47,547 nucleotides of DNA from positions 17,939 to 65,485 of the forward strand of contig PMAA01000253.1 of NCBI GenBank assembly GCA_003152355.1, in the 5' to 3' direction. Made by a program: the position numbers and the translations under genes. Source of the DNA: Acidobacteriota bacterium (GTDB lineage Bacteria > Acidobacteriota > Terriglobia > Acidiferrales > UBA7541). Each line of letters begins with the position of its first letter. Position 1 is the stretch's first letter. Below are positions 1 through 47,547 of this stretch, one piece after another. A model generated the notes under the pieces. That model worked only from the letters and a program-made list of their open reading frames with translations. It did no database searches and was not told the DNA's origin.

Positions 1-1580
1 TCCGTATCGCCGCGCCGAACTTCCGCGTTCACACGATTGAGCGGCGCGGTAATTGCGACGCCACGCCCGCCGGCCTCTTCCACAAGCGCTTCGTTGCCGG
101 ACAACGGTTCGGTTTCCGCTTCCTCGCCTACTGCAAATGTCGTTGAAAGCCCCGGCTGCATTGGTGACACCGCAGCCGCGCTCGGTTTTAACCCGCCGTT
201 TTCCGGGGCGATGGCGAAAATATCCACGCTGACCGCTTTCGACTTCAGGAATTTCTCCGTGCCTTGAAGCTGCGCCTCATCTTGATTCGCAAAAGGCACA
301 GCAGTATTCGCCGCGAAAAAGCTGTGCGTATGAACTGACTTCGGCCCCGCCGCCGTATCTTTCCCCGGAGCCATGGGCATGTGGCAATCCGCGCAGGTTT
401 GCGGTTTCGGCGGATAGTAAAAGGAGCGCGCGCCGAATCCCGAAACGCCGCTGGCCTGCCAGTTGTCATAATCGTTGAACCCGCGAATCCAGCGATAGTG
501 ATTCACCGGTATATCGAGATGCACTTTGTGACAGACCGAGCAGAAATCGGGCGTGTCGTTGCGCATGAACGGCTTCAAAAACGTGCGCCGGTGCGGTTCC
601 GGATTCAGCCCGACAAGAAGATCGTGCAGCCGCCGCACGACTGGGTTATCGCTTGTGGCCAGATCGTGCAGCGCGGGAACTTCGACCAAATAATTTCCCT
701 GGCCCATCGTGCTTCGCACGTTCGTAATCGAGTGGCACATCATGCAGCCGAGGCCGGCTTGTCCTTCCGGCGTCATCTCCACTTCGCGGATTGGCCGGTC
801 GAACTCGCCGCTGAAGAGCAGCGCCGGATCGTGGCAGCCCGCGCACCATTTCGACGCCTGTATCCCGCGCACGTCCTGCATGTACTCGATGCTCTTGCGA
901 TACCACTGATTGTTGAACGATGAAAAGTGATGCGCCGAACTTTTCCACTGCTTGTAAATGTCCTGGTGGCAGCGCTCGCACGTTTGCGACTCCATGAAGT
1001 ATTCTTTGGCGATTTTCTTTTGCCCGGGAGTTTGTGCCGAACTCGGGAAGAACGGCCCGCCCGGCCCGTCGCCCTCGTTGTCCATGCTGGCGGGAGAAAT
1101 TTTCGGATTCTCGATGCGATTGGCGCGCTCCCATGGGACCGTGCGCAGCCACCACGCGCCTCCTGCAATTCCGGCGGCGAGTAAAATGGCCAGCGCGTAA
1201 CGCGGCGCTGCGCTCGCCGCGGTAGTGAAGAGCCATCCACGCTTGCCCGCCCACGCCGCCGCGAGAACCGCGCCGCCCGCCATGCATGCGCCGATATGAG
1301 AATAAAGCAGCCATTTCATGCTGCGAGGCGCGCCGGTAAATATCAGAACGATTCCAAGCGCCGTTCCGGCAAGCAGCAGGAGCCACGCGATTCGCTCGGC
1401 CGCACCGCCGTTCCGAATTTGTCTCAGAATAAACGGCAGAGCCACGAATGCGAAGAAAACGCCCGCGGCCAGATGAAAGGCAACCGCTCCTTCATAAATG
1501 ATCGTCGCCGTTGGCCATGAAAAAAGATACGCGGCACTAAGGAAGAGGGAAGACAACAGAAAAATGCGGAGTCGGTTCAT
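1..1580 (-). CDS. Membrane-anchored multihaem cytochrome c, 3' end cut by the window edge
   Basis: The frame read from the ATG at 1580 stays open to base 1 (526 codons), so the C-terminus lies outside the window. The first ~145 residues hold about four hydrophobic segments. After them come five CxxCH haem-attachment motifs, CERCH (~201), CAGCH (~246), CMMCH (~279), CSVCH (~347) and CADCH (~396). Further His residues between them could be distal haem ligands. This architecture fits a periplasmic electron-transfer protein tethered to the inner membrane, like the cytochrome c554/NapC-type multihaem proteins. The electron donor and acceptor cannot be read from the sequence. No strong Shine-Dalgarno precedes the ATG. 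The sugar permease gene lies 128 bp upstream in the same direction, so co-transcription is possible but not compelling. The family call is firm; the physiological role is unknown. Confidence 0.85.
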   Translation of the reverse strand, partial: MNRLRIFLLSSLFLSAAYLFSWPTATIIYEGAVAFHLAAGVFFAFVALPFILRQIRNGGAAERIAWLLLLAGTALGIVLIFTGAPRSMKWLLYSHIGACMAGGAVLAAAWAGKRGWLFTTAASAAPRYALAILLAAGIAGGAWWLRTVPWERANRIENPKISPASMDNEGDGPGGPFFPSSAQTPGQKKIAKEYFMESQTCERCHQDIYKQWKSSAHHFSSFNNQWYRKSIEYMQDVRGIQASKWCAGCHDPALLFSGEFDRPIREVEMTPEGQAGLGCMMCHSITNVRSTMGQGNYLVEVPALHDLATSDNPVVRRLHDLLVGLNPEPHRRTFLKPFMRNDTPDFCSVCHKVHLDIPVNHYRWIRGFNDYDNWQASGVSGFGARSFYYPPKPQTCADCHMPMAPGKDTAAGPKSVHTHSFFAANTAVPFANQDEAQLQGTEKFLKSKAVSVDIFAIAPENGGLKPSAAAVSPMQPGLSTTFAVGEEAETEPLSGNEALVEEAGGRGVAITAPLNRVNAEVRRGDT

Positions 1581-1708
1581 TTCAGGTCAAACACACCGGC
1601 ACACCAAGTCGAGTCAATACAAACCAATCTGAAGATATTTATCCCGGGCGAGTCTCTCCCGGGGTTGGAAGCGAGTCAATAATATGAATCCACTACCGCG
1701 GATCTGAC

Positions 1709-2692
1709 CTATCCGCCGTTGTGCGCGCGCGCCACAAGCAAGATCGCGACCGCATAAAACGCAAACATCAGCGCCAGATACGCGCGCGCCTGCTTGTTCG
1801 CTCCCGCGAACTCCTTCCACACGAGCACGCCCCAGAGCGCCGCCACCATCGGCGCGGATTGCCCGATCGCGTACGCAATCGCAAAACCAATCGAATTGCC
1901 CGCCACGAGACTGAACACCGTGCCGATTCCCCAAATGAATCCGCCGAGCAGGCCAAGCAAATGCGCGCTCGCCGGCGCCTTGAAAAATCCGCTGAACGCC
2001 ACCGGCTCTCCCACAAGCGGATGCTTCATGAAATAAATATTCCAGATGAAGCAGGAGAGCAGCGCGCCGAGCGTGAAAAACACCGCGAGGCTGTAAGGCC
2101 CGAGACTGTTTCCCGTGCGCATCGCATGCGTCGAAATCGGCGACCACAGTCCCATCAACACGCCGGAAACGATGCAAATCGTAATGCTCTTCCGTGAAAT
2201 CGCGCGATTCGCCACCGGCAGTTGCCCGTAAGCCTTTCCATCCATGATGACCGCCACGATCGCGCAGAGCACCCCGGCCCCCAACATCAGCGCGCTGCCC
2301 TTCGGCTCGCGAAGATATGTGAGCACCACTCCGACCACGAGTGCGATTCCGATCGAGACGGGAAACGCGATCGAGAGTCCCGCGATGTCAATTCCCGCGA
2401 CCAACAGAAGGTTCGCCAGATTAAAAATCGCGCCCGCGATCATCGCATAGCCGATGTTCGAATTATCCGCGGCACGCACGTTCGTCCAGAAATTCGATGC
2501 GTCCGTTCCGGTGTTGCCCATCGTCAACGCAAGGATGAGCGAAATGACGAAAATGCCGATCGCATAGTCCCAATAAAAAAGTTCAAAGCGAAAATTCTTG
2601 ACGCCTTTATAAGTGTTGGCCCACGAGCCCCAGCAGAAGGCTGTCGCGACCATCATGACCAGCGCGATCGTGAAATTCGGCGGTGTATACAT
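1709..2692 (-). CDS. GRP-family (RhaT/RbsU-like) sugar permease
   Basis: The 327-residue protein is almost entirely hydrophobic, with about ten predicted membrane helices in the DMT/GRP arrangement. It opens with a helix rich in Trp and Gly (ATAFCWGSWANTYKG). The resemblance is to GRP-family permeases that take up glucose, ribose or rhamnose in symport with a cation. An AAGGA/GGAG Shine-Dalgarno lies 2-7 nt before the ATG. The gene is 63 bp downstream of the PfkB kinase and in the same direction. A sugar permease next to a sugar kinase, behind exported nucleoside hydrolases, suggests it imports the ribose they release. The substrate is inferred from context only. Confidence 0.75.
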   Translation of the reverse strand: MYTPPNFTIALVMMVATAFCWGSWANTYKGVKNFRFELFYWDYAIGIFVISLILALTMGNTGTDASNFWTNVRAADNSNIGYAMIAGAIFNLANLLLVAGIDIAGLSIAFPVSIGIALVVGVVLTYLREPKGSALMLGAGVLCAIVAVIMDGKAYGQLPVANRAISRKSITICIVSGVLMGLWSPISTHAMRTGNSLGPYSLAVFFTLGALLSCFIWNIYFMKHPLVGEPVAFSGFFKAPASAHLLGLLGGFIWGIGTVFSLVAGNSIGFAIAYAIGQSAPMVAALWGVLVWKEFAGANKQARAYLALMFAFYAVAILLVARAHNGG

Positions 2693-2755
2693 CGCTCCGT
2701 CCTTTCGATTCGGTTGCCTGCGGATTCGTGCTTGCTGCTTTTTCGGAAGCGATCT

Positions 2756-3733
2756 CTAAAACGCCGGAGCTCCCGCCGGACTTTTCGCCTTAATGAACGC
2801 CAAAACTTCATCGCGCTTCGCCATCGCCCGCGCGCCAACCTTTGTGCAGACAAGCGCGGCGCACGCGTTGGCAAAAAGTCCCGCGCGCGCGTGATCCCAT
2901 CCCTGAAGCAGCGCGTACGAAAGCCCGCCCATGAACGCGTCGCCCGCGCCGGTGGTGTCCACCACATTCGGCCTGAACGCCGGAACGTGGACCATTTTAT
3001 CCGCCGACGCGATTAAGCAACCCTCTCCCCCCATGGTGATCGCGACAAGTTTTGGCCCCAGCTTCAGCAGACCGGTTGCCATATGTTCGAAGTCCGCTGC
3101 ACCCGTCAGCTCGCGCGCAGCTGCTTTGCACGGTTTCAAGACGTCCACGAGCTGCAACGCGGCGGACAATTCTTGCTCTGATCCTAAATTCGACTGCGCA
3201 AAAAAGCTCGGCGCCACATCGAGATCGAATACAACGCGCACACCGGCCGCCTGCGCCACCTTCATCGCCTCGCGGACGGGCACGATCGGAAGTTGCGACG
3301 CTTCGGTGTGAAAATGCTTCGCCTTCTGAATGTGCTGTGCGAAACGGCCGTTCACCTGATGCGCCGTAATCTTGCCGGTGACGTTCGGAAACATGTAAAT
3401 GCAGCGCTCGCCAGCTGCATCTACCGGAATCCACGTCAGCGACGATCGCTCGCCATTCACGATTTCAATTCCGCCGAGGTCCATGCTGTCGGCCCTGAAC
3501 GCTTCCTGAATAATTCGGCCGTTGTCGTCGTCGCCGATTAATCCGAGCCAGCCAGCCGGCGCCCCGAGCCGCGCTACCTGCGTCAAATTGTTCGCCGTCA
3601 CTCCGCCCGCGTGAACTTCGAGCCGCTCGGCGTTGATTTTTTCTTCCGGCCCGAGAAGTCGCGGCACAATCGCGAAATAATCCACCGTGCAGCTTCCGAT
3701 TCCCACCACGTCAACATTTCGGCTCTGTGCCAT
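2756..3733 (-). CDS. PfkB-family carbohydrate kinase, ribokinase-like
   Basis: The 325-residue protein has the family's usual length. An N-terminal GG-x-N substrate-binding region (HAGGVTANNLTQVARLG, 42-57) is followed by the C-terminal PfkB signature DTTGAGDAF at 259-267. Asp265 is the expected catalytic base and GAGD the anion hole. The enzyme would transfer phosphate from ATP to a sugar or nucleoside hydroxyl in the cytoplasm. Its neighbours, nucleoside hydrolase NH1 upstream and a sugar permease downstream, make ribose the likeliest substrate. Adenosine, inosine or a deoxysugar remain possible because PfkB members are hard to separate by motif alone. The start is supported by a GAGGGG-type ribosome site supplied by the last copy of a 12-bp tandem repeat, 4 nt before the ATG. 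Confidence 0.85.
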   Translation of the reverse strand: MAQSRNVDVVGIGSCTVDYFAIVPRLLGPEEKINAERLEVHAGGVTANNLTQVARLGAPAGWLGLIGDDDNGRIIQEAFRADSMDLGGIEIVNGERSSLTWIPVDAAGERCIYMFPNVTGKITAHQVNGRFAQHIQKAKHFHTEASQLPIVPVREAMKVAQAAGVRVVFDLDVAPSFFAQSNLGSEQELSAALQLVDVLKPCKAAARELTGAADFEHMATGLLKLGPKLVAITMGGEGCLIASADKMVHVPAFRPNVVDTTGAGDAFMGGLSYALLQGWDHARAGLFANACAALVCTKVGARAMAKRDEVLAFIKAKSPAGAPAF

Positions 3734-3737
3734 TAGC

Positions 3738-3797
3738 CCCTCACTTGGACCTTCGCTTGGACTCTCATTTGGACCCTTATTTGGACCCTTATTTGGA
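3738..3797 (-). repeat. Five tandem 12-bp repeats spanning the NH1 stop codon and the kinase ribosome site
   Basis: Read on the minus strand, five consecutive 12-bp units follow the pattern TCCAAATAAGGG, the last three with substitutions. The first unit contains the TAA stop of nucleoside hydrolase NH1 (3789-3791). The last ends in GAGGGG directly before the ATG of the PfkB kinase. Every unit carries an AAGG/GAGG-like purine stretch, so the array is effectively a row of Shine-Dalgarno copies joining the two genes. Confidence 0.85.
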
Positions 3798-4949
3798 ATT
3801 ACCCGCCGGATGCGCGCCGGGCGTGGGCCGAGCCATCAGTTCAATAAACATTTTCTCGAATTTTTCGCGGTTCAGCTCAGCCGGCAAATGCACCAGCTGC
3901 TCGCCAAGTCCTGGGTGCAAGTCAGCAGTCCACACAATCACGTTCCCGTAGCCCGCTCCATGATCAATGTTAATGTCCATGTAAAGCTGGTCTTCCTTGG
4001 TGATGACGCTCGGATCGAGCCAGCCCGCCGCCGCTAGTTCATCCCACATATATTCCACGTCCGCGTATTTCGCCACGTATTGCGATGCGGCGCTCGTTGA
4101 TTTTGCCAGTTCGGCGATGAGCTCTTTTGTCATTCGCGTCTTGATCGAAATGTCTACCGTGGTGATCGTGATTTTATGCCACGGCGAAGTCAGCGTGATG
4201 TGCACCGCTTCCGGGTCCCACCAGAAATTAAATTCCCTGCGATTTTCCGTCCTCCACTCGATCGGAACCACCGGCGCAACGCTCCCGCCCATGATCACAA
4301 GTTCCTGCGCAAGATCGGGAACGTTCGGATCGAGGCTGATGGCTTGCGCAATATTCGTAAGCGGCCCGCCCGCGTAGATCGTCACTTGGTGCGGATATTT
4401 GTGCACCATGCGGATAATGAAATGCGCCGCGTCTTCTTCGGACGCTTTCGTCGTGGGATTGCCCTCGACGATGTCCGGCACGACGAACGGCTCGTGCCAT
4501 CTCCCACGCAATCCTTCGCCCAGATTCATCCCCGGGCGATGCCCGTTCCATGCGCCCTGATAATGCACGGTGCCGTACAATTTTTCCCACCTCTCGATAA
4601 AATCCATCCGGTTGATCAGCGGGTACACTGCGCCGGGCAGCACCGGAATATCCGTGCGCCCGACAATTTCAAGCATGCGCAGCGTGTGCGCCACTTCTTC
4701 ATCGCGCCACATATCGCCGCTCACCACCGTAATGCCGAGTGTCTCCACTTCGGGCGACTGGATGAACATCAACATGGACTGCTGGTCCGTTGTTGCCGGT
4801 CCGCGCGCATCCTGATCGAGAATTACTTTTCTTTTATTCTGCGCGGCGGCAGGGAAGACAAAAATCAGGCCAAGCGCGATCGTGCAAATTATTTTCAAGC
4901 TGGTTTTGAGGCCCACGGATGGAAATACCCCCTTGGAGTTTATGCCCAT
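3789..4949 (-). CDS. Exported nucleoside hydrolase NH1, variant metal-site subfamily
   Basis: This is an IU-type nucleoside hydrolase that would cleave the N-glycosidic bond of ribonucleosides to base and ribose. From the ATG at 4949 it has 386 residues; the frame is open to 5099, and a GTG at residue 12 is also possible. A signal peptide (TSLKIICTIALGLIFVFPAAAQ) precedes the catalytic domain, so it should act in the periplasm. The usual DTDPGxDDA metal loop is replaced by DQDARGPATTDQQS (Asp45, Asp47, Asp55), which is four residues longer and lacks the adjacent Asp pair. Other family landmarks remain: IMGGS, an EFNFWWDPEA motif and a C-terminal WDELAAAGWLDPS carrying the last metal Asp. NH2 shares all these variations. 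It is followed by the PfkB kinase across a tandem repeat. Hydrolase activity is likely but untested for this subclass. Confidence 0.85.
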   Translation of the reverse strand: MGINSKGVFPSVGLKTSLKIICTIALGLIFVFPAAAQNKRKVILDQDARGPATTDQQSMLMFIQSPEVETLGITVVSGDMWRDEEVAHTLRMLEIVGRTDIPVLPGAVYPLINRMDFIERWEKLYGTVHYQGAWNGHRPGMNLGEGLRGRWHEPFVVPDIVEGNPTTKASEEDAAHFIIRMVHKYPHQVTIYAGGPLTNIAQAISLDPNVPDLAQELVIMGGSVAPVVPIEWRTENRREFNFWWDPEAVHITLTSPWHKITITTVDISIKTRMTKELIAELAKSTSAASQYVAKYADVEYMWDELAAAGWLDPSVITKEDQLYMDINIDHGAGYGNVIVWTADLHPGLGEQLVHLPAELNREKFEKMFIELMARPTPGAHPAGNSK

Positions 4950-5113
4950 CCCTTCGCGTTGAGGCGCATTGAGACGGCCGTTCGAATGCTCGTTCGAAAT
5001 CATTTCCGGCAGGCGCTGCTTATAATTCCCGGCACCGCGCGAGTCAAGCGAAAACCCCCGGTCACCCGCGCGAAATCGATCGCCGCGCAAAATATCCAAA
5101 CAATATCGGATGC

Positions 5114-5119
5114 TATAAT
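5114..5119 (+). promoter_or_regulatory. Perfect TATAAT -10 box, implying a leaderless TPR transcript
   Basis: TATAAT lies six bases before the ATG at 5126 with no Shine-Dalgarno between them. Initiation 6-7 nt downstream of the -10 would place the transcript start at or next to the start codon. No good -35 hexamer is visible 17 bp upstream. Confidence 0.5.
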
Positions 5120-5125
5120 TCGCGG

Positions 5126-6604
5126 ATGCCTTTGCATTATAGTGGCAGGCCAGCGGCTTTCTGGCGCAATCTGGCGCACGATATCATTTGTATACAAACC
5201 TTCGCCGCATTGTACTTCTTCCTATTTCCAGCCGCATCTTTTTGCGCCGCGCAGCAGCTTCCTGAAAATGCGCGCGTGATGGCGGAGCAAGCTCAATCCG
5301 AATTCGCGCACGGCCACTGGAACGAATCCGCCGCCGCGTATGAAAAAGCCGCAGCGTTAGCGCCGCACGACGCAAACTTGCGCATCTCGCTTGGCCTCGC
5401 GCTCGCAAAGGCTGGCCGCCCCACCGATGCCATCGCCAGCTACGAAGCCGCGCTTGAAATCTCGCCGCGCAACAGCGCCGCGGAAATCGATCTCGCCGAG
5501 GCATATCGCGCCGTCCACAATAACGACGCAGCCCGCGGCCTTCTCGAACTCTCCGCCCGCGAGCATCCCAAGCTCGCCGCGCCGCTCGCCGTCCTCGGCG
5601 ATCTCGATATCGAGCTGCAAACATACGAGGCAGCGATCAAGCATCTCTCAGCCGCACTCGCGCTCGATCCCGCAAACAACGAAACGCGCGACCGCCTCGC
5701 GCTCGCCTACAAATCAAAAGGCGAAGCCGCCGCCGCGCTCGCACAGCTTTCAAAATTGCTCGCCCATGATCCGAATGACGCTCTCGCGCATTTTCTCCGC
5801 GCGCAAATCTACGACGACCGCAATCAGGACGACCGCGCGCTTCCCGAAGCCGAAAAAGTGCTCGCGCTGCAGCCGCAAAATATCCGCGGCCGCGCCATCC
5901 TCGGCAAAATCCTGCTGCGCGTTTCAGAGAGCGCCAAAAGCGCCGATGCGCACACCCTTTGCACCCGCGCCGCCGACATCCTAAAACCGCTCGCCGCCGC
6001 TCAGCCCGGCGATTCCGAAACTCTTTTCATCCTCGCACGCGCATATCGCTGCGCGGGCCAAGCGGACGAAGCCGAAAAAACTCTCGCCGCATTCGAATCG
6101 GCCTCGAAAGCTCTCCGCTCGTCGAAAGAAAATCAAAATCAAGCGCTGCATCTCGTCCATCAAGCCAACGACCGCGCTCTGCAAAACGATTTTCCCGGCG
6201 CACTTGCTCTCCTCCAGCAAGCGCTCGAAAAATATCCGGACTACGATGCCGCATACTCGCAACTCGCCAAGCTCTACTATTCCGCCGGCGACATCGAAAA
6301 GGCCAGCGACGCAATCACCCGCGCTCTCGAGCTCTCGCCCTATCAGCCCGATTTCCTCTACGTCCAGGGCAAAATTTTCGACAAACAGGGCAAGCTCGAC
6401 GAAGCGCTCTCCAATTTCCAGCGCGCCACTCTCGTCAATCCAAAAGAATCCGACGCCTACTTCGAAATCGGCGCCATCTACCAGCAGAAAAACGATCCCG
6501 AGCGCGCCAGAGCCGCCTACAAGAAAGCCATCGAACTCTCCCCCGACGACGCCGACTACCGCCGCGCACTCGCGTCACTCTCGACCGCCGCCCCGTCGCC
6601 CTGA
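5126..6604 (+). CDS. Secreted or periplasmic TPR-repeat protein
   Basis: The 492-residue protein is built almost wholly from about ten tetratricopeptide repeats of 34 residues (for example AAIKHLSAALALDPANNETR and EALSNFQRATLVNPKESDAY), a scaffold for protein-protein contacts. A hydrophobic stretch at about 24-42 (FAALYFFLFPAASFCAAQ) looks like a signal peptide. This supports the first ATG and makes the later Met at 5279 less likely. The gene is transcribed against its neighbours: divergent from NH1 and convergent with NH2, whose coding region it overlaps by 49 bp at the 3' ends. The partner is unknown; an accessory role in the nucleoside locus is only positional inference. Confidence 0.8.
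   Translation: MPLHYSGRPAAFWRNLAHDIICIQTFAALYFFLFPAASFCAAQQLPENARVMAEQAQSEFAHGHWNESAAAYEKAAALAPHDANLRISLGLALAKAGRPTDAIASYEAALEISPRNSAAEIDLAEAYRAVHNNDAARGLLELSAREHPKLAAPLAVLGDLDIELQTYEAAIKHLSAALALDPANNETRDRLALAYKSKGEAAAALAQLSKLLAHDPNDALAHFLRAQIYDDRNQDDRALPEAEKVLALQPQNIRGRAILGKILLRVSESAKSADAHTLCTRAADILKPLAAAQPGDSETLFILARAYRCAGQADEAEKTLAAFESASKALRSSKENQNQALHLVHQANDRALQNDFPGALALLQQALEKYPDYDAAYSQLAKLYYSAGDIEKASDAITRALELSPYQPDFLYVQGKIFDKQGKLDEALSNFQRATLVNPKESDAYFEIGAIYQQKNDPERARAAYKKAIELSPDDADYRRALASLSTAAPSP
5187..5198. promoter_or_regulatory. 12-bp perfect palindrome, candidate operator
   Basis: TTTGTATACAAA is fully self-complementary. It lies 61 bp inside the TPR gene, about 240 bp upstream of the NH1 start on the other strand, so it sits where a regulator of either divergent gene could bind. 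A short direct repeat (TCTGGCGCA twice, 5159-5177) lies just before it. No cognate regulator is encoded in this locus. Confidence 0.3.
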
Positions 6605-7821
6605 ACCTTCGCAAAATTTCCAGAACCGTCATCCACGCGCACATCCGCGCCAACGCTCACACCCGCACCAGCACTCGCCCCCACCGCCGCATGCGCTCCT
6701 GGCGTCTCAGCCGTCATCAGCGCAATAAATTCTCTATAAAATTTCGCGAGATCCAAATCCTCCTGAACCTCAACAAGCTGCTCGCCAAGCCCAGGCTGCT
6801 GCCCCGGCACCCAAACCATCGTGTCGCCATACGACGCCCCATGATCAATCGAAACATCCATATAAAGCTTCACTGATTTCGTAATCATCGATGGATCAAG
6901 CCACGCCGCCGCCGCCAATTCGTCCCAGAGATAGCCTTCCTCGGCATACTTGGCGATGTATTTTGCCGATGGCGAAGTCCCCGCCGCGATCTGCGCGATC
7001 ATCTCCTTGCTCATCTTCGTCTTCACCGAAATATCCACGGTCGTAACCACAATCCGCGGCCACGGCGCGCGAAACACGCGCCTGGTCGCCTCGGCATCAA
7101 TCCAGAAATTAAATTCGCGCCGCGGCGTCACCACGAATTCCGGATCGTTCGTCTCCGGCGCGATGCCCCCGCCCATCACAATCAGCTCTTTCGCGAGCGA
7201 CGCAAATTCCGGATCGAGATTCATCGCCAGCGCCAGATTCGTCATCGGCCCCGCCGCGTAAATCGTCACCTGGTGCGGATATTTCCGCACCATCCGAATC
7301 AAAAAGTGCGCAGCATCTTCTTCGATTGCCTTCGTCGTCGGCTTGCCTTCCGGCATCGGCGGAATTTCGTACGGGCCATGTACCGGCTTGCCCCAATTCC
7401 AGGCTCCCTGATAAATAATCTTGCCGTAGATATTTTCCCAGCGCGCCATCTCCTCTTTTGTGTTCACGAGCGGGAACACGGCGCCAGGAACCACCGGAAT
7501 ATCCGTCCTGCCGACAATCTCGAGCAGCCGTAGTGCGTGCAGCACTTCTTCATCGCGCCAAGCATCGCCGGTAAGCACGGTGACGCCAAGAACGTCAGTC
7601 TCTGGCGAATTCACAATCGTCAGCACCGCCTGCATATCGGTCCCGCCAGGCCCGGCGCAATCCTGGTCGATAATCACTTTGCGTTTCGTTTGCGCCACAG
7701 CAGTCCCGGCGAACGGTGCCGTAAACACTGCTGCCAGCAGCGCGATAAGCATTGCGCTAAACATTGTTGCGAAAATCGCGGACAAGCGAATCCTGCGAGC
7801 AATCCTAAATCTAATTTTCAT
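6556..7821 (-). CDS. Exported nucleoside hydrolase NH2, variant metal-site subfamily
   Basis: The 421-residue paralogue of NH1 starts with an Arg-rich n-region and a long hydrophobic core ending at AVAQ (residues ~12-44), a clear signal peptide. The metal loop reads DQDCAGPGGTDMQA (Asp52, Asp54, Asp62), the same four-residue expansion and loss of the DD pair as in NH1. EFNFWIDAEA and WDELAAAAWLDPS follow at the equivalent positions. The last ~45 residues are a low-complexity Ala/Gly/Val tail absent from NH1. Their coding DNA overlaps the end of the TPR gene, so the tail may have arisen by stop-codon loss. The gene lies 44 bp downstream of the Qng1-like gene with a GAAAGG ribosome site, as the last member of the NH3-receptor-Qng1-NH2 unit. 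It would hydrolyse nucleosides in the periplasm; substrate range unknown. Confidence 0.85.
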   Translation of the reverse strand: MKIRFRIARRIRLSAIFATMFSAMLIALLAAVFTAPFAGTAVAQTKRKVIIDQDCAGPGGTDMQAVLTIVNSPETDVLGVTVLTGDAWRDEEVLHALRLLEIVGRTDIPVVPGAVFPLVNTKEEMARWENIYGKIIYQGAWNWGKPVHGPYEIPPMPEGKPTTKAIEEDAAHFLIRMVRKYPHQVTIYAAGPMTNLALAMNLDPEFASLAKELIVMGGGIAPETNDPEFVVTPRREFNFWIDAEATRRVFRAPWPRIVVTTVDISVKTKMSKEMIAQIAAGTSPSAKYIAKYAEEGYLWDELAAAAWLDPSMITKSVKLYMDVSIDHGASYGDTMVWVPGQQPGLGEQLVEVQEDLDLAKFYREFIALMTAETPGAHAAVGASAGAGVSVGADVRVDDGSGNFAKVQGDGAAVESDASARR

Positions 7822-7865
7822 CTGAAGGGCCTTTCGGAAGGAGACTCCGATACTCCGGTCAATAC

Positions 7866-9002
7866 TTAATACATAATCGTTCGCGTCAAATGGTGCGGCC
7901 AGAAAGTCGTGTGATACGGCAGCCAGAGCCTGGCGTCAATTTGAGGAATAATAATCTGCAACTCAGGCGGACGAATCTTGTTCACTTCTTCGCGCAACAG
8001 CGCGGTCGCGTAAAGCAGGTGCGCGCGAATCTCGATTTCCTGCGTGCTGTCCCGCGGAATCAATTGGTACGTGTTGATCGTGTGCTCGAGCGCCGGCGAG
8101 TACTTCAGAATTCCGAGAATCCGCAATGCCGCGGGAACGATGTAATCCGCAAACGCCGTCATTTTCTCGGGATCTTCCAGCCGGAACCCGCCTTTTCGAA
8201 TTTGCCGGTAGAGCATCCAGAGGCCCAACTGCGCCAGCTTGTAGAACTTGATCTCATGCCCGTCGTACATGCTGACGTCGTTGAATCGCGGAAATTCCTT
8301 CACCATTCGGTCGATCAGCCCGTTGCCGTTGTCGTAGAGCTTCGGCGAGCAGGAGTGAACGAAGTTCGAAAATCGCCCGTCGTACTTCGCGGCCAGCACA
8401 CCTCCCACTTCATGGAGCACCGCCAGCTTTTCATCGAGCATCGGCATCTCGATATTTCCCGCAAAAATCTTATTCAGGTCCTCCCGGCTGATCTTCGCGA
8501 GGTATCGTCCATCGAGAATGGGAATTCCTTCTTCCATCGCCCGCCTCAAGCAGGCGAACTCGGCTTCGGAATCCGACCAGTGTTGCCCCATGTAATCAAC
8601 CTGGAACTTCACGTGGTTAGAGAAATCCGTGAACGCCGTATCGATCGAATCCGTCACCATGATGAAATCGATCTGCTTGTCCGGATCGCTGCCGATGTCG
8701 AGCGGTTCAGCGTAGTCGGGCATTGGCAAATCTTCGTATGCCATCCAGTCCGCGACTTCTACGATCTTGTCCACGTCCGTCCGCACGTCTCGCGAATGCT
8801 CGATGACGGGCCGTAGGCTGTCGAGTACGGGGCTGCCGATGGGTTTAGGCCAACGCAATGGTGTGCTTTCCGCCGACGCAGAAGCTGAAAACGAGGACGA
8901 CGCTGCGGCGTGCCGGAGGCCCTCGCCTCCGGCCGCCGCCAACATCATAGAACTTCCGAGTCCCTGAAGAAACCGCCTGCGTCCGTTAGCCTCAAAGGTC
9001 AT
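7866..9002 (-). CDS. Queuosine-salvage N-glycosylase family protein (Qng1/DUF2419) with a Tat-like signal
   Basis: The 378-residue protein matches the eukaryotic/bacterial queuosine-salvage family (C9orf64/QNG1), which hydrolyses queuosine 5'-monophosphate to free queuine. Family landmarks in order: VTDS (116-119); AMEEGIPILDGRYLAKIS (155-172); MPMLDEKLAVLHEVG; FPRFNDVSMYDGHEIKFYKLAQL (237-259); FADYIVPAAL (284-293); ILKYSPAL; EIEIRAHLLY (322-331); and DARLWLPYH near the end. Unlike cytoplasmic relatives it begins with GRRRFLQGLGSSMMLAAAGG, a twin-arginine-type export signal. The NFSFW-like motif of the human protein is replaced by IDTAFTDF, so the substrate may differ. The start is the ATG that shares one base with the TAA of the TonB receptor (TAATG at 9004-9000), indicating translational coupling. 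Family membership is strong; export and substrate are inferred. Confidence 0.82.
   Translation of the reverse strand: MTFEANGRRRFLQGLGSSMMLAAAGGEGLRHAAASSSFSASASAESTPLRWPKPIGSPVLDSLRPVIEHSRDVRTDVDKIVEVADWMAYEDLPMPDYAEPLDIGSDPDKQIDFIMVTDSIDTAFTDFSNHVKFQVDYMGQHWSDSEAEFACLRRAMEEGIPILDGRYLAKISREDLNKIFAGNIEMPMLDEKLAVLHEVGGVLAAKYDGRFSNFVHSCSPKLYDNGNGLIDRMVKEFPRFNDVSMYDGHEIKFYKLAQLGLWMLYRQIRKGGFRLEDPEKMTAFADYIVPAALRILGILKYSPALEHTINTYQLIPRDSTQEIEIRAHLLYATALLREEVNKIRPPELQIIIPQIDARLWLPYHTTFWPHHLTRTIMY
8912..8933. repeat. REP-like palindrome inside the Qng1 signal/linker coding region
   Basis: A 9-bp perfect stem (GCCGGAGGC / GCCTCCGGC) with a 4-nt loop encodes residues 24-31 of the Qng1-like protein, AGGEGLRH. 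It and the following TGC-x-GC stretch resemble the two intergenic repeats at 13776 and 13891, so a dispersed element appears to be embedded in coding sequence. Confidence 0.6.
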
Positions 9003-12000
9003 TAGAAGATGAACTTGACCCCTGCTTGGAATGCGAACGGCGTGCTGCCCGGCGCCACTTGCGTGATCTGCCGGTACGTCGAGCCAGTCGGCGAAATCGA
9101 CTGGAGATACGGCAGCGAGAGCGATGTCAGCGGAGAGCAACTATAACCAAGCGCCGGCGATCCCGGAAACAACGTAGTCCACGGCGTGCAATTTCCCGCC
9201 GTCGAGTACGAAATTGTTCCATTGGTGTCCGGGTTCGAATACAGATTGGCGTGGTTGGTCAGGTTGTAGAAGTCACCCGATAGCTGCACCCTATATTTCT
9301 CGCCGAGCTTGATATCCTTTGCCAACCGCGCGTCCCACTGCGCGTAGCTTGGTTGATCGAACGGATACCGGCCGAGCAGGTAAGGCTTGCCGCTCCCGAT
9401 TTGCACGCTTGGCCGATCGTTGTTGTGCGAATAACCGGAATTGGCCACGCCGTCTCCGTTCACGTCAATGTCCACGTAGAGCGGAAATGGCACGCCCGTG
9501 TGGTAGATGATCGTCGAGCTGAGCAAGAAGCCCCACGGCAAATCAACCACGCCGCCGCCCTTGATTTGCGACCGGATATCCAGGCTGTTTCGGCCGTAAT
9601 CGAGGTTGATGTTGAACGGGTCCTGCTGTCCGAAGTATGTATCGGTGTCGCGTTCGCTCGCACCGTTATCCTTGTTGTTCGACCAAATGTAGTTCGCGAA
9701 CAGTTGGTAGTGGCTCGCGAAGCGCTTCGTGATGTTGATAACGACCGACTCGTAGTTGCCGTGCGCGTAGCTGGCGGTCGTGTTCGTGTCAGACGCGAGC
9801 GTCGGGTCTAGAAGCCCGCAAATAATCGTTCGGCCAAACTGGTCGAGCGCGGGCGGTTGTCCGGGTCCGCCGCACGGCGTGAAGTTCCGATACCACGCTT
9901 CTTCCGATCCGTATCCGCCGGTTCGGAGATGCTGCGAATTAACCCATGCAAACGTGCCAGTCAATGTCCAGCTACCCGCAAATGTTTGCTCCAGGCTGCC
10001 CGTCAGGCTTGAAACGCGCGGATTCCTAAACTCAGGATCCACGAGATTGGGGCCTGGGCATCCGTATACGATCCCGTTGACGGGGTCTGGTGTGTTGCAA
10101 AGCTGGTTGATATTCAACGAAGTTGAGCTTGGGAACAGATATGGAAAGCCAGGAGTTGGCAAGCAAGCGGAATCGAAGAAGCAAAACAGCCCGGTAGTCT
10201 TCCCGCCGCCGCCCGTGGGCACAAAGATAGTCGGTATTACAGCGTAGTAGTATCCCCACGCCCCGCGCACAATCGTTGGATTTTTTGTTCCGCCCACGTT
10301 CCACGCCAGCCCGACGCGCGGTCCCCACTGGCCGAAGTCATCCGGAAAGCGCTGCGGTATCGGAATGGCCTTGCTGCTGGAACCGAGCCCCGTATAAGTT
10401 TCGTTCCCAGGGAACGCGGTCTGCGGTTGCGGGAACCACGTTCCGTCCCATCGCAATCCATAGGTCAGCGTGATTCGCGGCGTGATCGTCCATTTGTCCT
10501 GCCAGTAAAGCCCGACGCCCGTCAGGTAATTCGGGTAAAGCGTACCGGCATTGAAGAGAGGCGTGTTGTTAAGTCCCAGATCCTGAATCAGCGCGTTCGG
10601 AGTGCCGGCTTGGAAGGCGGACAAATCCTCAGAGAAGGTATTCAGAAGGCTGAATTCATATTGGCCCGTGGACCATCCGACGAATGTATCCTTGCGGTCC
10701 TCAAACGTGTCTGAATCGCCGCCGAATTTCATGTCGTGCTTGCCGAATGAGTAAGAGAAGTTATCCGCGATTTGCAGTTTGTTGTTTTCGCCGTTGATCG
10801 GCAGGTAGTACCGCTCACCGATCAATCCAGGCCCGATCAGGTCGGTCTGCTGAAAACCGTCAGCTGCATGCCGGGCGCGGGTTTCGGCCGACACGCTTAC
10901 ACGGAGTTCGTTGACCTTCCGGCCCAGCACCGTGTTCAGCGAAAATACCGTGCTGATACCTTCGTTGAGGAAGTTCTCCGTATCTCCGAAGGCCGCTGGA
11001 GTTTCGTTCTGGCCTAATCCTCCGGTAAACCCGGAGGTGTGATTTCGCGTCCCATACGCCCGGACGCTAAAGTGATTCGCCGGGGTGAACTGGTAGTCGT
11101 AGTGCCCAAGGATCGTAAACAAGTCTTGAAATTGCGTATGCGGTCCGTTGAAACCCGCGAGACTAGCCACTCCATAGCAAGCTTGCAAGTAAGTTTGTCC
11201 GGCTGTGGGAGTGCCGCAAGAGGATGGAAGCTGAAAACCCGCTGTCAACGGCCCCGGCACAGGAACCTCGCCCGAAGGGCACGGCAACGTCACGCAGTTT
11301 GCGAACGTCGGCCCGGTTACGCCGCTCAACATCGTGTTGCAGTCTGCCACCGATCCGCTACTGCACAGGTTCGTAACCAGCGGACCGTTCTGTTTTTGAA
11401 CGTCCGTGGCGAGGAACAAGAACTGGCGATCCTTGTGAATCGGGAAGCCGATTGAACCTCCAACCTGATTCTGTGTGCTGATGTTCGGCGGATTTCCGAG
11501 CGCGTCTTGCGCCGTCAGGCCGCTGCCGCGGTAGTATTCGTGGGCTTCGCCGTGTACTTCGTTCGTGCCCGACTTCGTCACCACGTTCACCAGTCCGCCG
11601 GTCGCGCGCCCGAACTCCGGAGCGAATCCGTTGGTCACGACCTGAAATTCCTGCACGGCGTCGAGTGGAATCGTGAAGTTCTTCGTCTCCAGAGACCCGA
11701 AAATTTCGCCGAAGAAATTGTTGAAAGTGTCTTGGCCGTCAACGACCATGCCCAGATAGTCGCTTTGCTGGCCGCCGAGGCGTATGCCTCCGCGCAATCC
11801 AGGAACGATCTGCGCCGACGAACTCAACTGAGCGAGGTCGCGATAATCGCGGCCGGAAAGCGGCAAGTCTTCAACATCTTTCTCGTTGATGACCTGGTTG
11901 ATTCCTGCGGTCGTCGTGTCCACTGGACCAAGCGCCGACGCGCTCACCGTCACGGTCTGCGTCTGGCCTTTCACCGGCAGCGTCACGTTGAGATCTAGGC

Positions 12001-12313
12001 TCGCGCCAATCTGCACGGTGATGTCCGTGACCTCGGTCGCGGCGAATCCCTCCGCCTCCGCCCGCACCCTGTATACTCCCGGCAGCAAATCATCAAACGC
12101 GTACGTCCCGCCCGAGTCCGTCTTCACCTCATGCTTGTAACCGGTGGACGGATTCGAGATCGTTACTTTCGCGTTCGGCACCACCGAGTGCGTCGAGTCA
12201 TATATGAAGCCGCGGATCGCGCCGCGTTCCAAGTTCTGCGCGTTCACGCCGGCAGCCGTCACCAGCAATCCCAGCACCGCCAAGGCCAGGAATACACTCT
12301 TCCAAATCTTCAT
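9002..12313 (-). CDS. Oar-like TonB-dependent outer-membrane receptor
   Basis: From the ATG at 12313 (ribosome site GGGAGAG six bases upstream) the protein has 1103 residues. The frame is open a further 25 codons, but MKIWKSVFLALAVLGLL starts a textbook signal peptide ending at VNAQ. Next come a carboxypeptidase-regulatory-like beta-sandwich (~28-115, RGFIYDSTHSVVPNAKVTIS), a plug domain (EKDVEDLPLSGRDYRDLAQL), and a long beta-barrel ending in Phe (VKFIF), the usual signal for outer-membrane insertion. Such receptors bring substrates too large or scarce for porins across the outer membrane using TonB energy. It sits between exported nucleoside hydrolase NH3 and the Qng1-like glycosylase, overlapping the latter by one base. 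A nucleoside, nucleotide or RNA-derived ligand is therefore likely, by context only. Confidence 0.9.
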   Translation of the reverse strand: MKIWKSVFLALAVLGLLVTAAGVNAQNLERGAIRGFIYDSTHSVVPNAKVTISNPSTGYKHEVKTDSGGTYAFDDLLPGVYRVRAEAEGFAATEVTDITVQIGASLDLNVTLPVKGQTQTVTVSASALGPVDTTTAGINQVINEKDVEDLPLSGRDYRDLAQLSSSAQIVPGLRGGIRLGGQQSDYLGMVVDGQDTFNNFFGEIFGSLETKNFTIPLDAVQEFQVVTNGFAPEFGRATGGLVNVVTKSGTNEVHGEAHEYYRGSGLTAQDALGNPPNISTQNQVGGSIGFPIHKDRQFLFLATDVQKQNGPLVTNLCSSGSVADCNTMLSGVTGPTFANCVTLPCPSGEVPVPGPLTAGFQLPSSCGTPTAGQTYLQACYGVASLAGFNGPHTQFQDLFTILGHYDYQFTPANHFSVRAYGTRNHTSGFTGGLGQNETPAAFGDTENFLNEGISTVFSLNTVLGRKVNELRVSVSAETRARHAADGFQQTDLIGPGLIGERYYLPINGENNKLQIADNFSYSFGKHDMKFGGDSDTFEDRKDTFVGWSTGQYEFSLLNTFSEDLSAFQAGTPNALIQDLGLNNTPLFNAGTLYPNYLTGVGLYWQDKWTITPRITLTYGLRWDGTWFPQPQTAFPGNETYTGLGSSSKAIPIPQRFPDDFGQWGPRVGLAWNVGGTKNPTIVRGAWGYYYAVIPTIFVPTGGGGKTTGLFCFFDSACLPTPGFPYLFPSSTSLNINQLCNTPDPVNGIVYGCPGPNLVDPEFRNPRVSSLTGSLEQTFAGSWTLTGTFAWVNSQHLRTGGYGSEEAWYRNFTPCGGPGQPPALDQFGRTIICGLLDPTLASDTNTTASYAHGNYESVVINITKRFASHYQLFANYIWSNNKDNGASERDTDTYFGQQDPFNINLDYGRNSLDIRSQIKGGGVVDLPWGFLLSSTIIYHTGVPFPLYVDIDVNGDGVANSGYSHNNDRPSVQIGSGKPYLLGRYPFDQPSYAQWDARLAKDIKLGEKYRVQLSGDFYNLTNHANLYSNPDTNGTISYSTAGNCTPWTTLFPGSPALGYSCSPLTSLSLPYLQSISPTGSTYRQITQVAPGSTPFAFQAGVKFIF

Positions 12314-12374
12314 CGTCGCTCTCCCGTTTGTAGTTCGCTTCTGAGACATTCCTGCTCGAATCCCAGTCCGCAAT

Positions 12375-13433
12375 CTACTTCCCCTCAATCCGTGAAATAA
12401 AAAGCTGAATAAATCTCTCGCCCTCCACGCTCGTGCAAACTTCCACGTTCGGTTTCACGTGGTCAACGCCTTCGATAATGTACCTGTCGCCGTGCAGCAC
12501 GTTCCGCTCGATTTCATTCCGCCGGTTGGCCACCGTCTCGCCGCGGCTGAATTCTCCGCGCGTTTCCACGTCCACGTGCATCGCTTGCGTCTTCATCAGC
12601 GTTGAGTCGATCGCCTCGCCCACCGCCAGCGGGTCGTACATCGGTGAGCCCGTGTCTCCGAATTTCTCCGAGAGCTTCACCAGAAAATCCAGCACGGACA
12701 CCATGAAATCGTTCTGCGGCCCATGCGTCTTTGCCAGTTGCGCGAGATGCTTTCGGCCAAAGAGCGTTTCGTTCCCGACGTCGAGCCCCACCATCGTCAC
12801 CGGCCATCCCGCCTGAAAAACGATCTGTGCCGCTTCCGGATCGTTATAAATGTTCGCTTCGGCCGCCGCGTTCACGTTCCCGCCCGAAATTGATCCGCCC
12901 ATCACGATCACTTCTTTCACCAGCGGCACGATCGAAGGATCCTTCAGCACCGCCAGCGCGATATTCGTTTCCGGCCCGATCGGCACCAGCGTGATTTCAT
13001 GCGGCGCCTCATGCACCATCTGAATGATCAGATCGGGACCGAATCGCGTATCCGCTTTGCATTTCGGTGCGGGCAATTCCACGTTCGCCAGCCCGTTCTT
13101 CCCGTGCCAGAACTCCGCCGTGATCAACTTCTGAAACAGCGGATGTTCCGCGCCTCCCGCTACCGCGACGTCGCAACGATTCGCAAGTGACACCAGCTTC
13201 AGCGCGTTCTGCAATCCCTGCGCCGCGGTCACATTGCCGGGGACCACCGTCAGCGCCCGCACATCCAATTCCGGCGAATTCAGCGCGAGCAGGATCGCAA
13301 TCGCGTCATCCGTGCCCGGATCCGTATCAATAATTACCTTGCGCGCTTTGGCTTGCGGACTCGCCGCAACTCCAGGCGCAGCGGCAAGCGCCGCGATCGC
13401 CAGGCACGCGCACAACATCGCACATGCGTTCAA
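12375..13433 (-). CDS. Exported nucleoside hydrolase NH3, canonical active site
   Basis: The 352-residue inosine-uridine-preferring type hydrolase carries the intact metal loop DTDPGTDDA (Asp36, Asp38, Asp42, Asp43), IVMGGSISGGN, the EANIYNDPEAA nucleoside-binding motif and YDPLA for the last metal Asp. The His usually before DPLA is Tyr here. The N-terminus is a signal peptide (LCACLAIAALAAAPGVAAS). The start is unsettled: the listed first codon is TTG, an in-frame ATG lies at 13418, and the frame stays open upstream with more signal-like residues but no ATG or GTG. It is the first gene after the best promoter in the locus and lies 61 bp before the TonB receptor gene. It would release ribose and base in the periplasm. 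Confidence 0.88.
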   Translation of the reverse strand: MNACAMLCACLAIAALAAAPGVAASPQAKARKVIIDTDPGTDDAIAILLALNSPELDVRALTVVPGNVTAAQGLQNALKLVSLANRCDVAVAGGAEHPLFQKLITAEFWHGKNGLANVELPAPKCKADTRFGPDLIIQMVHEAPHEITLVPIGPETNIALAVLKDPSIVPLVKEVIVMGGSISGGNVNAAAEANIYNDPEAAQIVFQAGWPVTMVGLDVGNETLFGRKHLAQLAKTHGPQNDFMVSVLDFLVKLSEKFGDTGSPMYDPLAVGEAIDSTLMKTQAMHVDVETRGEFSRGETVANRRNEIERNVLHGDRYIIEGVDHVKPNVEVCTSVEGERFIQLFISRIEGK

Positions 13434-13568
13434 AATCAGGCCCGTCAGAAACTTTCGAGCCCCGAAACTCTGGGAGGGGTCTACAACTGGAAAAGAACTG
13501 ACCTCGCGAGCGATTCGAATCTTAAAAACTTGGCCCAGGACCGTCCCCCCAGCTTACGAATGGCGCGT

Positions 13569-13597
13569 AGCGTAACTTTCGACTCAGACCCTGTCAA
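13569..13597 (-). promoter_or_regulatory. Sigma70-type promoter of the NH3-receptor-Qng1-NH2 unit
   Basis: On the minus strand TTGACA (13597-13592) is followed after exactly 17 bp by TACGCT (13574-13569). Transcription would start near 13562, leaving a leader of about 130 nt before NH3. The -35 is perfect; the -10 is a weak match. Confidence 0.5.
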
Positions 13598-13775
13598 GCA
13601 CAAACTCTTGATGTCTACGCATCAAAATTTCAACTGTTGTAACACAAACAATATTTTCTCGCGCCCGCGACCGCATGTCGCGCCAGCACGTGCCAAAATC
13701 GAACACGCTGCATTCTTTCCTCGCAATCGCTCAGCAAATTTCGCCCGAGCCACGTACATCTGCCCCAATTCTTTC

Positions 13776-13916
13776 TCAGAGCCCCAAGGCTCCCGCCTCG
13801 GAAACTGCAGCCGCCGACACGCAGCGCCATTCCAAAGGTGTCCCGCATCGTGTCGCGTGGCATTGCTAGCTGCCGCCGCTACCGATTTTTTCAGAGCCCG
13901 GAGGCCCCTGCCTCGG
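13776..13916. repeat. Two copies of a 26-bp GC-rich dispersed repeat in a gene-free stretch
   Basis: Copies at 13776-13801 and 13891-13916 share TCAGAGCCC, AGGC and GCCTCGG with four mismatches, and are followed by similar TGCAGCCGC / TGCGGCTGC sequence. They lie in the 13598-14019 stretch, where I see no convincing gene. The same family appears inside the Qng1-like gene at 8912. Confidence 0.6.
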
Positions 13917-14003
13917 GGAATGCGGCTGCTCGTAACGAACACCGCCCCCAAAGCTGAATCGTGCCGTAGTTGCAGTTTGGTGCAGCGAAAGCGTCAACGA
14001 TGC

Positions 14004-14009
14004 TAAAAT
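14004..14009 (+). promoter_or_regulatory. TAAAAT -10-like box just before the ASPIC gene
   Basis: TAAAAT ends 10 bases before the ATG at 14020 with no Shine-Dalgarno in between, so the message would have almost no leader. No clear -35 is visible at 17 bp. Confidence 0.35.
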
Positions 14010-14019
14010 TTCGAATTTC

Positions 14020-15879
14020 ATGCACGCCACATCCAAGAATCCATATCGCTCTCACCACGCTACCTACCTTCGCGTCTTCACTCTGGTCTTCATAAGCAGC
14101 GCGCTCGCGCTAACTGCCGCCCCGCCGCGCCAGCAAACGCATCGCACGCCGGCCCGCGCCTCCGCGTCCGAATCAAATATTCCCGCCGCCGATGCAAATC
14201 CGTTCCACGTACAGTTCCTAGGCGTCACCGTCGCCGCCGGCATCCACTTCCATCACGAGCGCGCCCAATCCCCCAAGCGCATGTATCCCGAGACCATGGG
14301 CGCCGGCGTCGCCTGGCTCGACTACAACCAGGACGGCTATCTCGACGCTTTCTTCGTCAACAGCGGTTTCACTCCGCTCTTCCATCCCGCCCACGCCCCT
14401 CAACCCGCCCTCTATCGCAACAACGGCGACGGCACTTTCACCGACGTGACCGCCTCCAGCAAAATTCGTTCCGACGGCACATTTTTCTTCGGCGTCGCCG
14501 TCGGCGATTACGATAACGATGGCTACCCCGACATCTACATGACCGGCTATCGCCACTCCGTCCTGCTCCACAACAATGGCGACGGCACTTTCACCGACGT
14601 CACCGAAAAAGCCGGCGTCGGCAACGATGGCAACTGGGGCACGGCCGCCGGCTGGTTCGACTACGATCGCGACGGCAAGCTCGACCTCCTAGTCACCAAT
14701 TACGTTCAATACGACATGGACAATCCCATCACCTGCGGCGATTTCCGCCCCGGCTACCAAAATCTTCCGCAAGTCAGTTCCTATTGCCATCCCGACAATT
14801 TCCCCGGCACCTCGCCGCGCCTCTATCACAATAATGGCGACGGCACGTTCACCGACGTCACCGCCAAAGCCGGCCTCGTCAACAAAGACGGCAAAAGCCT
14901 CGCCGTCGTCCTCGCCGATCTCAATAACGACGGCTGGCCAGACATTTTCATCGCCAACGATACGCAGCGAAATTTTCTCTATCTCAATAACGGCGACGGC
15001 ACATTCCGAGACGTCAGCTACACCGCGGGCGCCGGCTTCAGCGAAGATGGCCGCCCCGAAGCCGGCATGAGCGCCGACGCCGCCGATCTCCGCAACAACG
15101 GCCGCATGGATCTCTACGTCAGCCATCTCGATTTCGAACTCAATCGCCTCTACACCAACAACGGCGACGGCACGTTCACTGACAGCACCATCGCTTCCGG
15201 CCTCGGCCAATCCAACATTCTCAACAGCAGTTTCGGCGCCCGCTTCTTCGATTTCGACAACGACGGCTGGCGCGATCTCCTCGTCATAAACGGCCACATC
15301 CTCGACAACATCGCCCGCTACCATCCCGATGTGAAATACGCCGAATCGAAAAAACTCTATCGCAACACCGGCGGCGGCCATTTCGTTGACGCGAGCGCCA
15401 CCCAGCCCGCGGCATTCCTCGCTCCGAAGGTCGGCCGCGGCCTCGCCGTCGGTGATTACGCCAACGACGGCTGGCTAAGTTTCCTGGTGAATAACAACGG
15501 TGAGAACGCGCAACTTTTCCGCAACAACGGCGCCACTTCGCCCGCCGCCCGCGAAAATCATTGGCTCGGCATCCGCCTTGTCGGCGTAAAAAGCAATCGC
15601 GACGGCACCGGCGCCCGCCTGAAAATCACCGCCGGTGATTTCACAAGCTACGATCAGGCCAAAGGCGGCATGAGCTACATGTCCGCCCAAGATCCGCGCA
15701 TCTATTTCGGCCTCGGCCCCCACGCCAAAGTAGACACGCTAGAAATAATTTGGCCCAGCGGCATCCGCCAAGAATTAAAAGACGTCCCCGCCAACCAAAT
15801 CATTACCGTAGAAGAAGGGAAGGGCATCACCCCTTACAAATATCCTGAAATTCGAGTGAAAGCTCGAATTTCGCGTTGA
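14020..15879 (+). CDS. Secreted FG-GAP/VCBS propeller protein with ASPIC/UnbV C-terminal domain
   Basis: The 619-residue protein starts with a signal peptide (VFTLVFISSALALTAAPP). It continues with repeated calcium-binding FG-GAP/VCBS blades of the form LYRNNGDGTFTDVT and DYDNDGYPDIY (five or more copies between ~85 and 480), predicted to form an extracellular beta-propeller. The final ~90 residues (HWLGIRLVG, GTGARLKI, YFGLGPHAKVDTLEIIWPSG) are the ASPIC/UnbV domain. Such proteins are abundant in Acidobacteriota and Planctomycetota; they are thought to bind surface ligands or matrix, but a defined activity is not established. It is a single gene, divergent from the nucleoside locus. A 10-bp perfect stem overlaps its 3' end. 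Confidence 0.9.
   Translation: MHATSKNPYRSHHATYLRVFTLVFISSALALTAAPPRQQTHRTPARASASESNIPAADANPFHVQFLGVTVAAGIHFHHERAQSPKRMYPETMGAGVAWLDYNQDGYLDAFFVNSGFTPLFHPAHAPQPALYRNNGDGTFTDVTASSKIRSDGTFFFGVAVGDYDNDGYPDIYMTGYRHSVLLHNNGDGTFTDVTEKAGVGNDGNWGTAAGWFDYDRDGKLDLLVTNYVQYDMDNPITCGDFRPGYQNLPQVSSYCHPDNFPGTSPRLYHNNGDGTFTDVTAKAGLVNKDGKSLAVVLADLNNDGWPDIFIANDTQRNFLYLNNGDGTFRDVSYTAGAGFSEDGRPEAGMSADAADLRNNGRMDLYVSHLDFELNRLYTNNGDGTFTDSTIASGLGQSNILNSSFGARFFDFDNDGWRDLLVINGHILDNIARYHPDVKYAESKKLYRNTGGGHFVDASATQPAAFLAPKVGRGLAVGDYANDGWLSFLVNNNGENAQLFRNNGATSPAARENHWLGIRLVGVKSNRDGTGARLKITAGDFTSYDQAKGGMSYMSAQDPRIYFGLGPHAKVDTLEIIWPSGIRQELKDVPANQIITVEEGKGITPYKYPEIRVKARISR
15847..15872 (+). terminator. Hairpin across the end of the ASPIC gene
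   Basis: GAAATTCGAG and CTCGAATTTC form a perfect 10-bp stem with a 6-nt loop, ending seven bases before the last base of the stop codon. No T-run follows, so it may stabilise the 3' end rather than act as an intrinsic terminator. CTCGAATTTC recurs at 15906-15915. Confidence 0.4.
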
Positions 15880-16030
15880 GGGCAGGCCCGAAGTGTCAGC
15901 GAACGCTCGAATTTCATGCTGAGGGCTCAGAATCATATCGTCGGTCCCGTGCCCAGAATGTGCCGAAAGAGTACAGCAAGTGTTCCAAATTGCACAGTTT
16001 CATCCCGCTACTAAAAACAATCTGATTCCT

Positions 16031-16216
16031 ATGAAAACAAGAGCCCTGACACGAACACAGATCTCCTCCGTCCGTTGCCCGACGTGCGGCGCCACTCCCG
16101 GGCATCCTTGTGAATTGCTTGCAGGCGGGTTGCGATTCGAACCACATGTCGACCGAAAGATATCCGCTGGCGATGCGATGAAGCGGAAGAGAAACTCTCG
16201 TCGCGCACGGCTCTAA
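16031..16216 (+). CDS. Small zinc-ribbon protein (CPxCG...H type)
   Basis: Sixty-one residues from the ATG at 16031; a GTG at 15980 would add 17. The core VRCPTCGATPGHPCELLAGG then FEPHVDR has three Cys and one His spaced as in the small zinc-binding domains common in phage and actinobacterial proteins, where they accompany DNA-binding functions. The rest is strongly basic (KRKRNSRRAR). No Shine-Dalgarno is evident and there is no operon partner, so expression is uncertain. The conserved metal-ligand pattern is the main reason to accept the gene. Role unknown; nucleic-acid binding is a guess from charge and family. Confidence 0.55.
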   Translation: MKTRALTRTQISSVRCPTCGATPGHPCELLAGGLRFEPHVDRKISAGDAMKRKRNSRRARL

Positions 16217-16260
16217 AAGCAAATACACACCAGCGCGCTAAGTCTCACCTCGCACAACGT

Positions 16261-16397
16261 TGTCATTCCGAGGAGAACCCGGCGAGGGTCCGGCGAGGAA
16301 TCTGCTTTATCCTCTGCACGCTTTGCCCTCTCAAATCTCAATCGCTCTCGAGACCCGCGCTTTTCCATTTTCCCTTTTCCAATTTCCCATTTCCGCG
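16261..16397. repeat. Composite dispersed repeat, copy A
   Basis: It opens with TGTCATTCCGAGGAGAACCC, an imperfect palindrome ending in GAGGAATCTG. It continues with a CTCAAATCTCAAT stretch and closes with a pyrimidine-rich tract of repeated TTTTCCATTT/TTTCCAATTT units. The same order of parts recurs at 17135-17300 on the other side of the small secreted gene. Confidence 0.6.
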
Positions 16398-16469
16398 TAC
16401 TATGCAGCCGCAAGCGGGCCCAACGCCAAGCAAGCACTGCAAAAATTTCAATCTCACGAAGGAGCCTCG

Positions 16470-17000
16470 ATGAAAGCACGCATCCTAAGCCTCACCGCGC
16501 TCGCGTTACTGCTCTCCTCAGCAGCGGCAGCGCAAACAAAAATTTCCGGCGCGCAGCAATGCCAGAAGCCCGACATCGTCGGCACCACCGACGCAGGCGA
16601 CAAGCCCGGCCACACCATGCAATTGGTAAAGGCGTCCTGCGCCTGGGGAACTCCTCTCGAAATGGCCGGCGTAAAATCGAAGGACGGAGTCTCGGTCGCG
16701 TTCGCCGATGCCACCTCCACTCGCATCACCAGCACCGGAACTTACGTCGCCAATATGGACAACGGCGACAAGTTCTTCGTCAGCTTCCGTGAATCCGCCC
16801 CGGTGAAAGACGGCAAGCCCCAGACCGTCAAAGGCACCTGGACGTTCACCGGTGGCACCGGAAAGCTAAAAGGACTCACCGGCAAAGGCACCCACACCGT
16901 CACCATGAACGACGACGGCACCGCCGTGGTAAACGTCGAAGGCGATTACTCAGTCGCCGCCGCCGCGCCAAAGAAAACAATGTCGAAGAACCCTAGCTAA
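16470..17000 (+). CDS. Small secreted protein, possible AOC/lipocalin-like barrel
   Basis: The ATG at 16470 has an excellent GAAGGAG ribosome site five bases upstream; the frame is open back to 16260, but that part runs through a dispersed repeat. The 176-residue product has a signal peptide (LSLTALALLLSSAAAAQ). The mature domain ends in a strand-rich segment (GTWTFTGGTGKLKGLTGKGT, HTVTMNDDGTAVVNVEGDY), reminiscent of allene-oxide-cyclase-like or DUF3224-type barrels common in soil Acidobacteriota. Two Cys (QQCQKPD and KASCAW) could form a disulfide. No enzyme motif is visible and the function is unknown. It is a single gene flanked on both sides by the composite dispersed repeat. Confidence 0.8.
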   Translation: MKARILSLTALALLLSSAAAAQTKISGAQQCQKPDIVGTTDAGDKPGHTMQLVKASCAWGTPLEMAGVKSKDGVSVAFADATSTRITSTGTYVANMDNGDKFFVSFRESAPVKDGKPQTVKGTWTFTGGTGKLKGLTGKGTHTVTMNDDGTAVVNVEGDYSVAAAAPKKTMSKNPS

Positions 17001-17015
17001 AATCTCGATCTTCTT

Positions 17016-17040
17016 GGGCGGGTGCGATTATGACCCGCCC
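17016..17040. other. Hairpin after the small secreted gene
   Basis: GGGCGGGT and ACCCGCCC form a perfect 8-bp stem with a 9-nt loop, 16 bp after the stop codon. There is no T-run, so it is a palindromic repeat or transcript-stabilising hairpin rather than a clear terminator. Confidence 0.45.
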
Positions 17041-17067
17041 GCTCTATCTCCATTCTGCTTAACGTAG

Positions 17068-17093
17068 GGCGCGTCATAAGACGCGCCGCTTTT
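17068..17093 (+). terminator. Intrinsic-type terminator after the small secreted gene
   Basis: GGCGCGTC-ATAA-GACGCGCC is a perfect 8-bp stem with a tetraloop. It is followed two bases later by TTTT and then a pyrimidine-rich tract. Confidence 0.55.
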
Positions 17094-17134
17094 CCATTTT
17101 TCCTTTTCTCATTTCCATTTTCCGGCCCGCCTGT

Positions 17135-17300
17135 TGTCATTCCGACGACGACCCGACGAGGGTCGGAGGAGGAATCAGCGTTTCTTCGTGCGATGCGCGC
17201 TTTCGTCTTTTCAAATCTGAAATCTCAAAGCTCAAATCTCAAATCCGAAATCTCGCCTTGTCCCTCACTTTTCCAATTTCCCTCTTCCATTTCCCATCTT
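17135..17300. repeat. Composite dispersed repeat, copy B
   Basis: The same parts as copy A, in the same order: a TGTCATTCCGA palindrome ending in GGAGGAATCAGC, then TCAAATCTGAAATCTC-type repeats, then a TTTTCCAATTTCCC tract. Related palindromes alone occur at 20574-20604 and 25363-25415. Confidence 0.6.
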
Positions 17301-17307
17301 CGCCCCG

Positions 17308-18162
17308 TCAACTTCTCTCAAACAAACATACGCCCGACCACGGCCGCGATCCTTGCTTCCCATTCGATTCCGGCAGCATCGCCGCAAGCCGCATCCCCCA
17401 CGTCAAGCGCCTGAATCGCGCTGCCGTCTTGAGCGGCGAACGCACATCGCTCACCTTCCATCCAAAAGGCGCAAAGAATCCCGGCCCTTCCGCAGGACCA
17501 AACTTCGGCGGCGCTCCGGCCTGGCTAAGCTGCTGCCCGATATTCTTCTGCAGCATCTTCAGCAGCCCCGGCGACGCAATCTCCGCCACCCATCGCTGAA
17601 AGCTCGGCGGCGTAGCCAAATCTCGCGCGAGCGCGCCCACCTCGTCCGCCGAAAGATAAATCAACAATCCCTCGGAAAGTATCAACGCCTTTCGCGCGTC
17701 ACGGCCTAACCTTTCAAATAATTTGCGCCGCGCCTCAACATCCGCTAAATCGAGCCGCACGCGCTCGAGCGCGCACACCGGCTTTTCGCGCGCAAGAATT
17801 CCTTCCTTGAAATCAAGAATCCCGCCCAGGTCTGCTTCCACCCATTTCAGCGTATTCGGCAGCGCCATTCGATAAGGCCTCGCGTCAAGCCCCGCAGCCA
17901 AATTGATCACCATGTCCGCGCCCGCCGCGATCTGCTCCGTGATGAACGCGTCGAACAAGTACGTGCGCATCACCCATGCCCACGCGGCCCGCTCGCTGAA
18001 TGGCATGGACGCGGCAATCTCTTCGCCGCGCAATCCCGCCAGCCGTCGCGCGAACGGGTCCCGGAACACCGCGTCCGCCCGCTCCGTCTCCCGCGCGCGA
18101 TACACCGCCGCCCACATCGCCGTGTCGGAAATATTCCGAATTGGATGCGCCGCTTCGCTCAC
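17308..18162 (-). CDS. Class I SAM-dependent methyltransferase, TIGR00027/leucine carboxyl methyltransferase-like
   Basis: A GTG at 18162 preceded by AAGGAGG (six-base spacing) is the best start, giving 284 residues; the frame is open further upstream without a better signal. The sequence follows the COG3315 pattern: ISDTAMWAAVYRARET and FRDPFARRLAGLRGEEIA near the start, VINLAAGLDARPYRM as the SAM-binding glycine-rich loop (about 85-100), KWVEADLGGILDFKE, and ALILSEGLLIYLSADEV. Members methylate carboxyl or hydroxyl groups of small molecules or proteins, but the substrate of this protein cannot be told. It is monocistronic, divergent from the CDF-like gene across ~300 bp of GC-rich DNA with no clear signals. 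Confidence 0.85.
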   Translation of the reverse strand: MSEAAHPIRNISDTAMWAAVYRARETERADAVFRDPFARRLAGLRGEEIAASMPFSERAAWAWVMRTYLFDAFITEQIAAGADMVINLAAGLDARPYRMALPNTLKWVEADLGGILDFKEGILAREKPVCALERVRLDLADVEARRKLFERLGRDARKALILSEGLLIYLSADEVGALARDLATPPSFQRWVAEIASPGLLKMLQKNIGQQLSQAGAPPKFGPAEGPGFFAPFGWKVSDVRSPLKTAARFRRLTWGMRLAAMLPESNGKQGSRPWSGVCLFERS

Positions 18163-18460
18163 AGCCTTCCTCCTTCGCCTAGCGCCAACCTCGCTCCAAT
18201 CCTCTCGCGCGCTTCGGCCTCGCATTCATTTACGCCATTTGCACGTCAATCGCCGCCCTCTCCCCGGCTCTGCCAATTCCCCACGCATTCTACGCCGTTC
18301 CGGATACGCGCGCCCCCGCCCTCGCGCTCCCCGCATTTCTAATTTCACGCCTCTCGTCGCCGCCGTTCGTAGCGGCGTCCGCCGTGTGTTCGATTCGGTT
18401 CCCTTTTCCACTCTCCCGTACTAATCTTACTATTCAGCACGCGCACCAAAACGAGGCCCA

Positions 18461-19099
18461 ATGGCCACCATCGCCATCTCGACCGTCCCCGCCACCCTCC
18501 GCCGCATCATCCGCTTCCAAATCCTCACCATCGCCTGGATGACCGTCGAAGCCCTCATCGCCCTCTCCGCCGCATGGACCGCGCGCAGCCCCGCCCTCCT
18601 CGGCTTCGGCGGCGATAGCGCCATCGAGCTCTTTTCCGCAATCGTCGTCCTCTGGCGATTTCGCACGCGCTCGAATTCCGCGCGAGCCGAGAAGCGCGCC
18701 GCTCGCATCGCAGGCACCCTGCTCTTCGCCGTGGCAGCCTTCGTAATCGCCAGCTCCGCCGTCTCTCTTCTCGGCCATCGAGCGCCGCAACCAAGCTTCG
18801 CCGGAATCATCCTGCTCATCGTCGCCGCCATCGGCATGCCCTGGCTCGCCAGCCAAAAACGCAAGCTCGCCGCTCAAACCTCGAGCGCCGCCCTTAAAGC
18901 CGACGCCACCGAATCCGCCCTCTGCGGCTACATGTCCCTAATCGCCCTCGCCGGCCTCCTAATCAACGCAGTCTTCCACGCCTCCTTCGTCCATGCCGCG
19001 TGGGCCGACCCGATCGCCGCGCTGGCCCTTGTCCCGCTAATCTCTCGCGAAGCCTACCTAGCCATCCGCACCCAAAAACACTGCTGCGCCTCGTGCTAA
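18461..19099 (+). CDS. Short CDF-like membrane protein with an altered metal site
   Basis: This 212-residue membrane protein resembles the transmembrane half of cation diffusion facilitators and lacks the cytoplasmic C-terminal domain. About six hydrophobic segments are visible. The TM2 motif reads GGDSAIEL where YiiP has VDSLVD, so the second Asp is Glu. The TM5 motif reads KADATESALC where YiiP has RADMLHYQSD, so the His becomes Glu and the last Asp becomes Cys. The protein ends in CCASC. These changes suggest a different metal preference or a non-transport role. A GAGG ribosome site lies five bases before the ATG. Confidence 0.7.
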   Translation: MATIAISTVPATLRRIIRFQILTIAWMTVEALIALSAAWTARSPALLGFGGDSAIELFSAIVVLWRFRTRSNSARAEKRAARIAGTLLFAVAAFVIASSAVSLLGHRAPQPSFAGIILLIVAAIGMPWLASQKRKLAAQTSSAALKADATESALCGYMSLIALAGLLINAVFHASFVHAAWADPIAALALVPLISREAYLAIRTQKHCCASC

Positions 19100-19149
19100 A
19101 CGCGATCGGGTTCGCGTTGAATCGGGTTCGCGTTGATATGAATCGCGAC

Positions 19150-19899
19150 TTAATCGTCGGCGAAGCCTAAGGGCCAACCACGTTTCGCGGGTGGTGCGCT
19201 CGCGGCGTGATCGGCCTCTGGGAGGGGGTCTGATTTCATACGATTAGAAACGACCTCGGTTGTTTGTTTTGTTGGGGTTACGGCCATTTCTAATCGTTTT
19301 GGTCTATCGATTAGAAAGTCGGTGATTGATGGCCTGTTTGGGCGCTGTGGCAGGCTCAGGGAAACCGGGTCAGGAGCGACTGGTCCTGTTTCCTGCGCGG
19401 TCTTGCCGGTCAAGTGACGGGTGACTGGTTCGGGCGCGTTCGCGGATTCGAGATGGCCCGGGGGCAGGAGCGATTGTCCGGCTGCGGCGGCCTGGCGTAC
19501 GGGCAGGATGCGCCGCGAGAGGACGAGTTCTTTGGGCGGGTCGATCCAGCGGCCTTTGGCGGTGAGGTGAGCGTGGGTGCGTACGGCGCGGATTACGGTA
19601 TCGCCGGTGACCGGCGCGAGGACGGCTTCCTCGATCAAGTGTTCGAGGGCGTAGCGCAGATTGTGTCGGCGCAAGTCATACAGGCCGGTGGCGTAGGCGT
19701 GACGGTAGAGGTTTGCTCGCGAGTCCAATTCGTGGTCCTCGACGATGCGATCGGCGTGGACCCAGTGGACGAACTCTTCCTCGATGGCTTCGCGTTCTGG
19801 GTGTTTGCAGATCACGCATTTGCGGGCGTGACGTGCAACAAGGGCGGCCTTTGTTGCTCGGCCGGGGCGTGAGCGATTTAGTTTATCATTAGAGTTCAT
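19150..19899 (-). CDS. Putative DNA-binding protein with zinc-knuckle/HTH-like N-terminus
   Basis: The 249-residue protein is not a recognised named family. Its N-terminal part, CVICKHPEREAIEEEFVHW then RIVEDHELDSRANLYRHAYATGL (~26-75), matches a recurring bacterial pattern: Cys-x2-Cys-x-His, then a helix-turn-helix-like segment ending in RH. The pattern occurs in small DNA-binding or terminase-like proteins. The remainder is Pro-rich and low in predicted structure. No Shine-Dalgarno precedes the ATG at 19899; the frame extends to a TTG at 19938. It is a lone gene whose neighbours give no functional hint. DNA binding is inferred from the motif alone. Confidence 0.55.
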   Translation of the reverse strand: MNSNDKLNRSRPGRATKAALVARHARKCVICKHPEREAIEEEFVHWVHADRIVEDHELDSRANLYRHAYATGLYDLRRHNLRYALEHLIEEAVLAPVTGDTVIRAVRTHAHLTAKGRWIDPPKELVLSRRILPVRQAAAAGQSLLPPGHLESANAPEPVTRHLTGKTAQETGPVAPDPVSLSLPQRPNRPSITDFLIDRPKRLEMAVTPTKQTTEVVSNRMKSDPLPEADHAASAPPAKRGWPLGFADD

Positions 19900-20087
19900 A
19901 ATGGTTTTAGAAATACCATCGCGTTTTGAAGTGCGCAAGTGGCAATCTTGTAAGACTGGGATTTGGAGCGGGCAGGACTACGTAGAAACACTGAAGTAGA
20001 AATACTAGTGGAAATTCATCGGGGCGAAATATGGCCGCGATGTGGAATGCGGGTAAGACGACTGAAAGATCTAAGGCGCGGAGAAAG

Positions 20088-20115
20088 ACGCGGGCAGGAT
20101 GCCCACGCCACGAAA
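20088..20115. repeat. Dispersed palindrome of the GCGGGCA..TGCCCGC type
   Basis: ACGCGGGCAGGATGCCCACG followed by CCACGAAA is a degenerate copy of the element also seen at 32635-32657 and 36291-36316. Confidence 0.6.
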
Positions 20116-20124
20116 GAAAGTTCG

Positions 20125-20499
20125 CTACGCGTGCTGGCCGATGGAGAGGATGTTGCCGTCGGGATCTTTGAACCATGCGACTTGGCTGCCGTCGGGCGTG
20201 GTCCAGATGCCGAATTCTTTATCCTGGGCGAACGGAAATTTTTCGAGCTCGACTCCGCGCTCAACAAGCCACTTGGCAACAGCGCGGATGTCCGCTACTT
20301 CCCAGCCGAGGACGGTGCCCTGACGAGGAGTGAAATCGCCAATCCTTCCAATTCGGATGTGATTCTCGCCGGCCTGCACTACCAGCGCGTATTGGTCGAG
20401 GCTCACAAACACAAAGCCGAGCCTGTCCACGTAAAACGCCCGCGCCGCGTCGTAATCGTTGGTGACAATGAATCCAGCCAGTTTTGCTGAAGCGAGCAT
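20125..20499 (-). CDS. VOC (glyoxalase/bleomycin-resistance fold) family protein
   Basis: The 124-residue protein has the single-module beta-alpha-beta-beta-beta pattern of the VOC superfamily. AGFIVTNDYDAARAFYVDRLGF opens it; FGIWTTPDGSQVAWFKDPDGN near the end carries the typical DPDGN turn before the last strand. Such proteins act as dimers on diverse substrates (metal-dependent isomerases, dioxygenases or drug-binding proteins). His42-x-Arg around the middle and Glu residues could contribute metal ligands, but the set is incomplete, so catalysis cannot be assumed. A purine-rich GGGGGA lies about five bases before the ATG. Monocistronic. Confidence 0.8.
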   Translation of the reverse strand: MLASAKLAGFIVTNDYDAARAFYVDRLGFVFVSLDQYALVVQAGENHIRIGRIGDFTPRQGTVLGWEVADIRAVAKWLVERGVELEKFPFAQDKEFGIWTTPDGSQVAWFKDPDGNILSIGQHA

Positions 20500-20573
20500 A
20501 GTTATCCCCCGGAGCGTGAACGAAGAGCGAGCACGAATTCAACGATTCGGTGTGACGAGAACCCCACCGAACC

Positions 20574-20604
20574 GCAGATCCCTCACTGCGTTCGGGATGA
20601 CAAA
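20574..20604. repeat. Degenerate TGTCATTCC-type palindrome
   Basis: CAGATCCCTCACTGCGTTCG followed by GGATGACAAA is a reverse-oriented relative of the composite repeats at 16261 and 17135, in the 180-bp gap between the VOC gene and the next CDS. Confidence 0.4.
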
Positions 20605-20679
20605 TTTTCTCTAGTCGTGCTCGTGTCTTACGGCATGGATGAAGTCAGGCCATGAGAAACACATTGGTCGTCACAGTCT

Positions 20680-21432
20680 CTACAAATCTTCGCCCTGGTT
20701 ATCCGTCATTTTCCGCGGATCGAACGCCGTCAAAATCTTGGAGCCGCCCACAAACAGATAAAAATCAATTTCTTTTTCATCCGTCGCGATTGTCGGCTCT
20801 CCGCTCGCGCTCTTTTTCGGGAAATAAAAGATCACTCCGTTCACCGTGGTGCCATCGGCGGCCTTCAGGAAGTCAACCTTGGTCGGAAAAACTTTTTCTT
20901 TCGACTTTTTCATTTGCAGCCACGCCGATTTCTCAAATGCCTGTTCGCCGCGCCTTTGGAAAATCGCCATATTCACGGACTGGATCAGAACCATGTAGTC
21001 TTCAGGAGTGTTCGCGAGCGTCTTGTCAACGTCCTCTTGCGTCTTCGTGCCTTTCAGCACGGCGCGGCGCATGGACGCGGCGCGAATGGTTCGCGACGAC
21101 CACCAGTAAACGCTGTAGCTCGCCGACGCCGCTGCGGCCTCATCTTGTTTCTCCGTTCCTCCCGCCGTATCTGGCGTTGCGCCAGCCGCGTTTTTGGACA
21201 TGTCTGTCTTGCTGCCCGCGGTGCCCCCGCTCCCGCTCGCCTGCGTCATTCCTTGGGTATTGTTCGCGCCAAAAACGGAAACATTGGCCCGCGCCCACGG
21301 CGAGTTGGCAAGAATGTCCGCGACATCTTTCTCCGTCCACTGGCTGGGCGGCTTCGACTTCCACACATCGCCCGCCCAAGCGAGCGTTGCGATGATCAAA
21401 ATTGCCAGGCCACCGATTATTTTTTTGCGCAT
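20680..21432 (-). CDS. Secreted protein of unknown function
   Basis: The ATG at 21432 has AAAGGAG six to eight bases upstream and begins a signal peptide (KKIIGGLAILIIATLAWAG). The frame is open a further 23 codons but without a better start. The 250-residue product contains KPPSQWTEKDVADILANSPW just after the signal, a motif I associate with secreted acidobacterial proteins of unknown role. A Gly/Ala/Ser-rich linker follows (~65-100), then a mixed alpha/beta domain ending in EKEIDFYLFVGGSKILTAFDPRKM. No catalytic motif was recognised. It is monocistronic; the stretch 21433-21664 upstream holds no gene. Confidence 0.7.
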   Translation of the reverse strand: MRKKIIGGLAILIIATLAWAGDVWKSKPPSQWTEKDVADILANSPWARANVSVFGANNTQGMTQASGSGGTAGSKTDMSKNAAGATPDTAGGTEKQDEAAAASASYSVYWWSSRTIRAASMRRAVLKGTKTQEDVDKTLANTPEDYMVLIQSVNMAIFQRRGEQAFEKSAWLQMKKSKEKVFPTKVDFLKAADGTTVNGVIFYFPKKSASGEPTIATDEKEIDFYLFVGGSKILTAFDPRKMTDNQGEDL

Positions 21433-21664
21433 CGAATTCTCCTTTCGCATGCCGCGAAGTACCAGGTTTTCGGCGGCTGCCTCGCGTACCGCCCACGCCA
21501 ACTTACCTATAAATATTTACCACGATTTGGGACGCCGCGCACCGGCTTCTCGCGCAAATCCACACTCGCTGAGACGCACGTCGCGGCAAATAGGATTCAT
21601 CCGCGAAACCGTGCCGTGCGGCTCGCTGGTGCCGCGCACCTATAGGGTGCACCCGAGGCGCCGG

Positions 21665-22225
21665 CTACTTGCGGAATGAAATTCCTCCATTCTTTCCGAG
21701 GACCAAACAGCCTGCCAGTGAGTCGTGGAGTGCTTGCTTGCGTGAGGTTATACCGGCGCAGATGCAATCGATGGAGAAATAGAGGAGGCCGAGGTAAGGG
21801 ACATGGGCCACGAGGCGTCCTGCGGAGAAGCGAAGGCTCGCGCGACGGAACGTGACTCGATTGCCCTGAGTGTCGGCGACATAAAGGCCGAAAATTTGTT
21901 TTCCGAGTGTTGCTTGCCACGACGAACTTTCGAGCAGTGCGAAATAGAGCCAACTGGTGATGATGAAAAAGCAAAGAATTGCGAATAAAGAAGACACGCC
22001 AAACGCGGAGACGACTTGGCTCGGCGGCTCGTCGATATGAAGGTCGGTGAACGCGAGTGGGATTCGCCGCGCCACTGCGAGGAAAGAAACAAATATGGAG
22101 AGCGCAAGGCCCAAGAGCATCAGATCGATAATTGCGGCGACGAATCGGAGCCAGAAACCCGCGTACAACACGGGCGGATGCGCTGATGGAAATTCTTCCG
22201 CTGAAGCATTCGGTAATGAGTGCAA
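21665..22225 (-). CDS. RDD-family membrane protein
   Basis: The 186-residue protein has the RDD arrangement. The first membrane helix begins AGFWLRFVAAIIDLML with the signature Arg and Asp. SWQATLGKQIFGLYVADTQG follows the second helix, and the last helix ends SRKQALHDSLAGCLVL. RDD proteins are small integral membrane proteins, some linked to ion exchange; function here is unknown. The start is a TTG with GAGG four bases upstream and no in-frame ATG before the first helix. It lies 30 bp after the ADOP permease and is probably the last gene of that operon. Confidence 0.82.
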   Translation of the reverse strand: MHSLPNASAEEFPSAHPPVLYAGFWLRFVAAIIDLMLLGLALSIFVSFLAVARRIPLAFTDLHIDEPPSQVVSAFGVSSLFAILCFFIITSWLYFALLESSSWQATLGKQIFGLYVADTQGNRVTFRRASLRFSAGRLVAHVPYLGLLYFSIDCICAGITSRKQALHDSLAGCLVLGKNGGISFRK

Positions 22226-22255
22226 GCTTCCTCGTGAGTTGCAGGATAGCGCCAG

Positions 22256-24907
22256 CTATTCGTATCGTAACGCGACGAGCGGGTCAACTTGGGTGGCGCG
22301 TCTGGCGGGGAGCCAGCAGGCGGCCAGGGCGCAGAGCATCGTTACGATGATTACGGCTAGGATTGTGCGCCAGTCGTAGGGGCTGATGGCGAATAGCAGG
22401 CCTGAGAGCAATTTTCCGAGGGCTAGCGCACCGGCAACGCCCGCGGCTAGTCCGAAGGCGACGGGAACGAGACCGCGGCGCATCACCATAGAGACGATGT
22501 TTGACTGCTGTGCGCCGAGAGCCATGCGAATGCCGATCTCATTTGTGCGGCGCGCGACGCTGAACGCGAGGACGCCGTAAATTCCGAGGGCGGCGAGCAG
22601 GAGCGCTGAGCCTGCGAAGAGAGCAAGGAGTGCGATTTGGAAACGGCGCTCGGAGAGGGATTTGCTTTGGATTTGCTGCATCGTCTCGATGTTGGAAACG
22701 GGGAGTTGCGAATCCACCGACCATACGGCGTCGCGAATCGCACCGGCGATGGCAACTGGGTCTCCCGCGGCTCGCGCGGCAATCTGCGCGGACCACGGCA
22801 CGCGATCCCAGTAAGGAACGTAAACCATCAGGCCTGGAGCGTCCTGCAAAGTTGTCGCGCGAACGTCGGCGACGACTCCGATAATTTCAAGTAGCGGTTC
22901 ATGCGGATCGCCGCGACGGAACTGTTTTCCAATCGGATCCTGATGCGGCCATACGGCCTCCGCGGTGTGCTGCGAAATTACTGCAACCTTGCGAGGCTGA
23001 TCGGTTTCCGCAATCGTTCGGCCTGCAATGAGTCGAATGCCCATGGTGCGAAAGTAGTCCGGAGTGACGGGACGATAAGCGGCAATCGGGCGTTCGAGGA
23101 CGGGGCGCGTGTCGCCGGGAACGGAAATCGCGTCCGCCCACAATTGACCGTTGAGCGGAAGCACGGAAATCAGACCGGCGGAGACGACGCCCGGCTCGGT
23201 TGCTAGCTTGGCGACAATGTCGTGATAGAGAATCTGGCGTTTCACGTCGTCGTCATAGCGCGGGCCTGACGGCGAAAGCTGCGCCGTCAAAATATTTTGG
23301 ACTTCGAAGCCGCGATCCACGCGCATAAGCCGAACGAAACTTGCGAGGAGGAGCCCCGCGACGATGAGAAGCATGCAGCTCAGGCCGACCTCGACGCTGA
23401 CGAGGATCTCGCGCATGCGCATCGCGCCGCCGGAATCGGTGGAGCCGCGCGAGCCTGAGCGCATCGCGTCCTGGGGATCAACGCGAGTTAGACGCCACGC
23501 GGGAAACACGCCGAAGAACAGTCCTGAAATTATCGCCGCTGTGAGCGCAAATAAAAGCACGCGCCAGTCGACGTGAACTTCGGAGAGGCGCGGCAAATTT
23601 ACCGGCGCGATTGAGACGAGTAGGCGCACGAGCGTCTCGGCCAATGCGATGCCGAGCAAGCCGCCTGCGAATGCTAGCACGAGGCATTCCAGCAGAAGCG
23701 CACGCACCACTCTTGATCGTGACGCGCCGAGCGCGATGCGCACTGCTGTTTCGCGCGTGCGACCGAGCGCTCGAGCTAGCATCAAATTGCCGAGATTCAC
23801 GCAGACGATTAGAAGGACCGCGCCGACGGCGCCGAGCAAAAGCCAGAGGCCGCTGCGCTCCTGCGATGTGATCTTTTCTTGCAGTGGCGATAGGCGCACG
23901 AATAAATCGATGTGGTTCTCGCCTTTTAGAGTCGCGGAGATTTGCGCCTCGATAACGTTTAGCTCAGCTGTAGCCTTTGCGGGCGTCGCGCCGGGCTTTA
24001 GACGCAAGACTGCGCTGAAATTGAAATCTCCGGCCTCCTCCCAGTCGATGCCTTTGAGAGGCCAGGGCTGGAAAATGTCGACGCGATCCTTCATCGGAAG
24101 TCCGAGCAATTGCCAAGCGGGCGCGCGAAACCACGCCGGAAGGACACCGATCACGGTGAAAGGCGTGTCGTTGAGCGTGATCGATTTTCCGATTACGTTG
24201 GGATCGCCGCCGAATTTGCGTTGCCAGAGCGAATCGCTGATAACGACGACTTTATCGTGCCCGGCCTCGGCGTCTGGCGGCCCGAACGCTCTTCCAATTT
24301 GCGCGGCGATTCCGAGAAGCGAAAAATAATTGGAAGTTACTTTCTGGCCGTAGAGTTGCTCGGGTTCGCCTGAGCCCGCGAGATTCAAGCTCGAGTCGTC
24401 TGTATCGATGAGCGCGATGGATTCGCATGACGTGCAGAGCTGCGTCCATTCGACGTAATGGCCTCCGTTTACCGGCAGCACCGGATAAAATTGGCTCAAT
24501 TGGGGAACAACTTCCTGAACGGCGTAGAGTTTTCCGGGATCGCGATAGGCGAGCGGGCGCAGCAGGATTCCGTTGACTAGCGAGAAGACAGCCGCCTGTG
24601 CGCCGATTCCTAATGCCAAGGCGAGGATGGCCAGCAAAGTGAATTGGCGATCTTTGGCCAACGCGCGAAGTGCGAAACGGAAATCGTGATAGAAATTTTC
24701 GAGATGGGTTTCCCAGCGGGTGTCGCGGACTTCTTCTTTTACGCGGTCGAGGCCGCCGAATTCGAGTTGAGCGCGACGGCGGGCTTCTTCGAGGGACATG
24801 CCGGCGGCGATGTTGGTGGCGATTTGCTGTTCGATGTGGAAACGCAGCTCTTTGTTTAGGTGATCTTCCGATTTCGATTTGTGGAAGAGGCGATAGAGCG
24901 AGCGCAT
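22256..24907 (-). CDS. ADOP-type MacB/FtsX-like ABC permease
   Basis: The 883-residue protein has the acidobacterial duplicated-orphan-permease layout. A short cytoplasmic N-terminus (ELRFHIEQQIATNIAAGMSLEEARRRAQLEFGG) precedes the first membrane helix (LLAILALALGIGAQAAVFSL). A periplasmic MacB-like domain and three helices forming the first FtsX unit follow (~350-450), then a second periplasmic domain and a second FtsX unit ending LPARRATQVDPLVALRYE. No ATP-binding protein is encoded nearby, so the partner ATPase, if any, is elsewhere. These permeases are thought to act mechanically on envelope substrates or efflux pumps. The gene follows PadR after 11 bp, the standard arrangement for this family. 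Confidence 0.92.
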   Translation of the reverse strand: MRSLYRLFHKSKSEDHLNKELRFHIEQQIATNIAAGMSLEEARRRAQLEFGGLDRVKEEVRDTRWETHLENFYHDFRFALRALAKDRQFTLLAILALALGIGAQAAVFSLVNGILLRPLAYRDPGKLYAVQEVVPQLSQFYPVLPVNGGHYVEWTQLCTSCESIALIDTDDSSLNLAGSGEPEQLYGQKVTSNYFSLLGIAAQIGRAFGPPDAEAGHDKVVVISDSLWQRKFGGDPNVIGKSITLNDTPFTVIGVLPAWFRAPAWQLLGLPMKDRVDIFQPWPLKGIDWEEAGDFNFSAVLRLKPGATPAKATAELNVIEAQISATLKGENHIDLFVRLSPLQEKITSQERSGLWLLLGAVGAVLLIVCVNLGNLMLARALGRTRETAVRIALGASRSRVVRALLLECLVLAFAGGLLGIALAETLVRLLVSIAPVNLPRLSEVHVDWRVLLFALTAAIISGLFFGVFPAWRLTRVDPQDAMRSGSRGSTDSGGAMRMREILVSVEVGLSCMLLIVAGLLLASFVRLMRVDRGFEVQNILTAQLSPSGPRYDDDVKRQILYHDIVAKLATEPGVVSAGLISVLPLNGQLWADAISVPGDTRPVLERPIAAYRPVTPDYFRTMGIRLIAGRTIAETDQPRKVAVISQHTAEAVWPHQDPIGKQFRRGDPHEPLLEIIGVVADVRATTLQDAPGLMVYVPYWDRVPWSAQIAARAAGDPVAIAGAIRDAVWSVDSQLPVSNIETMQQIQSKSLSERRFQIALLALFAGSALLLAALGIYGVLAFSVARRTNEIGIRMALGAQQSNIVSMVMRRGLVPVAFGLAAGVAGALALGKLLSGLLFAISPYDWRTILAVIIVTMLCALAACWLPARRATQVDPLVALRYE

Positions 24908-24918
24908 TATATGGATAC

Positions 24919-25254
24919 CTACTCGACCGCTCTAAGGATTAGGGCGACGGCGCCGGCCATTCGCTCCCAATTTTGAACTTCGGCTTCGAATTGTTTGCGG
25001 CCTTTTTTGGTCAGCGAGTAGAACTTGGCTTCGCGGCCAGTTTCGGATTCTTTCCACTCGGCTTGCAGCCAGCCTCTTTCTTCCAGGCGATGGAGCGCGG
25101 GATAGAGAGAACCCTGATGGACTTCGAAAAAGTCTTTGGAGATTTGCTGGAGGCGCTGGGCGATGGCGTAGCCGTGGCTTGGGCCCAGGGCCACGACTTT
25201 CAGGACCAGCATGTCGAGAGTGCCTTTGAGGAAATCGGATTTGTCTTGGGGCAT
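24919..25254 (-). CDS. PadR-family transcriptional regulator
   Basis: The 111-residue protein is a winged-helix regulator of the acidobacterial PadR group. LKGTLDMLVLKVVALGPSHG begins the HTH, FFEVHQGSLYPALHRLEERG holds the recognition helix, and the wing follows (EWKESETGREAKFYSLTKKG). A C-terminal helix (KQFEAEVQNWERMAGAVALI) provides dimerisation. Such proteins normally repress their own operon and release it on ligand binding. The gene is first in an operon with the ADOP permease and the RDD protein, so it probably controls both. A strong promoter lies directly upstream; no good Shine-Dalgarno is visible. Confidence 0.92.
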   Translation of the reverse strand: MPQDKSDFLKGTLDMLVLKVVALGPSHGYAIAQRLQQISKDFFEVHQGSLYPALHRLEERGWLQAEWKESETGREAKFYSLTKKGRKQFEAEVQNWERMAGAVALILRAVE

Positions 25255-25278
25255 TTAGATCGATACCTAGTAGTCCGA

Positions 25279-25307
25279 CATATAGCGTTAGATGCGAGGA
25301 ATGTCAA
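25279..25307 (-). promoter_or_regulatory. Sigma70-type promoter of the PadR-ADOP operon
   Basis: On the minus strand TTGACA (25307-25302) is followed after 17 bp by TATATG (25284-25279), leaving a leader of under 20 nt. The sequence between -10 and start (CTACTAGGTATCGATC) is a plausible PadR operator. GGTATC recurs at the PadR-ADOP junction (24914-24919 region). Confidence 0.6.
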
Positions 25308-25362
25308 TTGGTGAGCGATTCTTTTTGGTCGGTAGGTGTGTGGGTGATGCGCATTGAGAAAA

Positions 25363-25415
25363 GCAGGAGGGGTTCCTCGTCGGACCCTCGTCGGGCCCTC
25401 CTCGGAATGACGGAG
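25363..25415. repeat. Dispersed palindrome, reverse-oriented TGTCATTCC-type copy
   Basis: GCAGGAGGGGTTCCTCGTCG through CTCCTCGGAATGACGGAG is the reverse-strand counterpart of the first part of the composite repeats at 16261 and 17135. It occupies part of the 25308-25526 gap, where I see no gene. Confidence 0.6.
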
Positions 25416-25526
25416 TTGTTTGCTGGGTGAATGTCGCAGATGAAGAAAAGCGTGCGACGTTCGAGCATGTGGCGCGTGAGCTACAGAGATCGCCCGGCGC
25501 GACGAACGAACGGCATCTAAAATTTC

Positions 25527-25553
25527 AGCTTTGAAATTTGAGATTTCAAAGCT
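25527..25553 (-). terminator. Hairpin terminator of the CHAT-TPR gene
   Basis: AGCTTTGAAAT and ATTTCAAAGCT form a perfect 11-bp stem with a 5-nt loop that overlaps the stop codon. On the minus strand it is followed by GAAATTTTAG, a short T-run. Confidence 0.55.
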
Positions 25554-28500
25554 AGCGGCTGATGAGGACGAAGGCGCCCCAGTAGAAGGGGAGATCTTTG
25601 TTGTAGCGCTGGCGGACGACTTCGCGTTCTTTCAGTTGGGCTTGGCGCAGGGCTTCGGGCTTGTCGAGGCCGCCTAGCCATTTCGCGTAGAAGAGAGCCA
25701 TGAGCTCTTGAGTTTCGCGATCGGGAACGGACCACATGCTCATCATGACGGCGTCGGCGCCGGCTTCCTGCAAGCCGCGGCGCAGGCCGAAGACACCTTC
25801 GCCGTTGGACTGCTGGCCCAAGCCTGTCTCGCATGCGCTGAGGACGACGAGTTCGGTGCCTTGGAGATTGAGTTGGCTGGCTTCGTATGCGGTAAGGACG
25901 CCGTCATCGAGTCCTGTTGCGGGTGCAGCGCCGGACTGGATTCGATCGGCGCCGGCGAAGTAGAGGCCGGAGCGCAGCATGGGATCTTCGAAGCCGACAG
26001 AGCGATCATCGCGGTTTGCGTTTTCGCGCGCGATTTCCTGGTCGGAGAGGAAGAAACCGTGCGTGGCCACGTGGACGAGGCGCGGGCTGTGGAGGTGGTC
26101 AACGACTTCTTCGAGGGCGCGATCACCTGTGTACGGAGTCGTCTGCCATCCTGAATTTTTCAGCAGATTGTTAATCGCGTCCACTTCCACTTGCGTGCCG
26201 GGCAAAGGATTGAGCGAACCGCCGCGGACGTCGCGGGAGCGCTGGCCGGACATGGCTGGACCAGCGGACGGAGCGAGGGCACTCGCGAGGGTGTTGGCGG
26301 GAGCTGCGGAAGGCTGGGCGTTTCCGATATTGAGTTTTGCAAGGACGGCGCGCTGGTCCGCTTCCGTGAGATCGAATTTTGGATTGCCGAGGAGTACGGC
26401 TGACTTGGATGCGGCCTGATGCGGCGTGCGCAGAAGATCTTTTGTGCTGTTGACCTGGCGCACGTCGTATTTCTCGAGGAGGAGTTTGCCGTTGGAATCG
26501 GCAAAGAGACCCATCGGAATCTGATTTAGGACGCCGTCGGCGGAAACATAGACGCGCTTGGAGACGCCGAGAGCGGGCTCGAGGGGTTTCCAAAAGGCAT
26601 CGTAAGCGGTGGTGCTGCTGGCATTGGCCGCGCCCTGGACCGGCTGTGCGGGCAATTCCGGCGCGACGCCGCGTGTTTGACCGACTGCCTCGCGATAGGC
26701 CGCGATGGGAGTGGATTCCAATTTGCGGGCGTCGCCGAGATCTACAAATACGGGAAGCTTGGATTTGGGAGTGAGGACCAGCGCGACGTAGTTGGACGCG
26801 CCGGTGAAAGCCTTACCGTTGTGAAATTGGAAGCGGACGTATTCGACGGCGGCTTCATCGGCGCGGAGAGATTTCTGCACATCTTGCCAAGTGGCGCTCG
26901 CGAGGATATTTTTTTCGTTGAGCGAAGAGACGCGGCGGGCCAATTGCTGCTCGAGCGCGTTGGCTTTTTCGTTTAAAGCAGCTTGCGATTCCTGCCAGCC
27001 GGGCGGGCGCGCGGTAGCCAATTTCGATGCTTCCGCCTTTTTGGCGGTGAGATCATCGAGGAGTTTCAAGGCTTGGGTATCGCCGCTGGCAACGACTTGA
27101 GCGCGAAGCGCGGCGACGCTGGTTCCCACCAGCCCCTTCTCCCACAAGAGCACGTCGTACATGCGCGCAGCAGCCTCGGGATCGTGCTCGTGCTCGGCGA
27201 GCGAAAAGCTGAAGTAGCCCGGAAAGACATTTTGAATCGTGGCAAGAAAGAGGAGACGGTCTTTCTCGCTCATGTAGGCGAAGCCGTACTGGAAGCGCTT
27301 GTGAATGATTTCGAGAGCGCGCTCGAAGAGAGGGGCGGCGTCGGCGAAGCGGCCTTCGGCCTCGTAGAGCAACGCGAGGTTGATCAGGCTCACAGCGAGG
27401 TCGGGATGATCCGGGCCGAGCGCTTTTTCGTTGATGGCGATGGCGCGCTTGAAGATTGGCTCGGCCTTATCGTAGTGGCCTTCGCGCTTCATGACTAATC
27501 CGAGATTACTGAGGCTAGCCGCGACGCGTGGATGATCGGGCCCGAACGCTTTGATGAGGATGCTGAGCGCGCGAACGTATATGGGCTCAGATAAGTCGGG
27601 GCGATTTTCGCTATCGTAGATTGCTCCGAGTAGTGACAGAACCGAGGCGACGGACTCGTTCTGGGGCCCGAGAGCTTTTTCGTCAATTGCCAGAGCGCGC
27701 TTCAGGAGGGGTTCGGCTTCGGCGTAGCGCCCTTCATCGGAATAAACACCTGCGAGGCTGGTCAGGTTCGCGGCGACGTTGGGATGATCGGGGCCCAGCG
27801 CTTTTTCGCTGATTGAGAGGGCGCGCTGTAAGAGAGGTTCGGCTTCTTTGTATCGTCCCTGATCTTGATAGAGTAACGCCAGGTTGTTTAATGCAGTTGC
27901 GACGTCGGGGTGATCGGGGCCCAGCGACTTCTCGAAGATTTTCAGTGCGGCCTTGAGTAGCACCTCGGCTTGACCGTAGCGGGCCTGCGATACGAAGACG
28001 CCGGCCAGGGCGATGAGGTCGGTGGCGACGCTCGGGTGATATGGACCGAGGGCTTTGATATCAATGAATATTGCGTGGGTGTAGAGCGTCTCAGCGTCGG
28101 CGTAACGGCCCTGGGTGTCGTAAAGCAACGCCAGGTTGTGGAGATCTACCGCGAAGTGCGGGTTATTCGGCCCCAGCGCCTTTTCGTCTATGTCCTGAGC
28201 GCGCTTGTACAGCGGTTCGGCCTCGGCGTAGCGGCCCTGCTTGGCGTAGAGCAGCGCGAGATTATTCAAATCCGAGCCGATTTTCTGATCAGTGGGGGCC
28301 AGCGTTTTTTCATCTATGGCTAGAGAACGTTTGTAGAGAGGTTCGGCTTCGGGATAGCGGCCCTCGTCCTCGTAAATTGAGGCGAGATTATTCAGCATCG
28401 TGGAAATGCCATCATGTTCGGGGCCGAGAACCTTTTCGCCGATTGCGAGCGCGCGCTTGAGCGTTGCCTCGGCGTCGGGATACCGCCCCAGGTCGGAGAG

Positions 28501-28827
28501 GATGTTGCCGAGGCGGTTCAGGGAGGCTGCGGTGATTTCGTTATTTGTGCCGAAGGTGGCTTCCGCGACTCGCGCGGCTTCTTGAGCGATTGGCAGGGCT
28601 TCGCCGTATCTACCTTGGTCTTGAAGTTGCGCGGCTTGTGCGTTGAGCTGCTTCCAGCGGGCTTCCTGGGCGGACGAGGGGAGGCAGGCGAGAAGGACGA
28701 GAAACGACACGGCAGCCAGGTGAACACCGGCGCAGCGGGCGCGCGTGTGCGCGCTTTTGCGCTGGAATTGGGAACGCGAGTGAAGGGTATCCTGGAAAAC
28801 GCTCGAGAGCGTGGAAGGAGCTTGCAT
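25552..28827 (-). CDS. Secreted CHAT-domain protein with kinesin-light-chain-type TPRs
   Basis: The frame opens at 29040, but the ATG at 28827 directly precedes a basic n-region and a signal peptide (VHLAAVSFLVLLACLPSSAQ), giving 1091 residues. About ten 42-residue TPRs follow (ALGPDHPDVATALNNLALLY type, ~100-520), then a helical linker and a C-terminal CHAT domain. CHAT is a caspase-like cysteine-peptidase fold. The dyad is visible: VHVATHGFF (His923) and VVLSACETGLG (Cys999), followed by AGADAVMMSMWSVPD. TPR-CHAT proteins bind partners through the TPRs and may cleave a target, sometimes in cell-death or immune systems. The signal peptide puts this one outside the cytoplasm. A small peptide gene lies 280 bp upstream; no other partner is adjacent. 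Confidence 0.88.
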   Translation of the reverse strand: MQAPSTLSSVFQDTLHSRSQFQRKSAHTRARCAGVHLAAVSFLVLLACLPSSAQEARWKQLNAQAAQLQDQGRYGEALPIAQEAARVAEATFGTNNEITAASLNRLGNILSDLGRYPDAEATLKRALAIGEKVLGPEHDGISTMLNNLASIYEDEGRYPEAEPLYKRSLAIDEKTLAPTDQKIGSDLNNLALLYAKQGRYAEAEPLYKRAQDIDEKALGPNNPHFAVDLHNLALLYDTQGRYADAETLYTHAIFIDIKALGPYHPSVATDLIALAGVFVSQARYGQAEVLLKAALKIFEKSLGPDHPDVATALNNLALLYQDQGRYKEAEPLLQRALSISEKALGPDHPNVAANLTSLAGVYSDEGRYAEAEPLLKRALAIDEKALGPQNESVASVLSLLGAIYDSENRPDLSEPIYVRALSILIKAFGPDHPRVAASLSNLGLVMKREGHYDKAEPIFKRAIAINEKALGPDHPDLAVSLINLALLYEAEGRFADAAPLFERALEIIHKRFQYGFAYMSEKDRLLFLATIQNVFPGYFSFSLAEHEHDPEAAARMYDVLLWEKGLVGTSVAALRAQVVASGDTQALKLLDDLTAKKAEASKLATARPPGWQESQAALNEKANALEQQLARRVSSLNEKNILASATWQDVQKSLRADEAAVEYVRFQFHNGKAFTGASNYVALVLTPKSKLPVFVDLGDARKLESTPIAAYREAVGQTRGVAPELPAQPVQGAANASSTTAYDAFWKPLEPALGVSKRVYVSADGVLNQIPMGLFADSNGKLLLEKYDVRQVNSTKDLLRTPHQAASKSAVLLGNPKFDLTEADQRAVLAKLNIGNAQPSAAPANTLASALAPSAGPAMSGQRSRDVRGGSLNPLPGTQVEVDAINNLLKNSGWQTTPYTGDRALEEVVDHLHSPRLVHVATHGFFLSDQEIARENANRDDRSVGFEDPMLRSGLYFAGADRIQSGAAPATGLDDGVLTAYEASQLNLQGTELVVLSACETGLGQQSNGEGVFGLRRGLQEAGADAVMMSMWSVPDRETQELMALFYAKWLGGLDKPEALRQAQLKEREVVRQRYNKDLPFYWGAFVLISR

Positions 28828-29106
28828 CTTGGGCCTGCGGGATTTTAGTTGATCGACGGGTTGTGCGCTAGCGCCAGCGTCGTAAACGATGCTCAAGTTC
28901 GCGCGATTTAGACGAAGCCGGCGTTTCTCGGGTGATTCCGGCTTAGCGGGTATCCTTCCGAACTCGCTCGGCCGAGGGGCTGGGCCACTGGGCCGCGCGA
29001 ATTCGTGTTCTGCCGCCGGGCATTTCAGCGCGAAAGGCATCGCGAGGTGTTCTCGGCCGTTTTCTACGTGCCGTGGGCCGCGCCGGTTCTGGTGCGAACC
29101 TCGATA

Positions 29107-29202
29107 TTAGCCGACCCTCGCCATCAGGGTTTTTACCTTAGCTAGCTTCTTGCCCTGGAGCTGTCCCGCTGACTTCGATTTGCCAACGATTTTCTTCGTC
29201 AT
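29107..29202 (-). CDS. 31-residue Lys-rich peptide with a strong ribosome site
   Basis: An ATG at 29202 is preceded by GAGGAG with six-base spacing, the best Shine-Dalgarno in this part of the window. The peptide starts MTKKIVGKSKSAGQLQGKKL, ends in MARVG, and is strongly basic with no Cys. The frame extends upstream to 29289, but that part has no ribosome site. It lies 280 bp before the start of the CHAT-TPR gene in the same direction. It could be a peptide substrate, a RiPP-like precursor, an antimicrobial peptide or a leader peptide; the sequence alone does not decide. Real translation is plausible, not certain. Confidence 0.45.
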   Translation of the reverse strand: MTKKIVGKSKSAGQLQGKKLAKVKTLMARVG

Positions 29203-29345
29203 TTTTATCTCCTCGCGCGCTGCTACCGGCGGCGTGGTGAGAATGTGCAATTCAAGTGCCAGGTGGAATGTGGCGGACAGATTGTACAACCGGTTGACAT
29301 CAAATGACTTGGTGAAACGCGACGAATTACTGACACTCGCCCGGC

Positions 29346-29368
29346 GTTGACTTTGTCAACACATGTTG
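29346..29368. promoter_or_regulatory. Two overlapping palindromes, candidate operator
   Basis: GTTGAC-TTT-GTCAAC (29346-29360) overlaps CAACA-CA-TGTTG (29357-29368), followed by TTTTTT. They lie 183 bp before the Ser/Thr kinase gene and upstream of the small peptide gene on the other strand. The binding protein is unknown. Confidence 0.35.
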
Positions 29369-29535
29369 GTTTTTTGCTCACGGGAACTTCGGAGGACCGC
29401 GCTTCGTGCCGGATCGGCGCGCTCTGCCGAATCAGATCGTGGGGAGCCGGTCAGCCTTCCGGGCAGCCCTACGGAAGCCTAATCGAGAGGAGTTCCCGGA
29501 TTGCCTTCGGACTTTAGCGTTCGTGCGGAAACTGG

Positions 29536-29541
29536 TAAGAT
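29536..29541 (+). promoter_or_regulatory. TAAGAT -10-like box before the kinase gene
   Basis: TAAGAT ends nine bases before the ATG at 29551, with no Shine-Dalgarno between. A weak TTTAGC lies 17 bp upstream. Together they suggest a near-leaderless transcript. Confidence 0.35.
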
Positions 29542-29550
29542 GCGCGCGCG

Positions 29551-32500
29551 ATGGCAGAACAATCTTCATCCGGGGCACCGAGCTCCGGTTCGCAATTTTC
29601 GCACTACCGGATTCTCGAGAAACTCGGCGGCGGCGGCATGGGCGTCGTTTACAAAGCCGAGGACGTGAATCTCGGCCGCCCCGTTGCGCTGAAGTTCCTT
29701 CCGGATGATGTTGCGAAAGATCCCGTCGCGCTCGAACGTTTCCGGCGCGAAGCTCGCGCGGCTTCGGCGCTCAATCATCCGGGCATTTGCACGATTTACG
29801 AAATTGGCGAGGACGGCGGGCGGCTTTTTATCGCGATGGAGTATCTCGAGGGCGAGACGCTGAAGCACCGCGTGGCGGGCAAGCCGCTCGGGAATGAAGA
29901 GTTGCTCGATTTCGGCATTCAAATTTCCGATGCGCTTGCCGCGGCGCATGACAAAGGCATCATTCATCGCGACATCAAGCCCGCCAATCTTTTCATCACG
30001 CAGCGCGGACAGGCAAAAATTCTCGATTTCGGTCTGGCCAAGACGATTGCCGCGCCTTCGGCGCAATCCATTTCTGCCACGCAAGAGACGGCGGGGCTGT
30101 CGCCCGAGAACCTGACGAGCCCCGGAAGCACGCTCGGCACGGTGGCGTATATGTCGCCTGAGCAAGTGCGCGGCAAAGAGGTGGATGCTCGCAGCGACAT
30201 CTTTAGTTTTGGCGTGGTGTTGTACGAAATGGCGACCGGCACGCCGCCATTTCACGGCGAAACCTCCGGTGTAATTTTCGACGCGATTCTGAATCGCGTT
30301 CCCGTTGCGCCCGTGCGGCTGAATTCCGATATTCCGCCGGACCTTGAGCGCGCGATCAGCCGTGCGCTCGAAAAGGATCGCGAGCTGCGTTATCAGCATG
30401 CGTCCGATCTCCGCGCGGATTTGAAACGGATTCGGCGCGAATTTGATACTTCGCGCACTGCGACGGCGACAGTTACTGCCGCGGTGCCTGCGGCGAGTTT
30501 GACGCCTGCGGTGTCCGCGGCGCGGAGCACGGGCGCGCCGGGTTCGGGTTCATCGAAGACTTTGCCATCGCCCGTTGCATCGCCCGTTTCATCGACTGTG
30601 CCATTGTCTGATTCGAGCGCCGCTGCGCGGCCGCCGTCGGACGAGATTGCAGCCGCGACGCCGTCGCACTCGGGCATGTTGATCGCTGTCGCTGCGGTTG
30701 CGGTCGTAGTGATTGTAGCCGGCGCGTTCTGGTTTTTTAAGGGCCGCAGCAAGGCGACGGTGCTGACCGAGCGAGATACAGTCCTCGTTGGCGACTTCGC
30801 GAATTCCACGAGCGATCCTGTCTTTGACGACACGCTGAAGCAGGCGCTTGGTGTTTCGCTGCGCCAGTCGCCGTTTTTGAACGTATTGTCGGACGACAAA
30901 GTGGCGTCGACGCTTCGGATGATGACGAAGCCGGCGAATACGCCGCTCACGCCGGACGTGGCGCGCGAACTTTGCCAGCGCGCGGAGAGCAAGGCTTATG
31001 TTTCCGGAACGATTGCCAGCATCGGAAACGAATTTATCGTGGGCTTGAAAGCCGTGAATTGCCATACGGGTGACATTCTTGCGGAAGAACAGGAACGCGC
31101 CGCGGGCAAGGAGAAAGTGCTCGATGCGCTCGGAACGGCGGCAACCAAACTTCGCGGCGAACTCGGCGAATCGCTCTCGTCCGTGCAGAAATTCGATGTG
31201 CCTCTCGCTCAGGAAACTACGCCGTCGCTCGAAGCTCTGAAGGCGTTTACTCTCGGGCGAAAGACGGAGCGAGAGAAAGGCGCGTCGGCGGCTCTTCCGT
31301 ATTTCTTGCGGGCCGTCGAACTCGACCCGAATTTTGCGAGCGCGTATGGCGGCATCGGGATCATGTACGGGAATCTAGGGCAGCCGGATCGCGCGTCTAC
31401 CTATCTCGCGAAAGCTTTTGAGCTGCGCGATCGTGCGAGTGAACTGGAAAAATTCCATATTGCTTCGTCGTATTACGGAGCTGTGACTGGCGAGCTCGAG
31501 AAGGCTGCGGAAACCTACCAAGAATGGATTCAGAGCTATCCGCGGGATTCGATTCCCTATAACAATCTCGGCGTGATCTATTTCCAATTGGGACAGCCCG
31601 ATAAAGCATTGGACGTTGTGCGTGAATCCGTCGATCTTGATCCGAATAATGTGATTGACCTGGAATCGCTGTCGGACTCGTTGATGGTTCTCAATCGTCT
31701 CGATGAAGCTCGGAAGCCGCTGGACGAAGCGATCGCGAAGAAGCTGGACGACGATGGGATTCATCTCCAATTCTACGAGATCGATTTTCTTCAGGGCGAC
31801 ACGAGGGGGATGGCAGACCAATTGTCGTGGTTTGACGGTAAGCCGGATCTCGAGCACGAACGGTGGGCCTATCAATCCGATACCGAAGCCTACTCGGGCC
31901 ATTTGCAGAAGGCACGCGAATTGACAAAACGCGCGGTTGACGCGGCGCTGCGAACAGACAATAAGGAAAGCGCGGCGTTTTGGCAGGATAGTGGCGCGAT
32001 CCGGGACGCCGAATTTGGATATTCCGCCGAGGCGCGGCAAAGCGCCGCAGCGTCACTCAATTTGGGGGGCACGGATCGGCCCGTTGCCGAGGAAGCGGCG
32101 ATTGCATTTGCAATGGCGGGCGATACTGCGCACGCCGAATCCACCGCCCAGAGTCTCGCGAAGCGATTTCCCCTGGACACGCTTGTAAGATCGCTTTCGG
32201 TGCCCACGATTGAGGCGCAGATTGCGATCAATCAAAAGAATCCCGCGCGCGCGATCGAGTTGCTTCAGGCTGCCTCACCGATTGAGTTATCCGTCAGTTC
32301 CGGAGGAGCGGGCATCAATTCGTGCATGTATCCGGTATATGTCCGCGGACAAGCTTATCTATTGGCGAAGCAGGGCGGCGCGGCGGTCGCGGAGTTTCAG
32401 AAGATAATCGATCACCGTGGATTGGTGGAGAATTGCCCGACTGGCGCGCTGGCGCATCTGGGGCTTGGGCGGGCGTACGTTCTTTCGGGCGATACTGCGA

Positions 32501-32604
32501 AAGCTCAAGCGGCTTACAATGATTTCCTCACGATTTGGAAGGATGCGGATGCGGATATTCCCATCCTACGCGACGCCAAGGCGGAAGCTGCTTCGCTGAA
32601 GTAA
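29551..32604 (+). CDS. Transmembrane Ser/Thr protein kinase with extracytoplasmic TPR domain
   Basis: The 1017-residue protein has an N-terminal Hanks-type kinase: [13 protein letters not shown] (P-loop), VALKFLP (ATP-binding Lys), [10 protein letters not shown] (catalytic Asp141), DFGLAK (metal Asp) and [10 protein letters not shown] (activation segment and P+1 loop). It ends near residue 290. A Ser/Pro/Ala-rich linker, a single membrane helix at ~376-395 and a C-terminal half follow. That half starts with a domain containing [20 protein letters not shown] and continues with six or more TPRs to the end. This is the common acidobacterial PknB-TPR architecture: the TPR half would sense envelope signals and control the cytoplasmic kinase. 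No phosphatase or obvious substrate gene is adjacent. All catalytic residues are present, so activity is likely. Confidence 0.92.
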
Positions 32605-33399
32605 TTTCCCAGTCGAAATTTGGTTAGAAAAGCCGCGGGCAAGACGCCCGCGCCACGAGGTAGATGCCGCTCGTCAACTGTGAGGCGGTGGCGCGAAGGC
32701 TGTGAGCCAGTGGGGATGGATCACAGCCTTCTTGCCGAGGTGCACTTGGAAGCGAGAAGGCAACTGCAGGGTGGCCTTGATTCGACCGATGTCTGACCGG
32801 CTTCGCTGGCGAGGCAGATCGGATCGCTGGGATACGCCAAGTCCAGTCCTGCAGCTGCCTAGATGAAAATGGCCCTGTTGTTAACGATGCAATTCGAGTG
32901 CCGCGAGCTGCGGACCGGTGGCTGGCTGTAAGCGCGTTAGTTTCATTGGATTTGATTGGGCTTGAGAGGCGGGGCTTAACTTCCGACCCGTTGAGATTGT
33001 CAGCTTATGTTGAATCGTTCAACAGTCATGTGACGCCGCAGATATTTGCGTGGATTTGTTTTTGTGAATCGGCGGGCTACCGATTCGTTTGGCGTGCGGC
33101 CTCGAGCGCCTAAGAGCCGGCGAGACGCCGGCGGTACGAGAATTGCTCCCGGGAGGGAGTACGCACATGACCCGCAAGTGGCTCGGGGCGGGAGCAATAT
33201 CCGGCGAAATCGCTGCGTTTACGGGCCATTCCGCTTGACAAATTACACGTATAGGAGCAAATTTTCGCCACTCCAGCGGGCCAGCGAGCGTTCGCGTTCG
33301 TTGGTGGGCGGACACCACGATAGGCCCCTCATTTTGGAGATCTCGCCGAGCTGTCCCCGAAGACAGCTGTGGATGCGATTGGCACAAGGAGAAGCCCAA
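32605..33399. other. 795-bp gene-free stretch with several inverted repeats
   Basis: No convincing CDS. It holds a GCGGGC..GCCCGC dispersed palindrome (32635-32657), a 10-bp perfect stem AAGGCTGTGA/TCACAGCCTT with a 15-nt spacer (32696-32730), a 7-3-7 palindrome TGTTGAATCGTTCAACA (33008-33024) and a GCCGGC-type palindrome (33115-33139). TTGACA occurs at 33235-33240 before the next gene, but no -10 is correctly spaced. Confidence 0.6.
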
Positions 33400-34260
33400 A
33401 TGGAAACTGCAATAGGCGTGTTCGATTCGCGCGATAAAGCCGAAAAGGCCTTGAGAGAGCTGCTGAAGCGAAACGTACCGCAGGAATCGATAGTTTTCCT
33501 GACCACTTCTGAAACTGAGGCCGCGAGCATGGCGAAAGATTTCGGTTCATGGGCCGGGGGATTCGCGGGCGGCGCGGCGGGAATGACGGCGGGAGTGGTG
33601 GCGGCAACGCTGCTGGCAATTCCGGGTCTGGGGCAGGCGCTGGCGATCGGTATCGGTGCGACAGCCTTACTCGGGCTGGCTGGCGCGGGCGCAGGCTCGG
33701 CGGCGGCAAAATCCGCGTCGACAGACAAGAGCATTCCGCTGCCAATCCCGGATAACGAAGACGCGGCGCTATTCCGGAAGGTTCTGGGAGACAAGCGCTC
33801 GTTGATCATTGTGAGGACGGAGTGGCGCGAAGTGGCGAGCGCGGCGTGCGAGATCCTCGATCGCACGGGAATCAGCATCCAGGAACGCAAGAATCTTAGG
33901 ATGCAGGCGGCAACGCGACATGGCGCCGAGGCCACCATCGTAGACATCAGCGGAAGAATTACGCTCGGCGAAGGCAACGTGATGCTCCGCGACATCGTTC
34001 AAGCACTCGTCGAGGAGGGGAAGACGAAGATCCTGTTGAACCTCGGCGGCGTGGACCACGTAGACAGCGCGGGCATTGGCGAGCTTGTGCGGAGCCATAC
34101 GGTGGTGCGCAGGGCTGGCGGCCAACTGAAGCTCTCGAACCTCAGTCCGAAAGTGCAGGAAATGCTGAAGATGACCAGCCTGAACGCGGTGTTCGATATT
34201 CATGCGGATGAAACCAGCGCGATCAAATCGTTTAGCCAGGCTTCCGGCGCGAACGCGTAG
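33400..34260 (+). CDS. YflT-like stress domain fused to a STAS anti-anti-sigma domain
   Basis: The ATG at 33400 has AAGGAG eight bases upstream and gives 286 residues; the frame is open to 33046 without support. The N-terminus (ETAIGVFDSRDKAEKALREL, FLTTSETE) resembles the general-stress YflT/17M domain. A Gly/Ala-rich glycine-zipper-like membrane segment follows (~50-105, WAGGFAGGAAGMTAGVVAAT). The last ~110 residues are a STAS domain: ATIVDISGRITLG, ILLNLGGVDHVDSAGIGELV and GGQLKLSNLSPKVQEMLKMT. Ser223 in VDSAG is the site that anti-sigma kinases phosphorylate in SpoIIAA-type proteins. The layout suggests a partner-switching protein held at or in the membrane. No anti-sigma kinase gene is adjacent. 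Confidence 0.78.
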   Translation: METAIGVFDSRDKAEKALRELLKRNVPQESIVFLTTSETEAASMAKDFGSWAGGFAGGAAGMTAGVVAATLLAIPGLGQALAIGIGATALLGLAGAGAGSAAAKSASTDKSIPLPIPDNEDAALFRKVLGDKRSLIIVRTEWREVASAACEILDRTGISIQERKNLRMQAATRHGAEATIVDISGRITLGEGNVMLRDIVQALVEEGKTKILLNLGGVDHVDSAGIGELVRSHTVVRRAGGQLKLSNLSPKVQEMLKMTSLNAVFDIHADETSAIKSFSQASGANA

Positions 34261-34341
34261 CCTCCGACGCGACCTGCATTGTGGAGACTCAGAGCGATTC
34301 CAGGATTACAACCGTCCTGATCGTTTACTGCGATTGCGCGT

Positions 34342-35136
34342 TCAGATGTAGCGCGCGGAGGCGCGGCGCTCGGCCGCGACGCCTTCAAGCAATTGTTCGG
34401 CCGAGGGGAAATTTTCCGGGGGCGCGGTGAGTTTCGGCTTGATGCGCGTGGCGATCTGCTCGGCCATACGGAAGCGGACGCCGGCGTCGAGCGAGCTTCG
34501 CCGGTTTAGGAATGCTTCGACGACCGCAAATTCCTCCGGCGTCAGATTCCCGGCTCCGTATTTCGTTGCCGCTGCGCTTGCCGATGGCTGCCACAACGGC
34601 CGAATATCCTGAAGTTCCCGTTCGTGAATCACGATCGTGCCCGCGACGAAATCGCCGAGGCGCTTGTTCTGCTTGCTGAGCAAAACGCTCACGATGCCAA
34701 CGGCGTATAAAAAGGCCGGGGAACTATCCACGATTCGCATCAAGTTGCGCCCAAAAGATTCGGCGGGCGTAATCGGCCGGCCGGAATCCTTTATTACGCG
34801 AATGTGCGTGATTCGCTTTCCGGGCGTCTGGCCGTTCCACACAGCTTCGAAGATCGCGAAGTAGCCGAAAAAGACGATGAAGAGCGAGAGGATCAGCAGC
34901 GCCAGCGCCCAATTGCTGCCGAACGCACCGTGAAAGACGCCGCCGATGAGAAGCATGCCACCGATAATCAAAAGCGCGAAAGCTACAGACTGAATCAGCA
35001 TATCGAACGCGAGCGCGAGAAACCGGCTGCCAACCCCGGCGATGGCGAATTCGAGCGCGGTTTGCTCCGGTGTTTCGATGATAATCTTGTCGGCGGAAGC
35101 GTTCGGCGGCGGGGGATTCGTTGGCGGCAGCGACAT
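34342..35136 (-). CDS. RDD-family membrane protein of a MoxR/DUF58 cluster
   Basis: The 264-residue protein opens with a short Pro-rich tail and TPEQTALEFAIAGVGSRFLALAFDMLIQ, the RDD signature before and in the first membrane helix. A second and third helix (~50-95) follow, then WNGQTPGKRITHIRVIKDSG. The C-terminal cytoplasmic part (~170-264) is charged. RDD proteins of this length commonly sit with SpoIIM, DUF58 and MoxR genes. Its ATG (35136-35134) overlaps that of the divergent SpoIIM gene (35135-35137), so the two genes share no intergenic region. The molecular function is unknown; a membrane-envelope role fits the neighbours. Confidence 0.88.
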   Translation of the reverse strand: MSLPPTNPPPPNASADKIIIETPEQTALEFAIAGVGSRFLALAFDMLIQSVAFALLIIGGMLLIGGVFHGAFGSNWALALLILSLFIVFFGYFAIFEAVWNGQTPGKRITHIRVIKDSGRPITPAESFGRNLMRIVDSSPAFLYAVGIVSVLLSKQNKRLGDFVAGTIVIHERELQDIRPLWQPSASAAATKYGAGNLTPEEFAVVEAFLNRRSSLDAGVRFRMAEQIATRIKPKLTAPPENFPSAEQLLEGVAAERRASARYI

Positions 35137-36097
35137 GATCTCTACGCGTTGGCTTGAGAAACGAAAGCCCTACTGGTCCCGGCTGGAGCAGTTGGTAAGC
35201 CGGTCGCGATCGGGCGGCGTTTCGGCCCTCGATCATCGCGAACTGCAGGAACTCGGCTTATTGTATCGCCAGACCGCGTCAGACCTTGCGGCCGTGCGCG
35301 AGGATATCACGAGCCCGCAGCTTGCCGCGTATCTCAATCAGCTTCTTGGCCGGGCGCACAACCTTATCTACATGGGGCAGCGGCCGAAAATCAGCGGCAT
35401 TGTGAAATTTTATTCGCAGACCTATCCGCAGATTTTTCGCGAGACACTGCCGGAAACTTTGCTCGCGTTTGCAATTTTCATGGTGACCGCCGTTGCGGCT
35501 TGGGTCGTTACGATTCACGATCCGGCATTCGCGCCGAGGCTGCTTGGTCCGGAAATGATGGAGACGATCGAGCGCCACAAGATGTGGACGCAATCGATTG
35601 TGACGGTGAAGCCTGCCGCGGCCTCCGGGATTATGACCAACAATATGCTGGTCGCTTTCGCCACGTTCGCGTATGGAATCACGGCGGGGATTGGCACGAT
35701 CTGGATGATGGTATTGAATGGCGTGCTGCTCGGCGTGGTGGGCGCCGCGACGTGGAAGGCGGGGATGGCTTCGGATCTTTGGAGTTTTGTGGCGCCGCAC
35801 GGGGTGATCGAACTGCCCGCTATTTTCATCGCGGGAGGCGCGGGCTTTGAGATTGCGCGCGGGATGCTGTTTCCGGGATTACTGCCGCGACGCGAATCGC
35901 TGGCCAGAGCGGGAGGGCGCGCGGCGCGGCTGCTGCTCGGCACGATTCCGATGCTTTTCGTTGCGGGGATCATTGAGGCGTTTCTCTCGCCGTCTGATAT
36001 TCCGCGGGCGCTGAAGTATCTTTTTGCTGCGGTGATGTTCACTCTGCTGATGACGTATTTGAATTTTTCGCGGCGGCCACAACCCGATCAGGCGTAG
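35135..36097 (+). CDS. SpoIIM-like (stage II sporulation protein M family) membrane protein
   Basis: The 320-residue protein from the ATG at 35135 belongs to the COG1300 group. A soluble N-terminal helical region (RKPYWSRLEQLVSRS, DHRELQELGLLYRQTASDLA) is followed by at least five membrane helices from ~110 on, including NNMLVAFATFAYGITAGIGT and FVAPHGVIELPAIFIAGGAG. In Acidobacteriota it is not tied to sporulation; it accompanies RDD, DUF58 and MoxR genes, and the cluster is thought to assemble or modify envelope protein complexes. The longer frame to 35042 is read through the RDD gene and has no ribosome site. A GCCGGC hairpin with a T-run follows the stop. Confidence 0.85.
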   Translation: MISTRWLEKRKPYWSRLEQLVSRSRSGGVSALDHRELQELGLLYRQTASDLAAVREDITSPQLAAYLNQLLGRAHNLIYMGQRPKISGIVKFYSQTYPQIFRETLPETLLAFAIFMVTAVAAWVVTIHDPAFAPRLLGPEMMETIERHKMWTQSIVTVKPAAASGIMTNNMLVAFATFAYGITAGIGTIWMMVLNGVLLGVVGAATWKAGMASDLWSFVAPHGVIELPAIFIAGGAGFEIARGMLFPGLLPRRESLARAGGRAARLLLGTIPMLFVAGIIEAFLSPSDIPRALKYLFAAVMFTLLMTYLNFSRRPQPDQA

Positions 36098-36133
36098 AAA
36101 TCAGAGCGAATACAGTGGACAATTCGTTCGTAG

Positions 36134-36157
36134 CGCCGGCATCCTGCCGGCGTTTTT
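36134..36157 (+). terminator. Palindrome with T-run after the SpoIIM-like gene
   Basis: CGCCGGC-ATCCT-GCCGGCG is followed directly by TTTTT, 36 bp after the stop. It is also the first of several related palindromes in this gap. Confidence 0.55.
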
Positions 36158-36316
36158 GTGTTGCGTAACCGGGCGGAATATCGCCGGCAAGATGCCGGCG
36201 CTACGATCGCATGGTTGCCGCATAGCTGGATCCTCGGAAGTGTAGGGTAGATCGCAAGCCCCGGCCTGCCGGCCAGCCCTACTCCGAAAGACGCGGGCAA
36301 GATGCCCGCGCCACGA
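36134..36316. repeat. Array of three or four dispersed palindromes
   Basis: CGCCGGC-ATCCT-GCCGGCG (36134-36152), its inverted counterpart with loop AAGAT (36182-36200), a GGCCTGCCGGCC element (~36263-36274) and ACGCGGGCAAGATGCCCGCG followed by CCACG (36291-36316) fill the gap between the SpoIIM-like and DUF58 genes. Confidence 0.65.
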
Positions 36317-36340
36317 TTGCAATGGAGACGGTGCCGGCGG

Positions 36341-37735
36341 CTAGAGCAGGCTGCGTTCTTTAATGTTGAGGTATTGGTTGACGAGCGAGGATGCGAGGAC
36401 GTTCGGCATCAACTCGAGCGCGAGGACGCCGCGCTGCCGCAGGCCGCGAAGGAGCACATCGCGGCGGTGCGAAATTTCGAGCGCGGCGACGTGGCGATAC
36501 ATGTCTTCTTTTGTCGCCGGAGTCGTGTTTGCCAGGAGGGTGAGATCAGGCTGGCCCATCGCGACGAATAGCACGAGATGCCGCAAAGTCATGTGCATCG
36601 CGTAATCGATCACTTCAGGAGTGGTGGCCGTCTCCGCGAAATCCGTGATCCACACGACGAGGCTGCGGCGCTTCTGCGTGGTGAGAAGAGAGTGCGCGGC
36701 CCGGGCGTGGTCGGCCTCGCCGGCTTCGCCGTGCACTTGCGAGAGCGATTCCACGATGGCGCGTACGTGGCGATGACCGCGCGCGGCGTTTACATTCTGC
36801 TGGATGCGGCGGCCGTAGGCGAGCAGGCCGACGCGATCGCCGCAGTGAAGCGCGACTTGAGCGAGCGAGAGCGCCGCGTTTACAGCGTAGTCGAGCTTCG
36901 AAATTCGCAGAGCGCGCCCCGGCTCCTCTACTTGCGAGCGCAGCAATCGTCCGGCGTCAAGCACGAGCCAGACGATCTGGCTGCGCTCGATTTCAAAGAC
37001 GCGCGTGATCAAATGGTTTCGTCGGGCCGTTGCGGTCCAGGAGATGTCGCGAATCTCGTCGCCCTCGCGATACTCGCGCAGAGAATCGAATTCGCGTCCG
37101 ATGCCGCGCTGGCGGCGACGGCGCTTCTCCATTTCAATTTGGCGGCTGCGAATCAAATAAAGGGTGTGCTGTTTGGCTTCTTCGATGTTGGGCAGTACGC
37201 GGACGGCTTGGGCGGTATCGGCAACGGCCCAGCGTTCGGCGAGGCGCATCGCGCTTTGATAGGTTACGAACATGCGGCCGGCGCGCGCGTCGCCGCGTTC
37301 CGCAGGCAGAATTTCATATTTCGCTTGCGCCGTGCCGCCGGCGCGAACTTTGAGTTCGACGCTCGCGGGCTCGGTACGCAAGGTGAGTGGAGTTTCGTCC
37401 GTGATTCGCGCGCGAATTGTGATGCGGCCTGAATTCGTGACTTCGATCGCGATGGAACTTGCGCAGGCGAGCGCTGGACGCGTTCGCCAGATGCGGCGGA
37501 GTTCGAGTTGACTGGGCGATGGAAGTTGCAGGAAATCCCAGAGCCATGCGGCGACGAATACGCCGTCCCATAGAAACATTGCGGCGATCATTCGCGGAAA
37601 CCACCACGCGGGAATGAGCCAGCCGAATCCGAGCAGAATCGCGACGAAAAATCGCGGACCGAATCCAAACGGGATTCTCCCGTTCGGGCGCGCGCGAGCA
37701 ACGGCTGCCGGAGGCGCGAGCGGATTCTCGATCAC
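36341..37735 (-). CDS. DUF58-domain protein
   Basis: The 464-residue protein has two membrane helices near the start (FFVAILLGFGWLIPAWW, MIAAMFLWDGVFVAAWL). The DUF58 signature follows at ~235-275: SLREYREGDEIRDISWTATA then NHLITRVFEIER. A VWA-like domain with LVLDAGR extends to the end. In MoxR systems the DUF58 protein is the likely client or adaptor of the AAA+ ATPase. The start is a GTG that shares its first base with the TAG stop of the MoxR gene, so the two are translationally coupled. It is the last gene of the five-gene minus-strand operon starting at 41810. Confidence 0.9.
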   Translation of the reverse strand: MIENPLAPPAAVARARPNGRIPFGFGPRFFVAILLGFGWLIPAWWFPRMIAAMFLWDGVFVAAWLWDFLQLPSPSQLELRRIWRTRPALACASSIAIEVTNSGRITIRARITDETPLTLRTEPASVELKVRAGGTAQAKYEILPAERGDARAGRMFVTYQSAMRLAERWAVADTAQAVRVLPNIEEAKQHTLYLIRSRQIEMEKRRRRQRGIGREFDSLREYREGDEIRDISWTATARRNHLITRVFEIERSQIVWLVLDAGRLLRSQVEEPGRALRISKLDYAVNAALSLAQVALHCGDRVGLLAYGRRIQQNVNAARGHRHVRAIVESLSQVHGEAGEADHARAAHSLLTTQKRRSLVVWITDFAETATTPEVIDYAMHMTLRHLVLFVAMGQPDLTLLANTTPATKEDMYRHVAALEISHRRDVLLRGLRQRGVLALELMPNVLASSLVNQYLNIKERSLL

Positions 37736-38682
37736 TATTTCGGCACCTCAACCGCGGCAAGAATTTCGGACACCACCTGATCCGCGGTCAGCCCTTCGAG
37801 ATCGGCTTCCGGCTTCAGCATGATGCGATGGCGAAGAACGGCGGGCGCGGCGGTTTTGATGTCGTCGGGAATGAGAAAATCGCGGCCCTCGATGCCAGCG
37901 AACGCGCGCGCGACGGAAAACAGTCCGATGGCCGCGCGAGGGCTGGCGCCGAGAGTGAGCGCGGGCCAGTCGCGCGTCCTGCGGACCAGCGTGACGAGAT
38001 ATTTGTAGAGCGCCGGCTCGACGCGCACGCTTTCGATTTCCTGCCGCGCGGCGGCGAGCCATGCAGCGTCAATCGGCGCGAGTTCGATGGCTTCGAAGCG
38101 GCGGGAATCGAATCTCTGGCCCCAACGCTGGAGAATTTCGGCTTCCTCTTTTTCGGATGGGTAGCCGACGCGAATCTTGAGAAGGAAGCGATCGAGTTGG
38201 GCTTCGGGAAGCGGATAGGTGCCTTCGAACTCGATCGGATTCTGCGTGGCGAGCACGGTGAAGTTTCCGGAGAGCGCGTAACGCGTGCCGTCAATGGTCA
38301 CCTGGCGCTCCTCCATGGCTTCGAGAAGCGCGGCCTGCGTGCGCGGCGAGGTGCGATTGATTTCATCCACGAGCAGCAAATCGGTGAAGACGGGCCCTCG
38401 ATGAAGGGCAAAAGAACTCGCGGCCATGTTGAAAACGTTCGTGCCCATGACGTCGGCCGGCATCAGGTCGGCGGTGCATTGCACGCGCTGAAAGCCGAGG
38501 CCGCAAATTCGCGCGAGCGTTTTCACCGCCAGCGTTTTCGCGAGGCCGGGCACGCCCTCCATCAGCGCGTGGCCGCCGCAGACGAGGACGAGCAACATCT
38601 GGTCGATGACGTCTCGCTGGCCGATGATGACTTTCGAATATTCATTGCGAACGTGCGCGGCGAGGCGTGAAAGGTTTTCCAC
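37735..38682 (-). CDS. MoxR-type AAA+ ATPase
   Basis: The 315-residue protein has the MoxR layout: GQRDVIDQMLLVLVCGGHAL leads into Walker A EGVPGLAKT (42-50, Lys49), Walker B LLLVDEINR has Asp106 and Glu107, and sensor 1 is ATQNPIEFEGTYPLPEAQLD. A C-terminal lid (GASPRAAIGLFSVARAFAG, DDIKTAAPAVLRHR) completes it. MoxR ATPases act as chaperone-like hexamers that remodel or insert cofactors into partner proteins, often with DUF58/VWA proteins. The partner here is the DUF58 gene overlapping its stop by one base. Upstream, the DUF4350 gene ends 17 bp before it. Confidence 0.93.
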   Translation of the reverse strand: MENLSRLAAHVRNEYSKVIIGQRDVIDQMLLVLVCGGHALMEGVPGLAKTLAVKTLARICGLGFQRVQCTADLMPADVMGTNVFNMAASSFALHRGPVFTDLLLVDEINRTSPRTQAALLEAMEERQVTIDGTRYALSGNFTVLATQNPIEFEGTYPLPEAQLDRFLLKIRVGYPSEKEEAEILQRWGQRFDSRRFEAIELAPIDAAWLAAARQEIESVRVEPALYKYLVTLVRRTRDWPALTLGASPRAAIGLFSVARAFAGIEGRDFLIPDDIKTAAPAVLRHRIMLKPEADLEGLTADQVVSEILAAVEVPK

Positions 38683-38699
38683 GAGTCGAATTCCTCCTG

Positions 38700-39881
38700 T
38701 TACTTTTTTCTTTTCAAAATAAGCTGCTCTTCGAGCGATTCGAGGCGATGAATTATTTCGAGGGCATCGCCAGGCGGCACTTTCGCGGCGCGGCTCGCGG
38801 CAGCGGCGCCGCGCAACGTTTCGCCAAGCTCGTCGCCCTGCCAGCCGAGCCGCACGCGAACAGCTTCCGCGAGCGCGGCATCAGTTGTCGCGAGCGGCAA
38901 GCGCATTTGCCGCGTGAGCAGCGAGCGGAATCGCTGATAGACCGCGCCGACCATGGCGGGCTCGGCGTGCGCCCGTTCGTAGAGGCCGCCGATCGTGTCG
39001 ACGAATTCAAGCGGCCATAGCCGCGAAACCGTGGCGGGCATGGCGATCGGTCCGCTGCGCCGGCTAAACGTGAACAATATCGCGAAACCCAGAATTGCGA
39101 TTTGTAAAAGTCCCCACGCCACAGGCGTTTTCTCGACGTAGGCCCAGAGCGAATCGCGCTGGCCATGAAAAAATTCGTCCCAAAAAATTGTGGGCTGCTT
39201 GGACGCGTTGCCATTTTCGGAACCGACAGCGTTCAGAAAAAGATTCAGATTGCTGTCGTGCGTGATTCCGGCGTTGGTGAGCGGAGTGGCGCTGGCCCAC
39301 CAAAGAATCTGGCCGCGCCCAACACGCCAGCTCACGACGACGGCGGAATCCGCCGGCCCGTACAGGGGCATCTGCGACGGTTCGATCGTGGTCCACTCGG
39401 CTTCAGGTTGGAGCGAAATTGTCGGCGCGCCTGCGGTGAAGTTGCTTGGGAGATTGGAATCGTAGGTCTGCCAGGAAGATTCGAGCGGCTCGTCCGACGA
39501 GTGCGCGTCTTTAAAGAAGGAGGTTAACATCGAGCCAGTGAAAAGAATTCTGCCGCCGGCTTTGACGAAATTTAGGAGCGCGGCTCGATCTTTTTCGACC
39601 GGCGGCTGAATCGGATCGGCAAGAACCAGCACGATGCCGCCGGGATCCTCAGGCAATTCGTTGGGCGGGCGTTCCCAGACCCGCACGGGATATCGTAGCT
39701 GCTTCAAGAGCAAATAGGCGGCGTGCGCGCCATTGGAATCCACCGAATAGATTGACGGAATGGGGCTAGCTTGTTCACGGGAAGGCGGCGCGAAGAACGC
39801 GAGCGCCGTTGCAAGAACGATGAACGCCGCCGCAGAGATATACACCAGTTTGCGATCGGAGGGGTCTATGGCAAACGGCAT
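38700..39881 (-). CDS. DUF4350-domain membrane protein
   Basis: From the ATG at 39881 the protein has 393 residues; the frame is open 23 codons further, inside the DUF4129 gene. One membrane helix near the start (LVYISAAAFIVLATALAFF) is followed by an extracytoplasmic domain (~40-250) with SVDSNGAHAAYLLLKQL, PGGIVLVLADP, GGRILFTGS and GRGQILWWASATPLTNAG. This is a Rossmann-like glutamine-amidotransferase-type fold usual for DUF4350. A second helix (WGLLQIAILGFAILFTF) and a cytoplasmic helical tail close it. The gene overlaps the upstream DUF4129 gene by 16 bp and precedes MoxR. It is probably a membrane component of the same complex. Confidence 0.85.
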   Translation of the reverse strand: MPFAIDPSDRKLVYISAAAFIVLATALAFFAPPSREQASPIPSIYSVDSNGAHAAYLLLKQLRYPVRVWERPPNELPEDPGGIVLVLADPIQPPVEKDRAALLNFVKAGGRILFTGSMLTSFFKDAHSSDEPLESSWQTYDSNLPSNFTAGAPTISLQPEAEWTTIEPSQMPLYGPADSAVVVSWRVGRGQILWWASATPLTNAGITHDSNLNLFLNAVGSENGNASKQPTIFWDEFFHGQRDSLWAYVEKTPVAWGLLQIAILGFAILFTFSRRSGPIAMPATVSRLWPLEFVDTIGGLYERAHAEPAMVGAVYQRFRSLLTRQMRLPLATTDAALAEAVRVRLGWQGDELGETLRGAAAASRAAKVPPGDALEIIHRLESLEEQLILKRKK

Positions 39882-40906
39882 CCGAGTTCCTCGACCTGGT
39901 GCATGCAATCCTGAAAATCTTCCACGCGAGCGGGACGCAGCCCGTACCAAATGCGTTCGAGCCGCGAAGTGAGCGCGGCCAGAGAATCCCGCCGCTTGGC
40001 GCGCTCCGAAGGCAGATAGCCGCTGGATTCTTCAATGAGCCGCAAATATTCACGGGGCGTCCGCGAACGATCCGGGGCGACGACGCCAAGATCTTCGATG
40101 TACGTGACGCCGGCCCAGTAGGAGGAATGGACGGCTTCGCGAAAATTTCCGCCGTCGGCAGCAAGCCTCGCGGCACGAATCCACTCCTGCCACGACCGGT
40201 GCACGGCGACGTGCTCGATGCTCTGCATTTCCTCGATTCGGCCGCGCTCGCCCCAGAATCGGAAGAGCATCATCGCAATCCATGCCACGGCGGCGGCCAA
40301 GAGCAGCCAGAAAAGAAATTTCGCACCGAGCGGATGCCGGCCGATCTGATGGAGGAGATTTTCCATCATACCCACGAGCCAATCGCTGATTCGTTGTTTG
40401 AAACGATCCCAGGCATTCGGAGGCTGTATGGCGGCGAACTCGCGGCGGCGGAGGATCTCGTCGAGTTCTTTGCGCGCGATCGGATTTGGCGACGATGCGC
40501 GCGAGGAATAATTTTGTACTTGATTCGCGAGGTTGCCGAGCCATTCTTCCCCTCCTTCGATGTGCGAGATGCGCGCGTTTTGATTACGTTCGGCATCGAC
40601 GAGAATCGAACGCAGAGGCTCGGTCGAAATGTCGTAATGGCGATCCGGCGTGTCAACTTGCCACTTTACGGGAAGACGAGAGCGAAATGCGTCGAGGTCT
40701 TCGCGAGTCGCGTGCTGTCGTTGGAGAGATGCTTCGAGCTGGTGAAGTTCGGCCGCGAACGCGCGTGGATCGTATGGGCCAGACTCGTACGGACCAGGAG
40801 AAGGTGGCTTCTTCGTCTGTGCGGTGGTTGCCGCTGCGGAAAGCGCGAACAACACAATCGGCGCGATACAGCCGAACGCTATTCGGAAGCAGCGGCGTCT
40901 GTTCAC
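39866..40906 (-). CDS. DUF4129-domain membrane protein
   Basis: The 346-residue protein starts at a GTG with a signal-like N-terminus (CFRIAFGCIAPIVLFALSAAATTAQ). It has a long extracytoplasmic helical region, one membrane helix at ~198-220 (FLFWLLLAAAVAWIAMMLFRF) and a C-terminal cytoplasmic domain. That domain carries the DUF4129 pattern WIRAARLAADGGNFREAVHSSY, RTPREYLRLI and LTSRLERIWYGLRPA. DUF4129 is typical of the region next to MoxR/DUF58/DUF4350 genes and is often fused to transglutaminase domains; no transglutaminase triad is seen here. It follows the membrane protein gene after 37 bp and overlaps the next gene. Confidence 0.85.
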   Translation of the reverse strand: MNRRRCFRIAFGCIAPIVLFALSAAATTAQTKKPPSPGPYESGPYDPRAFAAELHQLEASLQRQHATREDLDAFRSRLPVKWQVDTPDRHYDISTEPLRSILVDAERNQNARISHIEGGEEWLGNLANQVQNYSSRASSPNPIARKELDEILRRREFAAIQPPNAWDRFKQRISDWLVGMMENLLHQIGRHPLGAKFLFWLLLAAAVAWIAMMLFRFWGERGRIEEMQSIEHVAVHRSWQEWIRAARLAADGGNFREAVHSSYWAGVTYIEDLGVVAPDRSRTPREYLRLIEESSGYLPSERAKRRDSLAALTSRLERIWYGLRPARVEDFQDCMHQVEELGCRLP

Positions 40907-40943
40907 CGAGACAGGTTATCCGAATCGGCTGGCGAAGCCACTG

Positions 40944-41810
40944 CTAAGTGATCGCCGTTGGCAGGCCGGCGGTCACCGGGCCTGCGAGGGGCGCCATCAT
41001 CACTTGAAGGTCGAAGGCTTCTTTCCGGACGCGTAGGTCGTAATAAAGGATGGCGCCCGCAATCGTCACCACCGGAATCACCAGGATGCCGGCGATCGCT
41101 GCCCCGACCTGCATCAACCCCATGAAGACGAGAACCATCGCCGGATTACTCTTCTCAACGAAGATTCCAATCTCGAAGGGAATCGCGAAGAGTGCGGCCG
41201 CCGCCATGCTCAAGGCGAAGTAGAGAAGAATGATGAGAAAAGCGCGCCCCGCGTGGTCCCTTGTGAGATTCCAACTGCGCTCCAGCGCCAGCCGGGCATT
41301 GAGATGTTCCACGATCGCAGAAGGCACGCCCACAAAAAAACGGCACATGACGTAGACTCCCGGGACGACCAGCATGATGAGACCAGCCACGATCGCAAGA
41401 TACTTCAAAACCAATATGCCAAACAGTGTGGCGAGCTCGCCGCGAACGCGACGGAACGATTCTCCGATGGTGATCGAGCGGCCTAGATACAGCTCAGAAA
41501 CAGCGATGACTGTAGCGCCTTCGGTTAACAACAGCGCAATTGTCCCGACGAGCATGCCAAGAAATGCAAATCCCGAGTAGGTGGTTGACATCCCAGCGAG
41601 CGGGAATGGCGGCTGAGGCGTCCGGCCAGCAACAACCGTCGGGAATATCACCGGCTTCAATGTGAATGTCTGCGCCAAATTCAACGCGAGCACGAGTATG
41701 TGAGGAATCGCGGAAATTCCGATAAACAGGGCGAAGTAATTGCGGTAGAGCGTAAAGGTGCGGTCGAGGATCTCACCGATGGATAAAGGGCGCAGATCGA
41801 GATTGTTCAT
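40944..41810 (-). CDS. Six- to seven-helix membrane protein, first gene of the MoxR operon
   Basis: The ATG at 41810 follows GGAG by six bases and gives 288 residues. The N-terminus, NNLDLRPLSIGEILDRTFTL followed by YRNYFALFIGISAIP, matches membrane proteins that often begin with a D-x-ILD-xTF segment, related to the glycerophosphodiester-phosphodiesterase membrane-domain/DUF975 group. Six or seven hydrophobic helices cover the rest, including the long stretch FGILVLKYLAIVAGLIMLVV. The short cytoplasmic tail is YYDLRVRKEAFDLQVMMAPL. It has no catalytic motif. Being first in the operon with DUF4129, DUF4350, MoxR and DUF58, it is probably another envelope component of that system. Confidence 0.8.
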   Translation of the reverse strand: MNNLDLRPLSIGEILDRTFTLYRNYFALFIGISAIPHILVLALNLAQTFTLKPVIFPTVVAGRTPQPPFPLAGMSTTYSGFAFLGMLVGTIALLLTEGATVIAVSELYLGRSITIGESFRRVRGELATLFGILVLKYLAIVAGLIMLVVPGVYVMCRFFVGVPSAIVEHLNARLALERSWNLTRDHAGRAFLIILLYFALSMAAAALFAIPFEIGIFVEKSNPAMVLVFMGLMQVGAAIAGILVIPVVTIAGAILYYDLRVRKEAFDLQVMMAPLAGPVTAGLPTAIT

Positions 41811-41946
41811 CGGTATCTCCGATTCGAGTGAGCGGGGTTGGCTCGCCGGGCAATTTACCAAAGATTTAGAGAAAGCGATATCTGAGCTTTTGACAGGCTT
41901 GCGCCCTAACGCAATAAAGTCTTTTCGTGCCGCGCAAGTGCGTGGT

Positions 41947-43098
41947 TTAAGAGGCTCGGCCCGTCAATCGGCCGACGAGCAGGCGCATGAACCTGGCGGC
42001 GTCCACATCGACCGCGACCTTCGTGTTTGTGCGAAACGGTTCGTCGGCATTGCGCCCGTCAATCGTCGCACCGCTCTCGAGTGGCGCGGAATGGCGAACC
42101 GGAGCGTGGTCGTAGGCCACGGATTCGCCGGAGGTCAGTTCGCCCTCGATTTCGATATTGACGTAGAAATCCTTCAGTTTGACGAGCGTCGGATCGAGAA
42201 GCGTGGCGAGGGCAAGCGGATCGTGCATCATCGGGAAACCGGGGAAGCCGGTTCGCCGGTATTGTGCGATTGTGCTGCGCGCGATTCGCCCGGCGGCTTT
42301 GCTCACGGGATTTCCACCGGCTTCAAGAGCGGCGGCGTCGTCGTCGCGGAGTTGAACTTTGCGCGTGACGTCAAGTCCGACCATGACGATTGGAATTCCG
42401 GAGTGAAAGACTACGTAAGCTGCTTCGGGATCCACGTAGAAGTTGAACTCGGCTGCCGGAGTGATATTCCCGCCGGAGATCGAGCCGCCCATCAGGACGA
42501 GGCTCGGAATCATGCTCGCGAGTTCGGAATCGGAGCGAAGAGCCGTAGCGATATTTGTGAGAGGGCCGACGGCGACGATTGTGACTTCGCCCGGATGCGC
42601 GCGAACAATGCGGCGAATGATTTCGGTCGCTGTTTCGGAGACAGGTTTCGTTTTTGGAGGCGGGAAGTTTACGCCGCCGAGGCCGTCTTCACCGTGAACG
42701 TAGCTTGCGGTGATAAGGCGTCGAGTCAGCGGAACGCTCGCGCCAGCTGCGACGGGAATATCCGTGCGGCCGGCGATCTCGACGAGGCGCAGCGCGTTTG
42801 GCAGAGTCAGTTCGAGGGGCACGTTGCCTGATACGGGCGTGATCGCCTCGACTTTCAGTTCCGGCGAGCTCAGGGCGAGGAGAATCGCGAAGGCGTCGTC
42901 CACACCGGGATCGGTATCAATTATGATTCGGCGCGGAGACGCGCTGGAAGCTTGGGGCATATTCGCAGCTCCGAATGCCGCTGAAGATTCGCCCGCGGAC
43001 AGCAAAGAGCTTCCGAGGACGCCGCCAAGAAGCAAGCCTGCGGAATCGCCGAGAAATTCTCGCCGGTTGGGCGCCGGAAGTTTGTGATCGGATTTCAT
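41947..43098 (-). CDS. Tat-exported nucleoside hydrolase NH4, canonical active site
   Basis: The ATG at 43098 has AAGGAG four bases upstream; 383 residues. The N-terminus is a twin-arginine signal (NRREFLGDSAGLLLGGVLGS, Arg12-Arg13), so a folded enzyme would be exported. The metal loop DTDPGVDDA (Asp61, Asp63, Asp67, Asp68), VLMGGSISGGN, EFNFYVDPEAA and HDPLA are all intact, the last including the catalytic-type His that NH3 lacks. It is therefore the most orthodox of the four paralogues in active site. The gene lies 97 bp after the 3-methyladenine glycosylase gene in the same direction, 28 kb from the main nucleoside locus. Purine/pyrimidine preference cannot be told. Confidence 0.9.
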   Translation of the reverse strand: MKSDHKLPAPNRREFLGDSAGLLLGGVLGSSLLSAGESSAAFGAANMPQASSASPRRIIIDTDPGVDDAFAILLALSSPELKVEAITPVSGNVPLELTLPNALRLVEIAGRTDIPVAAGASVPLTRRLITASYVHGEDGLGGVNFPPPKTKPVSETATEIIRRIVRAHPGEVTIVAVGPLTNIATALRSDSELASMIPSLVLMGGSISGGNITPAAEFNFYVDPEAAYVVFHSGIPIVMVGLDVTRKVQLRDDDAAALEAGGNPVSKAAGRIARSTIAQYRRTGFPGFPMMHDPLALATLLDPTLVKLKDFYVNIEIEGELTSGESVAYDHAPVRHSAPLESGATIDGRNADEPFRTNTKVAVDVDAARFMRLLVGRLTGRAS

Positions 43099-43195
43099 GG
43101 TGCTCCTTTTTGAAACGTTGTTGGCAGTGCTATTCAACGGCGAGGTCCCGAGCGCTCACGCGCGCCGGGTTGAGAATGCTACCGCAATTCGCCTC

Positions 43196-43801
43196 TCAAA
43201 TTTGAAGTCTCTTGGGTCCGCTGACGAAAATATTGCCGCGCTCATAAAAGCGCAAGACGAGATGCGCGTCGCGCGTGATGCCGATGCGGATGCTTTCGCC
43301 GATCGCGCCCCTTTTGCGGACCGCGGAGCCAAGCCACAGCGCACCGGGCGCGCAAAGATCCACCCCATCGACACGCTTGTCAATGCGAAATGCGGAAGCC
43401 AAGCGGCCGGGTCCGCGCGTGAGATCAAGCAAGCGGACGGTGCGGCGATGACGGCGCATCAATTCAATCCCTTCGATCGGCTCGACCGCGCGCAGAAGCA
43501 CTCCAGCGCCCACGCCGGGCTCCTCGCCGGAAACATTCATCATGAACGAAGAGCCGTAAATGAAATAAACGTACGCGTGACCGTGCTCGAGAAAAAGCGC
43601 GCGATTGCGGGGCGTCTGGCCGCGGAAGGCGTGGCAGGCCGCGTCGCCCGGAAGATAGGCTTCGGTTTCGACGATGCGCCCGCTCAAGCGCCCGGCGGGG
43701 AGATCGCGAACGAGAGTTTTGCCAATCAGGTAGCGTGCGAGCTTGACGGTATTTACAGGCAACTCGTCACGCCGCAAGGGCCGAATTTTGCGATTCGCCA
43801 T
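43196..43801 (-). CDS. 3-methyladenine DNA glycosylase (AAG/MPG family)
   Basis: The 201-residue protein matches the AAG family. LPVNTVKLARYLIGKTLVRD begins it, GRIVETEAYLPGDAACHAFR contains the catalytic Glu in ETEAY, TPRNRALFLEHGHAYVYFIY holds the intercalating Tyr region, and RGPGRLASAFRID is the product-binding segment. It excises alkylated and deaminated purines from DNA to start base-excision repair in the cytoplasm. No Shine-Dalgarno is seen before the ATG at 43801, and a start at 43843 adding 14 residues is possible. It is followed after 97 bp by nucleoside hydrolase NH4, another N-glycosidase, though a functional link is not implied. Confidence 0.92.
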   Translation of the reverse strand: MANRKIRPLRRDELPVNTVKLARYLIGKTLVRDLPAGRLSGRIVETEAYLPGDAACHAFRGQTPRNRALFLEHGHAYVYFIYGSSFMMNVSGEEPGVGAGVLLRAVEPIEGIELMRRHRRTVRLLDLTRGPGRLASAFRIDKRVDGVDLCAPGALWLGSAVRKRGAIGESIRIGITRDAHLVLRFYERGNIFVSGPKRLQI

Positions 43802-44048
43802 TTGTTGTTTTTTTAAGAGCCGCGCCCACGACCGCGGGGGCAAACCATTCTAATCGCGCAGGCGCTCGCGCTCTAGTCGATCCTTGAGTGTGCAAATTGA
43901 AAATGACCGCGGGACAATTTCCCAACGATCGAATTCATCCCGCACTTTCCTGTTTGCCCGGGTTCGACTATGCTGGCGTCCGCAATCACACAGTACCCGG
44001 ACGCCCGTAAGCCGGGCTTCGCGCCGGGAAAATATCCTGGGGGTATCG

Positions 44049-45992
44049 GTGGATGAAAAGAGACGCGATCACGAACTCGGAATGCACCGCGCGATCTCGC
44101 GCCGCGATTTTCTAAACGGATTTGGCATTGCTGTCGGAGGTTCGCTCGCTTTTCCGCACCACGCCTGGCTCGACGCATTCGGCCAGCCTCAGTCACCATT
44201 CGCGCCTGAAAAAGATCCCAAGTATTATCCGCCGACGCGCACCGGCATGCGCGGGGACCACGATGGCTCCTGGGAAGTGGCGCACTCTATGCGCGACGGT
44301 CAGCACTGGAGCAACGCCACGCCCGACAACGAAAAGTACGACTTGATCGTCGTCGGCGGAGGAATCAGCGGGCTTGCCGCTGCTTATTTTTACCGGAAAG
44401 CCGCAGGCCCGAAGTCGCGCGTGCTAATCATCGAGAATCACGACGATTTTGGCGGCCACGCGAAACGGAACGAATTCGAGGCGAACGGGCGAATACTGCT
44501 TGGCTACGGCGGCACGCAATCCATTGCCGGGCCAAAGCATTACAGTGCCGAAGCCATGGGACTACTTCGCGATCTTGGCATCGACGTGGATGGCTTCAAC
44601 CAATACTACGACCGCAAGTTTTTCTCCTCGCGCGGAATGAGCCGCGGAATGTTCTTTGCAAAGGAACGATTCGGAGCGGACCAGCTTGCGACGGGGCTGG
44701 GTACGCTCCCGTGGCCGGAATTTCTTGCCAACACACCGCTTTCCAAAGACGCCCAGAACGACATCGTGCGGCTCCGAAGCGAGAAAGTGGACTACCTGCC
44801 GTCGCTCAATCGCGAACAGAAGAAAGAGCACCTCGCGCGAACGAGCTATAAGGATTTTCTACTGAACGATGTGAAGGTCCATCCAGACGTGATTCCGTTT
44901 TTTCAGGAATCCACGTACGGGCTGTACGGCGTTGGAATCGAGGCAGTCCCAGCGGGCGATCTAGCGGGGCTCGGGGAGCCTGGATTCGCAGGCATGGATC
45001 TTTCTGGCCCGCCGGGGCCGGGTTTGGGCGACGAAGTCACGCTGCAGGATGTTACCGCGCCTTACATTTATCATTTTCCCGACGGCAACGCCTCGATCGC
45101 GCGATCGCTCGTTCGGTCGTTAATCCCTGGCGCCGCGCCGGGACACACGATGGAAGATGTCGTCCTCGCGCGGATGGACTATTCAAAGCTCGACGATCCC
45201 GGCTCGCCGGTGCGCATACGTCTGAATTCGACGGCGGTGCGCGCGCGTAACATGGGCGGCATTCCCGGCGAACCGTTTCCGGGGAGCGACGTGGAAGTCA
45301 CGTACGTGCGCGGCGGAGTGGCGCGATCGGTGCGCGCAAAGCATTGCGTACTGGCGTGCTGGAACATGGTGGTCCCGTACCTCTGCCCCGAGCTTCCAGA
45401 AACGCAGAAGGATGCGCTCGAGTACGGCGTGAAAGTGCCGCTCGTTTACACGAATGTCTTGATTCGGAACTGGACTTCGTTCGAGAAACTGAAAGTGAGC
45501 ACGATTGACTGCCGCGGAAGTTTTTACAACGAGGTCGCGCTCGATTTTCCGGTAAGCATGGGCGGATATCAGTATCCCGCGAATCCGGAAGAAGCGTGCC
45601 TGATACACATGGATTACATACCGTGCAAGCCGGGACTTCCAGCGCGCGAGCAACAGACGGCCGGAAGAGAACTGCTGTATAGGACGACGTTTGAGACGTT
45701 CGAGCGCAATCTGCGCGATCAGCTCGGAAGAGTGCTTTCTGGCGGAGGCTTCGATCCGGCGCGGGACATCGAGGCCATCACGGTAAATCGCTGGCCGCAT
45801 GGCTACGCATACGAATACAACTCGCTCTACGATCCGGATTTCACCGAGGACCAGCAGCCGTGCGTGATTGGGCGCCAACCGTACGGGGAGATTCACATCG
45901 CGAATTCCGATGCCGAAGCCTACGCCTACACGAACGCGGCCATCGATCAGGCCTACCGCGCAGTAAAGGAAATAACAGCGAAGCGCGCCTGA
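44049..45992 (+). CDS. Tat-exported FAD oxidoreductase, spermidine-dehydrogenase-like
   Basis: A GTG at 44049 preceded by GGGGG (five-base spacing) gives 647 residues; the frame is open upstream to 43884 but without a ribosome site. The N-terminus [20 protein letters not shown] is a twin-arginine signal (Arg18-Arg19) and resembles Pseudomonas spermidine dehydrogenase. The FAD-binding [18 protein letters not shown] begins at ~102, then [19 protein letters not shown]. The C-terminal region has [17 protein letters not shown] and ends in a helical stretch. The enzyme would oxidise a polyamine or related amine in the periplasm and pass electrons to a quinone or cytochrome. The family is clear; the substrate is inferred. 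A hairpin overlaps its stop codon. Confidence 0.85.
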
Positions 45993-46017
45993 GGATCGTA
46001 ATCCTCGGCGCGCTTTC
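45982..46017 (+). terminator. Intrinsic terminator overlapping the stop codon
   Basis: AGCGCGCC-T-GAGGAT-CGTA-ATCCTC-GGCGCGCT is a 14-bp stem with one bulged T, a tetraloop and a following TT. The TGA stop (45990-45992) lies in its 5' arm. It may also serve the convergent barrel gene on the other strand. Confidence 0.7.
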
Positions 46018-46070
46018 CACTCAGCTTACGCTTCGCTTGATTTGGCGGCTCAATCCAACGTCGCGCTTCG

Positions 46071-46709
46071 TCAGAAGTGGATAATCAAGCCGGCGACAAA
46101 GTTGCCGCGGCTGATGTAATTCCGCTGATTCGCAACGAAGCAATTTCCGAACGGGTCGCAATATGTCGCCGGCGTCGAATTGGCGTAGGTCGGCATATAG
46201 CGCAAGTCGCCGCGGAAGCCAAAGTGACGCGTAAAGTAATATTTCACGCCGCCGCCGACGCTGTAGGAGAACTCCGTGTCGCTCGGATTGCCTCCGGAAT
46301 TCGAATCGTGCGTAAAGCCAAGACCGCCCGCGATGTAGGGACGTAGCTTCTGTTCCGGGTTCCGGAAGGACCAGGCCAGTCCAAAATTGACCTGATCAAT
46401 ATTGGAGTTGTACGCGTTCGTATAAATTCCCGTCGCCGTATTGTGCTCGTCAAAGGAACTGATATTGCGATTCCACATGCCCTCGACTTGGAAGCTGTCC
46501 GTGAGCGACCAATCGACGAACGTGCCGAAACTCACACCTTGATCAACCCGGAAGGAATCCACGGTGGCTGAATTTTGAACGGGAAAGTTGCCGCTGGTTT
46601 CCCAGCCCACGAATGGCGTGACTTCCCATTTTCCAGCGCCGGTCTGTGCGTGAACCACCGGTGTGAAGAGGGCGAAAGCTAGAACGAGCCAGGCATATCT
46701 AAATCTCAT
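46071..46709 (-). CDS. Outer-membrane beta-barrel protein (OmpW/opacity-like)
   Basis: The ATG at 46709 has GGAGG four bases upstream; 212 residues. A signal peptide (YAWLVLAFALFTPVVHAQ) is followed by alternating hydrophobic beta-strands, each ending in aromatic residues (KWEVTPFVGWETSG, FGTFVDWSLTDSFQVEGMW, YIAGGLGFTHDS, EFSYSVGGGVKYYFTRHFGF). The C-terminal residue is Phe (GLIIHF), as expected for barrel insertion. About eight strands are predicted, as in OmpW and opacity-type porins. Two Cys (ATYCDPFGNCF) near the end could bridge an external loop. It converges with the spermidine-dehydrogenase-like gene across the terminator. The cargo, if any, is unknown. Confidence 0.82.
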   Translation of the reverse strand: MRFRYAWLVLAFALFTPVVHAQTGAGKWEVTPFVGWETSGNFPVQNSATVDSFRVDQGVSFGTFVDWSLTDSFQVEGMWNRNISSFDEHNTATGIYTNAYNSNIDQVNFGLAWSFRNPEQKLRPYIAGGLGFTHDSNSGGNPSDTEFSYSVGGGVKYYFTRHFGFRGDLRYMPTYANSTPATYCDPFGNCFVANQRNYISRGNFVAGLIIHF

Positions 46710-46751
46710 GATTCCTCCAAAGGAACTGCCGTTTTGTGGTTGATCCGCCAA

Positions 46752-47468
46752 GCTAGTGAGATGCGTGTTGGGACAAAGTGGTTTCGTCGCAGATCTGGCG
46801 CATTCGGTTTGTCTGCAGATAGTTGAAGGGCAGAAACATGTGAACTCCAGCGCATGAGTAGAGGGATCTGGGGGTCCCCGTTCTAGCGCCCCCGCAGCCG
46901 GTTGAGAAGAGAACTCTTCCCGTGCAACTTTATGCGAACCGCGAAGATGCGCCGCCCAGACCCCTCCACGTTGGTCAAACCCTTACTGCGGCAAAAAGTT
47001 GCCTGGGGCGGAGCCCGAGCTTCAGTTTGTCAGGCCGCAAGATCGCTTGCGACGTTACCTCCTTGTTTTCAGTCTCTTGGGGCTTTAACACAGTTTTAAC
47101 AATTCGGTAATGTGGCTTTGACCCGCGACCGTTAGCTTGGCTGCGCCCGAGGTTGTGTTTGTATACCTCGCACTGCCTGAATGCTCTTACAGCGGGACGC
47201 TTAAAAGCACTTATGAACCCACACAGCGCGGGTCGATTTTCTTGCGTTCGAGTGAATCTTCCGTGAGGCGGCGTACATCGAAGTCTCCATGTCGGTCAGT
47301 GTCCACCCCCGGAATTTCATGGCGCTTCGATACGCGTCCAGTTGGCCGATATCCCATTTTTCGCGCTGTAGATTTTAATTCTCGCGAAGTGTTCCGGCAG
47401 CCACGCGTGCGGCGTGGCAACTCGGGACGATACCCATCAAATTGAACTCGATTTCAAGGAGGAATTGC
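46752..47468. other. 717-bp stretch without a recognised gene
   Basis: Short frames here have no ribosome sites or domain patterns. Small inverted repeats occur (GAAGAG-AA-CTCTTC near 46909-46922), and the region just before 47469 is the leader of the next gene. I see no riboswitch I could name. Confidence 0.5.
47456..47462 (+). promoter_or_regulatory. Ribosome binding site of the right-edge gene
   Basis: AAGGAGG lies six bases before the ATG at 47469 and is a near-perfect Shine-Dalgarno; it fixes the start of the truncated gene. Confidence 0.75.
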
Positions 47469-47547
47469 ATGCGAGTGTTTGTGACTTATTTGCTCGCTCT
47501 CGGCCTGGCAACCAGCCCGGCGATGGCAGGCGACGATACGAAAAAGG
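47469..47547 (+). CDS. N-terminus of a secreted protein, cut by the window edge
   Basis: Only 26 codons are inside the window. The residues MRVFVTYLLALGLATSPAMA followed by GDDTKK form a complete signal peptide with a likely AMA cleavage site. The AAGGAGG ribosome site directly upstream makes translation very likely. The mature function cannot be told. Confidence 0.7.
   Translation, partial: MRVFVTYLLALGLATSPAMAGDDTKK

Follow-up and report, generated by a model that had tools for sequence, protein, structure and literature searches.

The locus at 1709-13433 of the window (the whole 47,547-nucleotide stretch of Acidobacteriota DNA that was analysed) is probably a periplasmic nucleoside-utilisation system, the acidobacterial, exported counterpart of a module that is cytoplasmic in other phyla.

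Organization of the Locus

Profile searches confirmed all seven minus-strand genes at 1709-13433, with the families assigned to them in an earlier note on this DNA: three PF01156 nucleoside hydrolases (NHs), an Oar-type receptor, a Q_salvage/Qng1-family N-glycosidase, a PfkB kinase and a permease of the drug/metabolite superfamily (DMT). The features of the region are:

12375-13433, minus strand: NH3, canonical nucleoside hydrolase (DTDPGTDD); PF01156, 302 bits; first gene of unit 1; hydrophobic N-terminal signal
ORF 9002-12388, minus strand: Oar-type outer-membrane receptor; PF25183, 256 bits; PF13620, 76 bits; likely start ATG 12313
7866-9002 (ORF 7866-9140), minus strand: Qng1-like (Q_salvage/DUF2419) N-glycosidase; PF10343, 188 bits; Tat signal
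6556-7821, minus strand: NH2, divergent nucleoside hydrolase (DQDCAGPGGTD); PF01156, 191 bits; signal peptide with predicted cleavage near AVA-QT
5126-6604, plus strand: TPR-repeat protein (Pfam TPR), between NH2 and NH1; position kept in relatives
3789-5003 (ORF reaches 5099), minus strand: NH1, divergent nucleoside hydrolase (DQDARGPATTD); PF01156, 180 bits; Sec signal
2756-3733, minus strand: PfkB-family kinase; PF00294, 191 bits; DTTGAGDAF motif; no export signal
1709-2692, minus strand: inner-membrane permease, drug/metabolite superfamily; PF07168, 80 bits; PF06800, 35 bits
14020-15879, plus strand: FG-GAP/ASPIC-UnbV protein (Pfam), divergent from NH3; conserved neighbour

All three NHs pass the PF01156 cut-off of 34.2 bits. 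The earlier note had described the genes as lying on one strand, which is correct for the seven themselves, but their run is interrupted by the plus-strand TPR gene. Orthologues of this gene (263-558 bits) lie on the opposite strand in the related loci L051, L058, L073, L085, L094 and L110, and because of this conservation we regard the gene as real. Its position between NH2 and NH1 rules out a single operon and separates two transcription units, NH3-receptor-Qng1-NH2 and NH1-PfkB-permease. On the other side of the locus, orthologues of the FG-GAP/ASPIC-UnbV protein adjoin NH3 in L058, L073, L085, L094, L100, L108, L110 and L113.

The locus does not belong to the SusC/SusD type of polysaccharide-utilisation locus (PUL), since Pfam identified no SusD family member among the genes at 1709-13433; no regulator was found there either. 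The idea that RNA fragments are among its substrates is unsupported, as no nuclease or phosphatase is found among the genes of the locus, although the genome does encode an exported UshA-type 5'-nucleotidase at another site.

Conservation in Relatives

In L058, from the same genus, the order NH3-receptor-Qng1-TPR-NH1-PfkB-permease is kept with the same strands, with NH2 absent, while L085 (Candidatus Acidiferrales) has all eight genes, including TPR and NH2, again in the same order and on the same strands. Since order and strands recur in these two loci, the grouping of the genes is more than chance. L073, L108 and L110, from other classes of the phylum, keep the receptor, Qng1, several NHs, the kinase and the permease. 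Taken together, the relatives show the cluster to be a conserved feature of Acidobacteriota.

The acidobacterial clusters also adjoin deoC, deoA, cdd, aldehyde dehydrogenase, dihydropyrimidinase and true ribokinases, partners that point to nucleoside catabolism. DeoC and cdd scored above their NCBIfam cut-offs, DeoA above those of TIGR02644 and PRK05820, and the ribokinases of L086, L096, L073 and L117 pass TIGR02152. L165 has a dihydropyrimidinase (642 bits) and an NCS1 base permease, and in L166 a Xan_ur permease lies beside the cluster genes. The earlier note had listed a lack of conserved synteny in relatives among the findings that would refute its proposal; instead, synteny was found in L058, L085 and the other classes. 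Its picture of a nucleoside-utilisation locus that is conserved, hydrolyses its substrates in the periplasm and has a PUL-like layout agrees with the synteny, the export signals and the catabolic partners.

Export Signals

Export was predicted from signal motifs and hydrophobicity. Convincing signals were seen in NH1, NH2, the receptor and the Qng1-like protein. Analysis of the start sites gave a Sec signal for NH1, MGINSKGVFPSVGLKTSLKIICTIALGLIFVFPAAA, and another for the receptor when read from ATG 12313, MKIWKSVFLALAVLGLLVTAAGVNAQ. For the Qng1-like protein, the most likely start is ATG 9002, which shares one base with the stop codon of the receptor gene; the protein has a Tat signal, MTFEANGRRRFLQGLGSSMMLAAAGG, with the motif RRRFLQG eight residues from the start. 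NH3 lacks the charged n-region in the window, but its orthologues are normal, and in most relatives they show a clear Sec signal; with this qualification, the claim that all the hydrolases and the Qng1-like protein carry export signals stands.

In 32 acidobacterial loci, signal peptides were predicted on 41 of the 42 NHs next to Qng1-like genes, and Tat signals on at least 23 of the 32 Qng1-like proteins, a count that leaves out L091, L093, L103 and L109, whose automatic Tat calls looked doubtful by eye. Five to nine of these proteins have no clear Tat signal. By contrast, in 48 loci from other phyla no export signal was predicted on any NH (0/37) or Qng1-like protein (0/48). These loci instead contain a Bmp protein, an ABC ATPase, a permease, NDT, PNP/UDP and DeoC, and many of them are accompanied by a nucleoside ABC importer of the BMP type. 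Export tracks transporter type; the contrast lies between phyla, and few evolutionary events may be behind it.

The actinobacterial nucleoside operons L117 and L122 illustrate the cytoplasmic version. They share with the window locus the Qng1-like family (50-54% identical), NHs and a ribokinase, and also have a BMP-type ABC importer, NDT, PNP/UDP and DeoC; however, their NHs and Qng1-like proteins have no signals, and uptake would be by the ABC system.

The Nucleoside Hydrolases

NH3 scored 256 bits against the RihA model, below its cut-off of 433. It has the canonical DxDxxxDD motif, which is absent from NH1 and NH2. In these two proteins, D8, D10 and D15 are retained, together with the EFN motif and the C-terminal Asp, while D14 is replaced by Thr and accompanied by a three-residue insertion. 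The position of Asp14 is Thr or Ser in all 18 aligned members, and D8, D10 and D15 are at least 90% conserved in the same alignment. An AlphaFold2 model of NH2 matched plant and E. coli NH structures with E-values down to 7e-24, the value obtained with plant NRh2b (TM to target 0.78), consistent with an NH fold.

Characterised NHs use the DxDxxxDD motif to bind Ca2+ and the 2'-OH of ribose (PMC10526354). We therefore considered the possibility that NH1 and NH2 are not ordinary ribonucleosidases, and either act on another N-glycoside (2'-deoxynucleosides, nicotinamide riboside or modified nucleosides) or have lost activity. The loss of Asp14 from the motif and the DeoC and aldehyde dehydrogenase genes nearby in relatives are in line with this. 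However, conservation of D8, D10, D15, EFN and the C-terminal Asp indicates that the metal site persists, the catalytic columns are invariant throughout the family, and the modeled fold matches that of ribose-bound NHs. On this evidence, we consider such a departure unlikely.

The Qng1-Like Protein, Permease and Kinase

The Qng1-like protein matches the solved Qng1 structures 7uk3/7u07 over the whole domain (DUF2419, PF10343; 168 bits). Residues K199 and D231 of 7u07, which we take to be the catalytic pair of Qng1, have their equivalents in FYKLAQ and FADY, and this Lys and Asp are invariant in six Qng1-like orthologues. Unlike Qng1, a cytoplasmic enzyme that acts on queuosine-5'-phosphate, the protein has an N-terminal Tat signal, a difference that concerns predicted location only, and it lies in a nucleoside-catabolic neighbourhood. 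Its clade is well apart from the acidobacterial members sited outside such clusters. The Tat-exported Qng1-like enzymes are apparently an undescribed exported branch of the queuosine-salvage family.

The earlier note had called the permease a sugar permease. It does score above the cut-off for Sugar_transport PF06800 (RhaT/GlcU; 35 bits, cut-off 26.3), but the match to Ureide_permease PF07168 is better (80 bits, cut-off 27), and the RhaT model gave 37 bits against a cut-off of 320. No sequence relatives were found in the PDB at E up to 1. In a fold search, the AlphaFold2 model of the permease matched DMT structures only, and a match to this superfamily alone does not settle the substrate. The gene adjoins the kinase in 16 of 31 loci and an NH in 15; across the phylum, 8 of 38 ureide permeases are linked to an NH, compared to 0.29 expected, a rough figure based on the matches listed per genome. 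By family score the permease fits the ureide permeases better than the sugar transporters, and its candidate substrates would be ribose or a nucleobase. The PfkB kinase reached 157 bits against TIGR02152, well below the equivalog cut-off of 300, and is best described as ribokinase-like rather than as a ribokinase.

A PF07168 permease clustered with qng1 has been described from Acidobacteriota (Ac_UPS; A0A2V9U0M9); it transports preQ0 and preQ1 but does not carry Q, and for queuine a very high concentration was needed (PMC11130926). It was assayed on these four compounds alone, and TonB and the periplasm are absent from the main text of that paper (PMC11130926). This precedent, together with the retention of both catalytic residues and the presence of TGT in the home genome, raises the possibility that the locus serves queuosine or 7-deazapurine salvage, with the exported Qng1-like protein freeing queuine from environmental queuosine and the permease importing queuine or preQ1 for tRNA modification. 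However, the home genome also encodes QueC (229 bits), which makes de novo synthesis likely. Furthermore, the neighbours are general nucleoside-catabolic genes, a single Qng1 is accompanied by up to six NHs, and many NH/permease/kinase loci have no Qng1. Queuosine salvage is therefore not favoured as the main purpose of the locus, and we regard it as distinctly improbable.

Entry Through the Outer Membrane

The receptor has CarboxypepD_reg and OMP_b-brl_4 domains behind its signal peptide, as expected for the Oar type. Orthologues scoring 842-1277 bits occupy the same place in relatives. Against its being a regular part of the system, a receptor is present in only 14 of the 32 acidobacterial Qng1-like loci, although many of these are truncated. 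L085 contains a TonB_C gene within the locus. OMP_b-brl_4 receptors also lie beside L167 and L168, which are independent NH loci that have no Qng1, and L167 carries a LacI regulator.

Nucleosides are small enough to pass porins, and they might enter through these or by diffusion, with the Oar-type receptor importing another substrate or being a mere passenger. In Pseudomonas aeruginosa, the NH Nuh works in the periplasm, where it sets free ribose and base, both of which are then taken up, and it has no known dedicated outer-membrane carrier (PMC5437708). Likewise, the Qng1/NH/permease loci L086, L087 and L089 have no receptor within the flanks examined. On the other hand, a specific receptor orthologue recurs immediately upstream of the Qng1-like gene, with overlapping start and stop codons in the window, and both the TonB gene of L085 and the receptors beside L167 and L168 argue for a connection. 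Entry by diffusion or porins seems to us less likely than not.

The window locus shares with Nuh a predicted periplasmic NH activity, but Nuh is discussed as a single enzyme, whereas here several enzymes occur with a receptor, a kinase and a permease. The statement in the earlier note that NHs are mostly studied as cytoplasmic enzymes leaves Nuh out of account (PMC5437708).

Other Nucleoside Routes in the Home Genome

P. aeruginosa is said to be without known inner-membrane nucleoside importers, and this lack is the reason given for export in that species (PMC5437708). The same explanation is ruled out here, as the home genome encodes two nucleoside importers of the CNT family, located next to conventional genes of cytoplasmic salvage. 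Consequently, the periplasmic route is not the sole nucleoside route, and the proposal that nothing but ribose and bases is taken into the cell is doubtful. TatC is present. Eight of the nine NHs in the genome look exported, and the ninth adjoins a CNT importer. Some exported NHs have no partner genes, for example that at 41947-43137.

In other organisms, the turnover of nucleosides outside the cell serves signalling. Conceivably, the exported enzymes do not serve feeding at all, but alter extracellular signal or antibiotic nucleosides, or recycle those leaked by the cell itself; the partnerless exported NHs of this genome are in line with this. The constant association with a kinase, a permease and enzymes that degrade sugars or bases speaks for nutrition, however, and makes this explanation very unlikely.

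Proposed Pathway and Relation to Known Systems

For periplasmic nucleoside utilisation, sequence comparisons suggest the following course, in which the enzyme specificities, the substrates of receptor and permease, and the flux are predictions. Nucleosides, possibly including modified ones, would arrive in the periplasm, with the Oar-type TonB receptor as the likely entry. There, NH1, NH2 and NH3 would cut N-glycosidic bonds, and the Tat-exported Qng1-like enzyme would cleave nucleosides of another class, probably of the 7-deazaguanosine or queuosine type. The permease would move one product, ribose or nucleobase, over the inner membrane, and the PfkB kinase would phosphorylate the sugar. In relatives, the adjacent deoC, deoA, cdd, aldehyde dehydrogenase, dihydropyrimidinase or base permeases may carry breakdown further; in other phyla, the same module would act inside the cell, often fed by a nucleoside ABC importer of the BMP type. 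A more specialised version, in which a dedicated periplasmic locus scavenges environmental nucleic acid for modified or deoxy nucleosides, these being delivered by the TonB receptor, and the Tat-exported Qng1 and Asp14-less NHs widen the range beyond conventional salvage, seems to us rather unlikely.

The rus locus of Bacteroides thetaiotaomicron (BT2803-2809, RusR/RusT) reportedly holds an outer-membrane receptor, an NH, ribokinases and an inner-membrane ribose carrier together. As described, it resembles the window locus in combining receptor, nucleoside hydrolase, kinase and inner-membrane carrier, but in the window locus the receptor is of the Oar type, no SusD partner was seen beside it and no regulator lies in the locus; it also has three exported NHs and a Tat-exported Qng1-like enzyme, and belongs to a different phylum. 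The rus/RusT system is described as a ribose-scavenging PUL, a precedent of the PUL idea for ribose and nucleosides (PMC12596196). The window locus is partly anticipated by rus, by Pseudomonas Nuh and by the acidobacterial permease beside qng1; a literature search of incomplete coverage turned up no earlier account of acidobacterial loci for exported nucleoside breakdown.

Few bacteria are more abundant in soil than Acidobacteriota, and their diet is poorly known. If a conserved locus of theirs splits nucleosides outside the cytoplasm, it would become possible to test, gene by gene, how carbon and nitrogen from nucleic acids are turned over in soil. The receptor is a candidate for the outer-membrane step remarked as missing for Pseudomonas Nuh, and the NH branch with an altered active-site motif and the exported Qng1 branch are both open to direct assay. 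More generally, one enzyme set would be in use on either side of the inner membrane, the type of importer shifting to match.

Organization of the locus

The window is contig C36 of a draft genome that has Acidobacteriota as its nearest named relatives. Read in the direction of transcription, the minus strand from 1709 to 13433 carries NH3, an Oar-type outer-membrane receptor, a Q_salvage (Qng1/DUF2419) protein, NH2, NH1, a PfkB kinase and a permease. All family assignments in this region were above the Pfam cut-offs, bearing out the set of nucleoside-related genes listed in the earlier note. The features are:

14020-15879, plus: FG-GAP/ASPIC-UnbV protein, divergent from NH3; kept beside the locus across the phylum
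12375-13433, minus: nucleoside hydrolase (NH) NH3
directly upstream of the Qng1-like gene, minus: receptor
7866-9002, minus: Qng1-like protein
6556-7821, minus: NH2
between NH2 and NH1, plus: TPR gene
3789-5003, minus: NH1
3-1580, minus, left edge: part of a multihaem (CxxCH) cytochrome-like protein, whose homologues come after the permease in three other loci (L051, L058 and L061)

The seven genes do share one strand, as had been stated, but the plus-strand TPR gene interrupts them. Since it occurs at the same position and in the same orientation in relatives, it is considered real, and its separation of NH2 from NH1 divides the locus into two transcription units. The Qng1-like gene probably begins at ATG 9002, sharing one base with the stop codon of the receptor gene, an arrangement suggestive of translational coupling. 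In several lineages the receptor is specific to the locus. Because nucleosides can already pass porins, a TonB receptor would suit scarce substrates or larger precursors.

Export signals and enzymes

Export was called throughout from motif and hydrophobicity. The signals claimed earlier were found as ordinary Sec signals on NH1 and NH2 and as a Tat-type signal on the Qng1-like protein (MTFEANGRRRFLQGLGSSMMLAAAGG), with TatC encoded in the home genome; however, the hydrophobic N-terminus of NH3 has a poor n-region in the window, although the signals of its orthologues are normal.

NH3 is canonical in the NH motif. Alignment showed that the NH1 and NH2 branch has DQDxxGPxxTD instead of DxDxxxDD, a three-residue insertion with Thr for Asp14, and retains the remaining metal and ribose residues (D8, D10, D15, EFN and the C-terminal Asp, preceded by Trp), in the numbering of the Crithidia enzyme. 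As DxDxxxDD binds Ca2+ and the ribose 2′-OH in NHs (PMC10526354), a changed sugar or base preference is possible in NH1 and NH2. The predicted structure of NH2 (mean pLDDT 78) resembles NHs from plants and E. coli with bound ribose. In the Qng1-like protein, the equivalents of K199 and D231 of 7u07, presumably the catalytic pair, are retained.

Conservation and gene context

The proposed co-occurrence in relatives was found. The same-genus locus L058 has permease-PfkB-NH1-TPR-Qng1-receptor-NH3-ASPIC in identical order and strands, with NH2 absent, and L085 (Candidatus Acidiferrales) keeps the full set of eight with ASPIC and also carries a TonB_C gene within the locus; in other members of the phylum the genes are rearranged but remain clustered (L073, L090, L100, L108, L110, L111). 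Among 32 acidobacterial Qng1-like loci, many of which end at contig ends, NHs were nearby in 22, a kinase in 19, the permease in 15 and a receptor in 14. Four acidobacterial Q_salvage genes from a separate branch (L072, L074-L076) had no such NH, permease or kinase in their vicinity, and in the tree a very long, fully supported branch sets the two groups apart. Regardless of Qng1, at least 8 of 38 Acidobacteriota ureide permease genes lay within 10 kb of an NH, against 0.29 expected, counting pairs other than the window's own and NHs among the matches listed per genome.

Two loci (L063 and L111) carry a 2250-base NH gene (6720-8969 in L063) in which two divergent-type NH domains are fused behind one signal peptide. 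An acidobacterial-type Qng1-like gene, accompanied by kinase and permease, also occurs on L103, a contig titled Verrucomicrobia, which reflects transfer or misbinning.

The neighbours of the locus genes in relatives encode deoxyribose-phosphate aldolase, aldehyde dehydrogenase, pyrimidine-nucleoside phosphorylase, cytidine deaminase and ribokinases that score above the TIGR02152 cut-off. Locus-type genes also lie beside dihydropyrimidinase, an NCS1 base permease and a gene for a CNT nucleoside importer (L165), a xanthine/uracil-type permease (L166) and a LacI-type regulator (L167). Judged from the encoded families, this context is one of nucleoside catabolism and not of tRNA-base salvage alone. 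The home genome, having TGT and QueC, need not scavenge queuine. It also encodes, elsewhere, an exported UshA-type 5′-nucleotidase, which could provide nucleosides from nucleotides.

The permease

The permease, with about ten helices, had been called a sugar permease. It does match a sugar-transport family (35 bits), but the ureide permease family scores higher (80 bits), leaving sugar as one of two options. The gene directly adjoins the kinase in 16 of 31 loci and an NH in 15, which fits ribose as substrate, and some permease-bearing loci (L165, L166) have a separate base permease. On the other hand, the best family match is to ureide permease, and a member of that family encoded next to qng1 in an acidobacterium carried preQ0 and preQ1 when tested in E. 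coli (PMC11130926). In our judgement the balance tips slightly towards ribose, with a nucleobase a credible, if somewhat less likely, candidate.

Enzyme location and importer type

Outside Acidobacteriota, the Qng1-like protein has its nearest relatives mostly in Actinomycetota (50-54% identity). Such non-acidobacterial operons often hold a Bmp substrate-binding protein (14 of 48 loci), ABC ATPase and permease, an MFS carrier, nucleoside deoxyribosyltransferase, NHs, nucleoside phosphorylases, DeoC and ribokinase. By motif and hydrophobicity, none of their 48 Qng1-like proteins or 37 NHs has a signal, whereas the acidobacterial loci showed signals on 41 of 42 NHs and on at least 23 of 32 Qng1-like proteins; Bmp was found in none of the 32 acidobacterial Qng1-like loci. 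The home genome has nine NH genes (contigs C17, C71, C180, C182, C259 and C36), of which eight look exported and the ninth adjoins a CNT importer. Given this phylum contrast and the home-genome pattern, predicted enzyme location tracks the type of adjoining importer, in a contrast that is mostly between phyla and may thus stem from few evolutionary events.

For a single genome, nine NH genes is an unusual expansion. The window holds a fourth (41947-43137, minus; RihA model, 292 bits; Tat signal NRREFLGDSAGLLLGG), which has no nucleoside-related neighbours and adjoins a MoxR/DUF58/DUF4350/DUF4129 cluster (36341-41861). Loci L123-L125, titled Bifidobacterium breve MAG, encode Qng1-like proteins that fall among those from other actinobacterial MAGs (Nanopelagicaceae and similar), and the species label looks wrong.

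Relation to known systems

In Pseudomonas aeruginosa, the NH Nuh is periplasmic, and its outer-membrane carrier is not known (PMC5437708). The Bacteroides rus locus is a polysaccharide-utilisation locus for ribose, in which RusT has been proposed as the ribose carrier (PMC12596196). The link between Qng1 and ureide permease in Acidobacteriota has been published, for queuosine precursors (PMC11130926); the literature searched, with its incomplete coverage, yielded no account of the receptor, of the enzymes being exported or of the tie to nucleoside catabolism.

Contrary to what had been supposed, periplasmic splitting is not the cell's sole route for nucleosides, since the home genome has two CNT importers. 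The second (L174) is grouped with genes for cytidine deaminase, purine-nucleoside phosphorylase and a homologue of pyrimidine-nucleoside phosphorylase. The core of the earlier interpretation was largely right, and the locus is better described as a periplasmic form of a nucleoside-catabolic module, with putative receptor and permease substrates.
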